NCBI GenBank assembly: GCA_903813345.2
Contig: CAIIXF020000005.1
Span: forward strand, 38,751,375-38,815,374
Reading direction: 5' to 3'
DNA from: Owenia fusiformis
Lineage: Eukaryota; Annelida; Polychaeta; Sabellida; Oweniidae
Length of the DNA stretch: 64,000 nucleotides
Shown here: positions 1 through 64,000 of the stretch, piece after piece
Layout of the letters: each line of letters begins with the position of its first letter
Position numbering within the stretch: position 1 is the stretch's first letter
Notes under the pieces: model-generated
The model's database searches: none
What the model was told of the DNA's origin: nothing
Seen by the model: only the letters and a program-made list of their open reading frames with translations
Position numbers and translations under genes: made by a program

Positions 1-1991
1 GATAACATCATTCAAAGATCAAAGTAATAGTAAATAAGCTTAGCAGGAACAAAAGCAACATCAATATGAAGAAGCAACCCTTTTCAAGAGTCGGAATCTA
101 TGTTTTAGAAAAAAACTTGATCGACACTCTTAAAATAAAAGATAAACTTTTGATCTAGTATTATATTAGCTAATCAGATTGGGAAGATCAAAATTAAGCT
201 ACTCGAAGTATTAATTGCAATCACAGATATGGATGGCTTATAAGCAGCTCAGATGTAGATCTTATCAGCCTCAAAACTATTATTTATTGGAGTCAGAGAA
301 AGTGATTGTTACTTCTAACCTATTGGGCCTCAGGGTACTAAGTGGCTTGAATGAAAAACAACACAGTCTGACACAATTTCATTTCAGGGATTCTGGGTTG
401 ATTTATGTGCTATTATTGCATTTTATGCGTTCCTTTTCCCAAGCAGCATGTGTTTAATCAACTCACAAATAACATAACAATGCAATCTGTGTATAAACTT
501 ATACCATGCACTGGAATATTGGCAATTTCATAATGATGCTTTAAAATTATGTAGATTATGAGTCACTTTGTGTGATGAACTTATGAACTGATTTTGATAA
601 CTAGGATAATTCAGTATATAGGAATACCATATAGTTCAGTTGTTTCTTATATTTTTTATTTTATTTGTTGAAATAAATGTCAGTTGGGAATTTGACCATA
701 ATGAGCGCCAGTGATGCCATAGGAGAAAATCTACTTGGTGAAAATCATGTACAGTAAAACCTGAGAGAGCAGAACACCACTGGGATGGATCAAAAGTGTT
801 TAGAATAGCAGGTGTTCACATTTCAAGGTTTCTTAATAGGGCGTCAATGCGAGTCAAGATTGGGACCAAGAGAAAGTGTTTATATTGAGAGGTGTTTGTA
901 TTATATAGGTGTTCAAATATACAGGTTGTACTGTAGTATCGCAAAAAATATAAACATATGTGATGGTGTGGCACTTTCCATGTATTGGGAATGTGCTATA
1001 TTTACTGGAAGTTATAATCTATCATTTTAGCTTTTGCTCTATTGTGTCTGATTAATAGGACAAAAATATTGGATTCAAATAAGTTTATTAAAAGTCATTG
1101 CCAAGTTGAATAAAAATCAATTATTTACTTTTGTTTTTGTAAACAAGGCCAGTTACAAATGTCCATATTTGTAGATGTCTGGGTGTTCTGAATAGAAATT
1201 GGGACTATTGATCATTGATCATTATATCTATAAATTCTACATGTATGACCCTTTGCAAAAAGACTGATTTTACAAACTCTTAAGATGAGTGATAAACCTC
1301 CCCAAGTCAGTACCTGTTTTTTGTTAAGCTGCAGCTATTTCTGTACATAGATGTGTGTTGAAATGAGTGTAAGCATATTTAATACAGTCTTCAGGTCTTT
1401 GATCAGTTAAATGTAAATCTGTAAAATGATTTGTTCTACCTAGTCAGCGTATTGACGACCTTGGAGAAATACATATGCAGGGTAAGCTCTTGCAATTCAC
1501 ATTTTCTGTTGTTTATTATTTACCCCTTACAAGAACCCGATATCATATTAACACACTTAAAATATAGAAAATTGTTTTGTTTTGTGTTAAGTCTGTATCT
1601 ATTCGAACTATTATCACTTCCCACTTATTTTCAATTCTCATCCAAACTCTAATTTATCAGGCCTTGGCAGCTACTTTTTTAATCAGCATCAAAATAAAAT
1701 CATCAGTTATACAGAGAGGAAAGCGTGGTTTGCTGAGAGGAATTAAGAGTATGTGTATTTGTTAGGTATTGACTGAAATCTAGGTTCTAACACTGCAAGG
1801 GAAATTATGTTGTTTACTGCCGCTCAACAGAAGTAGCTACTGACCTGACCCCAGAAAAATAACAAGTTGTTTACAGTGCTGCAGAAAAATGAGCTGTTAG
1901 TCCTTGATATAGGAGTCATTATAGCTATGAAGGCAGTCGGCAATCAGAGCTTGGTACATAAAGATCACAAAATGATAAGTTGCTTCTGACC
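1..1991. other. 5' flank of FoxP, no gene seen
   Basis: This A+T-rich stretch has no convincing coding exon. Short open frames of 60-80 codons lack similarity or splice context. It should hold the FoxP promoter and 5'UTR, but I cannot point to a TATA box, an initiator or a clear 5' exon. One small inverted-repeat element lies at 750-935 and is listed separately. An in-frame TAA at 1959-1961 precedes the proposed FoxP start codon, so the coding frame does not continue upstream unless a splice acceptor falls within the next 30 nt. Confidence 0.6.
750..935. mobile_element. pogo/Tc1-like MITE
   Basis: The ends form an imperfect inverted repeat: TACAGTAAAACCTG at 750-763 against ACAGGTTGTACTGTA at 921-935, with TA at each outer edge. 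The 186-bp interior contains repeated AACACC/GGTGTT words and no gene. The CAGTRRAACCTG type of end is typical of pogo/Tigger-related non-autonomous elements; the family assignment is inferred. Related starts occur at 8757 and 63603. Confidence 0.5.
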
Positions 1992-3370
1992 ATGGTCGGA
2001 TGTAAAATAGATGGAGGAAAGAGTGTACACTATTTAAAGATAATAGATGGCCAAGGTCCAGCTAAAGAGAATACTGAAGATCACATATTTGTTGAAAACT
2101 GTCTGGCTCAGGGACCTTCTAGAACTGATAGGGAATTAGACCATTGGTACCATGATGATAAAAAATATGTTAAGAGAAATTACAATTGTGTTGGTGGCAT
2201 TGAAAAACACACCAAGGAACTAACGAAGTCTGGGATTGATAAATTGGACCTGTTACTTAGACCACTTTATATTGATATACCCAAGGAAGACTTGGCCTGT
2301 TCTAGTGACAGTGCACATCCAGTAAAGGACTTTGGTGTTTTAGGTGAACAAAATCTAAAACAAGATACTACATTCGTAAATATTAATCGAGACAATATTA
2401 TGGATCATTGTGCGGAGTCCAGCTCAATGACAAATATAAATATTATGGATAGTAAGATAAGAACTTGTTTCAGAGAATCTTTTGAAATGGCTAATCATAT
2501 GTCTCCCATACAGATCTCATCACATAACAGTGGCGCCCCCTTTAAGCCACGTAGAATGAGGGAGTATTCTTCTTCATCGACAAGCTCGGCAGAAGAAACA
2601 TTGCAACATCCATATCAGCAGCAGTCGCCATCTACCTCTGCAGATTTGAATTATAAAGCCCAGGATGCATCGAGAATGAATTTGCCAAATGGACAATTAA
2701 ATCACATTGCAGTGTCGAACTACTCACATTTAACGAGCATGTTAATGCGTTCTAATCCAGCGACGTCTAGTACTATGACAGGTTATCTCGGTTACCCTAG
2801 GGATTCTCCATTCTATAAGCCTCTATTAACAAATCTTGATTTAAAACATAGTGATCAAACAAGAATGTTACATGGAGCACCTAAAGATGGCAGCACTTCA
2901 CCTACAGATCCAGTGCCCAATTTAACTCTTTCATCTTCTAGCATATCTTCTACTGAGCTAGTTTCAAATTCTGCTCATAATTTGTCATCAGTTGCTCAAA
3001 CTGTATTAAGCAGCAGTAGTCTAGGAGTTAATACAACTGACACATCGAGTACGAGCCCAGAGCGATCTCTTTACCCTCAGCTCTTAAATCCCTATAGTAG
3101 TATGGATTTAGGGGGGTACTCCGTAGGATACAACCATGCTATGGGATTATACCAAGATTTGGGACTATCTCAGACGCTACGTGTAAACCCTATAGATTTA
3201 ACAGCTAATATGTGGCGGTTACCTTTTCTATCTTCAGGAGGACTTTTAGGGCCAATGGCACAATCCATGAAAGATGCCGAGAACAATCATACTCATCCCT
3301 TATATGGTCATGGGGTCTGTAAATGGCCGGGCTGTGACGTTCCCGCAGATGATTTCCCAGCATTTATGAA
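1992..3370 (+). CDS. foxp: FoxP exon 1 (coding): N-terminal region and half of zinc finger
   Basis: ATG at 1992 has A at -3 and G at +4, and an in-frame TAA lies at 1959. The exon encodes residues 1-459 plus two bases of Lys460. The region is rich in Ser and Thr, with a short QQQ near residue 208, and ends in the conserved [11 protein letters not shown] start of the zinc finger. PIDLT at 400-404 (3189-3203) fits the CtBP motif PxDLS/T. The donor GTAAGT at 3371 joins in phase to 7494. Further 5' exons, or promoters using an internal acceptor, cannot be excluded. Confidence 0.9.
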
Positions 3371-6300
3371 GTAAGTATCTTAATAGTTGTTTTTTCTATT
3401 CTTATATTTCATTTGTTTTAAGTTAATGTACATGTCAGGAACTATTTTTAAGATTCTCTTCTGTTATTATTTTTTTTACAAATGCCTATAAGTGTAAGTG
3501 AAAGTTAAAACATGTATAGTGGCAGTTTAGATTTTTGAAATTTGAGCTATTCTAAATAAAATAACTCCCATTACCTCTCTGTATTTTCTGTTTGTTTAAA
3601 TATATTTGTTATTAATTTATTTGCAATTAGATGGATTTTTTATTTTATTTTAACTGACACTCGTTGAGGGTCAAGTAAATATTTATTTTGCATTGATATT
3701 GATCAAACTGTATTTACAAAATGACAACAAATGTTGTATGTTGTCATGTTTGTCACTAATGAAAGTGTGTATCACTCTTGAGAAACTAAACACAATCCTC
3801 AGTTTTGTTGTTTTAATTTTATTATTTCATGGAGAATGCAGAAGGTGAATATTTTTTTTTAGATTAGCTGGAAGTTTTTATTTATTTATTCCATTTCAAA
3901 GTAAATTTTGATGAAAGAAGAGGTAGGGCAGCTTTGAATAAAAAGTAATTAAACAGATGTGAACTAATTTAATGTCCTTGAAAATACAATCAACATTGAA
4001 TGACTTTTTTATACATAAGAAACTGCTTTAATTTGATATAAGGAATTAGTCCTGAATTAGATGTATAAGTATGCATTTGGGTAATTTTAGGAATTCTTGA
4101 CCAAAAACGATATATTTTATCCATTTTTATTGTTTGACCCATTTTCCTAAAGTAATACAGTACATCAGATGCAGATGCCACATGCATCCACTGCTCATGT
4201 CAATATTTGATATCAATTCATCAATAAAAATGATACTCATCTCTAAAATGATCTGATATTTTATCTATGTTACATTCACCTATTTTTCATACCTCATTTC
4301 ACTACAGTGACAATGTCAGCTCTCTTAGTCTAGAGAGTACATTTGCTGGACTCAAAAATGGTGTCAAGGTTCTGTCTGAAGGTCTGTCCATTAAATATGT
4401 GTTTAATCTAGGCAGTTTTTAAGTGTACTACCCCTTCAAAAAGTATAATGTCCCCTTTTGCACGAGGCATATCATGTAAAACAAAATACAGAGGAATTCT
4501 GAAAAATTGAAGTTGATCAAAACAAGAAGTTTAGATTTTTAATTTCATAAGTTAATGCAACATCAAAATTATTTTGAAATGAATGATAACTCAAGCTGAT
4601 AATCTAGCACAAATTCTTGACTTGAATTTAGTTGGTAAGGAAGTCACCTTGTGTGAACCCAAATAAACATTGGATTTTAAAGAAGGCAACCTCATTCTGG
4701 ATTTTATTAATACATGTATTATGTTCTTTTCTTTAGCTCTTTTTGAAAAATTTAGAAAAGAATTTAGAAAAGATAACCTCATATATTTAGGATCATTTAA
4801 TATTTTTATTATTACATTATAGTTGCATTTCCATTTAATATCATTGTATTGTAATTTATTTTCTAATTTCAGTGGTTTTACAATATTTCTGGATTTTTAC
4901 CAGGTTTTAGTTCTTATAGTTCTTAACGTGTTAAAGGTCTCTATATTTTTATATACGAGTATGGTACTCCTTATTTAGAACCTTGCAAGTAAATAGCTTA
5001 ACAGATGGTACCCACTAAACGGCCTTGTCGGAACTATTTTTTAACTCTAATTAATGTTCTCAATTAAAACTACATAACCGTTAAATTTAATTACACTATT
5101 TGTGCATATCTTATGGAGAATTTAGAAATAAGATATCGCTAACAAATGTCACTTTTGGCTAAGCCTTTTTGATTAAAAAAATCAATTTTGTGCTTTTTGT
5201 TTAGATCGGCAATTAATAAAGCAAATAACAGTTGGTTGATGATTCTTTATTAAAAGAAAGACGAAAATCGTTATCAGACCATTTTTATATTAATTCATTT
5301 CAATTCAGAATTCAAAGTCTCACTTTTATGAGCTTGGTCGGAACTATTTTATTGTTCTATTTTTTCAAATTTGTAATTTACATCACAAAGAACTCCTCGG
5401 TAATTGCTCATGAGTGTAAAACAGTAAAAGATAAACATTGCTTGAGCATGAATAAACAAAACCATCTGGGATTGTTGATAACAAAATTTCCCAATCGGGC
5501 TTGTCTAAATAATGTCAAATGCTTTACAATGTTCTGTTACTTATTTATCAAAAAAATCAATACAACAAACATTTTCCGGGCCTTTTGAGAATTAATAAAA
5601 ATAAATTATTTGGAGTGTTCAGCTTGTATTGGGAAGCATAGTCTGTAATGTATTGATTTACGTCATTTGTATATGTACAAATAGGAACAACTGACACGTT
5701 GATTGTTTAGGTCCTGTTTCTTGTTATTTAAACAACTTGTTTCTCCATTCTTTTCCCACATGATTGTTTGAATATGAAAACGGTTTATTTTTCTATTTTT
5801 GTAATTTGAATTGTTTAAATGTCATAAGATGTTTATTTATTTGGATACTAATCTTTTGAAGCAGTGTTGCACCTATTGATTACTTCCATTGTATTTACTT
5901 TCAGATTTTATATATGTGTAAAATGTACATCTAATTTTTTCCCTTAATTTGTTATGTCTGTAATTCTCATCAGGGTTCTTTATTTGTCACAATAGAATTG
6001 TTTCCTCATGAAAAACATGTTTTTTCGTAAAATATAGAATTTACTGCAAGAATTACATTCATAAGATACGAAATAACAACTAATAAAAATAACTTTTAAT
6101 TATCTGTCTACATGCGGTTTATTAACACTAAATGACATGATATATATATAGTATATTATTATAGCTATATATTTGTCTGAAAAATAAAAACAGTTTCATT
6201 TTTTGCTTCCAGACATTGTCTCAAAAGATACAAAATTTGATTGTCTAATATAGCCAATCTATCGTAATATATTCAGAACTTCTATCATGAAACAATCAAA

Positions 6301-9300
6301 GGTTAAAACCCTCCATGCAGTATTTGTTCAATGGTAATTATATTCAATAAAAGCAACTTTAGACTTGAATCTTTTCTATAAAACATAAATTGAACCATAA
6401 AGGTTCAAGAGCAAATAGTGCCATAAATCTGATTAATATCAAGATAAATAAATATTCAGCCAATGAAATGTGCTAGGGGAATTTTTTTATTACAGATGCA
6501 TTAGACAAAGCAGCATATTTGGAGCCTTGACCTAGAAATCATACCCCATTATCCCAAAACCCGTTAAAACATTAACCAGATTCAATAAATTTCAATAAAA
6601 TTCCAAATATAAAACCACAGTATTTGATAAATGTTGATATGTCTCACATAAAAATCACATCTCTTAATAAACTATTATGTTCGGGATAGCTGTTTTGAAA
6701 GGGATATCCACTTAAGTCGCAACACGTCAGTTATTTTACGGAAAGGAAATGCATTTTGCAGCACTGTTTACTGCAGTACAAATACGCTAAATGGAACACT
6801 GTTGACTCTAGCTTAACTGTAGACAGCATATTAATTTAAATATCCATTTGTGAACCACTGTTGCTAAGTGTCCAGAAACTCCTCGTGTTATTTGCTATAT
6901 TTATTCTGTTTTCTCATTTATCATAAAGTGGGTGCAATTTATTCGTAATATGAATCCTCATCCATTAAGAATTAAGAGAAAATAAAAGATGGGGTAAAGA
7001 AAAAACAACAAAGGGTGAACAACATTATGTGGCTTAGAAAACTGACAATATAGTTTATAAATAAATATATGAGAAATTACATGCACAAGGGCACACTGAT
7101 CTTTATAACAAAAAGAAGAAGGACTTTAACCTGTTGGGAATATGATGTTAGCTAGAGGTTAATGAAAAACAAATTTACCTCAATGCAATAATGATGCCAC
7201 CTTTAAATCGATATTTCTGATGATTGGCTTTATAGCTGTGAATTCTTTTCCATCAGCAACATTATAAATAGGGTTGAACAGATCCCTATATCATTCATAG
7301 TTTACCTTTTTTGGCCATTGGATTGACTAGGTTGATTCTGTGGACCATTTATTTAGCTGTTATAGATTTTATATTTTCTTTAAGGGCTATACATTATTTT
7401 AAACTATGAATGAAGTATGGCTGGAGAAAGATCCAGGCAAAGAATTTCCAAGCTTAGAACACATAATCACAATATTTTATTCTCATATTACAGACATTTA
7501 AACAATGAACATACATTGGATGACCGAAGCACGGCACAAGCGCGGGTTCAGATGCAGGTCGTGAGCCAGTTAGAGATACAGCTGGCAAAGGAGAGAGAGA
7601 GACTGCAGGCAATGATGGCACATCTGCACATGAACCAACAAGCCCAACAGCAGCAGAAACAACAAGAACTACAGCAGCAACAGGCTAAAGAGGCAGCTGT
7701 ATGTTCATATATTATTATTTCGCATGTTCTAGTTCTTCCTGTAAAATACAAAATTATGTTTCATTGTCTCTGACCTTATTATATGAAGAACGGTTTCTTT
7801 TGGGTGATTCGATTGTTAAAAACAGAGGTTACAGAGGTCTGAGGTAAAAAAAAAAGAAACGTTTGAAGAAAAAAATTGTTCGAATAATAAGAATGAAGCA
7901 ATGAAACATAACTTAAATCATACTCACCAGATGAACAGATTAAGAGGTGATGGAAATTTGACTTCTTCCTTCACCTCTCTGTCTAAACTAGAACTGTGCA
8001 CTTTTAGAGAACAGTCTATTTGTTTAACAATAAAGGCGACCTGATACGTACGCCACGTGACGCATATTCAATTTCTGATATTTTTTCAGTCTTCAGATTG
8101 TCACCCAATTATTGGGTATTAGGTATAAGTTACAATAACATCTTTATACAATTATAAAATTATCGTTGGCGTTTCTCTCATTTAATTACCCATAATTTAT
8201 ACATACAAGTACATATGTATATCATAAACAAATTTCACTGGATTCTTAGTCCAATAAGGCTACACGAAGTTAATCATGCAGTTAGAGTGTAAAAATGCAT
8301 AAAACATAAAGGTCCACATTAGTTGGATGAAAGCACTTCAAATCTGAAATATAACATTATATTTGTTTGTTTTTCTAAAATCCTCTCAGTAATGGAGCCA
8401 CAGTGATGCTCAACATAGAATAAGGTTCATTTAGTCTAAATTTTCAGGCTGTTCTTCATTTACAGTATGTTAAGATTTTACTTTCTTTTTCCAGGTTACA
8501 GCTACTGTCCTTCCCCCAAAACCGTCTCCTCCCCAGCATATACCTCTGCCTACTACCCCAATCTCCACCCCCACCACTTCTCACAGTACCCCCACTCCCC
8601 AGAGGCACACCTCACCCCTACAAGAGAGAATGGCACCCCAGGGAGGCGGCCCAATAAGACGCAGAGTCTCGGACAAGTGCAACATGCCTATGTCGACAGG
8701 TGCAGAACAAGGTTTGCAATATTAGATTGTAAATGTAAATGGTGAACAAATTAAATACAGTGAAACCTGTAAAGTGGATCACCTAGAAGTGGAACACCTC
8801 TGTTAGTGGAACATTTTTCAGAGTCCCAAGACCAACTGTCTTAATGTTGAATGATCTCTTTAAGTTTAACATCTCCAAAGTAGAACACTATCACCCATTG
8901 AGATGAATACCTCTGCAGCTTTCATGAGGGATGTCACGATTGAAATGTATATAATATATTTCTATTGAAAGTGGTACAGGTATTCCCTGAAAATAGAAGA
9001 AAATACTTGCTTTATTATTCGCTGTTATGCTCCGCCTTCTGCAAGAAGGGAAAAGATATTAAAAAACTATAGTTAGGAAATATATACGCTCTTCTAAATG
9101 AGACTCAGTATCTACCAATGTACAGTAGGCATTTAAATTAAACAAAGCTATGGCGTGCTTCGATATTTTACTCGCTCAACTTAGATATTTATCTCTTTGC
9201 TAAATGTATTTTCAATTCAATATTATGATTTTTCAGAGATCCACCGTAATCGTGAGTTCTACAAAAATACTGACGTTCGACCTCCATTCACCTATGCGTC

Positions 9301-12300
9301 TCTCATAAGACAGGTAAAAGTAAAGACATTGTTTAATTTTTCGAATTTTTTTTTGCTAGACTGAATAAGAGAATTTTCTCGAGGGTATTTTTCTCATTTG
9401 TCAGGTCAGGATAACAAAACAGTCTGTAGATCCTGGCCTATAACATTACCTAAGATCTGCTTCACATATTTTAGAAATAATCATCAAATCTTATGTCAGA
9501 AAATATGGCAATTTCAGCTACTAGAATAGTATTTGAGCTATTTCGTACATTTCAGGCTATCAACGAGTCTGGCGATAGGCAGCTGACTCTTAGTGAGATA
9601 TATAACTGGTTTGAAAAGTCATTTGCATTCTTCAGGAAAAATCAAGCAACCTGGAAGGTAACCTATCTTGCCTATTTTCAACAACTTATAAAATTAAAAT
9701 AATTATATTTAAATAATCTTTAAGTAAATTAAAGTTTGATTATTAGAAAATTCATATTTAAATGTTTATTTACAGATTAGATTGAAAAAATAAACAATGA
9801 TGTATATTTAGTTAGATTCTGCTTCAAACATCATTTTATTAGTTTAGTTATAAATAGATATTTCTGTTTTGTTAGTCAGTTAAGAATATATGATTTGCCA
9901 ACTCATTTAGTCCTGTTTGCTGCTCTAATATTTAATAAAACAAGCATTAAATCATTTGAAAGTTGTTTATGAACAATCAATATCATCCATATTTTTGTTT
10001 ACCAGTTTTGATATTCATGTGTTGTTATCTCTTTAAAACTCATTCTTCAAGTTCCTCGTTGGTCTTTACGCAAACAACAGCAATTACAGTGATCATGCCA
10101 ATTTTATGGAATTATTATCTTTCATTATGTGTTTGTGAATGATTAAAAATAATATGTTTTGTTATTATTTTGTGTATTATAAATTCACATAGTAATTATC
10201 TTGGATTGTAATTATATTGATGGCTCTCACATCAATTGTAATTTGTATATTTTTGAGAACTGAATGAGAATCGTAAAAAGGGGCAATGGGTTACGTTATT
10301 GTAGCTAGTCAGTCAGATAGTAAATGCATGCATTAAATGTTCTGTTTGCTATACGCCATATAGAACGCAGTACGTCATAACCTCAGTCTTCACAAATGCT
10401 TTATGCGCGTGGAGAATGTCAAAGGCGCAGTTTGGACTGTAGATGAAATAGAATTCTACAAAAGACGGCCACAAAAAATGAGTGGCAGTGGGTAGGTTAT
10501 TTGGAACATTATTGCTTCACATGTACTGTATGTGGTGGCGGGCAGCTAAATGGACTCAAAACAATGTACTTTTTCTTGAATCGTCGTAATGATCGACACA
10601 TCTTGGGTCTCATTTTGTCACAATTATGGACACGGGGACCAGTGACAATCGCATTGTTTTTTTCCATCTATCTTACCAACGCTGTTTTTCTTCTATTCAT
10701 AACATTTTGTGGTGGTTTTTGTGACAACTTTTTCCCATTTTTCACTTTTTTGCACAGAATGCTATACGCACCAATTTGTCGCTACATAAATGTTTTGTAA
10801 GATACGAGGATGACTTCGGATCTTATTGGATGGTCGATGATTTGGAATTTATTCGTCGGCGTCATTTGACAAGGGGACGACCAAGAAAATATCATGACAA
10901 TGATACTGCACATGATCACATTGTACAGTAAGCACCCCTTTCTCTGTCTGTCTGCTCCCAATTAAAGATGGCGCCTGAATACGTCTGCAACCTTCCATCT
11001 GCTCACCTCCTTTCCTAGAGAGCTCTTATTCCTAGCTTCACTCACTTTTGCAGAAACCAAATTTTATTAATGACATCATAAAATCAAATTAATTTTTGTT
11101 GAAATTATTTGAGTGTATTTAATGAATGAACCAGTATTGACAATTCAGGCTCCAGAAAAGATATCTGTTAGTTTAGGCCCCTTACACCATCACCAAACTG
11201 AAGCCAACAAATTCAATGGAGGCAGGGTCACACAAAATGCCTGCTAATAGCTTATATATTTTACTGTAGCTCTATTTTTGTTACTCCAGCATGCCAGTAA
11301 TAGAACCATCAGCAAACATAGCTAGATGTCCATTCAGTCCCATCAATATTTCAAATGCATGGCAAATATATACATCAGCCCTTTGAGCTCAAGTCCATAG
11401 ATCATAATAAAGCATGGTTCAACTTGTCCCCTAGGCTTATTACCCTTGCATGTGTCGCTTAACAAGCCTATACCTTCAATCTCTCTAGAACCTAGCCTGT
11501 CAGTTAATTTGTGCAGTTTCATTAGCCAAAGATATCATTTTATTTCAGTCAAACTGTAGTTTCGATGTTCAGAAAACTAGCTGGAATGCGTTATCAGATA
11601 GGGCCTATAGATGGCTCTGATAGGAATAGAGCGCCCCCTTGTCAGAAACCAGGGCAACATTTGTTTATTATTATTACAACACTTATTTGTTACACTACAA
11701 AACATTTATGATTATATTGCATGATTTTTTTAGTTATTTTCTTGATTGTTGATTGATTTTGTTGTTTTGTTATTGTTTGTTGATTTGCGGTGACTTGGGG
11801 TGTGACTTGGGGTGTTACTTGGTGGTGGTGACTGCATATTGAATGCAGCTGTAGTGACTGTTTGATGTAGTCATGGTAACATAGTAGTCATGGTAACCTA
11901 TTGTAGTCCTGGTAACATAATTTAGTCAAGAGTCTAGTAATAGTCATCTATTACTGTTTTATATGTTCAAGTGTATGTAGTCATTAAGTACATCACCATG
12001 GCAACATTTAGGTTTATTTGATAAGAATAAGTCATGATGAACAAAATATGATAACCTGTTGTCATGGTGATGTGATGTATAGTCAATGTAATATACAGTG
12101 AATAACCATGGCAACTGATCAGTTACTAACCAACTACTAAAAGCAAAAGTTACAATTACAGTATTAACTGAACATGCGAGATGTAAATGTGTTATTTTGA
12201 ATAAGAACCAACCCAAGAAAATTTATTTGTAGTCCTGAGGCGTCCAATGCAACATATATGATGTACATATTGTAGTGTACTTAGTAAGTAGAGTTAGCTA

Positions 12301-15300
12301 TAGTGAAGTTTCCTTATTTCCTTAAAGCATTATGATTCTAATTCCTTGAGATATTAAATATATATAGTATTTCCCTGATCCCCCATAGTTAAAATGATAA
12401 AAATTATCTTAGTATTAACACACGTTTCTTCCAAAAAATTGATTTTTTCATTCTATGTTGATTTGAAATTCATAAGTAAGATACGATCTGTACATGTATT
12501 ATAAACAATATGGCGTTTACCTAATTCATAGTTAAAAAGATATGAGTATTCTGATATATGTTTTTTAAAAGTCAATTTTTCAGTAACATTATTAAATGTT
12601 TTTGAAACACGTGAAAGTGATAAATAAGATCTGATCTGTTTTTTGATGAATATAACATTTCCTGCAAACAACCAAAGACACAAAATGTGTTTGTCATTCT
12701 ACGTCATACACTATTTTAATAAAGGTAGTAATATAAGCTATTGCCCCTGTGTATATCTATCCACTCCACCCACTTTTAATAATCACTCATTTTATGTAAC
12801 AAAAACAACACCTGTTCCCCCTGGCTCAGTTGAATATTCAGGTTGAAAATTAAGGCTTGGTTAACTCTACATGGGCATAGCCATGACAGGCACGGGGTGG
12901 GCGAGGCAGAGGCAATTACCTCACTTAAATTTTTTTGAACTAAAACTGCGGAAATGAAGTCCAAAGGTAGTTATAAGCCTCCTAGAGCTTATATTTACCC
13001 CACCTATTTGAATTTGCCTCACCTATTTGGATTTGCCTCACCGATTTGGATTTGCCTCACCGATTTGGATTTGCCTCACCTATTTGGATTTGCCTTACCT
13101 ATTTGGATTTGGCTTACCTTATTTTAGATCCTTGTTACCACTTAAAATAAGAGATATGAATTTTAGTTTGAAATGTAATACTTCATCTAGTACATGTTCA
13201 TTTTCTCAATAATAACATATTAACCTTGTGAAGAAATTTACATCAAGTTACTCTTATAACTCTGAAATATAAGGTAGTTCCATCGCTGGATTTTATGTGT
13301 CCTTATATATTTAAGCTCAAAGAGCATTGCAATATTTGGTTAAAATCTTTGAGATGATGTTTCAATCAGCTCTAGCTTATACTGGTCAAAAATCATACAG
13401 GTATGATGAAATACTATCTCAACTGCAAATATACAATTCTTGTTGAGTTCTTCAATGTCTCATGTAACTTTTGATCAATATAGTTTAGAACTAATAGAAA
13501 CAGCATTTAAAACTTTTTTGCCAAATCCTCAGATGCTCTTTGAGAATCAGAATCTTGTTAGTTACCGTATGCATGTAGGGAAATAAGCATTTACCATTCA
13601 TGCTAACGGAATTTGTCAATTACTTTAAATACTCTTTAATACAATGCTTTTCAGAAAAATCAAGATTTTGGACCCAAAGCATCGCTTTAGAAAATATCAC
13701 TAAACAACCTTTCCACCAACGTTGAAATACTTATGAAACGCATAATTGTATTTAAACCAGTCATTTGTCCCAAGTGAAGCCTTATTTCCCCATATGCATG
13801 CTATAAAATCAGAAACCCAACCACACATACACCACCTGTCTATCTTAACAAAAATCACTGTATTATATACGAAAAAAAATCTTGCATTTTGAGAAATAAG
13901 ATATTCTAAGTTGTGAGATTTCTCTAAAGGTATGCAAAATATCTTTGCAGGTAAGTGTTCTTATCTTGGTGTCTATTTTTATTACCTTGTCTTGTTTTTG
14001 TTTCTGCATGACGTTTTATCTGGGTATATTTAAGGGATTTTTCTTATAAAACCTCCATTAACTGATCATTTGTACACTTTTATATAAGATTGATCTATTT
14101 TAACAGATCGCTCTTCTTAAAATCAATCTAAGTTCAGTCATACTTGAGACACATTGTTGTCCAGCTAAAGCCTCTGGAATCACCTACTCATCCATCCATG
14201 GGCTTTCAAGATGGCACGTGGTCCATCTCATGAATAAACATTTATTTATTCTTCAGTGCGCAGTTAATGGAGGGACCTACACACCTTTATAAATCCAATT
14301 TGTCTTAACATGTAGATGATCAATTGCCAATTTTTGGAAACATTATGGCGTTGCATTCTGTATTATCTCATATTGCAATATATGTGTTATTTTGGCTAGC
14401 CACCATCAGTCTTCAACTTTGGGAGTTCTTATTTCCCAAAAAATATGAATACAAAAAATGTTACAAATTTGTAAAATGCTGGCAATTATTCATCTTTATC
14501 TTGATTACTGGTAATGTGATAGTATGTGTTAACATGTGATATTATATATTAACGTGATATTTTGTGTTAACATGTGATATTATGTATTAACATGTGATAT
14601 TGTGTGTTAATAAGTGATATTATGTGATATTTTGAATTATTTTCCTCTCTATTTTGCCATTTTTATTATTGTTTGTACAACAACCTGACAACAAGTACTA
14701 CTTCTGCTGTTTTATATCGTGTTTGTCAAAAAGAAAATGTTAATAATTGTGTACTTGATTAAATCTGAAATATGTCCACATCTGTTATTTAATGATCCAG
14801 GTGAAGCTCTTATCTAATGGACTAAATAGTCACACGCAATATATGCTTCTAAAAAAATGCAATAGGCGTTTACTTGTCCATTAAGACATTCTATTTTCAA
14901 ACAAACAGATGTGCATCATTATTTTCATTGCCCTGATATATACAATAAACTCATGCACAGTGAAGTTCACTCACTCTGTTTTCAGCCTTCAGCATTTCCA
15001 GTTAATGTTCCATTATATCTGATATTTTGTAGTAAATATGATGATAGTTCATTTATTACTTCACGTTTTAAGGATATGTCACTTTTCATTAATAATGTCA
15101 TGTTTGGTGTCACATTTTAAGATGTCATTTTTTAATGAATAGTGTCATATTTCATGATGTCATGTTTTCATGAATTATGTCATGTTGAGTGATGTCATGT
15201 TTTCAAGAATTTTGTCATGTTTAATGTCATGTTTTCAAGCATTATGGCATGTTTGAATGATTGTCATATTTTCATGAATTGTGTCATGTTTGCAGAGGGG

Positions 15301-17193
15301 GTATGTCAACAAAGCGAGAGTCGTCCAGCCCAGGATTGTACGGAGAGACATTGAACGCTAGCCTCAGGGTGAGTGTGATATATTTCCTGTCCTCTTCTTT
15401 TAGAAGTTAGAAAATTGAAGGCATTATACAAGCATAAAGGGTACATCATAAGGACTTTGAATCAACTGGTCAACCTTGCATTTTGGACCTTTTTTAAATA
15501 ATCATTTGTTCAAGTAATAACACGTCAATTTTTCTAAATAATCAGCTGGGCTAAAGCAAAAAAGCTAAAACCAACTAACAATCTTTTTTTTTTTTATATT
15601 TTTCAGGCAGCGCTAGCAGAGAGCAACCTGCCATTGCTAAGCAACAATGCGAGCCATCCAGGAGCTCACATGTCTGAGGAGAACGCAGAAGACCTCTCAA
15701 TGAGGGGCGAAGATTTGTCTTTAGCTGGCATGAGAGCTATTGCAGCAGAGGCTATCAGAGAAAGGTTAGTGAAGGCGAGAGGGAAGTAAATAGGGATGTG
15801 AAACTGAAGACTTATAAAAATGATGAATATAAAACCTGGAAAATTCATATGTTAATCGGGGGCATTGACAATGAAGAATTGGAATTGGAGCCAACAATGT
15901 TTGATTTGGTCATATCCCTCATTTCAAAATTGCATTTAATTTTCTCCCATTTGTCTGTAAGTTGAATTCATGGTGAATTTCAAGTTAAATGAGTGAATTC
16001 TGAAAGAGAAAAATCCAGTTCTGTTGAGGGATTTTCCATCTCAGTTGAAAAATCTGAAATAACAAATAAGTCATTCATTCAGTTAAAGTATTTTATCTTC
16101 CAATGAATACAAAAGAAAAGCAAAGTGAATTATATTGGAAGCATTTAAGCGAAACAAAGCTGCTGACCCATTAAAGAAACAGAAAATGTGTCAGTTTCGT
16201 GAGGAATTCCAGTTATTGATCAAAATTCAAGATTCTAAAAATCTGTAGGCCATGGTAATGTGGTAAAGCAGAGGAGTGATTGTTTGAAGATTTTAAAATC
16301 ACACCATCTATTTTTCAAAGTAATTTTTAAAAAGTAGTACAGCCACTGTGTTCATGACTCATAATGTTAGTTGCGTTCATACTGTTCCTCATATCAAAGT
16401 GAACCTGTATTAAAATATTCTGAATTATGCTTTGGATTTCTTAAAAGGGACTAAATTCCTGAAAGGGACTTCAATTGTATTATAATCTATTGTGAGTTGT
16501 AGACAATGACCTTTAAATGGTATTGTATTATATTTTGCACCCATATCCTAATAAGGAAAAAAGTGCTCTAATATATCCTAATAAGGTTTCAAACTATGTC
16601 CTCATATTCTAATTTTTAATGTGATGTATATTGTGCTTATGTCCTAATCTTGTATAATTGTAAATTGTGCCCTTAAAGTTTATTTTGTGCTCATATCCTA
16701 ATTTGGTATTTTAGTTTTGCCCATATATTTATTATCATAATGAGGTATTTTGTATTGTAGAGACCAGCTTCAGAGAGAGATGAAGGAAAGAGAGGAATAC
16801 AGTATCAAACAGGAGGCTGAGGCTATGAACATGTCCACTGAGAACAGACATCAATCCATTGATGAGGTGCCCAGTCCAACACTTTCTAGATCCCCACCTG
16901 ATATTACACAAGATGGACCTATCTATAATAGTGGGGATCTAGAAACAGCTACAGAGTTCCAAAATGGTGACATCGCGGAGCATTCTGTGTCACTGTCTCA
17001 TTCTATGTCAGATAAAGACTTCAGGGACTATCCCGATAATGAAATACACAGTTCTCCCAGTTACCCTAGCAACAATAATGAAAATGAGGTCCCAGAGGAT
17101 CTCTCCAAGTCTTCGTCACCCATCATGGCAACTTCAACAAGTCAGGAATGTGTCAGTGAACAAATGGACATGTCTATAAAGACAGAGAACTAG
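1992..17193 (+). CDS. foxp: FoxP forkhead transcription factor (gene span)
   Basis: Nine coding exons per transcript joined by GT-AG introns encode a FoxP-family DNA-binding regulator that acts in the nucleus. In order it has a Ser/Thr-rich N-terminal region, a C2H2 zinc finger (Cys443, Cys448, His461, His466), a leucine zipper (Val483, Leu490, Leu497, Leu504), a Pro/Thr-rich linker, a forkhead domain starting near residue 604 and an acidic Ser/Pro-rich tail. The zipper mediates dimerisation in known FoxP proteins. Ala646 sits where FoxP proteins have Ala instead of the usual Pro, the residue tied to domain swapping. Exons 6a and 6b are alternatives, giving 919 or 933 residues. Unlike vertebrate FOXP1/2, the N-terminus has no long poly-Gln tract. 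PIDLT (400-404) and PEDLS (887-891) fit CtBP-binding motifs. The family assignment is very secure; exact transcript ends are unknown. Confidence 0.95.
3371..7493. other. FoxP intron 1
   Basis: A 4.1-kb A+T-rich intron. I see no exon, RNA gene or clear transposon. Open frames here (for example 5232-5588) have low-complexity composition and no recognisable domain. Confidence 0.7.
7494..7698 (+). CDS. foxp: FoxP exon 2: zinc finger end and leucine zipper
   Basis: The acceptor TTACAG precedes 7494, and the first base completes Lys460. It encodes residues 461-528: HLNNEH finishing the zinc finger, then the zipper with hydrophobic residues at 483, 490, 497 and 504, then a Gln-rich stretch of about 20 residues. 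The donor GTATGT follows at 7699 in phase 0. The match to the vertebrate FoxP zipper is close. Confidence 0.95.
8495..8699 (+). CDS. foxp: FoxP exon 3: Pro/Thr linker
   Basis: The acceptor TTTTTCCAG precedes 8495. It encodes residues 529-596 plus one base: a Pro/Thr/Ser-rich linker ending in [15 protein letters not shown], which aligns without gaps to the conserved pre-forkhead segment of FoxP proteins. The donor chosen (CAG/GTGCAG at 8700) gives that gap-free alignment. A second in-frame donor lies 12 nt downstream at 8712 and would insert Gly-Ala-Glu-Gln. Confidence 0.85.
8757..8985. repeat. Fragment of CAGTGAAACCTG repeat family
   Basis: It begins with ACAGTGAAACCTG, like the MITE at 750 and the sequence at 63603, and contains repeated GTGGAACAC words. 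No clear matching right end is visible. It lies in FoxP intron 3 and is probably a truncated non-autonomous DNA transposon. Confidence 0.35.
9237..9313 (+). CDS. foxp: FoxP exon 4: start of forkhead
   Basis: The acceptor TTTTTCAG precedes 9237. Two bases complete Glu597, followed by residues 598-622. [19 protein letters not shown] is the diagnostic opening of the FoxP forkhead domain (helix 1). The donor GTAAAA follows at 9314. Confidence 0.95.
9556..9657 (+). CDS. foxp: FoxP exon 5: forkhead helix 2 region
   Basis: The acceptor CATTTCAG precedes 9556. It encodes residues 623-656 from [12 protein letters not shown] to ATWK, in phase 0 on both sides. Ala646 is in the hinge where FoxP proteins carry Ala and most forkhead proteins carry Pro. 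The donor GTAACC is at 9658 and serves both alternative exons downstream. Confidence 0.95.
10364..10491 (+). CDS. foxp: FoxP exon 6a: canonical recognition helix and wings
   Basis: The acceptor ATATAG precedes 10364. It encodes residues 657-698 plus GG. It starts [13 protein letters not shown] and continues through [13 protein letters not shown], almost identical to the vertebrate FoxP forkhead. Arg660 corresponds to human FOXP2 Arg553, and His661 is the adjacent DNA-contact residue. The donor GTAGGT at 10492 leaves phase 2. At 128 nt, its use together with 6b would shift the frame, so the two exons should be mutually exclusive. Confidence 0.93.
10758..10927 (+). CDS. foxp: FoxP exon 6b: alternative recognition helix with AT-hook-like tail
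   Basis: The acceptor TTTTTTGCACAG precedes 10758. It encodes residues 657-712 plus CA, starting [13 protein letters not shown] and paralogous to exon 6a. The recognition-helix His is Thr661 here, wing 1 differs ([13 protein letters not shown]), and RGRPRK at 695-700 matches the AT-hook core. The donor GTAAGC at 10928 leaves phase 2 exactly as 6a does. Reading through the donor gives CAG TAA, so it could also be a terminal exon; AATAAA occurs at 11406. Insect FoxP isoforms are known to differ over this same half of the forkhead. Confidence 0.9.
11406..11411 (+). promoter_or_regulatory. Candidate polyadenylation signal for a 6b-terminated transcript
   Basis: AATAAA lies about 475 nt after the TAA reached by reading through the exon 6b donor. 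It would serve only if 6b is used as a last exon. A hexamer alone is weak evidence. Confidence 0.2.
11865..11932. repeat. Short tandem repeat TAGTCATGGTAACA
   Basis: Three to four degenerate copies of a unit near TAGTCATGGTAACATA. The CATGGTAAC word resembles half of an RFX X-box. CATGGCAAC words recur at about 11997 and 12107. Confidence 0.5.
13001..13114. repeat. 19-bp minisatellite, six copies
   Basis: Six consecutive copies of CACCTATTTGGATTTGCCT with a few substitutions. An open frame over it simply translates the repeat. Confidence 0.9.
14513..14632. repeat. ~22-bp minisatellite (TAACATGTGATATTATGTGT)
   Basis: About five degenerate copies of a TTAACATGTGATATT unit within FoxP intron DNA, upstream of exon 7. 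Confidence 0.75.
15074..15294. repeat. Minisatellite abutting FoxP exon 7 acceptor
   Basis: About seven degenerate copies, around 30-35 bp each, alternating TTTTCATGAATTATGTCATG and GATGTCATGTT words. The last copy runs directly into TTTGCAG, the acceptor of exon 7, so the repeat itself supplies the region where the branch point and pyrimidine tract should lie. Confidence 0.8.
15296..15368 (+). CDS. foxp: FoxP exon 7
   Basis: The acceptor TTTGCAG precedes 15296, and one base completes Gly699 after 6a (or Gln713 after 6b). It encodes a Gly/Ser-rich stretch and then [11 protein letters not shown], matching the conserved post-forkhead LNASLQAALAES block of FoxP proteins. The donor GTGAGT follows at 15369. 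Confidence 0.92.
15607..15764 (+). CDS. foxp: FoxP exon 8
   Basis: A T-rich tract and TTTTTCAG precede 15607. It encodes residues 724-775 of the 6a isoform, from [13 protein letters not shown] to IRE, plus two bases of Arg776. The opening matches the conserved FoxP post-forkhead segment. [13 protein letters not shown] is an acidic/Ser repeat-like stretch. The donor GTTAGT follows at 15765. Confidence 0.92.
16530..16757. repeat. Degenerate repeat abutting FoxP exon 9 acceptor
   Basis: Several degenerate copies of a GTGC(C)CATATCCTAATAAGG unit lead up to the acceptor of exon 9. Each carries TCCTAAT, which fits a branch-point consensus. Copy boundaries are blurred, so the copy number (roughly six) is approximate. 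Confidence 0.55.
16761..17193 (+). CDS. foxp: FoxP exon 9: C-terminal tail and stop
   Basis: The acceptor TTGTATTGTAG precedes 16761, whose first base completes Arg776. It encodes residues 777-919 (6a numbering) and ends with TAG at 17191-17193. The tail is rich in Ser, Pro, Glu and Asp. IKQE (791-794) and IKTE (915-918) fit the SUMO consensus, and PEDLS (887-891) fits the CtBP motif. SUMO sites near the C-terminus are also known in vertebrate FOXP proteins; usage here is inferred. Confidence 0.92.
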
Positions 17194-19083
17194 ATGTTAT
17201 CCCATATAATAGAGATCCTAGAATTCCAGACATTATGCCAAATACTAGTATGACTTAGAGGGTACATATATGTAGCAATGCAAGATAGGGACCAATATAA
17301 CAAGAGGACATCTACATGATATGTCTCAAGAACTAGTCATCTGATTTTCATGTGTAATGAGATCAAAAGATGGCATCCCAGTATACTGGTTACCCAAGGT
17401 CCAGCTGAACACAAGATTCCACATGTTGACACATGGTTTTCTGTGACACATGGTGTGTGTTCTATAGATGCTACAGATTGTTTAGCGCTTCTAGCAACTC
17501 TTTCCACCACATATTGGAGGATTCAATATTGTCAATCAGGATACAAAATCTGTGTCTATTTGTTGGATAGCAGATATATAGACATGTATTACTACACTAC
17601 TCTATGTTATGTGTAATTGTGGACTATATTATGTGCTACATGACATTGGAGAGGCTGTTAAAAGGCTAGCATCGAATCATATTTGCAAGACAATCCAAGG
17701 TTCATATGCTGGTGTATTTGTAGAAAATGTAGTTAGTGTACTCATTATCTACATGTACTCATTCTGTACTACACTTGTGCATGTATACTCATAATGTACA
17801 CGTACTCAATATTATGTACATGTACTGTACTCATTTTAGTGTTTCGATGTAACTGTTTGAGTTATTGATATGTGCTTATGATCATTAAAATTATGACAAA
17901 TGAACTCGTATTTAATGTTTATATGATGGCATATTTTAACATATATGTCACATTGGGCATTTGATAAAAATTATTAATTTGATATCTAGTGACTCTGAAA
18001 AGTCAGCCTATATTTATTTCTGAAACAGTTACAATTGAAGATTTTCCATCTGTTAACAACCTGTAAATGTATAGTACAGGTGGCAGCAGATGTCAGCTAT
18101 CGACAGATGACATCACATGTGTCACAAAAATCTGTCTCTACCATTTATGTTGTAAATGTAGATAATCCCATAACCCGCTGCAGGTAATTATTGGTGACCT
18201 AAATTATACTATTAGGCCATTATATACCACTTTCAAGAATCTTGTTTTCTATAAATAATTAAACATCAGTGTCAATTTCCATAGCAACTAATGATGCCTG
18301 ATTTTAAAACAGCCATGGTTAGATGTTTCTTGAACAACCACGGATGATTTTAGACTCAGATTTCTAGTTTATTTATTTAATAGGAATGATATCAGGTAGA
18401 CATTGAAGTGCTATATGATTCAGAATGCAGTGAGTGTAACATATTCATTAGCAGAGTCAACTACTGCTATGTACTAATGGAAAAACAAATGAGGTAAATC
18501 AATAAAGTGTCAATCAAACTGATTGTTGCTATGGAAACCAGTTTTATAATGATTTTTCCTGACAAATTCAATTTGTTACTGTTTGGCTTTGTAGATAGAC
18601 ACATTTGCCATTAAAATTAGAAATTCAGGAATCTTCCATATACATTTACAAGTATTTATAACAAAGCAAAATCAGGGGAACATTTTGCTTGTTGATTTCT
18701 AGTGCTAAAGATAACATGTTTACCTCTCTCAGAGAGCTAGTTATCCTGCAGTCAGGTTGTACATTTTAACAAATGTATAAATTTAGTTTCGCTTTGTATA
18801 TTTTTGCAGGGTATTTTTGCAAATTTTAACATCTGATATTCATGCTTATCCACGCTTTTCCAGTGTCACCAATTACAAGGATGAGAAATTTGATTTTTTT
18901 CTGTCCAGTGTTGTATGGTTAATATTGGTTATATATTTAAGCTATTATATTATTTATTTCTATATATGGTAAAGTCAGCTGTAAATTGGGAGAAATCTCT
19001 GTAGATAACCACTTTGACCAAAGGCTGCCAGAATTCTCCAGGCTGATCATCGATATTCGATTTGGTAATATTAATATCACAAG

Positions 19084-19294
19084 CAGGCCCGTAGCCAGGG
19101 GGGGTTCGCAGGGTTCGTGCGAACCCCCCCCCCCCCCCTGGCCAAAAATTCTTTCAAAATCATGCAGTTTTTCACCATTTTGAGCACTTCTCAAGTGATT
19201 TTAGTCATATTTGGGACAAAATTGTCAAATGTGAACCCCCCCTGGAACCTTTTGAAAACTGAACCCCCCCTTGGTAAATCCTGGCTACGGGCCT
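19084..19294. mobile_element. GTAGCCAGG-ended palindromic element, copy 1
   Basis: The ends are inverted repeats: CAGGCCCGTAGCCAGG at the left and CCTGGCTACGGGCCT at the right, with G/C homopolymer runs just inside. The interior matches the reverse complement of 26516-26705. It is a non-autonomous element without a gene; open frames across it are by-products. Confidence 0.8.
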
Positions 19295-19297
19295 TAA

Positions 19298-19891
19298 AGG
19301 AACATTCCTTGCCAGACTATTTCTCTCCTGATATGGTAGCTACAATCATATATATACTTTACATATTTAGCAAAACACAGGAAAAAATTGGTCAATATTG
19401 ATCATTTAAAAATGTAGTACTCATTCCCAGTAAGCTGCCATCTTTTCAGATTTCTTTCAGGAAGTGATGTCATCGACTCTCACCTGTTATAACCTTGTCT
19501 ATTACAGTATAGGAAAGAAGTACAAAATCACTTCTAAACAAGAAGCCCTTATCTTCTGTGTAAAAATATTTTCAGGAGTTGTCAACTTAGAACTAAAGAA
19601 GAGATCATCAAAAGGATTTTAATCATAGACCAAATTGAAAAAAATATTCAGCTGGTTTAGTAATTCTAATAGCTCCTTACCTAATGTTATATGCAAAGTT
19701 GAGAGTCGATGACATCACTTCCTGAGTGAAATTTTAAAAGATGGCAGCCTACTGGAATTGAGCACTACATTTTTAAGTGATCAATATTGACCATTTCAAA
19801 ACATTTTTCTGTTTTTTGATGAACTTGCGAAGTATGTATATGGTTATAGCTACCATATTAGGAGAGAGATGGTCTGGCAAGGAATACCCCT
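19298..19891. mobile_element. TTAA-flanked foldback MITE, copy A
   Basis: The 594-bp element is bounded by TTAA at 19294-19297 and 19892-19895. Terminal repeats AGGAACATTCC and GGAATACCCCT open into inverted arms of about 190 bp (to ~19485, and from ~19705). TTAA target duplications are typical of piggyBac-type transposition; the superfamily is inferred. Confidence 0.75.
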
Positions 19892-19917
19892 TTAAAGTAT
19901 ACATATTTCATGTTTAA

Positions 19918-20008
19918 CTGGCCAGTAAACCTAATAATTTGTGTTATACTGGCTAATAGACCTAATAATTTGCATTTATCTGGCCAGAGGGCCTAATAAT
20001 TTGTGTTT
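19918..20008. repeat. ~31-bp tandem repeat, three copies
   Basis: Three copies of ACTGGCC..CCTAATAATTTG with a variable middle, next to the TTAA element. Confidence 0.7.
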
Positions 20009-21157
20009 GTCCCGAGGCTTGTTTCTCAAAATATAAATATAACAACACAGCTGTAATTTCGGATAATGAAGCTAATATTTTAGTTCTGTGCAACGCTTGA
20101 GAAACATGCCCATATTAGGTGTGGTATTATTGCCATAACAACCTTTCATCATTATGTTACATTCCATTTAAAGTTAATATTTATGCTTTCTGTTTGTTAT
20201 TGAATATTTAGAAAATGTTATATATTGCTTATCAGAATCTCAAAATTTATGTAGTGTATATACTAGACAACTCTATTATTATGTTCTGGCTAATACATGT
20301 GAATCACGTTAGAAATTAAATTGATTGTAATTGCATATAACAGTTTGGTGCTGGTTCAAAATAGGAATGCTTTTTCTTGCGAAACTAATGAAGTTAACGA
20401 AAGACCCCTCGAGCTGTTATATTATGTCATCACCAAAAGTGGTCACATATTGTTATGGTCTCCCACTTATTGTATCGGCGTTCAACATTCGTAATAACTA
20501 ACAAGGTGGTGACATTTTGTCATGTTAATGCCTTGTTAAATTTACAATGGTGTTTCCTAATGGTCAATGTTCAGGGTTTACCTCTTTGTACCCCCTTCCC
20601 CAAATGGAAAATTAGCATTGAGATTTGTCCCAGGTGTTTCAGTAAGCCAGCTTGTGTTAGGCTAGGCTGTAATAGCAACTAAGTTGTATACACATTACAT
20701 ATCTAGGCTGGTGCAAGTATACTGTGTAATGTTTAAGAGGCCTCTTCAGCTGTCATCTTCAATGCAAGGCAAGGCTAGAAAATAATTTGCAATATGATTT
20801 AATTTAAATAAGGACGAATATTTGCCTCCTTTATCCCTTAATTTATGACAGTACATAACAATATTCCATTTGGATTAATACATAAAGTTTTGCTCAAAAT
20901 ATCTTTAATTACAAGTACAAGTCACAGAGTTGGCTCCACTGCATATTTTTATCAGTTCTTCATTGAAATTTTAGTGTTCTTGAAGAGACAAATATTCATC
21001 CTTTTTGCCCTAAAGAAATGTCTCCTCTTTCAAGGAGATGACTTTTGGACTAAAATTGAGGATTGCTATATGCTAGAACTATATAGGCTTTTAGAGAATA
21101 ATTTTGTCATCCATTTTAGAATAATCCAATTATACAAGTATGTCTCTCTAATTTTGT

Positions 21158-21512
21158 CATATATTGAAACGTATGACATCATATATTGAAATGTGTGACA
21201 TTTTATATTGAAATATGTGACAATATATTGAGATGTGTGACATCATATATTGAAATGGGTGACATCATATATTGGAATGTATGACATCATATATTGAATT
21301 TTATGACATCATATATTGAAATGTGTGACATCATATATTGAGATGTATGACATCATATATTGAAATGTGTGACACCGTATATTGAAATGTGTGACATCAT
21401 ATATTGAAATGTGTGACATTATATATTGAAATGTGTGACATCATATTTTGAAATGTGTGACATCATATATTGAAATGCATGACATTATATATTGAAATGT
21501 GTGACATCATAC
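21158..21512. repeat. 22-bp satellite, about 16 copies
   Basis: Tandem copies of a TATATTGAAATGTGTGACATCA unit. TGACATCA in most copies is one base from the CRE palindrome TGACGTCA. It lies in intergenic DNA about 2.6 kb upstream of MFSD5. Confidence 0.92.
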
Positions 21513-24117
21513 AAAACACTGCTTCCCATATACTTGAAGTGGCTTCAGATTAAGTTCAATAGCAAAATGGAAACAGGTAAACAGGGTCGTTAACAATATT
21601 TTAAACATTATCCCATTGGTCCTGTGATTTCAATTTCACAACTCGTGAAATAAGCTTTTCAATAATGAGAAGGCTTAATGAGTAACTTGTAAAAACATTC
21701 AAAATAAATAAGGAAAATTCAGGTATATCAAAAAATCAGGTTTAATTTTAACACTTCAATCATCCTTGTGTCTGAACCATATTACATGCATGATGTAGTC
21801 GCAAATGCTTTAGAAATATTTCACGCATAGTAAATATTCTCATAGGTACAAATCCATAACCATAATACACCTAGATAGCCTACTTTGAACTACTCGTTGT
21901 CTTAACCCTATCATGTATGCTTCATGAGCAGAATTGAAAGGGTTAAGTTTGATCCAAAGCTCTGTTTCTAGTCACTTGGTTCTCTCAGATTCTCTAAAAA
22001 ATTGACTTTGCACAATTGGAGACACAATTTAATTAATGTAACTATATAAATATTTGTGTATGATATTTCTACCAAGTCAGATAATTAGGTGATTTCTATT
22101 GTTATCTATAAGCTACTCAACTCTAGTTTAATACTCAATATGAGTAGCATATACTCAATGTGAGTAGCATGTATGGGATTTGTGTAATACATTACTGTAT
22201 ACATTGTCCATTGACTCAATACTATTCCTAAATACTAAATGAGTTCCTAGCTCTTAAACCTTATTTTTAGTTCATTTCACTTACTACAGTACAAATTACT
22301 CTTATGCTAATATGAGATTTTGTGTTTTAATTAATTGATGAAATTCAGCTTTTAATCATGAATCAATATTTTTTCAAAATGTTGAAGTGAATAAATTGAC
22401 CATGTTCTAATGGTTGATTCTACCAAGCATGTCTTGGGGAATCCCTTGCAAATAAATTGATATATATTTAAACTTAACCTGAAGGTCAGTGGTATTTTCT
22501 TTAAAAAAGATAAGGTCTGTTTTCACTCAATTTTACACACAAATGTACAAAATTGAATGTACATTTATATTTATACATTAATTCCTGTGCATAGCTAGAG
22601 ATAGCTTATGTATTAATACAGAGTGTCTCAATATTATTTTACAGTGGGTAAAGTTAAAAATGTTTGCAAGTGGAATATTGGGGTGATGAATTCCCAGTGT
22701 AGGTGTAGTGAATGTGTAATGTATGTATTGTAAGATGTAGAATAATAATGATTCTTTGCAGATTTTACTATGAAGTCATATTTAATTATCAAAGCCATGA
22801 GCGTCTAATAAACAATCAATGTATCATAGAATTATTCAATGTGTTTTGTTTTAATTTATCATCCATAAAATATGCGGGGTGTCAAAAACAGCACCCTTCC
22901 AAATTGAAACATAATGACACATCCTGTACCATTAAGTTGTTTTTGCTGAAGAGAGAGAGAGTTCCATTGTTTTTTGACATACTGTATGTATTCAAATGTT
23001 TAAAAAATGTAATCTGAACACCTCTTAATTACCATGTTAGAAATGTAATCTGAACACCTTAAAGGTTGTATATAACTATCAAAGTGTTTTCATTCCTTTT
23101 CAAAGCCTCTATTGAGAAGTAAATACTCATCTTTCATTCCATGTAAAGTAAACAGAAATTGATAAAATATTGATGGAGGGGTAGTTGTTACAATGACCCC
23201 TACTTTTAGCAATTTTCAAAACATTTGTATCCAGTGTAACTAACGAGGGACCCCGTATCAGGCAAAATCTTGTATCAGAAATATTCCCAAGGATTTCTCT
23301 TGATTTTGACATTTTTGGTAAAATTTCAAAACGTGTTAATAAAAGTTGAATATGTTATATGATAATCAAATTGTACCATTTTATGTCACCATTATTGATG
23401 ACAAACTTGATGAATAAGTTTCAGAAAAAATATTCTGGAATAAATTGGTAATTGATGGTTTCAATGGAATATGAGGAAATATGAAATTGGCCTTGGAAAA
23501 TCACATTGACACTCAGGCTGTTGCCCTTGTTCAATATGATATTTTCTTTGGCCAATATCATATTTTCCCTTTGAATAAAGTTCATATCCCATTCTTCCCA
23601 TTAAATAATCGCTAATTATTTTTATGCCTTGATAGTTATATACATCATTTTATTCTGCCAATCCATGTAATCTGAACACCCTCCCTTAATTTTCAAAACC
23701 TTATCTTCACCATTTATCTTTTTACCTTATTGATAGATGTCACTGTAATACAATCAATGTTTAGAATGCCGTCATTCAGTGAAGGGGTGGACGGTTATAG
23801 ATTGGACCGTATAATATCTAATATTAAGTTCTATGATTCATATCTGAATAATTTCATAACTCTAAATATGTATATCAATTAATTGAATCAATATTTAGAT
23901 TAAAATACAATCAAAGTCGATAAAATAATAGATACTTACTAACCTAGCACCCCTTTATAAATGAAAACACCAATCGACCGCTCCTCTTGATCTCTTGTTT
24001 ACATGATGGCCACGAAGTAAAGTAACGAGAACAGATTTCTGTACAATTTCCTGAATATCAGCGGAGTTACAGCTTGAATACACAATTACTTTGGTGCAAT
24101 AAGTGTACGAATAAACA

Positions 24118-24265
24118 ATGGGAGTATTCGTAGTAGGATTTTGGGTCTTAAGTGTGATATGCGTGATTTTGTACTTGATAACTAGATCGACCGTGCAATC
24201 TTCGAGTGATGCAAAATTCAAAAGTTTTCAGTCCACATATATTGTGGTGTATTTGCTTGCTATGG
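24118..24265 (+). CDS. mfsd5: MFSD5 exon 1
   Basis: It starts at ATG 24118 with A at -3 and G at +4; TAA at 24112-24114 is in frame just upstream. It encodes residues 1-49: a first membrane helix, a short charged loop and the start of helix 2, ending LLAM. It ends in phase 1 at the donor GTAAGT (24266). Confidence 0.92.
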
Positions 24266-27200
24266 GTAAGTATTTACAGTATATTCAGGTGAATAGAATC
24301 TCTAGCGTTGTGGACTTGATGTTTACATGACCAAGTTCTATCCTAAGGACGTATATGAGATTTCCCAAAAAACATGAAGGAGTTTCATTGAATTGATTTT
24401 ATGTTAGTCTCAGGCTCAAGTTAGAAATCATTGAGGCCAGGGGCGGATCCAGGATTTTGTCTTAGGGGGGGGGGGGGGGGGGCGTGTGATAAAAACTGTG
24501 AGTCAAATTTTGTAAAAAGCAATGAGCCTAAACACGAATTTTCCGACTTTTTTTTGAGATTTTTCGGGCATGACATGTTCATGGATAAGCTTGAACTCAA
24601 ATAATGTTTTAAAAGGGACAAGAATAGACAATATGTTCTAAAGGTGACTTGTTTTAACTGAACAGTAATTGAACTGAAAAATAACTGAACATGACAGGCC
24701 ATTCATTGTCTTAAGGTACAGCTGGAAAGTAACATTTTGGTAAAAAATTGCTATACCAGCACATGTTATTTTCTGGTACAAAATAAAGTATGAAGACATG
24801 TGTCAATTGCCTTGCTTTTTTCAGGAAAGTATCATTACACTGTCTTCTTTAAGAATACCTAGTAGGAGTTCAATAGAGAGAAAACTTTTGTTTGACACCC
24901 TTACGCAATTTAATTTTGTAGGAAGTCCTAACTTTATTTTCAAAAAGCTTTTATCTCATAAAAATTCTTATGTAATTTTACATCTAGCAAAGTTCATTTA
25001 TCATTCATTCAAAAAACTGGATTAATATTGTAACAATGATACATCACACTGATGTTTTAAATTCTGTCATGTTGTATCTGTATTTTACAATTATCTCATT
25101 TTTGTATTTTACATTTTGTGATGCTGTAATTGTATTTTACAACTTTGTATATTTCCTATGAAGTAGTTAGTTTAGTCTTAGTATAATTTTGTATATTGTA
25201 GTTTGTAGTGACTAATATGTCATTGCAATGACATCAGAGAGTCAATAAAAGATATATATATAATGGGAACTACAGGAAATTCTGATATTTCACAATTTCT
25301 TTTTTTCCAAATTTTCTTTCAAAGTTTCCAGACAACACAGGAGATACCATTGACCTGTTTCCAGGTTTACTAAAAGTAGACAGTGTAATGATACTTTCCT
25401 GAAAAAAGCAAGGAAATACACACATGCCTTCATACTTAATTTTGTACCAGAAAATAACATGTGCAGGTATAGCAATTTTTTACCAAAATGTTACTTTCCA
25501 GCTGAACCTTAAATGCTTAAATTGAATAAATCTGACTAAATATGTTGAGTAAAATTTAAATGCGACAATCTATATGAAAATTTTGGAATTTTAAGAGTGA
25601 CTTCAGCGACCTCCCTACCCCCTCTTGTGCATCAGGCAACCTATATTCGATTTTAGACCATTTGCTATATGTTTAGAAATCACTGAGCCGAAAAGCTTCA
25701 TATAAGTAACTAGCACACATTAAACATCAAGTGAGGTAAAATCATTGTTGCAAAGCAGTCACGATTGAATTAATTGCACATTTTATTGGATACATGTATT
25801 TCCAGTCACACGGAGACTTTGTTTTGACTCAACTTCAAAACCACTTTTAAACCAATGTTTTGGTAGACTGGGCGTGTATATTTGCCACATGTATATTGGC
25901 CATCTCTCAACTGTCTTGTGAAGTTAAAGCAGTTATGAAATAGAATTTTTGACCTAAAGGAATCAATATAATTTTTTGATAAATGTATTTGGACATCTCA
26001 TTTCTCATCATGCAGTATTGTGAAAATTATTTCACTCTAACGATCGTTATTTCTAGAAATTAGTATGATTAAATCATAATTGCTCAAATATTTTCAATTT
26101 AGTTAAAATATATAGAATGATTACGATGGTGTGAATTACCCCTTTACTGACAATGTTATCAATTATTGCAGTGTCTGTCCACAAATGCAATATTTGGACA
26201 TTGATTCGGTTTCAAAATAATCACCAATGTAACCAACATTTAGCCCTCTTTTTGTTCACTTCTAGTAATTTTCCATTATTTGTCAACTGATTCTATGTTT
26301 AAATTCATTTTTCAGCGGCTGACTGGATGCAGGGGCCCTATGTATATGCCCTTTACGCTGCATATGGAATGTCGACACATCAAATAGAGGTCCTGTTTGT
26401 TGCAGGATTCGGCTCTAGTATGATATTTGGAACTATCATAGGCTCATTTGCTGACAAATAGTAAGTTATTATTCCTTCAGTGAGAAAATGAACATAGAAA
26501 ATGGTATACATACCCAGGCCTGTAGCCAGGATTTGCCATGGGGGGGTTCAGTTTTCAAAAACTTTCAGGGGGGGTTCACATTTGACAATTTTGGCCCAAA
26601 TATGGTGCTCAAAATGTTGAAAAACTGCATGATTTTGAAAGAATTTTTGGCCATATGGGGGGGTTGCCCGAACCCTGCGAACCCCCCCCCCCTGGCTATG
26701 GGCCTCCATACCTATTACATAGCAGTGATCCCCCAGCATAAAAGCAAGTACGCACTGTACCCAATTGAAATTTTAATAATAGGCTTGCACCCACCCGAGA
26801 TTCCATATGCGTTGAAAAAGAGTAAAATGGTGAAAAATAGGCATATTTTTTACTAGGTGCATTCATTCACCCTCTGGGTCTCTGAGGATCGTGTTGGCCC
26901 CAGGGGTGCATAACGTGCAATGTAAATTTATCAAATATAAGAAATGCTGAAAAGTCCGGATCTGATGTTTTTGACTTTTCTCCCAAGATCTTACCTCGAT
27001 CTTGAAAATTCTTTCACCACTGGATAGCGGTACCAAAAATCTTCAAAATGAACCCATAAATGCCTCGTTTTATTACAGTAATTATGTGTAATAGTTGCAG
27101 ATAAGACGAAATTGCATTTCTGACCGGTCTTCTTGACATTTTCGCTGACCTAATTTCAAGTGCGCATGCGTTGCATAAATCAGTGTGATGATCACGTGAC

Positions 27201-30200
27201 GTGACGTAATTTGATGATCACGTGTTGTAATGTTTTCCAATAACCAGTTGGTAAAACTGCTATAGTGGATTCTTGATTCAATATGTTTGTTATCACGTCT
27301 TGTATCTGTTCTGGCTTCAAATCAAATCCAAACTTTGGTTTTATGTTATGCGAATAGAGATCATTGATTTCTTCCATCGAATACATGATGGTCGAATGAA
27401 TGATATAAACTCTGTATAGTTAAATAGATGGCAGCAATATTCAATGGCTACTCTCGTCAAATCTCGTGAGAATAGAAGCCGCCATAAAGATTTTGTGAAC
27501 AGTAGCGACAAACAGCGATTTTGCTACAAAATTAGCACAATTCAACCTTCTACAACCACAAAACTATGGAAATTTTTTGTATAAATCATCAATGTATCCA
27601 TTTTGTTTATATTTCTCTGTAAATGACGCAGAGATTCTAAGCAGAAGATTAAAATAAAGTGAACCGTCAAAAATAATCAAGAAAAACTTAGATTGGCATG
27701 AATTTACAAGGATAAACACCGCCTCTAATGCAAGTCCTTACGACAATCCAACGCATTAGAGGCGGTGTTCACCGTCTAATTTTTTACCAAAGGTCTCTAA
27801 ATTGTGAAAATGAAAAGTTTGCTCCCACTTGAGAAAAAAACCAGGGGAGTCAATACTAGAATTGGTAGAGATCTCACCATTAGAGAAAACCAGTACTAGT
27901 TTACAATTTTACACCATGTCAAAATGATGAAATTGATGTATTCTGACCAGAATGTTTTTTTTGATTTTGAACCCCACTGAGAAAGAATCACTGATCTATA
28001 TAGTTTATCATGATGTTAAAAATAATTGGCAAAATTTTTTGTAGCTTTGGATTTAAGATTGTTACATCAGAGTGAAATATGTTGATAGGCTATAATTGTA
28101 CTTGGTTATAAGTAATTAAATGTGTATGTAAGATTGTAAAGAGGTTTTTTAACACAGCATGACTGCTCTAATATGTATGACATTAAATGTAGTTCATATC
28201 GTTAAATTGCCTAAAACTTTAAAGTACACCATTTATGGTCTGTTTATTTTCATGATTCTGTTTTTGTGGATCTGTTCTTATTTTTCATTGAATCATGATA
28301 TAGCACTCTCAAATAGCCAAATACGGGAAATATAATACAATTTCTTCTGAATATTGGAGCTTTGTACTGTTGTCTGACTGAAGTGATTGCTAAATATTGC
28401 TTTAGCTTTGGTATAAAAGACACTTTTAGACCAACAAACTTATAAGCATTTATTCTCCCAATTTTTGAATCACATGAGACAAAATATTGTAAGAATTTCT
28501 TTCCATTTTTTTTCAGTGGCCGAAGGAACAATGCAATTCTGTACGGTGTACTATATGGGTTGGCTTGTGTTACGAAGGTAATAAATATATAATTTAAAAT
28601 ACAAAACTTGGACACCTCCATAATTACCTATGTACTTACATTGGGTCATGCAAAACATAAAAAATCCCTAAAATTGAATGATAAATAGAATTTCATTTCC
28701 TTTTAATATATCAGTTAAAATGTGTTCAGTAAAAAAAGGTATCTCATCTTTGAACACTTAACGTCAGAAATCAAGGTTATCAATTTGAACATTTTTTTTT
28801 ATTTTCTGTCCAATTTCTTTCTTCTCCACTCCTGTGTTACATATGAAAGCAATTACCAGGTCCTATTAGCTTGATATAAGACAGGTTTTATACTACTATA
28901 TACAGAAGTTTTTTATCACCAGATTTATCAAACTATTTGTTTTGTTTTGTTAAAGGATATAGAGGATCATGTCAGTGCATGACACATGAGATAAATTAAG
29001 AAATGTATGAGTAATGTATCATTATACAGTTTGTTTATTTAGCATGTTCATATTTTGTGATATGATATCCAGTCAACATGATTTTCATACAAAAGTGTTC
29101 TTGCCATGGTACTCAGGAGTGGCAATGTCAATGCAAATTCTGAATGTTAATTTGATGTAATTTATAACTGAAACTTAAAATTCAAAAGAAATTGACATGA
29201 TAAATGTTCACAGTTGTAAAACTAATAATATATTTATGATAGATATTACCCCATGTTATTAGACACTTATCTGTATTATTTAACATGTGTTTAGGCTATA
29301 CAGTCCATAAATTGCATTTTTGCTGAAGCTCATAGAACAATTTTGTTATTGCATAGGAATAAGAATCAGTTTTAAATTTTAAAATGAACATGTTTTCTCA
29401 TTTGACATGCTGCGATATATAACGTGATTCTTTTTTATTGGTTTTTGTCCTGCTTGACCTACTAAATCACTATTTCTCTTTTGTTTGCTATATAATCTCA
29501 TATCAGCTCGTTGTCTTACATTGAGTGGCAAATAACTTGTTAAGGTAGTTGTTAACCAGCAAAATTTTAATGACTTCCTCATTATGTGGAGGAAATAAAG
29601 ATACTGAACTGAACTGAATTGATATGTTTTTTCTAAATTAGTATGCCCACATCTATGTAGTTACATATACAATAGGTCTGTAGCATATGGTATTGTTGTC
29701 AGTTTGACATTTGTACTGGTGTTTTCTCACCTTTTCTTGGAAAATCACTAGAAAGATCGATTTAGAATTTATGATTTTCATGGTGTGAACAATTACTTAT
29801 CTTGATTATTGTAGCATTTTAACAACTTCCACATTCTGATGGTGGGGCGTGTATTAGGTGGGATAGCGACATCTATACTGTATAGTACCTTTGAATCATG
29901 GCTTGTCTACGAACACAATAAGGTAAGGTTATCTACATGTCCTTAATAATCCTTTAATATTCTAATCCCTTTCTGATGTGACGTGTTTACATGTTAACAT
30001 GGCCATAAAATTGTGACCAATGAAACTATGTAGAATGAAAGAACGAGCTTTAATTGCCCCAAATGTGACTTAAGCCCCATACTGGATGACGATGAGTTTA
30101 AGATTTGTTTGGGTTATGTTTTTTGGCTCACCCTATATTGATGTAGTTAAATTGAACCTCTGTAAAATGTGTAATTTTTATATTTTTAAACTAAAATTAT

Positions 30201-33200
30201 ATTTTTCAGCGAGGATTTGAAGGGGACCTTCTTGGAAGTATTTTCTCTCATGCCATATTTGGTAATTCTGTAGTAGCGATATTGTCTGGACTAGTAGCAC
30301 AAACGTTTGCTGATTATTTTGGCTATGTGTAAGTAATGCAATACTAGTTTCATTTTCAGTAAGTACTAGTATATCATATTTGTGGATATTTATGTACCCA
30401 TATCCATCATATGTCATGGATATTGATTTTATCCTCCGTTTATTGAAGTAATCTCATGAGCTCAGCTGGCTGATTTTAAACATCATGTGTCATTCTTTGG
30501 TACATGCTGTACTGCTAAAGAGGTGTACATTGCAAAATACTGTATAGCATTAACAAGGCCAGATTAAAGTTTATTTATTGAATAAAGTATGTTTAAATTG
30601 TCATTTATTTAAATATATGCTCATGTTATCATTCTCATTCTTAGGGCACCATTTGATGTTTCTATGACGATTCTAGCTGTTATGTGTGTTGTCATCATGT
30701 TTACATGGGTTGAAAACTATGGAGACCAGAACAGTAACATATCAGAGAGTTTCAGCAGTGCCTTCAGATCCATCAAAACAGGTATGTTTCCTCAGTAGTG
30801 CCTTTAAATCCATTGAAACTGATGGTGTTCCTTCAACAGTGCCTTTAAATCCATCAAAATAGGTGGCGTTCTTTCAACAGTGCCTTTAAATCCATCAAAA
30901 TAGGTGGCATTCTTTTAACAGTGCCTTTAAATCCATCAAAATAGGTGGCATTCTTTCAACAGTGCCTTTAAATCCATAAAAATAGGTGGCGTTCTTTCAA
31001 CAGTGCCTTTAAATCCATCAAAATAGGTGGCATTCTTTTAACAGTGCCTTTAAATCCATCAAAATAGGTGGCATTCTTTTAACAGTGCCTTTAAATCCAT
31101 CAAAATAGGTGGCATTCTTTCAACAGTGCCTTTAAATCCATAAAAATAGGTGGCGTTCTTTCAACAGTGCCTTTAAATCCATCAAAAATAGGTGGCATTC
31201 TTTTAACAGTGCCTTTAAATCCATCAAAATAGGTGGCATTCTTTCAACAGTGCCTTTAAATCCATAAAAATAGGTGGCGTTCTTTCAACAGTGCCTTTAA
31301 ATCTATCAAAACAGGTATGTTTCTTCAGTAGTGCCTTTAAATCCATTGAAAATGGTGGGATTCCTTCAACAATGTCTTTAAATCCATTGAAAATGGTGGG
31401 GTTCCTTCAACAATGTCTTTAAATCCATTGAAAATGGTGGGGTTCCTTCAACAGTGCCTTAAGTCAATTGAAACTAATGGGGTTCCTTCAATAGTGCCTT
31501 TAAATCCATTGGAACTTTAGATACTCTGAATGATCTTGATTGGACATCTGGTTGCAGAGAAATCGTAATTTTACTGAGTGGCTTCATGAAAAAATAAAAA
31601 GGCTATACGCCTCGTTGATTTAACATTTTTAGATTGTGTGGAATACTGGAGTTATGTGTTATAAAGTTCAACTTAGGAAGTCTAATTTCTGATACGTTAC
31701 TACTCTACAATAAATGCATGTAGTAAACATGCATCACCTCTAACTTGTTTCAGATTACAAGATCCTATGCCTAGGTCTAATTCAGTCTCTGTTTGAGGGC
31801 TCTATGTATACATTTGTGTTGGAGTGGACGCCTGCACTCACTCCCCCTGCCCCAGCAGAACAGGCAGCTAGTAGGTCACTTCTGGTAGATGATGCTAAAG
31901 ATAGTGATAACCATAATGGGACCATTCCTCATGGATACATATTCGCAGGTTTCATGGTATGTATAATGGGTGTCAAGTATGTACCAATAAAACCTGCAAA
32001 AAAGGAATACTCTCTGGCCCGGCCAAGATTTTTCCATGTAGAGAGGTGTTGCCTTCAGAGAGGGTCCGTTTTGGGCCAACCCCCAAAACTAAATTTGCCG
32101 AATAAGTATTTAATTATTGTAGATGGTGGATTACTGATGTGATAGTAGCGCAATATTGGTTAAGCCTATATTCAAGTTTCTTCCACCCCATTTTGTTGCA
32201 TTTACAGTCTGCAATTTTGTATCTTTAAAAGATTTAAAACAATTTGGTTCAATATCACACAATTACATTTCTATGATCTCCTAAAACAGTTGATTCTGTC
32301 CCTAGCTAGAATAGCTCAACTTGTCAGATGAATCATCTTTTGTTTAAAGAAAGTATTTGTGCCAATTACTAAGGTGCGAGTAGGTAGTTACCAGTTTCGC
32401 CTCCAGGTGGCTGATTCGGGGGAAATAACATGGCAGGGTACTACAAAATTCTCTTAAACTTGAATATTCATCAGTTTTAGTGGTTCACTTTTCATATTAC
32501 CCTTATGTATCTGATAGTTATACAAATTAAAATATGTCCAGTAAAAGAAAATATTATCTGCCCAACACAAGAAAAGATATTTCCATTTTTGTGATTTTAC
32601 AACATGGGGTCTATGGGGAATATCCCCGTCCTAAAAGTCACATTTTTAAAGAAAATTAAATTTTCCAGTTGATTATCTCTTTTTAAAACCACATTTCTAG
32701 ATGTAATTTTACATGTAGATTCCAAATATGAAATGAATTTTGAATTTTTAATAACGTAAATCAAGATTATTTCTACTCGCCACTAGGATATTCACAGGCT
32801 GGTATCGAAAGATTTGTCCGCTGTGACAGAGCATGATTATTTTCATAAAAACATTCAGAATAATTCACAATTTATTTTTTAACTCATATGTTTCGTTATA
32901 TCAGAGAAAATTACCTACTCCATGCAATGGATATATCATTAATTGCGGGTAACCTTCACTTCTACTTGAAGTCCAATAACGCTAGGAGTAAAAGCTATTG
33001 AACACAGCGCCAGAGTATCAGTCTAAAATGTGCCATTTCTTTCTTTTTAATGGCATGATAGTGAGACGATATGTGTTAATGTTATCTGGATGTATGGGGT
33101 CTTTTAAAAAAGAAATGGTACATTTTAGAGTTTGATACTCTGGCGCCGTTTTCAATAGCTTTTACTCCTAGCGTTATGGAACTTTAAACAGAAGTGAAGG

Positions 33201-36200
33201 TTATATCGATTGCATGGAGTAAGTAATTTTCTTTGACATAATGAAACATATTAGTTAAAAAATTAATTGTGGAGTATTCTTAGTGTTTATATGAAAAATA
33301 ACATGCTCCGTCACAGCGGACAAATCTTTCAATAACAGCCTGTGATATTGGCAGTTTAAAACAACCAGATTAATTAAGGTAAATAACAGTGGAAGGGATG
33401 TCGCAGCTTGTCAACAATCTACTTTATAATCTCATTTATATATTAATCTAAGCTCTTTAGGTGTACAGAGTAACCAATATTCATTGTGAACATGTAAATT
33501 TTCAAACCTAGTAGACAGGTGTTTTTTACATAGAGGATCTGTTAACATGGAAGTCTCCTCTCAATACTCTGAATCGTGAATGATTGAGAGGAGACCATTT
33601 TTGGAAAATGTTGTGAACTGCAATTCATGTAATTCAATTGTAGATGTCAATATTATGATAACTGTATATTGAAATGAAAAAGCAATTAATTAGTTTATGG
33701 TTTATAGTAAATGCCCCTGGCCATTTATCATTTTGTTAAATCCCATCCATGAGAGGGAAATATTACATTCCATGTGACATTTTTGAAGAGCATAATTCCA
33801 TATGACATTATTGGGAGGGAATAATGCTTCATTCCATATGACATCAATAAGGGAGATAATGCTTCATTCCATATGACATCAATAAGAGGGATAATGCTTC
33901 ATTCCATTTGACATCAATAAGGGGATAATGCTTCATTCCATATGACATCAATAAGGGAGATACACAACGTGAAACACTATTTTCTAAGCACTACTAAGAA
34001 AGAATACTTAATGTCTTATCCATAAGTAATAAGCACTACTAACTACTAATTCTCAGGAATAAAAAGTTCACACTTATCATACCTATTGAGAGATAAATAT
34101 TGCTTATCCTCGGCCCAGGTACGTCTTATCCGTGTGTCATGTGACTACTGCGTTAATTAACTAAGTAAAGCATTTCAATTTAAGTGTAGTATGTTTGCAT
34201 GCAGCAAGCATTTAATCATTTTTGATTTTTGATTAAAAATAACTCCTTTGGATCAAATATTTAAATTCTACTAGAGTGCGGGGAGTGGAAACAAGTCTCC
34301 ATTCAAGCACTGAATATCAAAAGAAAGATTTCAGGACCCCTTAACTTCACTCCCGGACTTTTCTATTCAACACCACCCATCCCCCTTCCCCAATTATCCC
34401 TAATGATCCCAGAATGTTCGTTTCTGTGCCCCCTGTCCATGGCCAGTAATTAATCTATGTGTATATTGTCTCCCTCCAAAAGGTAGGAAAAACCAGATGC
34501 AGACATAAACATTGACAAGGTGAGGGGATTTAAATATAAAAATAGTCTTGTTTTTGGCTCTGACTTAAATATCTTGACACTGTTTAACGAAGCCGGTTTA
34601 AGGAATGAGAGGCAGAAATAATTCCTAGATGATCTTTCTTTACTGTAATTAAGATGCTACTTAACCGCAATTTTAAAAGGGATTAAGTTATTTACCTTGT
34701 GATAATTTAATACTACTTATTGATTGGTTTGCCAAATATAATACCCCGTATAAGACCCTTGTCTCTGATTGTAAAACATCTGTATGCACCAAATCCGAGG
34801 AATATTACATTATGTGAAACAATTCCAAAAAGTTTTGTCTTGAACTCAATCAAATAGCAATATATTTCAACATGTAGAAATTATTTATTAACATAATGTC
34901 GGGCACTATAGGTTAAAGGGTTTTCAGTTTTGCTCTTTTTGTGTCACGCTTGAATTGTGTGCTTTATTTATTTGGGATTTGAATTTGGAAAGGTGAATTC
35001 ACGATCAATAAAGTTTATAATATCATTCATTAACCAATACATCGAGGCAAAGCCACCTTTCAAATACATCATCTATTATGCATGTCCATTTGTAGCAATC
35101 ACACGGCCCATACCACTAGGGGTATGTAGATGTTAATGAATGGGAAACTTTAATCTTTTTATCTTTATGTTTTCATTAAACAGCCAGAAAAAACTATTTT
35201 TCATTTCCCAAGGAATTTAAAATGTATCTAATATATTATACAATCAGACAGACTGGCTATTCTAATCCGTTATGAAAGGCCATTTGTTTTTTTCCACTAC
35301 AGGATGTTTCTTCAGAAGTTAATTAATTGTTTATCTTAGTGTTTAGATGCATTGTCCCTTGACGCTTTCATGAAATAAATGAACTTTGTGATGGACTACA
35401 ATTGTATATTTTTACAGGAACAGTTATTTTTATCACCAAAGTAGAGCACTTGTTACATTATTTTCATTTTAGGTCTCTCTTATTAGTTGCATTGCAGAAG
35501 TCTAATATTATTCTCTCCGTGTGCCGAATGTACTTATACCCGTAGCCAAGGGGTGGGGGTGGTTCAAGGAGTGCGAGAATTGGAATTGAATACAAAATAA
35601 ATACGTAACATATAAATCTATAAGTACATAATATCTAGCCAAGTCTTCTTGCATTTTCTGAACTTCAAATGCGCCTTTTGATGTGTGGTAACAAAATACT
35701 AAATAAATATTTATGTTAATCCAGCTTGTTTTCATATTAATTTGGCAATAAAACATGTATAAAGAGATAGCAAATTGTGCACAACCCCAATCCCTTCCCC
35801 GATCGGGTCGCGTTTACTATGTATGTTATAATGTGTAAAAGTAATTTGTAATAAAGACAATAATGCCCCCCCCCCTCCCCTATTGCAACCATCTTCGTTC
35901 ACTCGGCTCCCGTCGATGAACACAGTTAAGACCGAGCGTGCGATGTATTGCAACATTTTGTCAATTAATGGCATTGGCCCGGGGTATCAACACACATTTG
36001 ATTGAAATAATTCAAACCAAAGTTCCAAATGAATAAAGAACGTGAAGGTTCTGCTTGACATTCGAACAAAAATTTATCCAGTCAAAAATAGATTTCTAAT
36101 ATTTGATCTTGATTAGATGTATTTATTGATCCTTAATTAAAACTACAAATGGTTCACTCAATTCCGAATAAACAAAAAATAATCCTATACACGTTTACTT

Positions 36201-39200
36201 GGTTCTCATGATACTGCCTATAACCTATAATACTCATGTATCAAAACAAATATTAATTAATCCGTCTGTGTGATTGTTCCCTGACTCAAACTAAGCAAAC
36301 CCCGATTTCAGTTCTAAATATTTCACTTGAAACGATTTAGCCAACATGATACAATATGACATTTGATTAATTATACATGTATAAAGCCAATTATTATCAA
36401 AACCCATAAATGCTCACAATATAAATATAGTTTTATTTATGGCCAATAACAGATATCAGGGGCGTAGCCAGCTTTCAGTCAGGGGGGGGGGTGCGATCGC
36501 CAAAAAGATTTTGGGTTTCAGTCGGGGGGGGGGTGCGATTGTGACATAATCGGGGGGTGCGATTGTGACATAAACCAGCCAAAAAATGATTTTTATATTG
36601 AATTTTACAAAATTAGATGCAACTTCATTCCAAATTGAGCTAGAAGCTTCAAATAAAAAGCTTTAAAGTTCTTTTTCTCCTCTTTCTCAGGGTCTTATTC
36701 TTATTCGCAACCCCCCCCCCCTGGCTAAGCCTATGGATATTTAGACAAGTTTCAAATAAATAACCTAGCAACCAACCACGCAAGCAACCAAGCAAGCAAG
36801 CAAACGACCATCAAAGCAAGCATTAAACTAAGCAAGTAAAAAAAACATGCAACTTACAAATAAAGCAAGCAAACAACCGACAAACCAACCAATCAAGTAA
36901 CTAATCAAACTCTAATCCAGCAAAGAAACCAAGGAAGCAACTAAGCAACAAAAAAAGAATGTAAGCAAGTAAACGGTCAATCAAGCAAGCAATCGTGCAG
37001 ATAAGCAAGCAAACAAACAATCTACCATCCAAGCAACTAAGTAACATAATTCAATAAGATTAAAATTAAACCTTGCGCACATTTTCTCTACGAGGGGCGT
37101 ACGGTGGCCGGAGCTTCAAAAAACTAGATACACGTTGAAAGTTCCAAAGTGCAAAATGTAGCTCTGTGCTTAATTTTGGTTATGTTTAAGATGAAACTTT
37201 TCAGATTTGCTTCACTTAATGCATATCCCCAGGATTTCAAAATACGATACATCTGTATGTATTACAATTGGAGACAAATTTCTAATACTTGTCCAATCAA
37301 TCAGTGATATCAATTTCATTGTTTTCATAACTGGGAATGTTTAACTTGATTACAGGAGATCGGCTAGGAATTGTTTTTCAGGCTGAGATTCGAAGAGGCA
37401 CTTTTAAGTAACGCCTCCTGGCGACTTAAGAATTGAGTAATATAGAGCTATCATATTGATTACATTTATCAATCACAGAAATGAAACACATTGGAGCATA
37501 CATGAAGTTAAATAATTTGGGATGGGAGGGGGGTAGTGAACACACGGGATACTGAATTCTTCCTCTTAAACATAAACTTAAACGTCAGTGCTTGAATGAA
37601 GGCTTCCCCCGGGGCTTCCCTTTAACAGATTTAGGGAGTTTTACAACTAGTTTTACTGAAACTGAAGTTTTTCAATTGACTTTGTTATAACATCTTATTA
37701 TAATACACTGGATATTATGTAAAAGTATTGATGTGTATTTCGTACTCCTGACAATCGAATTTCATATCAAACATTTGCAATATAGTTTTACAGTGGTATT
37801 AATTACAGTGTTATTGCTTCAATAAATGCAACACATTTACCAGATTTTAGATTGGACTTTCTACACGATGATAAAATATTTTGGTGATATTCTTTTCGAT
37901 AAAACCCAATCACAAATCTCATGGCATCGACTTTATTAATCATACATGTATCTGCACATGTGAAAATGATCTTGCATGTAGAAATTTCATTATATGTAAC
38001 CCCCCACAGCTCCCTCCCGACCTGTAAGATTAAAATGGAATAAGTGATTGATCATTGATCTGATAAGCCACTTATATGCAAGATTATTAATTTTAAAAAT
38101 AGACCAACTTGATATTGTTTAAAGTTAGTTTTAACACATTTTCCATCGATATACGGTAGCATAGAAATAAACATGTGACTGTTTCCAGGGGCTGTTTGGC
38201 ATTTTGAAGACAATCCTTTTGTTTCTTGTCACTTTTTAATGTGTTAATATTCAGCATTAAGTGTTAACGTTCGGCGGTTGGGATTTGGCGTTTGTTAAAA
38301 ATCGCAGGTCGTTCATTGCATCACTAGAAATATGTCGAGTCGGGGTTTGATTTTGCAAGTATAAGGGTATCATTTTCAGCAGAGATTATTATTTAAGACT
38401 TCATTATTTTTCTAATCCTCATTACATGAACTTTAGATTAAACAAATGATCAAAGGATGGCTTTTTGCACCACTGTTGAATCGGGGAATGATTGTGCAGC
38501 AAATCTTGAGCATTCACCAACAAATGCGCGATTACCATTTTGTTTTACATGTAAATCATACTAGTTATTCAAGACCCTGTACAATCCACTTTAACAACTG
38601 TCAGGAGGGCTTGTAACTCGATTTAATCATACAGGGTATTTATTGAGAGGGGTTCCGGGGGATATTGGTTATATACCAAGGGCAATGTGTTAAGTTTGAA
38701 GAAAAGTTTAAGGTTTATTCAATAAAAAAGAGATTATAACACATCAATTACACAATCACACCAATTCGTGTGATTTAGCTGGGAATGCCTTTTGTGAATA
38801 TGTACATGTATATTGTGTGAAGGAAAAAAGATCGTCTGCGTCTAACAATTAATTACAGTAGCAATGTTTTTCTAGATACTTAACTGCAGGTGATCAAAGA
38901 TGTCAAATCATGGGAACCAAAAGTATAATCTCATGAAAGTTTAAACGCTTTAAATTACAATATTCAAATGCTTTTGCTTTAAACTATTGATTCGTGCTCT
39001 TGTGCTAAAATTTCACTATGTTGCCATTTGAAATAGGTAATTGGTATCTTCCGAATTTCCATATTTTCAAATAAGTCAGACTATGACTAAAGGAAAATAA
39101 CTAGAATCAAACCCCCAAACTGGCCCCTGGCATTCTTAATGACTTGATTTCAAATATTAATATACAAGAAACAAACTGGAGACATAAATAAGATCGGGTA

Positions 39201-42200
39201 TGGGAGATGAGGGGTGAGTAAATGGGACATTGTATGCCCCCTCTGTAACAGACCTTCAATACAAACTTGTTTCAAATCCCGGGTTTCAAATCACACTAAT
39301 AGTTTTAAAATGTACAATTTAAGCAGTATATTCTAACCAAACCTATAATCCTTTAGTTTCTTCAGGAATTTGCAAAAGAAAGTATTTGAATTTTTTATTA
39401 GGCTCAGCATTATTTTGCAACCAAGATTTATTCATTTATATTGTATTTAGAAAAATAGTATTTCAATCAGACAGACGTTCTAATGAGTTAGGAAAATACA
39501 TTTGTCCATTTCCTCTCAGGAAGTTTTCAAAAGTAATCTAGTCGATTTGTTTATTTTAGTGTTTAGCATTGTTTTTCATAACTTGACGCTTCCATGAATA
39601 GAATGACTTTGAAATTAGATTTTTTATAATTTTAGCTTTTACACGGACATAATTATTGTATATTTCTACATGAACGTCGCCCCCCCCCCAAATTACAGAT
39701 ATACAACTTTGGGTTGAGAGACAGGCCTGATGGTGCATCGGGGATGGTAACAATGTGGTTTATACAATCATTAAAACACTGCAATGTTTGTAGAATGAAA
39801 ATATTAAGTCATGCATTGGTCAATATTGAATTTAAACTGGCGGGGATTAAACAAAACGCCAGATCGTTGATTGTCTTACTGGCTTGCTTGAAGATAATGC
39901 ACGAATCAAATAGCATTGATTTCTTCTTAATCAGATGGATAAGCTTATTGTTTTCTCTAATTAAAAGGCGGCTTTAAGTTACTTTTACAGGATTTGCAAA
40001 TTCGCAATCAGACTGGCTTATTTTAATCCGGTTTATTTGGTGTTTGATTTCGACTCTAACTGAAATAATTTATCACAAACAATGGATAAGCAAACAGAGA
40101 CCGGTTTAAAAATGAGAATAGAGGCAAAAATAACTCTATTCATAAACTGTAATTAAAACCCAGGAGCAATTCTAGACTGTTAGATAATCTTTTCTGTAAT
40201 CAAGGTGATGTTGGTATACGTCCGCAGTTAAAAAACAAAGACTATATAGCAATTAATCCTTTTGTTATCATTAAATGTTAGATTCTTATTATTTTTGATG
40301 GACAATGTTAAAACTTCTGTCTCCGATTGTTATGCAGGCATGTGTATGAAAAAGAGAGTTTCGTCTTCTTATAGTTTATAACTAGACTCTGTACGCATGG
40401 TAATAGTGCCCCTATTATCCATGTTCAGGGGCATAGCCAACTTTCAGTCAGGGGGGGGGGATACGATCGCCAAGAAAAACAATCTCGGTTTTCATTCGGG
40501 AGAGGGGTGCAATCGTGGCAAAAGCAGGCCAAAAGATGCAACTTCCTTCAAAATTGAGCTAGAAGCTTCTTTCTCTTCTTCTATTTCATGGTTCTATTTT
40601 ATTGGTTATACATCGCACCCCCCCCCCCTGGCTACGGCTATGCCATTTGACTTTGAGAGTCAAAAAGAGAGGCGACAAGACAGTTAAAACAAGTACTTCC
40701 AATAAATACTTTTACAGTTTTAATGTGTTTATCAACGACCCTACTAGTCAAATTAATGGAAACGAAAAATAAATGCTTTCATTACGGAAAAAACCGGAAA
40801 ACCGTAGAAATATCTACCTGATTCGCTAGAATAGTCACATTACTTCAGTGCAAACAATTAATATCTATAATATTTATTTTATATTATTGATATCTTTCCC
40901 CTGACAATATGTTATCTCATGGTCCGTTAACATCATCAACAATGTGATTTACAACAAGAGATTAACCAACATTTCTTTAATTAAAAAGTTGATATTTCTT
41001 GCTTTTTTAAAGCAAAAACACTATGACACAATAGCATCAAGGCAAAATCAAAACATGGTGTGGAAATAAAAGGCATACAAAATGGCCATTAAAAGGACAT
41101 AACATGGGAAATCTTGCCGTTTTGCAACCATTCCTAAAATCAGTAAAGCATACCAGACTGAGAAACGCCGGATCATGGACAACTGGCTGATGTAATTATG
41201 AGCGACAAGACAGTTCAAACAACACATGACGCTCAATATCAATATGGTGTAATGTTTCTTCCAACGGCCCCGTTTATTATATTATTAAAACAATTGCTCA
41301 ATTTGCAACAACGCTGTATTTATTTTTATATGTAAAATACCTGATATATTGATAATATGTCTTCCATAACAAATGCTTATATATATCTTACCTCAGTCAT
41401 TTCATTATCTCATGGTTAGACATAATCAATCTTATGATTTACCACAAAGAATTACACCATTTCTTAATTTTTTTACTTATCAAACATCACTTATTAAAAA
41501 TATAAAAAATGGACAATAAAATTTTTGAATAAAACTATCAAATCAGTCATTGCTCAGCAAATACAAAGTATAAAGGAATAATAAACAGAACGTGTTCGCA
41601 CAAAGTTGAAAATACGGATCGGCAAGTCAACAAGTCTGACCGTTAAATAAACAAACATAACCTATGTCTCCAATTGTTCGTCTGCTGGTCAGAACTTGGT
41701 ATCCGCTTCGGATAACCAATTTCTGAGAATACTGATGTCTTAAATAGATCAGACTTTTTGCATAAAGACGTCTTTAAATAAGAATATTTAATCTGCAACT
41801 TCAATTAATATCGTAAACCACAACACCTTGCTGGCGTCTGGTAAATCTAAAAACCTGTTTTTCTTAAAATATTACATTTTTATTAATAGATTTATAAAGT
41901 GTAGCTTTCTTTTAAACGAATTGTCCTTATCTAGCTTTATGGATTATCACGCTTCTATTTAGCTGAACACATCGATACTTACTACTCGTTATCAGTCCAA
42001 AAACCAAGCATACACATGTAGCATATTCAAATGTATTTAATCTAATATGCAATAGAATAAGACACGATAATTAAAAAGATAAACCTCGGTATTCGGGCCT
42101 AAAAACCACGGATACGTGTATCAATACCTAGGGGTAAGCAGAAGTAACCTTCCAAATAAGTGTATCAATAATCAAGGATAGCGACAACTAAGCACCGAGT

Positions 42201-45200
42201 AAGATGGTAATAAGCAGTTTATTGCAATTTATTAAACACGATTTTGTCTTGTGATAATGCTTCATTCCATATGACATCAAGACATCAATAAGGGACATAA
42301 TGCTTCATTCCATATGACATCAATAAGGGGGATAATGCTTTATTCCATATGACATCCATGAGAGGGATGGTGTTATACTCTTTATATGATTTTGATCTTT
42401 CCCTTTCTATCCATATTGAAATTGAATTCTTTATGCATTTAGTGTGTGTGTCTATTAAGGATCAGCAGATGTGTTTCCTGCAATAAATGGCATCTCAGTT
42501 TAGTCGCATAATAAAAGCAACACCAAATAACCTTTAAATGGCAGTTAATCTAATTGAAGGATGTAATATATGCCATAAGTATGCCTTAAAACTATATGTA
42601 CATACACTGTATACTATATTTGCAGGTTGCTTGTATGATAGGATCACTGTATACTATATTTGCAGGTTGCTTGTATGATAGGATCACTGTATACTATATT
42701 TGCAGGTTGCTTGTATGATAGGATCACTGTATACTATATTTGCAGGTTGCTTGTATGATAGGATCACTGTATACTATATTTGCAGGTTGCTTGTATGATA
42801 GGATCACTGTATACTATATTTGCAGGTTGCTTGTATGATAGGATCACTGTATACTATATTTTCAGGTTGCTTGTATGATAGGATCACTGTATACTATATT
42901 AGCAGGTTGCTTGTATGATAGGATCACTGTATACTATATTTTCAGGTTGCTTGTATGATAGGATCACTGTATACTATATTTGCAGGTTGCTTGTATGATA
43001 GGATCACTGTATACTATATTTGCAGGTTGCTTGTATGATAGGATCACTGTATACTATATTTGCAGGTTGCTTGTATGATAGGATCACTGTATACTATATT
43101 TGCAGGTTGCTTGTATGATAGGATCACTGTATACTATATTTTCAGGTTGCTTGTATGATAGGATCACTGTATACTATATTTGCAGGTTGCTTGTATGATA
43201 GGATCACTGTATACTATATTAGCAGGTTGCTTGTATGATAGGATCACTGTATACTATATTTGCAGGTTGCTTTTATGATAGGATCACTGTATACTATATT
43301 TGCAGGTTGCTTGTATGATAGGATCACTGTATACTATATTTGCAGGTTGCTTGTATGATAGGATCACTGTATACTATATTTGCAGATTGCTTGTATGATA
43401 GGATCACTGTATACTATATTTGCAGGTTGCTTGTATGATAGGATCACTGTATACTATATTTGCAGGTTGCTTGTATGATAGGATCACTGTATACTATATT
43501 TGCAGATTGCTTGTATGATAGGATCACTGTATACTATATTTGCAGATTGCTTGTATGATAGGATCACTGTATACTATATTTGCAGGTTGCTTGTATGATA
43601 GGATCTTCTCTTTTTAAAATCCTGCTCAAGTTTTCAACTCCTGAGTCTTTCATGAGGTAGGTCCATTCAAAAATTATTTGTTTGTTTTATTTTGGTGCAT
43701 TGATCCAAAATGCAGGCAACAGCTTAACTTGATACAAGCAGTAAACTGTCAATATGCCAATCTACACTAGGCTTATGGACAACTCATCCCTGAGACAAGG
43801 CAAGACAAGTGATTTGTCCAGGGGATGACTTGTCCAGCCGTACATTAGGCTTAAGTTAAGACTTTCATGATGAACTGGAAAATTGATATTTTGATGAAAA
43901 CAACTTCAGAGAATCATTATTTTCTTACCCTGAAAATATGGACACTACATATTCTGCCATTGCAAACAATCATTTCAAATTCAAACTTCTAAAAGCTGTA
44001 TTTATGTTTAAGATCAAATGTGTAAAATCATGTATTTTAATCAGAGAGTAGTATTGATACTAGTTATTGAGAATATTCAGGGTATTATTTATCATTACCA
44101 TCTACAAACACATTCCTCTCTATTTCCAGGCCAGTGCTATTCATATCAGCCATATCTCTCATTACACCTGTACTGTTCCCAGGAGTAAGTATTAAAACAT
44201 CTTCCAAGATTATTTTTGTTAAGCTAAATATTTCAATATTGTTTACTCAAATGAGCTTTAATCAAGAAATATAGACCTCAGAGCAGGTGTAATATCGTTG
44301 AATACATCCCGTAGGGCTAGGCACAAATGTTTTCTGTGCACCGAAGACTGAATCACTACGGCCCGCCGTTATGATGTCACACGTAGTGTTGCCGAATATA
44401 CCCCGGGTGAAATGTTGACTTTGTTCACAGTTTATACAAGGTGTGAATACAGTCATGTTCGAATTATCAATAAAAATACATATACGAGTATGTTCTTGTC
44501 AAGGTTTTGAAAACAATTTCCAAGCGTTTGAGTGACTTTTTGCAAAATTGGCATACAGCTCTGAAATTGACAATCATGGACATTAATGAATTTTCTTACA
44601 CTCTACTTGCCAAAAAGTGTAGACATACTCTTAAAGTCACAATTTTTTGTGACCACTGTTCAGCATTCAGCTTCAATATTCATGGTTCTGTAACAAATTG
44701 TTACATATTTGTAGCAATTTGCAAAAACTTAGCAAGTGGTGATTTTTTGTCATGTTGACTCCTTTAATAAGAGAATAACATCGATTACAATTAATTAACC
44801 TTAAAAAACGTAATTGAACTCACCTTGATAAAAGAGAAAGCTCATGATAGCAAGAAATATATTTATGAGAAGAATTATGACATAAATCTCACCAACAAAG
44901 AGAACTGTCAAATGAATTTATAGATCCAGACAATAAAATCTAGAAACAAAAGCATGCGATGTAGGATACTAGGATTTATGTTGACTGTGAATGTCAGCAT
45001 GTATTACTAGACTAAGTATTTTTGAAATATTTAATATTGCATCCCTTTAAGGATGTTTATGTTATTTCTGTTGCAAATTTTTACATATCGAATATGTTTG
45101 TTTCAGTCAGTTTCTCGTCATATACCTAGCACATTCCACTGGAGCATTAATGTTTAGATTGCAAATTGTAAGGTTTTAAACTCCTAACAATCTACTTAAC

Positions 45201-48200
45201 ACAACTTAATCCATTTCATTTTCTCCTGAGGCTTGGGACTTAAGACTGATTCGAACATGACTGTATTCACGCCTTCTATAAACTATAAACAAAGTCAACA
45301 TTTCACCCGGGGTATATTCGCAAAGAATACCCCTGGTGTAATGTGTGATGTCATAACGGCGGGTCGTAGTAATGGCAGACCATAATGAAAATTCGAAACA
45401 TTTTGTGAGTTTTCATGTTCGAATCACTCCCTTTGTTTGTGCCTGGCCCTGCGGGGTGTATTCGATGATATTACCCCTGCTCTTCGGTCTATATTTCTTA
45501 ACTAGTATACACGTATAACTAGTATACACGCATGCTGAGTAAATTACATGGCAGCCATTTTGAGCTTCAAAGTGTGATATTAATTTTGTGTCTTGTTTCC
45601 AGAATCAACTCATTATCTTTATTGGGTTCCTTGTATTTGAAGTGTGTGTTGGGATATTCTGGCCATCACTCAGTACCATGCGTAGCAAATATGTACCAGA
45701 ATCAAGTAAGTGTATAATCCAAGGCAATTCTTCTTTTTAAGAAAGAAAGAGTAATTTTTAGTCGATACTGCTGTGTCAATTTTACTTATGTGCTGAGCTT
45801 ATGGAATGGCCCACTTGTCTTTCCGTCAATTTTTGTCAAATGAAAAGTGCCATGGGTGCCAATTCTGGTAATTTTCACTGGCTCCTACTTGTCTAATTTT
45901 GGAGAAATCATTCTTTTTGTCTAAACAAGTCTGAAGAATACAGCATTATATTTGTTTAATGTTTTAATTATTACTTATTTGAGTTTGGTCAAAGGTAATT
46001 TGAACTACTTTTACAAAAATGCCAAAATTGTTTTTTTGAGTAAATATTTATTCATCTGTGATGGACAATTAACATTGATAACTAGAGATCGAACGATCTA
46101 AGATTGCAAGCAATCTTACGGAGGCCCTATATTCGTTTCTGAACATTCTAAGGCCAGCCAAAGGTCAAATCTCTAATACAAGGTCATATATGAACTCCAG
46201 ACAACTTGTAGATGATTTTTAAAAAAGGTTTGGTCGAATTAATGCAAGTTGAAATTTGACCTTGAAAAATTCCGAACTTTGACCTTTTTTCAGTTTTTGA
46301 GCTATAATATCTCAAAACTGGAGCCAAATTTTAATAGATAATCAATTGCTAATATGTGTAGAACCTTTAGTAAAGGAATATATATTTTGACTTTCATTTC
46401 AAAATATTGATTTGTAGTCTCCAATTTTGAGAAACTTAGAAAACACAGTTTGTGATTTCGTTTGATGACCTTGACCTTTGACCTTGCAAATTTTACTTTT
46501 TTAGACCTCAGAAGGTCTTTTGTGAATAAATATACCTAAATTTGAATCCAGAAAATCGATTTGAAAAATCAACTTTTTTGACCTTTCGGAGGTCACTGAA
46601 GGTCAACCAAAGGTCAAAGGTCAAAAGTAAGGTTAGATTTGGAATCCTGAGAACTTGTAGATGAGTTTTTAAAAAAATTGGTCAATTTGAAGCAAGTTGA
46701 AATTTGACCTTGAAAAATTTCGAAATTTGACCTTTTTTCAGTTTTTGAGTTCCAATACCTCAAAACTGGTACACAATTTTAATAAATAGTCAATTGCTAA
46801 TATGTGTAGAACCTTAAGAGGAATATATATTCTGACTTTCAGTAAAAAAAATTGATTTGTAGTCTCCAATTTTGAGAAACTTAGAAAACACAGTTTGTGA
46901 TTTCGTTTGATGACCTTGACCTTTGACCTTGCAAATTTTACTTTTTTGGATCTCTTGGGGTCTTTTGTGATTAAATGCACCTAAATTTGAATCCAGAAAA
47001 TTGATTTGAAAAATCAACTTTTTTGACCTTTCGGAGGTCACTGAAGGTCAACCAAAGGTCAAAGGTCAAAAGTAAGGTCAGATTTGGAATCCTGAGAATT
47101 CGTAGATGAGTTTTAAAAAAAAGTTTGGTCAATTTGAAGCAAGCTGAAAAAAGAGCTTTTTTGACCTTTTTTTGACCTTCAATATCTCAAAATCTAGGCA
47201 AAATTTCCCTAGACGGCAAAAAGCTTAGACTAAAAGAATACTAATAGCTATCTGTATGCAAAAATTCAGCCAAAAATATTGAAGTGTAGTGTCAGGATTT
47301 GAGAAACTTGACAAAAACTTAGATTTGACCTAGATTTTGACCTTTGACCTTGACCTAGATATGAACTAATTTCCCGACAAGTCCAGCCCAGGTCCCTAAT
47401 AGGACTATATATGAGATAAGTCAAAGCTAGCTGGAAGTTGGAGAAAAAATGCTAAAAAGAATAATAAATAAATAAATAAAGAAGAATAACTACAAAAATG
47501 ATAGGAGGCCCCTTGAAGGGCCTCCTAATAAAAACTTACTATTTTTGAACTTTATTGATGTTCTAAAATGTTTATTTTCAGCTCGTGCAACAATCATGAA
47601 TTGTTTTAGAATCCCATTGAATCTCATAGTCGTTCTCATTCTAACACAGGTAAGTGTAGGGTGACCTTAGGTGTTAGGCACTTAATGTTACAAGTATTCA
47701 GTTTGAGGTTTGGTAGTAAGGGGGGAAGTTAAGTCGATAAATAAAAAGTGCATAAATCAATTTTAAGTATACCATTTTCTGTTCAACTTAAACAATTATG
47801 CTAAAAAGGTTGTTTTGTTAAGAAGGAATGTTGGATGGCCTATAAGCTCACAAAATGGGTTTTACTAGGTTTAATTTATTCATTAAAACTGCATGTACCA
47901 CATCTACAACTATACTTACTACATCTAAGGAAATGACTATTCGTTATTACTTCATTGTATGGTAAACTCTAATGAGTGCACAGTTCCAATGTGTGCACAT
48001 GAGGGCCTTTTTATATGATAAATATGGTCACAAGAAAACAATGCATTAGTTTTGATTGTTTACTCAAGAAGATATCAATTGATGATTATATTTAATGCAA
48101 GAGAAAGAAATACAGTAGAGTATGTAAATATAAACCTTAGTGATAACAACTAAAAAAGCTTTTCGGAAATATTTTTCTAACTACAGTATTTGGTATGTGC

Positions 48201-51200
48201 GCTTATTTGCTTCTCAATATCTTACTTAGTAACCCTTTTAAATTTCAATTAGGGAACTGCACCATGCGCTCATTAGTGAGAATATGGTAGATCTTATATC
48301 CATGTAATAATCTTCAAATTGATCTTTTATATTAACCTTAATATCAGTTACAGAATATTTTATTCTAATCATTTTGTTTCTTGCATATCTACAATTAATA
48401 GATTATTATTGATTTATTTGATTGTGCTAAAAAAGAAGAAAGTTCAACATCTGTTACAAGTAGGTCACCATGACCTGTATATATTTATCAAAAATTATTT
48501 TCTAAATCACCCTATGCAGACAGAGCCTGTGGGAAATATTGGGTGCGGCGCAAATGAGCGGAGGGTGCGGAGCTAACGGTCATTTTTGAATTTAAAATTG
48601 GGATATTTCTGAAACTAAGCCGTTTTGGGACTTCAAATATACCAAGATATGTGTATTTGACACCAAATATCAATAAAATTGTGAAAATAGTAGTGCAATT
48701 CATTTAATAGCGACGCAGTATGCCTTAAACATTTCCCAGACCTATATATTTTGAGACTATCCTTTTAATACTGCGTCCCCAGCATTCATAAAAATGGTGT
48801 TCAAGATACACTACCCATGCAAATTATTTTTTCATCTTGGAAGCCAGGCAGTATCTGTGTGATTTTATAAAAATTCGGAAATGTTCTTCAGATATGAGCC
48901 CCCTCTAAATATTGGGTGCGGAGGTACGTTTATGGAGCTCCTCCGCACCCAATATTTAGAGGGGGCTCATATCTGAAAAACATTTCCGAATTTTTATAAA
49001 ATCACACAGATACTGCCTGGCTTCCAAGATGCAAAAATAATTTGTATAGATAGTGTACCTTGAACACAATTTTTTATGAATGCTGGGGATAAAAGGATAA
49101 TTTCAAAATATATAGGTCTGGGAAAGGTTTAAGGCACACTGCGTCGCTATAGAATGAATTGCGCTACTATTTTTACAATTGTATTGATATTTGGTGTCAA
49201 ATACACATATCTTGGTATATTTGAAGTCCCAAAACGGCTTAGTTTCAGAAATATCCCAAATTTAAATTAAAAAATGACCGTTAGCTCCGCACCCTCCGCA
49301 CATTTGCTCCACACCCAATATTTCCCACAGGCTCTGTCTGCATAGGGTGTAAATGCTGGCAAATTGAATTTTGTGCATTGTTACAAAACTTAAATTCTGT
49401 TTCTGAGAACAATTCAAGATGAAGATCATCCACATCAATCAAACTAAAATGAACCTTTGCTCCTCCACACTGTTCAAGATTTTGATTGGCAGCTCTATTT
49501 TTGTACCTTCCATATTTGGAACATGAAATTGATGGCCTGTGTTAAAACTCCAAGGTCAAGCTGATCTGGTCACTCTTTAAGGCAATTTAGAAACAGATTT
49601 TTCATAGAAATTGATCAATTTCATCTTTATATTTCTCAGTCAAAACATATTTATAGAAAAATTTACCTTCCTAACCATTTTTGAGTATCTAATATCAGTT
49701 TAAGTAAGAGGTTTTAATCATGATTATTTTTGTCTGAAAAGGGGATTTTGCAGTGTTTTGCAGGACTGTTTTGTGAAAGAATTTCTGAGAATTCCCAAGT
49801 CTTCACAAGTTCAGGGTTTCATTTGATTTTTTGTGTGATGGAATTATCAGTTATACCAGCTGAGGATGGCATTGAGACAATGTTTATTTCATAAAATGAG
49901 GCTTTTTTTGATATGTCATTACTCAAAATGACATAATATCTGGTGCAAGGCTCTCTTACTTATTTTTGATATTTTAAGTAGACACCTCATTTTACAGGCT
50001 TGATCCCTTCATAACACCACTTTTTATCACACCATCGGTGGGATATAGTCGTCATACTGGTCGTGGTCGTGATCGTGATCATCCCGCTTTTTGTCATCGC
50101 GCGCCGTTTAAGGAAAACTGCTCATCAGATTTTCTCCAAATTCGCAGAGATGATAGAGCATATGAAGTACTAGAGCTGATTAACTTTTGAGCGGCCATCT
50201 TGTTTTCTGGTGGCCATTTTGAAAGTTTTTCGAAAAATCTTGTCATTGCAATTTAGGAAAACCGCTCATTGGATTTCCTTCAAATTTACACAAATGATAG
50301 AGGATATCAAGTACTAGAGCTGATTAGCTTTTGGGCGGCCATCTTGTTTTCTGGCAGCCATTTTGAAGATTTTTCGAAAAATCTTGTCATCGCCATTTCA
50401 GAGAATCCGCTCATCGGATTTCCTTCAAATTCACACACATGATAGAGGATATCAAGTACTAGAGCTGATTAACTTTTGGGCGGCCATCTTGTTTTCTGGT
50501 GGCCATTTTAAAGGTTTTTCGAGAAATCTTGTCATCTCCATTTCAGGAAAACCGCTCATAGGATTTCCTTCAAATTTACGGAACATGATAGAGGATATCA
50601 AGTACTAGAGCTGATTAACTTTGTGGCAGCCATCTTGTTTTCTGGTGGCCAGTTGAAGTTTTTTAGAAAAAATCTTGTCATCGCCAATTTAGGAAAATCG
50701 CTCATCGGATTTCCTTCAAATTCGCACAGATGATAGAGGATATCAAGTACTAGAGCTGATTAACTTTTTGGCGGCCATCTTGTTTTCTGGTGGCCATTTT
50801 TAAGGTTTTCGAAAAATCTTGTCATTGCCATTTCAGGAAAACTGCTCATCGGATTTCCTGTACATGATAGGATATATCAAGTTCTAGAAGTTATTGAATT
50901 TTGGGTGGCCATTTTGTTTTCTGGCGGCCATTTTGAAGGTTTTTCAATAAATCTTCTCATCGAAAACAATCCACTTTGTCATATTGCCTTAAAATTTTAG
51001 CTCAAGATGTGAGCTATTGATTAATATGACCACAGCCAACATTTTTTTCTTGTTCTTGAAATTTGTAAACATAATAGGAGAACAGTTTTCCTGGTTCATA
51101 GTGTCTGCCTATTTGATGGTGTGATCTCGTTCACGTCCCGTGCCTTGTTATGTAATTCCAACTAGGTTTACAAATACATTGTGAACACTAGTTGACAGTT

Positions 51201-54200
51201 GCCAATAAGAGGGCACATCAGTACTAAATAGACAAATAGAAAATCATGTTGTATCTTATCATTTCTCAATCACAATTTGATCTTAAACTGACATGGGTTT
51301 AATTTTATTCAAATTGATCTTATTTCCATTTCAGAATCTCCGAATTGATCTTATATTCAAATGCTGCACAACATTCCTTTTGATAGCAACAGTTTGTCAA
51401 CAATGGCTTCACAGGTAACTATATATTACATGTACATAGACAATTTACATGTATATGAACTGTCATGATTTCCATTCCTAATATGGTACAGTGAAATGGG
51501 TATGAACTCTTAACGTGATGTTCAATTTGGACTTAAGTTTGAAATACACTGCATGCTTTAATGTTTCAGTTAAAGGTTATGGTTAATAATTGAGCACAGT
51601 TAATTTAAAACTGTCTGAATGACAGATTGACAGTGTAGCACAGTGTAGCTGTTTTCCAAGCTTTTAAATGCCTCTAGATATTATGCTTTTATACAATTCC
51701 CAATAAATAAAAGAAATAAAAAAGCTTTTGGCAATCATCCACAGTCACCATATCGACATGTTGGGGAGTCAGATATTGTTTATACAATAAATAAAACAAA
51801 ACTATGGGACTTGTTTTATTCATACTGAAGTCCAGATTGAACACAAACACAGTTGTGAATTGTACAATCCTTAACTAATAACTGACTTACAATGTAAAAG
51901 ATTCGGTGCATTAAATTGATATATTTGAGATTAGTCTTTACACAATCCATATTACTATTGAGAACCCGAATTCCAATTTCTTTACTATTTGAAATGTTTT
52001 ACGAGTAATATAGCGAGTTCCTCTCCATCCATTTATGCACAAATATGAATGGGAATGTATGACTAAACAGTATTATGACTTCAGTATTTATTTTTTAAAA
52101 CTGCATGTTTTTATTGGGTCATTTGGGTGTGAGGGGTTTTTTGGAGAACTTATTTGATAAAAAGTAACATGTTTTGGTTGTCTCAGTTTATCCTGAACCA
52201 CACATCATAAGTCAGTCAATGAGGATTGACTCCTGGCATTCCTCTTTTATCTAACATGGACCAATTTGGTAATAATACCATAATGTTCATCTCCGGTCAA
52301 AATACTTGATCTTGAGATGAACATTTTGAAGATGAATGCTGGGTCAATTCTCCTTGTAAGTTATGCATTCCAATGAAAAATGAAGTTGAGCATATAAAAG
52401 GAATTGGTATTTTGATTTGATGATATATAATTGATGTGCAGCTTTTAAAAGCATCATGTTTCTTGTCCAAAACTATTCATTTCAATATTTCTCTATATTA
52501 TATTATACATTGTGCCCCTATTGTTCAATTTGTTGGATAATTTAATCAATTATTTTAATTGAAAAACACATGTGGTTATTTCTGATGTGTATAAATCAAT
52601 GAATTCAGCTTTGTTATATCTGATGATTATTAACAGGCTATCTAGTATGTCAATATATTGACACATGAGAAAATGTAATTTATTGCATTTGGAGAATGGG
52701 GGGGGGGGGTGAAACGTGAAATCTAGCAAACTGATTTTAAATCTATCCACATTTTGTTTGAGAGAAGATGGAGGGGGGGGAGAACCAATACAAAATTATT
52801 TGCATGTTGCACCACATTTGAAATCAGGATTTAATTTTGAATATGTATTGATTTCTCTTATTGGACATTTTCTATCATACTTGAATCACACCATTTGAAT
52901 AAGCTTAGATTGCTTGTTTGGTATACCTTTAAAAATCATGTTTGTGTATGTTTTTGTGTTTTAGTTCTAGATTTTGTATATTAGTAAACAGATAACAGTT
53001 TTGTCATTTTAAAATGTCTTTCTAATGTGTAAGTGTTTTCCTTTTTTGTCGAAACAAATTTAATTGATTTTTTCTCTGTCAGCCGTCAATATTCTGTGGT
53101 AAGTTGGCATGGTAACTGCATCATGATGTAATTATCAGTTGCTATAGTAACTGCATAATGATATGGCCTTGAGCATATTGATGAATGCATCAGTTTACCT
53201 TCATTGTCCTAAATATTTTATTGTCCTAAAAGATTCCCATCATTCCCTGTATGACTATTGTCACCTTTGTTTGGTGGGTGAGGGCCTGTTAAGTAATTTA
53301 TTATACCATTGTTTTTGTATACATTTTTTCATTTGAAAAGTGCTATATTGTATTTGTCTTGTACTGTTTGGTGTTAGCGTGTGTGCAGATGGGTGGTTCA
53401 AGAAACCCTGTTACCAAAGCCTTGTGCTCTCTTAATAGGTTTGTTGTGATGCTCACGTGCACAACTCTCCCCCATCAGAATGAGCCAACATCAATAAGCA
53501 CTTTTTCATGTTCTTTTCTTCTGAGGAATTTGCTGGTTGCATGCATGTTGACATACTCTCTCCAATTTTTTGTGACAGTGTCCAGCGTTTGGAGTTTGGT
53601 GCCTATAACAAATGGCAGGTGGTGACATTTTGCATTGTTATACTCCTAACCTGAGTTCATGGTGCTCTTTGAAGGAATTGTATACCTATCAGTCAACAAT
53701 GATTAACCAGATCATTTAGGCATGATATGGTTAATTTAATGCATTTTTAAAGACAAAGTCTTAGTTTTTTTATTTTGCTTAGTTATGTACTTATGTACAG
53801 GTTTTATTTATCTGTGTTTATGTACTTACAACTCCTAAAATGTTGGTGATGATATGATTATTCTAAGTTTGGTTAACTTGCAGTACTGTGCAATTGAATA
53901 ATGAATTCAATAAAATAAAATGAAACAATATTTAAATTGGAATCTTACAGTTACTTTCAGTTGAGGGTAAATATAAAAAGAAATTTTTGAGAAAAACTCT
54001 AAGCTATCAAAGAAAGGAGAGCAGGTGTCAATATGATGTAGTTTAGGCAACATGATCATGGAAAGTTTAAACTTTATAAAAGTTATGAATTATGTTGCAC
54101 AGAAAACGCAGAAAATCACCTCTATTATAACAAACTAAAAATTGGAATAAAACAAATTCAATTGAAAATTAATGGCAAAATATGCTACTGACTAATTAAT

Positions 54201-57200
54201 ATGAATGGCTGTCATTTCTCTAAAAATTGTGAATTCACTAAATTCAGTATCACCAAGTTAACCCAATTTACAATACAATATTATCATCATCACTGGTGAT
54301 CCACTCGATTACGCTGGTTACCAAAACGAACCGTTTTGGTAACAAAATGTCGGAACGTCGAAGGCACGATTTTTCTTTTTTTCCTTATTTCACGCGTTGT
54401 AAGCAGAATCCCCACGACGTTTTTTCTCACAACGTGCATCAGTATCATATGTTTTAGAAAATGTACATGTTTGCGAAAAATAGCTCAGAGGACAACAGAA
54501 TCGTCGATTTACTTCCTCACTTAAGTTACATAAACGGTTTTTCGAAAAACAGTTAAGATCTGCACTTTTAACCCAAACCGTTTATGTAACTTAAGTGAGG
54601 AAGTAAATCGACGATTCTGTTGTCTTCTGAACTATTTGTTCGCAAATATGTACAATTTCTTAAACATATGATACTGATACACGTTTGTGTTAAAAAATGT
54701 CGTGGAAATTCTGCCTACAACGTGTAAAATAAGGAAACGAGAAAAATCATACCTTCCGGATGTTCCGACATTTTGTTACCAAAACGAATCGTTTTGGTAA
54801 CCAGCGTAATCGAGTGGATCACCAGTGATCATGGAGATGGCTTCATTTTATTTCAATTGGTGAAAGATTGAATATGTTATATTTCAGTATGGACTTACAT
54901 AGTCGAAAATTAAATTCTGCATCAGAAACTTTATGACCATGATCATAGTAATGTATGGAGGTTTTAGGTATGTAGTGCGTTTGTATTTAAGTTAATGTTG
55001 TAATTGAGGTGGAGGCATTTTAACGTTAAAACTATAGTATTAGGCTTTCATAGCTATTTGAAAACAGAATTAAACCCTGAGATAATTAAGGTATATGGTT
55101 AAAGGTCACTTAAATATATGGTTGAAGATCAGGATTAAATCAAGCGTGCGTTGTTTTACACTAGAGTTGGAATATCATTGAGTTGATAACAGTTCTTCAA
55201 ACCCATAATGACAAACTGTTATCAATTCAAGGTAGGAACAACTGGAGCCTTGCAAAACAAGATGAAAACCCAAGCCACTTCTTTTCCTTTGCCCCTTAAC
55301 CAGTGAGCTTGTGTTATTTCTGAATGACTGTAAACATGCCTATGAATTGAGACTTCAGTTTATAAAATAAAATATCATAGCTAAACTTTAATACCATATA
55401 ATTAAAGTGATGCAAAGCTTAAATAACATGTTATCTGTAAACTATTTTCTATTCATTGCTATTAATCTTTTAGACTATTTAGGACTCGTGCATGAGTATC
55501 ATTGTTAAACGTACATTGTTCGTATATCAGACTATATGTGATGATATAAGTTGAATGTGTTATGTAATTTTTCCTGACTTTTGATAAGAATACACGGGGT
55601 GTTCAATTTATTGTGGAATGGAAATAATTTTCGTCCACTTATTTATTTGACAACCCCACCCTTTGGCATATGGCACCCCTATATTTACATATACTTGTAT
55701 ACATAAGCACTACATACCTTTGTGCCTTTAGTATTAAACCCCTCCTTACCTGAATTATTACCCCATCGAACAAAGTTCGGAGGGATATAGGGAACGCCTC
55801 CGTCCGTCCGTACGTACGTACGTACGTCCGTCCGTCCGTACGTCCGGGCGATAACTCAAATACCGTTGGCCCGATTTTGTTCATATTTTGTACACATATA
55901 CCCTATGGGGGTAGAAGTTCTGCTCGAAAGCCGATTTTCAAAATGGCCGCTCAATTCAAAATGGTGGCCATTTTAGTGCCGATTTTACAGTGATTTATGT
56001 GCAATATGTAAAACTGTAATAGCAATATGTTGTAAATGTAAAAAGATTATGAAGGACATTAATAAAGCTATAAATGTAGACATTAAAGAAGCACATGGCA
56101 GCCATCTTGAAAAATGGCGGCCTTTACTCGTTATTTTACGATTTTTGTTATAACTCGAAAAGTAGTGGAGCGATTTTGTTCATATTTGGTATGTGAATAC
56201 TATAAGCATTGCACACTGCCTAAAGACACTTTTGGTAGAAGGCAGCCATTTTTATCGCACTTTGAAAAAGTGCTATATTGTCGTCGTCTTGTGCTGGCGT
56301 GCGGGCGGGCGGGACATAAACTAAATCTTGTCATCAAATTTCCAGGATAACTGCTTACCTGTTCAACTTGAAATTTTTACAGATGCAAGAGCAGACTAGT
56401 ACCAAGATCTGATTAGGTTAAGGACATGCTGGGTAAACTATGTGGCGGCCATTTTGAATTTTTCAACAAATCTTGTCATCAAAATTCCAGGAAAACCACT
56501 TATCCGTTCAACTTGAAATTTTTACAGATGCAAGAGCGGGCGTTTGGGCGTGCGGGCGGGCGGGACATAAACTAAATCTTGTCATCAAATTTCCAGGATA
56601 ACTGCTTACCTGTTCAACTTGAAATTTTTACAGATGCAAGAGCAGACTAGTACCAAGATCTGATTAGGTTAAGGACATGCTGGGTAAACTATGTGGTGGC
56701 CATTTTGAATTTTTCAACAAATCTTGTCATCAAAATTCCAGGAAAACCACTTATCCGTTCAACTTGAAATTTTTACAGATGCAAGAGCAGACAATTGCCA
56801 AGATCTGATTAGGTTTTGGGTATGCTGGCTTAATTACATGGTGGCCATTTTGAATTTTTGAATTTGGCGGCCATTTTGAATTTTTCAACTTGCTCCAAAT
56901 TGACCAAATTTTTTTTTTAAAAACATCTACAAGTTCTCAGAAGTTCAAATCTGACCTTAGATTTCAGATTTGACCTTTCATTCACCTTCAGTGACCTTGA
57001 AAAGGTCAAAAAAGTTGATTTTCTAAATTGATATTTTGGATTTAAATTTAGGTCAGCTTAATTACAAAACACCTACTGAGGTCTGAAAAAGTGAAATTTT
57101 AAAGGTCGAAAGTCAAGGTCATTAAACTAGGTCACAAATGATGTTATCCAAGTTTCTCAAAGTTTGAGACTACAAATCAATTCTTGTCATCAAAATTCCA

Positions 57201-60200
57201 AGTAAACCGCTAACCTGTTCAACTTTAAATTTTTACACATGCAATAACAGACTAGTGCCAAGATCTGATTAGGTTAAGGGCATGCTGGGTAAACTACGTG
57301 GTGGCCATTTTGAATTTTTCAACAAATCTTGTCATCAAAATTCCAGGAAAACCACTTATCCGTTCAACTTGAAATTTTTACAGATGCAAGAACAGACTAT
57401 TGCAAAGATCTGATTAGGTTTTGGGTATGCTGGCTGAATTACATGGTGGCCATTTTGAATTTTTCAATTTGGCGGCCATTTTGAATTTTTCAACTTGCTC
57501 CAAATTGACCAATTTTTTTTTTTAAAAACATCTACAAGTTCTCAGAAGTTCAAATCTGACCTTAGATTTCAGATTTGACCTTTCGTTGACCTTCAGTGGC
57601 CTTGAAAAGGTCAAAATTTGATTTTCTAAATTGATATTTTGGATTTAAATTTAGGTCAGCTAATTACAAAAGACCTACTGAGGTCTGAAAAAGTGAAATT
57701 TTCAAGGTCGAAGGTCATCAAATTAGGTCACAAACAATGTTATCTAAATTTTCCCAAAGTTCAAGACTACAAATAAATTCTTGTCATCAAAATTGCAGGT
57801 AAACCGCTAACCTTGTCAACTTGAAATGTTTACAGATGGAAGAGCAGACTAGTGCCAAGGTCTGATTAGGTTTTGGCCATGCTGGGTAAATTGCATGGTG
57901 GCCAGTTTGCTCTTCAAAGTGCGATATTTATCACTGTGTGTCTTGTTCAAAATGGCCGCCATTTTAACGTATATTACTATAACTCTAAAAGTAGTGGAGC
58001 GATTTTGTTCATATTTGGTCTGTGAATACTATAAGCATGGCACACCGTCCTATGACACTTTTGGTAGAATGCGGCCATTTTGAAAAAAAATATGAAAAAT
58101 CGCCGCCATTTTAACATATTTTACTATAACTCGAAAAGTAGTGAAGCGATTTTGTTCATATTTGGTATGTTTCATATTTCATATGTGAATACTATAAGCA
58201 TGGCACACTGTCTAATGACACTTTGGGTTGTCTCATGACACTTCAGATAGTAGGCAGCCATTTTATAAAAATGGCTGTCATTTTTACATTTTTTACTATA
58301 ACTCGAAAAGTAGTGGAGCAATTTTGTTCATATTTGATATGTGAATACTTTAAGCATGGCACATTGTCTAATAAAACTTTGGGGAGTAGTCAGCCATTTT
58401 GAAAAATGGCCACCATTTTTATGTGCGTTATTTTACAAGTACATGTATGCGATTTTTCAAAGATTTTATAGGTGGCTACTTAAAAGCATATTATTTCTTC
58501 TGATGACAACTTGGCTAGTGAGCAACCATTTTGAAAATGGTGGCCTTTTTGGTGTGTTGTTTTATAATGTTTGCTATATATTTCGTTTGTAAAAATGCCA
58601 GCCATTTCTGTTCGATGGGATTCGCTACGCTTTGGCGTTGCCGTTGTTCTGGTTGCACTTAGAACACCATCAATTTATGATTTTGCGGGTCAATATGTAT
58701 TGTTTTAAAAACAATAGATGATTTTACATACAGTCTTTTGATATTTCAATTTTATCATACAGCCTATCGATATATCAATTTTATCAAATAGGTTTAAAAT
58801 GTTTTTTGGTGGTAGCTTATTTGTGGATCAATTTCTTAAGTTTTCATTGGTGGATGTATTCCTGGGATTAAACTTAAGTCTCATATGTTGACATCCTCTT
58901 TTGCTTAGATATATTGCCATGGTTACCAAACTGACCACCCTTTACAAACAACCAATTGTTTGATTTGCTACATTAAAAGAGAGATTCTCATGTATGCATG
59001 AACTAACCGTTGGCACCCTTGGAGCAAATTAACTGAACAATTGAAAATGAGGCAACTCCAGCTAAGCGTGTCAAGGGTTCAACAAATACGCTTTAGATTG
59101 AGACCCCTTAAATCCAAGACAGTGTTTCTGGTCTATTCAACTGGTCAAAGAGGGTTTGCTCCCAGCATTCTAATGCAATATTCTTTCAACTGGCGTGGAC
59201 CAATTTAGTAAAAATATAACCATAATATACATCTCACGCCTAAAGACTTGGTCTGAAGATGGACATTACAGTAAAATTTCCAAATTGGTCCATGTGAGTC
59301 AAAAGAAGAAAGCTACGTGCCAATCCTCCTTGCTATTGGTTGTCTATTCGTCACTGCTGCCCTATATTGCATGTACATGTACTAATATTATAATGTAATT
59401 GCTTTATTGTTTTGTTGTATTATTATTTTCTATCCAGGTATGGCAGTAAATATAGCAATGATTTACACCTCAATTAACAGTAGCATGTTGTAAGTGTTTA
59501 ACCTGGCTTGTAATGCTTAAGAAACTTTTTAGATGAGCTCCAGTTAAGCCATTTCCTCCTGTTAAAGTACCACTCATTTTGATATGTGGAAAACTTAGTA
59601 CAAGTACTCCTACATATATTTTAACTCCTTTAGCATTGTTTACAGAGCTGTTAGGCTATTGTTGTATTCCTTAACAGGGTTACAAAAGATTTTACAAATA
59701 AAAATTCTATTACTCAATATATACACACTTTAGACTTAGTTTTAATTCACTTGACTTTTTCACTTGTTCACACTCAATTTTTTTAATATTACAACTCTTT
59801 TTATTCAGTAAATGGATTCATACTTTTCTGAGTAAAAAATCATACATGTAATTATAAAAATGGACCCCTGTTGAAATCTCCAGTAATTGATAAATGGTTC
59901 CACTTTGTGATATTCAACATTGACAAGCATGTTAAGGGATGCTAATTCTCATGATGTAATCTAATTAGAGTGATACTTCAACAGGAAGAGAGCCCCCTAT
60001 ATGCCTGTCTTAGTGTGTGCTGCATGCTTGACCATAACTCCAGTTAGTGTTTCCAAAATGGTGACTCCAATGACATTGAAACATATGCTTATTAACACAT
60101 ACGTGTATGTGCTGTTAATGCTGTACCATTCAAATGAAACACCTCAACATGATTGGTACAGCATTCTGGTTTACGTTGTGATCTATAACAGCCTTTTTAG

Positions 60201-61159
60201 CCATTTTGGATTACATTAAGTGGATTTATAATCCTAAGACTAACATGATAAAGACTGATATGACAATGCTTGTTTGCTTGTTCTTAGGATTAGTAAAATT
60301 GAGTATTTAGGGTTGTATCTATAGCAACTACAAATATGGGAGGCACATTTTATTTGGAGAGGCAGATTTGAGTTTAATTGGAAATAATACTATAATATTC
60401 ATAAATAAAACTTCATTTTCACAGTTTCATCTGCATCATAATTTCTCTGTAAAATGTTGGTGAGGCAATTGCCTCACTTGCCTCATGCCTGGCTGTTTCC
60501 ATGGTAATCAAATTCCTAAACCAGGGAGCATAGAGTAATTATATGCCTAATGCAGGGAGTGTCAAGTGTTTATTTTTTTACATTTGTGTACATTTTTGGT
60601 TTTTCATAATTTTTTGAATTATAACCACATGTAGAAGGATTACTTTGATTTATATCAAAATAATGCAGTTACATGGTGTATTTTTTTCATAATGTGTTTT
60701 GTCAAGTCAATTGAATAAACATGTACATAATTATTTAACTTTAGGCTTTGAAGTGATGGTTGCTGTGACTGATTAGCTAGTCAAATATATCTCATTTAAT
60801 AAGTTTTGAATGGATTTAAATAACTTCTCTGTCTATCTGTCTTGGCAATAATGCAAATAACTGGTATAAAAATTCTGCCTGATCCTTAGCTGGAAAAAAT
60901 ACATCCTAATTTCTTACATGTTAAATGATTTGTGATGTATAAATAATATCAATATCTTTAGTTTTCAAGCATTTATCGATGAAATAGACATTTGTCTGAA
61001 AATTTTAATGAATACATCAGTGTAGTAATTTAAATGTAAATTTTGTAATTTGTGTTTTTCAGTCTGTCCTTAAAACAGAAAAGTTCTCCTAATGAGTCTG
61101 TCAGCTCAGGGAATGGTAGCGACAAGGAAGCTCTGATGAACGAAGAATCAGCCGCATAA
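24118..61159 (+). CDS. mfsd5: MFSD5-like molybdate-anion transporter (gene span)
   Basis: Thirteen exons with consistent phases encode 464 residues; human MFSD5 is about 450. The family belongs to the major facilitator superfamily and is related to the algal high-affinity molybdate transporter MoT2; it is an integral membrane protein expected to have 12 helices. Visible marks are a hydrophobic first helix (2-22), AADWMQGPY after helix 2, MFS motif A at residues 92-101 (G-x3-D-K-x-G-R-R) between helices 2 and 3, and GRVLGG and FESWLVYEH in helices 4-5. The loop before helix 8 is about 30 residues longer than in human and has an NGT sequon at 294-296. The C-terminus is hydrophilic. Intron 7 spans 11.6 kb, and tandem arrays lie on the exon 6 donor and exon 8 acceptor. 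Molybdate transport is inferred from the family. Confidence 0.93.
24436..24482. repeat. GGCGGATCCAGG repeat fragment with G18 run
   Basis: CCAGGGGCGGATCCAGGAT is followed by an 18-base G run at 24465-24482. It resembles the GTAGCCAGG elements in design (a GGCNNANCCAG end, then a G run), but only one end is recognisable. Confidence 0.45.
24715..25508. mobile_element. TTAA-flanked foldback element, copy B
   Basis: TTAA at 24711-24714 and 25509-25512 bounds inverted ends GGTACAGCTGGAAAG and CTTTCCAGCTGAACC. The arms run about 130 bp (to ~24842, and from ~25374) and pair closely. The ~530-bp centre does not pair and looks like a separate insertion carrying a LINE-like tail. Confidence 0.75.
24843..25373 (+). 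mobile_element. Possible LINE 3' end inside TTAA element
   Basis: An open frame ending at 25025 encodes a basic, hydrophobic C-terminus (HLAKFIYHSFKKLD), the kind of ending seen on non-LTR reverse transcriptases. It is followed by repeated TGTATTTTACA words, then GTCAATAAAAG and an AT-dinucleotide tail near 25240-25262. Recognition rests on style, not on a full domain, so this is tentative. Confidence 0.35.
26316..26460 (+). CDS. mfsd5: MFSD5 exon 2
   Basis: The acceptor TTTTTCAG precedes 26316. It encodes residues 50-97 and two bases of Tyr98: AADWMQGPY, helix 2 and most of motif A (GSFADK). The donor GTAAGT follows at 26461. The AADW.Q.PY signature is shared with human MFSD5. Confidence 0.95.
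26516..26705. mobile_element. GTAGCCAGG-ended palindromic element, copy 2 (inverted)
   Basis: It is the reverse-complement relative of 19084-19294, with ends AGGCCTGTAGCCAGG and CCTGGCTATGGGCCT and G/C runs inside. CATACC flanks both sides and may be the target duplication. It lies 55 bp after the exon 2 donor. Confidence 0.8.
27192..27386 (-). pseudogene. RecQ-like helicase N-terminal fragment
   Basis: The minus-strand frame starts with ATG at 27386 and contains FGFDLKPEQIQDVI followed by AVLPTGYWKT. The second stretch is helicase motif I (TGxGKS/T) with Trp in place of the second Gly, which should destroy nucleotide binding. Homology fades just after motif I, where TGATGATCACGTG is duplicated. 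RecQ-like helicases have this FG-F-x-x-Q motif 0 arrangement. The fragment is 65 codons long, isolated in an intron and antisense to MFSD5, so it is a captured or dead copy. Confidence 0.55.
27715..27779 (+). mobile_element. Helitron-like 3' terminus (hairpin plus CTAA)
   Basis: A perfect 17-bp stem (AACACCGCCTCTAATGC at 27715-27731, its complement at 27753-27769) has a 21-nt loop. Seven bases later comes CTAA followed by T, fitting the CTRR/T end of Helitrons. The stem is longer than usual for Helitrons and no 5' TC end was located. The helicase fragment lies 330 bp upstream. Confidence 0.4.
28517..28577 (+). CDS. mfsd5: MFSD5 exon 3
   Basis: The acceptor TTTTTTTTCAG precedes 28517. The first base completes Tyr98, then residues 99-118 give GRRNN, completing motif A, and helix 3. 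The donor GTAATA follows at 28578, phase 0. Confidence 0.93.
29390..29632 (+). repeat. Possible retroposon 3' tail
   Basis: The stretch ends with AGGAAATAAAGATACTGAAC followed by repeated ACTGA units, a common layout for LINE or SINE 3' ends with a simple-repeat tail. No coding domain is visible. Confidence 0.3.
29815..29922 (+). CDS. mfsd5: MFSD5 exon 4
   Basis: The acceptor ATTGTAG precedes 29815. Residues 119-154 include GRVLGGIATS and FESWLVYEHNK, the helix 4-5 signature shared with human MFSD5. Both ends are phase 0; the donor is GTAAGG. Confidence 0.95.
30210..30328 (+). CDS. mfsd5: MFSD5 exon 5
   Basis: The acceptor ATTTTTCAG precedes 30210. Residues 155-193 plus two bases of Val194 cover a cytoplasmic loop and helix 5 or 6. 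The donor GTAAGT follows at 30329. Confidence 0.93.
30645..30781 (+). CDS. mfsd5: MFSD5 exon 6
   Basis: The acceptor CATTCTTAG precedes 30645. Residues 194-239 hold a hydrophobic helix and then WVENYGDQN, aligning with the WGENYD segment of human MFSD5, and a Ser-rich loop. The donor GTATGT is at 30782. The last ~30 nt are the seed of the downstream tandem array, and reading past the donor meets TAG at 30796. Confidence 0.93.
30754..31515. repeat. mfsd5: ~41-bp tandem array of exon 6 end plus donor
   Basis: About 18 copies follow the true exon 6 end. Each unit matches the last ~32 nt of exon 6 (CAGTGCCTTTAAATCCATCA and AAAATAG) joined to about nine intron bases starting GT. Most copies read AATAG/GTGGCG; the copy at 31315 restores ACAG/GTATGT. 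The final copies drift to longer units. The array is a duplication of the exon-intron boundary, not a random minisatellite. Confidence 0.92.
31754..31956 (+). CDS. mfsd5: MFSD5 exon 7
   Basis: The acceptor TTGTTTCAG precedes 31754. Residues 240-307 include LIQSLFEGSMYTFVLEWTP, matching the QALFE..FIFVFLWTP stretch of human MFSD5, then a long Ala/Ser/Asp loop with an NGT sequon and GYIFAGFM. The donor GTATGT follows at 31957, phase 0. The next exon is 11.6 kb away. Confidence 0.95.
32786..33350. mobile_element. Foldback element in intron 7
   Basis: Two inverted arms of about 260 bp (32786 to ~33048, and ~33103 to 33350) are separated by about 55 bp. Ends pair as ATTCACAGGCTG with CAGCCTGTGATAT. 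No target duplication is clear. Confidence 0.8.
33760..33962. repeat. 35-bp minisatellite, left part
   Basis: About five copies of an ATGCTTCATTCCATATGACA-containing unit that continues TCAATAAGGGAGATA. The array stops at 33962 and resumes at 42254. Confidence 0.85.
36457..36735. mobile_element. GTAGCCAG-ended element nested in the 8.3-kb insertion
   Basis: Ends CAGGGGCGTAGCCAGC and CTGGCTAAGCCTATG are inverted repeats with G and C runs just inside. GATAT at 36452-36456 and 36736-36740 is a likely target duplication. It is related in plan to the 19084 family but has a different interior. Confidence 0.75.
36745..37050. repeat. Degenerate CAAG/AAGC tetranucleotide tract
   Basis: Around 300 bp of imperfect AAGCAAGC, CAACCAAG and AACAACC words, an old expanded microsatellite. 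Confidence 0.7.
40426..40642. mobile_element. GTAGCCAG-family element, second nested copy
   Basis: It begins CAGGGGCATAGCCAACTTTC and ends CTGGCTACGGCTATG, with G and C runs inside, in the same orientation as 36457-36735 and clearly related to it (CGATCGCCAA follows the G run in both). Confidence 0.75.
42254..42375. repeat. 35-bp minisatellite, right part
   Basis: About three copies of the same unit as 33760-33962, resuming in register after the 8.3-kb insertion. Confidence 0.85.
42605..43605. repeat. mfsd5: 40-bp tandem array of intron 7 acceptor plus exon 8 start (25 copies)
   Basis: Twenty-five head-to-tail units at exact 40-bp spacing (acceptor words start at 42621, 42661 and so on to 43581). 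Each unit is CACTGTATACTATATTTGCAG joined to GTTGCTTGTATGATAGGAT, that is, the 3' end of intron 7 plus the first 20 nt of exon 8. The last copy continues as true exon 8. All copies keep the AG; variants are TTTTCAG (42861, 42941, 43141), TAGCAG (42901, 43221) and CAGATTGC (43381, 43501, 43541). Using any upstream copy gives a premature stop. Confidence 0.95.
43586..43656 (+). CDS. mfsd5: MFSD5 exon 8
   Basis: It starts after the last TTTGCAG of the 40-bp array. Residues 308-330 (VACMIGSSLFKILL and following) form a membrane helix aligned with the MAASLLGSSLYRI segment of human MFSD5; two bases of Arg331 follow. The donor GTAGGT is at 43657. Phase 0 in and phase 2 out agree with exons 7 and 9. 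Confidence 0.93.
44130..44184 (+). CDS. mfsd5: MFSD5 exon 9
   Basis: The acceptor CTATTTCCAG precedes 44130. The first base completes Arg331, then residues 332-349 make a hydrophobic helix. The donor GTAAGT follows at 44185, phase 0. Confidence 0.9.
44264..45499. mobile_element. 1.2-kb foldback element in intron 9
   Basis: Inverted arms at 44264-44465 and 45248-45499 begin AAGAAATATAGACC and end in its complement. The arms share MFS-unrelated C+G-richer words such as CACCCGGGGTATATTCG. The ~780-bp interior does not pair. The element ends 103 bp before exon 10. No target duplication is clear. Confidence 0.8.
45603..45705 (+). CDS. mfsd5: MFSD5 exon 10
   Basis: The acceptor TTGTTTCCAG precedes 45603. 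Residues 350-383 include a helix, then FEVCVGIFWPSLSTMRSKY, aligning with the ELACGLYFPSMSFLRRK motif of human MFSD5. The donor GTAAGT follows at 45706, phase 1. Confidence 0.95.
46084..47526. repeat. TGACCT-rich dispersed repeat in intron 10
   Basis: It starts near GATCGAACGATC and GGAGGCCCT (46119) and ends in a hairpin AGGAGGCCC-CTTGAA-GGGCCTCCT (47503-47526). Inside, a ~447-bp unit is duplicated (from ~46300 and ~46747). The sequence is dense in AGGTCA half-sites, with perfect 13-bp DR1 sites at 46472, 46611, 46917, 47056 and 47338. An inverted relative lies in 56885-57775. The transposon class is unknown. Confidence 0.7.
47582..47649 (+). CDS. mfsd5: MFSD5 exon 11
   Basis: The acceptor TTATTTTCAG precedes 47582. 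Two bases complete Thr384; residues 385-406 include NCFRIPLNL, matching the LNWFRVPLH motif of human MFSD5. The donor GTAAGT follows at 47650, phase 0. Confidence 0.95.
48508..49349. mobile_element. 842-bp near-perfect foldback element with TAAAT duplication
   Basis: Arms of about 410 bp meet around 48930 with almost no spacer. Ends are CACCCTATGCAGACAGAGCC and its complement. TAAAT at 48503-48507 and 49350-49354 is a 5-bp target duplication. The arms differ at few positions, suggesting recent insertion or arm conversion. No open frame of note is present. Confidence 0.88.
50026..51125. mobile_element. TIR element carrying a ~147-bp minisatellite
   Basis: Perfect 11-bp inverted ends ATCACACCATC and GATGGTGTGAT. 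After the left end come GGGATATAG and a GTCGTGGTCGTGATC-like simple repeat, then about six copies of a ~147-bp unit containing GCGGCCATCTTGTTTTCTGG and CGCTCATCGGATTTCCTTC. The plan parallels 55762-58619. Confidence 0.7.
51335..51414 (+). CDS. mfsd5: MFSD5 exon 12
   Basis: The acceptor CCATTTCAG precedes 51335. Residues 407-432 form the last membrane helix region (LIFKCCTTFLLIATVCQQ) plus two bases of Ser433. The donor GTAACT follows at 51415. Confidence 0.88.
53083..53098 (+). other. Candidate 16-nt microexon of MFSD5
   Basis: A strong acceptor (TTTTTTCTCTGTCAG) and a perfect donor (GTAAGT) enclose 16 nt. Inserted between exons 12 and 13 it would add Ser-Arg-Gln-Tyr-Ser-Val and move exon 13 to a frame that stops after nine codons. 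It would therefore swap the C-terminus. This is purely a splice-signal prediction. Confidence 0.25.
53330..53650. repeat. Dispersed repeat fragment
   Basis: It begins GAAAAGTGCTATATTGT followed by a CTTGTACTG..GTGTGC stretch, like 56268-56310. Its end (TTTTTTGTGACAGTGTCCAG and GGTGGTGACATTTT) resembles 44637-44757. It is probably a diverged member of a local repeat family. Confidence 0.35.
54291..54827. mobile_element. 537-bp foldback element with ATCAT duplication
   Basis: Ends CACTGGTGATCCACTCG and its complement continue into arms of about 245 bp around a ~35-bp centre near 54558. A second small palindrome (GGTTACC..AACGG) lies inside each arm. ATCAT flanks both sides (54286-54290, 54828-54832). 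Confidence 0.85.
55762..58619. mobile_element. 2.9-kb TIR element with nested minisatellites
   Basis: Inverted ends CCCATCGAACA (55762) and TGTTCGATGGG (58609-58619). After the left end come GGGATATAG and a CCGTCCGTACGTACG tract (55798-55847), then two minisatellite types. One is a ~145-bp unit with TTGTCATCAAAATTCCAGG and GGCGGCCATTTTGAA (56330-56880, 57185-57900). The other is a ~140-bp unit with GTAGTGGAGCGATTTTGTTC (56100-56260, 57935-58600). TGACCT-rich blocks related to 46084-47526 lie between. Confidence 0.65.
55797..55847. repeat. CGTC/CGTA tetranucleotide microsatellite
   Basis: About 12 CGTC or CGTA units. A minus-strand open frame over it (GRTDGRTYVRTYGRTE) only translates the repeat. 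Confidence 0.9.
61063..61159 (+). CDS. mfsd5: MFSD5 exon 13 and stop
   Basis: The acceptor TGTTTTTCAG precedes 61063. One base completes Ser433; residues 434-464 form a hydrophilic Ser/Glu-rich tail ending ESAA, with TAA at 61157-61159. The phase agrees with exon 12. The tail is not conserved enough to exclude alternative last exons. Confidence 0.85.
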
Positions 61160-64000
61160 TCACCACTAGGAATATACAGAACTTTATTTCATACTATGGG
61201 GACATATTATATGGAGGAATTTTAGCAAGGGGCCAGGTCATTATTTTGATGTTACCAGAAAGGGTGATTACCTAGAATTCTTGTCTCTAGAGAGTCATCT
61301 TTACATAATAAAGATAGATTTGTTTTTGAATTCTGGGTTATTGCCCCTCTTGAAATAGTCCAAAAACATAACTACAGTAATTAGTAATTACATTCCATAT
61401 TGACTTGATAGACCCATCCCCGAAAAGGAAATTGAACATAAATTGACTTTTTGATTCATTAAAGCTGAATGTTGGCCTCATAAAAAGAATGGACTTTCTA
61501 CTCCCCCCCCCCCAGTTGTGATTTATTACATTTTTGGGTGAATACCAATATACTGACCTTGCCCCTCAATAGGAATTTTTTATAGACAACTAGGTGAACG
61601 AAGTCCAATCAAATATTGTTGATAGATGGTTGGGTTTGTAATATTGTTTATATAGATTATACACTTTTAGAGAGGTAAACTTGGAATGTTTATCCATAAT
61701 ATTAGTCAAATTATAAACTTGTACAAAACGCACATGGACTAATATTTTTGTATATGCTAGATCTGTAGATCAAAGTCTTCGTGCAATTATAAGCTTTGCC
61801 AGAGATAAATTAAGGAAATTAAGCTACAAGATTTTGAGAGAACTTGTACATGAATATGAAATATGATGTCCCCTATTGATTACTTTGCCCCTTGCAATAG
61901 TTTTTCCAGGGACCTAATTACAGACATTTTCCTTATACAATACTTATACTCAATTGGGCAACTAAATACTACGAAGGGGAGAACTAAATTCCTGGATGAC
62001 CATAATTTTATAAATTCACGTACAAGTTCTCTTATAATGTGTAGCTTAACCTGCCTTTTATTAACTTATTGGGCTAAGCTATTATGATTTCCGAAATTTT
62101 ATGAGCACGAATAACTAAACATATTAAATCAAATATGAGAAATTATTGTTATATTAGTATATTGTATTATACAGTTGTACTTAAAATATGATTCTGCATG
62201 AGAATGAAATTGAGAAAATTCTTGCCCAGCAATGCTCTTTTATGAGAAAGTCGTGTGATATATGGAGTACTTCAGTTTGTAAAAACCAAATATCACCAGA
62301 ATGTATGAATTATCAAACTAACATAAGTGTACATAGTACACTTGGAACACATGAGCTATCATGGCCATATGTGGTTGTTCACTATGTTTCATTACATGTG
62401 TCTGACACTATCATCCAGTAAACCAATGATAAGTTAAAACATGCGACTACAATCAATGTCATAAATGTTTAGTCAGTTGGGTTGCTTATGATATGGAACA
62501 TAATTGAACATTTTGTGTTGTGTAATCATTATCTAGTAAATTTATTTTTGATGAGGAAACAACATGTTGGGGGTGTAGCTAGAAAGCTAGAATCCAAAAA
62601 TAGGTGAGGATTAGTTATTGGTTAACTTAACCAAAGAAGATATTATATTTTTATGAATATAATTTGCTGTTAAATTCTATATTTTGTGTAAAAATTTAGG
62701 AAGGTGTTCAGCTTGAATCCATTATCATATGATAGTTGACACAGTGTATTTTGGAATAAATAAGAGAGACATCTTTACTAAATATTAAGTAGTTAATTTT
62801 TTTTTTTTATCACATTGGGATACATCTCAAGAAATGAAAATAACAAATGCACTGTATTGTCATTGGGCAATTTATTAGAAGTTATACTGTGCTGCATGAA
62901 ATGTTGTAATTTAAGTTAATTAGGGTATTACCAAAGATGTAGTACATCTTTTAGGTGCAGTTGTTTTTATGGAAAATATTGTGCACAGGGTTTAAATGGT
63001 AGAGTTTAAGAGGCACGGATTAGTTAAATGCATGTTATTGATATTAATGCATTTCAGAAATATGAAATTGTTTTATTAGGATCTATCATTATAATTGATA
63101 GTCAAGGTCATTATTATAATGATAAAGGAAACATATTTTCAGTGATGATTTTTGGTATATATTAATAATTGTTATTGTACAGGCAAAATGAAATCATTCC
63201 ACATAAGAAATGTGATATTAAATTATTGTTAAGTCTATTGTTAAGTCTAATTCTAAAATACATTTATCTAAATATGCAAATTTGTGTTTTGTTATGTTGT
63301 CATTTTCTCAAATAAACCCTTTTGGTACATCAAAGAATCTGTGATATATTGGCTAACTCGATGATGTCAAATGTTATGTTTTTTTCAAAATAAGCAACAA
63401 GTGCATCAAGTATGGCATCAAGTATGCCAAAGTGTTTCCTATTTTTAATTTGACAAATTGAGACCTACAACCAATGACATCTCCGATCAATCGCGTCAAT
63501 ATATCATTGCCTCTTTGATCTACCAAGGTGGCAGAATTTATTGGGAAGGTCTATTGATTATTGAGTGTGGACACCTTGTTTCTTGTGTGTGGACAATTAC
63601 ATCCAGTAGAACCTGTATATCTGAACACCTGTCTAATCCCAACATCTCCCAATCTGAACACTTTTGGCCCCATTTTTTCTTCCCATTGACCCCCATGTTA
63701 AAATGTGAATTTGAAACTTGAAATGTGAATCACCACTCACATGAACAGTCATATTTGAAAAATTAACCTGTCTAATCTGAACGCGTTTCACAAAATTTCA
63801 CATGTTTCATACAAAATTGCTCAAACTTTCTGACATCAAAACTTTGAGAAAAACTTGAATGGTCTTCATTATAATAGGGCTTTCCAGCATGACTAGGTTC
63901 ATTTGAATCGAATTTTCAAATTTCTGAACTGCCGTAAAGCTATGTGGCTTGTGTCAAATGAACTATAAATATGTACCTAGAATGTGTTCACATTTCTCAA
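61160..64000. other. MFSD5 3'UTR and downstream flank
   Basis: No further gene is seen. AATAAA hexamers lie at 61307, 62755 and 63311; which one is used cannot be told. From 63603 a CAGTAGAACCTGTATATC start followed by CTGAACACC words marks another copy of the pogo-like repeat family, running towards the window edge. Confidence 0.55.

Follow-up and report, generated by a model that had tools for sequence, protein, structure and literature searches.

Why should an intron end in 25 near-identical 3' splice sites, and do the 24 surplus sites serve the gene or does the gene simply put up with them? This question is raised by the window analysed here, a stretch of 64,000 nucleotides (GC content 33%) from the annelid Owenia fusiformis in which an apparently intact MFSD5-like gene carries a long tandem array at the end of its intron 7. 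The array and its surplus sites are located as follows:

42605..43604, + strand: acceptor array, 25 x 40 bp (TRF and unit table).
42626..43546, + strand: 24 decoy acceptors at 40-nt spacing, given as first exonic base from the first to the last decoy (gene model).

The array consists of head-to-tail copies of a 40-bp unit that joins the final 21 nt of intron 7, with CAG at their end, to the opening 19 nt of exon 8. Each copy reads TATACTATATTTGCAG or a one-base variant of it, followed by GTTGCTTGTATGATAGGAT or a one-base variant, and nucleotide 20 of exon 8 is matched as well, as base 1 of the next unit. TRF reports the array at 42605-43605 with 25.0 copies, 98% matches, 0% indels, and a score of 1939. 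Sixteen of the 25 units equal the consensus and the other nine are one base off, with four variable positions overall and a divergence from the consensus of 9 per 1000 bases (<1%). The AG is kept in 25/25 units when these are read one by one, units 8 and 16 gain a second AG 3 bases upstream (TTAGCAG), and units 20, 23, and 24 have the first exon base changed from G to A. Beyond copy 25 the repeat ends and the sequence continues as the rest of exon 8; this copy is the authentic junction and the only one joined to a complete exon. An earlier note on this DNA had described the array in just these terms, as 25 copies of 40 bp that hold the end of intron 7 plus 20 nt of exon 8, all with AG and only the final one leading into a full exon behind 24 decoys, and TRF, the unit table, and the gene model bear that description out.

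A DNA search of the assembly found the array at no second genomic place, and four isolated exact matches to the 16-mer TATACTATATTTGCAG lie elsewhere, which carry little weight in 498 Mb. In keeping with an annelid genome and unlike what would be expected of amphioxus, C6 holds three matches above the cut-off to Eryth_link_C (PF16915), a family attributed to annelid linker proteins, and the GC content of the window is low. Tandem arrays are error-prone and this locus is present once, which could point to an assembly artefact with a true copy number that is much lower or different, but the variant units are interspersed and do not look like one unit stuttered, and other arrays with individual structure are found elsewhere. 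We regard such an artefact as unlikely, and a modest error in the copy number as possible.

The gene around the array was modelled from splice signals with the protein of an intronless gene on C6 as guide. The model comprises 12 exons from 24118 to 48252 with consistent phases at every junction and a product of 427 residues (a slash marks the splice junction):

24118..24265, + strand: exon 1, ATG at 24118 (gene model).
26316..26460, + strand: exon 2 (gene model and C6 alignment).
28517..28577, + strand: exon 3 (gene model).
29815..29922, + strand: exon 4 (gene model and C6 alignment).
30210..30328, + strand: exon 5 (gene model).
30645..30781, + strand: exon 6, donor AAACAG/gtatgt with a score of 6.3 (gene model).
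31754..31956, + strand: exon 7 (gene model and C6 alignment).
31957..43585, + strand: intron 7, 11,629 nt, donor TTCATG/gtatgt; its 3' end is the acceptor array.
43586..43656, + strand: exon 8, 71 nt, phase 0, starting in copy 25; donor CATGAG/gtaggt (gene model).
44130..44184, + strand: exon 9 (gene model).
45603..45705, + strand: exon 10 (gene model and C6 alignment).
47582..47649, + strand: exon 11, weak homology with E 0.02 (gene model and C6 alignment).
48187..48252, + strand: exon 12, probably the last, with the stop; more uncertain than any other exon, being based on splice signals and frame with no homology.

The spliced protein matches PF05631 over residues 4-346 with E 2.7e-136 and 454.6 bits against a cut-off of 25; this is the MFS_5 transporter family, which includes MFSD5, and the gene is called MFSD5-like here. 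No PDB match was found up to E 0.01, and NCBIfam gave three weak transporter matches that were all far below their cut-offs. Exon 8 encodes residues 308-331 and thus lies inside the PF05631 match. Its sequence VACMIGSSLFKILLK aligns in order with VCIMIGSAANQILVT of the intronless C6 gene, a short piece with an E of 38 when taken alone, and the exon 7/8 junction reads FM/VACMIGS compared to FMVCIMIGS in the C6 protein. The spanning Pfam match and the frames are better evidence for exon 8 than the C6 alignment. Elsewhere in that alignment, about 24 residues of exon 7 (window 31861-31932, approximate) are missing from the C6 protein. Just past the last exon, at 48508-49349, lies a large inverted repeat with arms of 260 nt plus an inner 135 nt, each arm pair 95% complementary around a centre of 15 nt, which resembles a foldback element.

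A genome search with PF05631 listed exons of the window gene and, on C6, a single intronless gene (L001, C6:34088843-34089790; open frame of 475 codons, 272.2 bits), and no others. By its structure, the C6 gene would be an old retrogene. Such a second gene is what could be expected if the window gene were dying or redundant and its burdened splice site were tolerated because the product is dispensable. However, the frames of the window gene are open, each modelled junction has GT/AG, and the spliced protein scores far higher than the C6 frame, a comparison that is rough because the two scores come from different searches; we therefore consider this reading very unlikely. A retrocopy as a record of splicing was also looked for and given up, since the same search gives just the window gene and the C6 gene, and the latter is too diverged to tell.

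The explanation that we favour, and hold to be likely, is that the acceptor array is a young minisatellite which straddles the 3' splice site of intron 7 by chance, a so-called "mirage". The 40 bp of intron end and exon 8 start would have undergone tandem duplication and expansion, with slippage or unequal exchange as the presumed cause, and the last acceptor would be paired with the donor of exon 8 by exon definition, so that the 24 upstream copies are removed as intron. Use of an upstream copy would put an early stop into the transcript, which nonsense-mediated decay (NMD) would presumably clear, and the copy number would be close to neutral and probably variable within the species.

For this explanation it matters which copy is used. 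The consistent phases and the PF05631 match imply that a full-length product needs the last acceptor, and copy 25 is probably the productive one; that the spliceosome may have to pick the last AG of 25, as the earlier note had proposed, follows from the gene structure if full-length protein is made. The intronic signal does not pick out this copy, because real and decoy acceptors score nearly equally: a score of 3.1 is shared by the real site with 21 of 24 decoys, and the three decoys with A as exon base reach 1.4, on a crude weight table that omits positions -4/-5 and to which the TTTTCAG and TTAGCAG variants are invisible. Copy 25 alone leads into a normal 71-nt exon with a good donor (score 6.5), and exons starting at the upstream copies would span 111 to 1031 nt. 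Exon definition is expected with long introns, such as one of 11.6 kb, so that definition across the exon should apply to intron 7 and favour the last one or few copies. Under simple 5'-to-3' scanning, an upstream AG near the branch point could win, and the decoys are nearly equal in intronic signal; both points count against the mirage reading.

It could also be imagined that the spliceosome hops from copy to copy by recursive splicing and still ends at exon 8, given that CAG/GTTGCT is present in 22/25 copies. Yet these would-be donors score around 0 within the array and -3.1 when joined to exon 7, compared to a range of 0.7 to 9.2 among the 11 modelled donors of the gene, three copies are without a GT altogether, and an intron of 40 nt would be very short. 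The weak donor scores in particular led us to reject this possibility, which seems extremely unlikely.

Translation from the 24 upstream acceptors reaches a premature stop in 24/24 cases, within exon 8 for the nearest decoy and 90 nt past exon 7 for the other 23, just as the earlier note had worked out for starts one copy and 2 to 24 copies early. Stops of this kind, each with exon junctions downstream, and decoy signals that nearly match the real site are what one would look for in a regulatory rheostat, in which the 24 decoys compete with the last copy, the stop-bearing share is degraded, and the copy number sets gene output. However, the frame is broken by a unit of 40 bp, and a run of three units covers all frames and meets a stop, so that selection is not needed and the frame break is the default for a stop-holding unit of this length. 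The intact AG is no better guide: four random variable positions out of 40 miss both AG bases with a chance of about 0.81, so that AG retention matches chance and is not evidence of selection, and we discarded AG conservation as a signature of selection because just four positions vary. By the same arithmetic, decoy sites within the array are not conserved beyond expectation. Premature stops and AG conservation therefore do not show regulation, and a rheostat seems quite unlikely to us, also in view of the further arrays described below.

A second array lies at the end of exon 6 of the same gene:

30750..31509, + strand: donor array, 41 bp x 18.6, over the 3' end of exon 6 and its donor, with the authentic donor as first copy (TRF).
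31291..31326, + strand: copy 14 of the donor array (AAACAG/gtatgt, exon end 31314), the sole decoy donor that equals the real score of 6.3.

The array opens with the end of exon 6 (...CATCAAAACAG/gtatgt). Eighteen copies could be located and scored, with copy 1 as the real donor and an in-register GT kept in 14/17 others; ten of these 14 decoys score <=0.2, three score 2.7 to 3.6, and one scores 6.3. Exon 6 extended to any of the 17 decoy donors would meet a stop at residue 244, which is notional for the three without a GT. Within one gene, a donor array that is mostly decayed thus coexists with a fresh acceptor array, and the decay of the former speaks against a rheostat. The picture drawn by the earlier note was sound in array anatomy and frames, and it had overlooked both this donor array and the wider pattern to which the two belong.

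This wider pattern emerged from exon matches to chaperonin, proteasome, and mitochondrial-carrier genes at 45 loci, a non-random sample picked for dense exons. A junction was scored when the 36 bases around it had a second copy of >=80% identity within 1.5 kb. Tandem copies were found at 9/205 called splice sites and at 13/309 raw homology edges, for which no splice site was chosen; both counts leave out L025 (a putative haplotig, included in the first pass) and L048 (a short contig) and skip homology edges at the PF00118 and PF00227 profile ends. Included are rows from L033 (2 of the called and 4 of the raw ones) that reflect an exon duplication of 763 bp and no minisatellite, and one raw-edge row of L010, at 7776, that falsely marks an edge within an array already counted; without these, the counts are 7/205 and 8/309. 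The duplicated mitochondrial-carrier exon of L033 (C2:6694856 and C2:6695619, 763 bp apart) may be a case of mutually exclusive exons. The background at the same loci was 1545/13529 for non-exon positions and 68/2003 for exon interiors. A first pass over paired introns had found tandem copies at 3/80 junctions outside the window gene and 2/22 within it, compared to 337/4926 and 251/2157 intron positions, respectively. Neighbouring positions are non-independent and no p-value is given for this reason, but the direction is the same in each count.

Junctions with tandem copies thus make up about 3-4% in the sampled genes, and about 4% of junctions compare to about 11% of intron positions. Junction arrays are recurrent and not enriched: they are rarer than in introns and about as frequent as in exon interiors, in a sample of three families in which unannotated exons may have been counted as introns and each junction finder missed arrays (the splice-site caller two in L010 that the raw edges found, and the raw edges those of L011 and L044). 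Junctions as duplication hotspots could be dismissed because the junction rate is below the intron rate. In total, the 45 sampled loci hold at least nine further junction-spanning duplications, among them the following:

L008 (chaperonin): 5 acceptor copies, 83-89 bp apart.
L013 (proteasome): 7 acceptor copies, 93-108 bp apart.
L010 (chaperonin; positions on the reverse complement): donor array of 20 x 53 bp at 2859-3930, acceptor array of 4 x 96 bp at 7657-8056, and degenerate donor array with 28-bp units at 912-1386.
L011 and L019: 2 acceptor copies each.
L003 and L044: 2 donor copies each.

The AG is kept in 15/15 decoys read in L008, L010, L011, L013, and L019. A stop is met by 12/12 decoys of L008, L011, L013, and L019, although the real copy of L011 also meets one at the segment end, where the homology segment probably overruns the exon. 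The 96-bp acceptor decoys of L010, however, are in frame and free of stops in 3/3 cases, so that a premature stop is not a constant of such arrays. These observations speak further against a rheostat, since chaperonin and proteasome genes have similar arrays at less than the intron rate and the decoys of one comparable array would cause an in-frame insertion without a stop. Together with the chance-level retention of AG, they leave the tuning of MFSD5 output through NMD that the earlier note had suggested unsupported. The mirage reading has to accommodate that the 25 copies in the window outsize every other sampled acceptor array, the largest of which has 7. We conclude that the acceptor array of the window is probably ordinary in its cause and unusual in its extent.

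How fast such arrays change can be gauged from two stretches, C483:283200-311500 and C2:17735600-17765900, that run colinear for 28 kb, with 84-98% identity across the aligned blocks and 94% identity over a 3.2-kb part, i.e., a difference of 6%. They are a probable haplotype pair left in the assembly, with a segmental duplication as the alternative. Array lengths were measured between conserved flanks, and 4/6 arrays with at least four copies in one or both stretches differ in length: one of 20 bp by 1.9 units, one of 24 bp by 1.9, one of 25 bp by 4.5, and another of 24 bp by 6.3 units (14.8 versus 10.2 copies according to TRF). The two unchanged ones, a 26-bp cluster of equal length and a 15/30-bp array that differs just by another insertion, count against the mirage reading. 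The paired arrays with 2-3 copies that were checked agree within 4 bp (5/5). Outside these six, a 16-bp array of 3.8 copies is nearly absent from the other stretch, and a 147-bp array sits in about 1 kb that is missing from it.

The divergence of <1% within the acceptor array is below the 6% of this pair, which implies that the array is recent or homogenised, and its length is likely to vary. A recent expansion may also reflect selection, which is a further point against the mirage reading. A bolder reading, which we hold to be quite improbable, is that decoys are used more as copies are added, that their products are lost to NMD, and that fast minisatellite mutation gives this evolvable rheostat a different setting of transporter output in each individual. 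In a wider version of this reading, the spliceosome or the exon-definition rules of this lineage, in which a few percent of splice sites bear junction arrays, may be unusually tolerant of duplicated sites.

Several known systems invite comparison. The minisatellite of IFI6 (6-16) is said to place multiple splice donors inside the gene and to have alternative donors in use; by these accounts, it differs from the window array in concerning a donor and not an acceptor, in gene and animal, and in its shorter unit. At NAGNAG or tandem acceptors, several acceptors that lie a few bases apart compete for one exon start. Here, in contrast, the whole junction is duplicated each 40 nt, yet copies 8 and 16 hold a double AG. 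Intron gain by tandem genomic duplication reportedly starts from a duplicated stretch that bears splice signals. The window array has no new intron to show for it, and a birth of intron 7 itself in this way, considered because its opening codons look similar to the exon 8 start and to the C6 protein, is not supported: a shuffle comparison of intron 7 start and exon 8 start gave p 0.12, and the score fell outside the best six of 50 introns. The intron-gain model is discussed in PMC3087553.

The closest parallel comes from amphioxus. According to two papers (PMC3087553, PMC3902484), minisatellite-like duplications over intron-exon boundaries, termed "mirages", are present in Adh3, the globins BflGb6 and BflGb9, and troponin C, with a similar case in PGBD5. 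They affect 5' or 3' sites and keep AG or GT in many copies, BflGb6 has haplotypes with 6 and 3 copies, and RT-PCR suggests that splicing is undisturbed (PMC3087553, PMC3902484). The units measure 150-160 bp in BflGb6, 157 bp in BflGb9, and 10-72 bp in Adh3 (PMC3087553). The window array shares with these that its head-to-tail units hold both intron end and exon start and that an outer copy alone is joined to a complete exon in a gene that is otherwise intact (with exon 12 uncertain). Unlike them, it has 25 copies that are 98% homogeneous, a 40-bp unit, and an annelid host, one gene bears both a donor and an acceptor array, and a sample rate can be set beside its background. In the open-access literature, no report of boundary-spanning minisatellites in annelids was among the matches listed, and an earthworm paper has, in its accessible part, minisatellites in an intron and no description of boundary-spanning arrays (PMC12783039). 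Judged by its sequence, the window array is probably the same kind of structure as the amphioxus mirages, in a higher copy number and probably a different phylum.

With these arrays, mirages would now be found outside amphioxus, as far as the literature covered goes, and an estimate of their rate is given here together with a background. Classical tests of splice-site choice used reporters that held a site in two or three copies. The 25 near-identical acceptors in one intron amount to a natural experiment in which upstream choices are marked by extra length and a stop, and further material comes from the roughly 20 donors arrayed in a chaperonin gene and from at least eight more sampled cases. 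The arrays of O. fusiformis could bear on branch-point scanning versus exon definition and on what decoy splice sites cost a gene.
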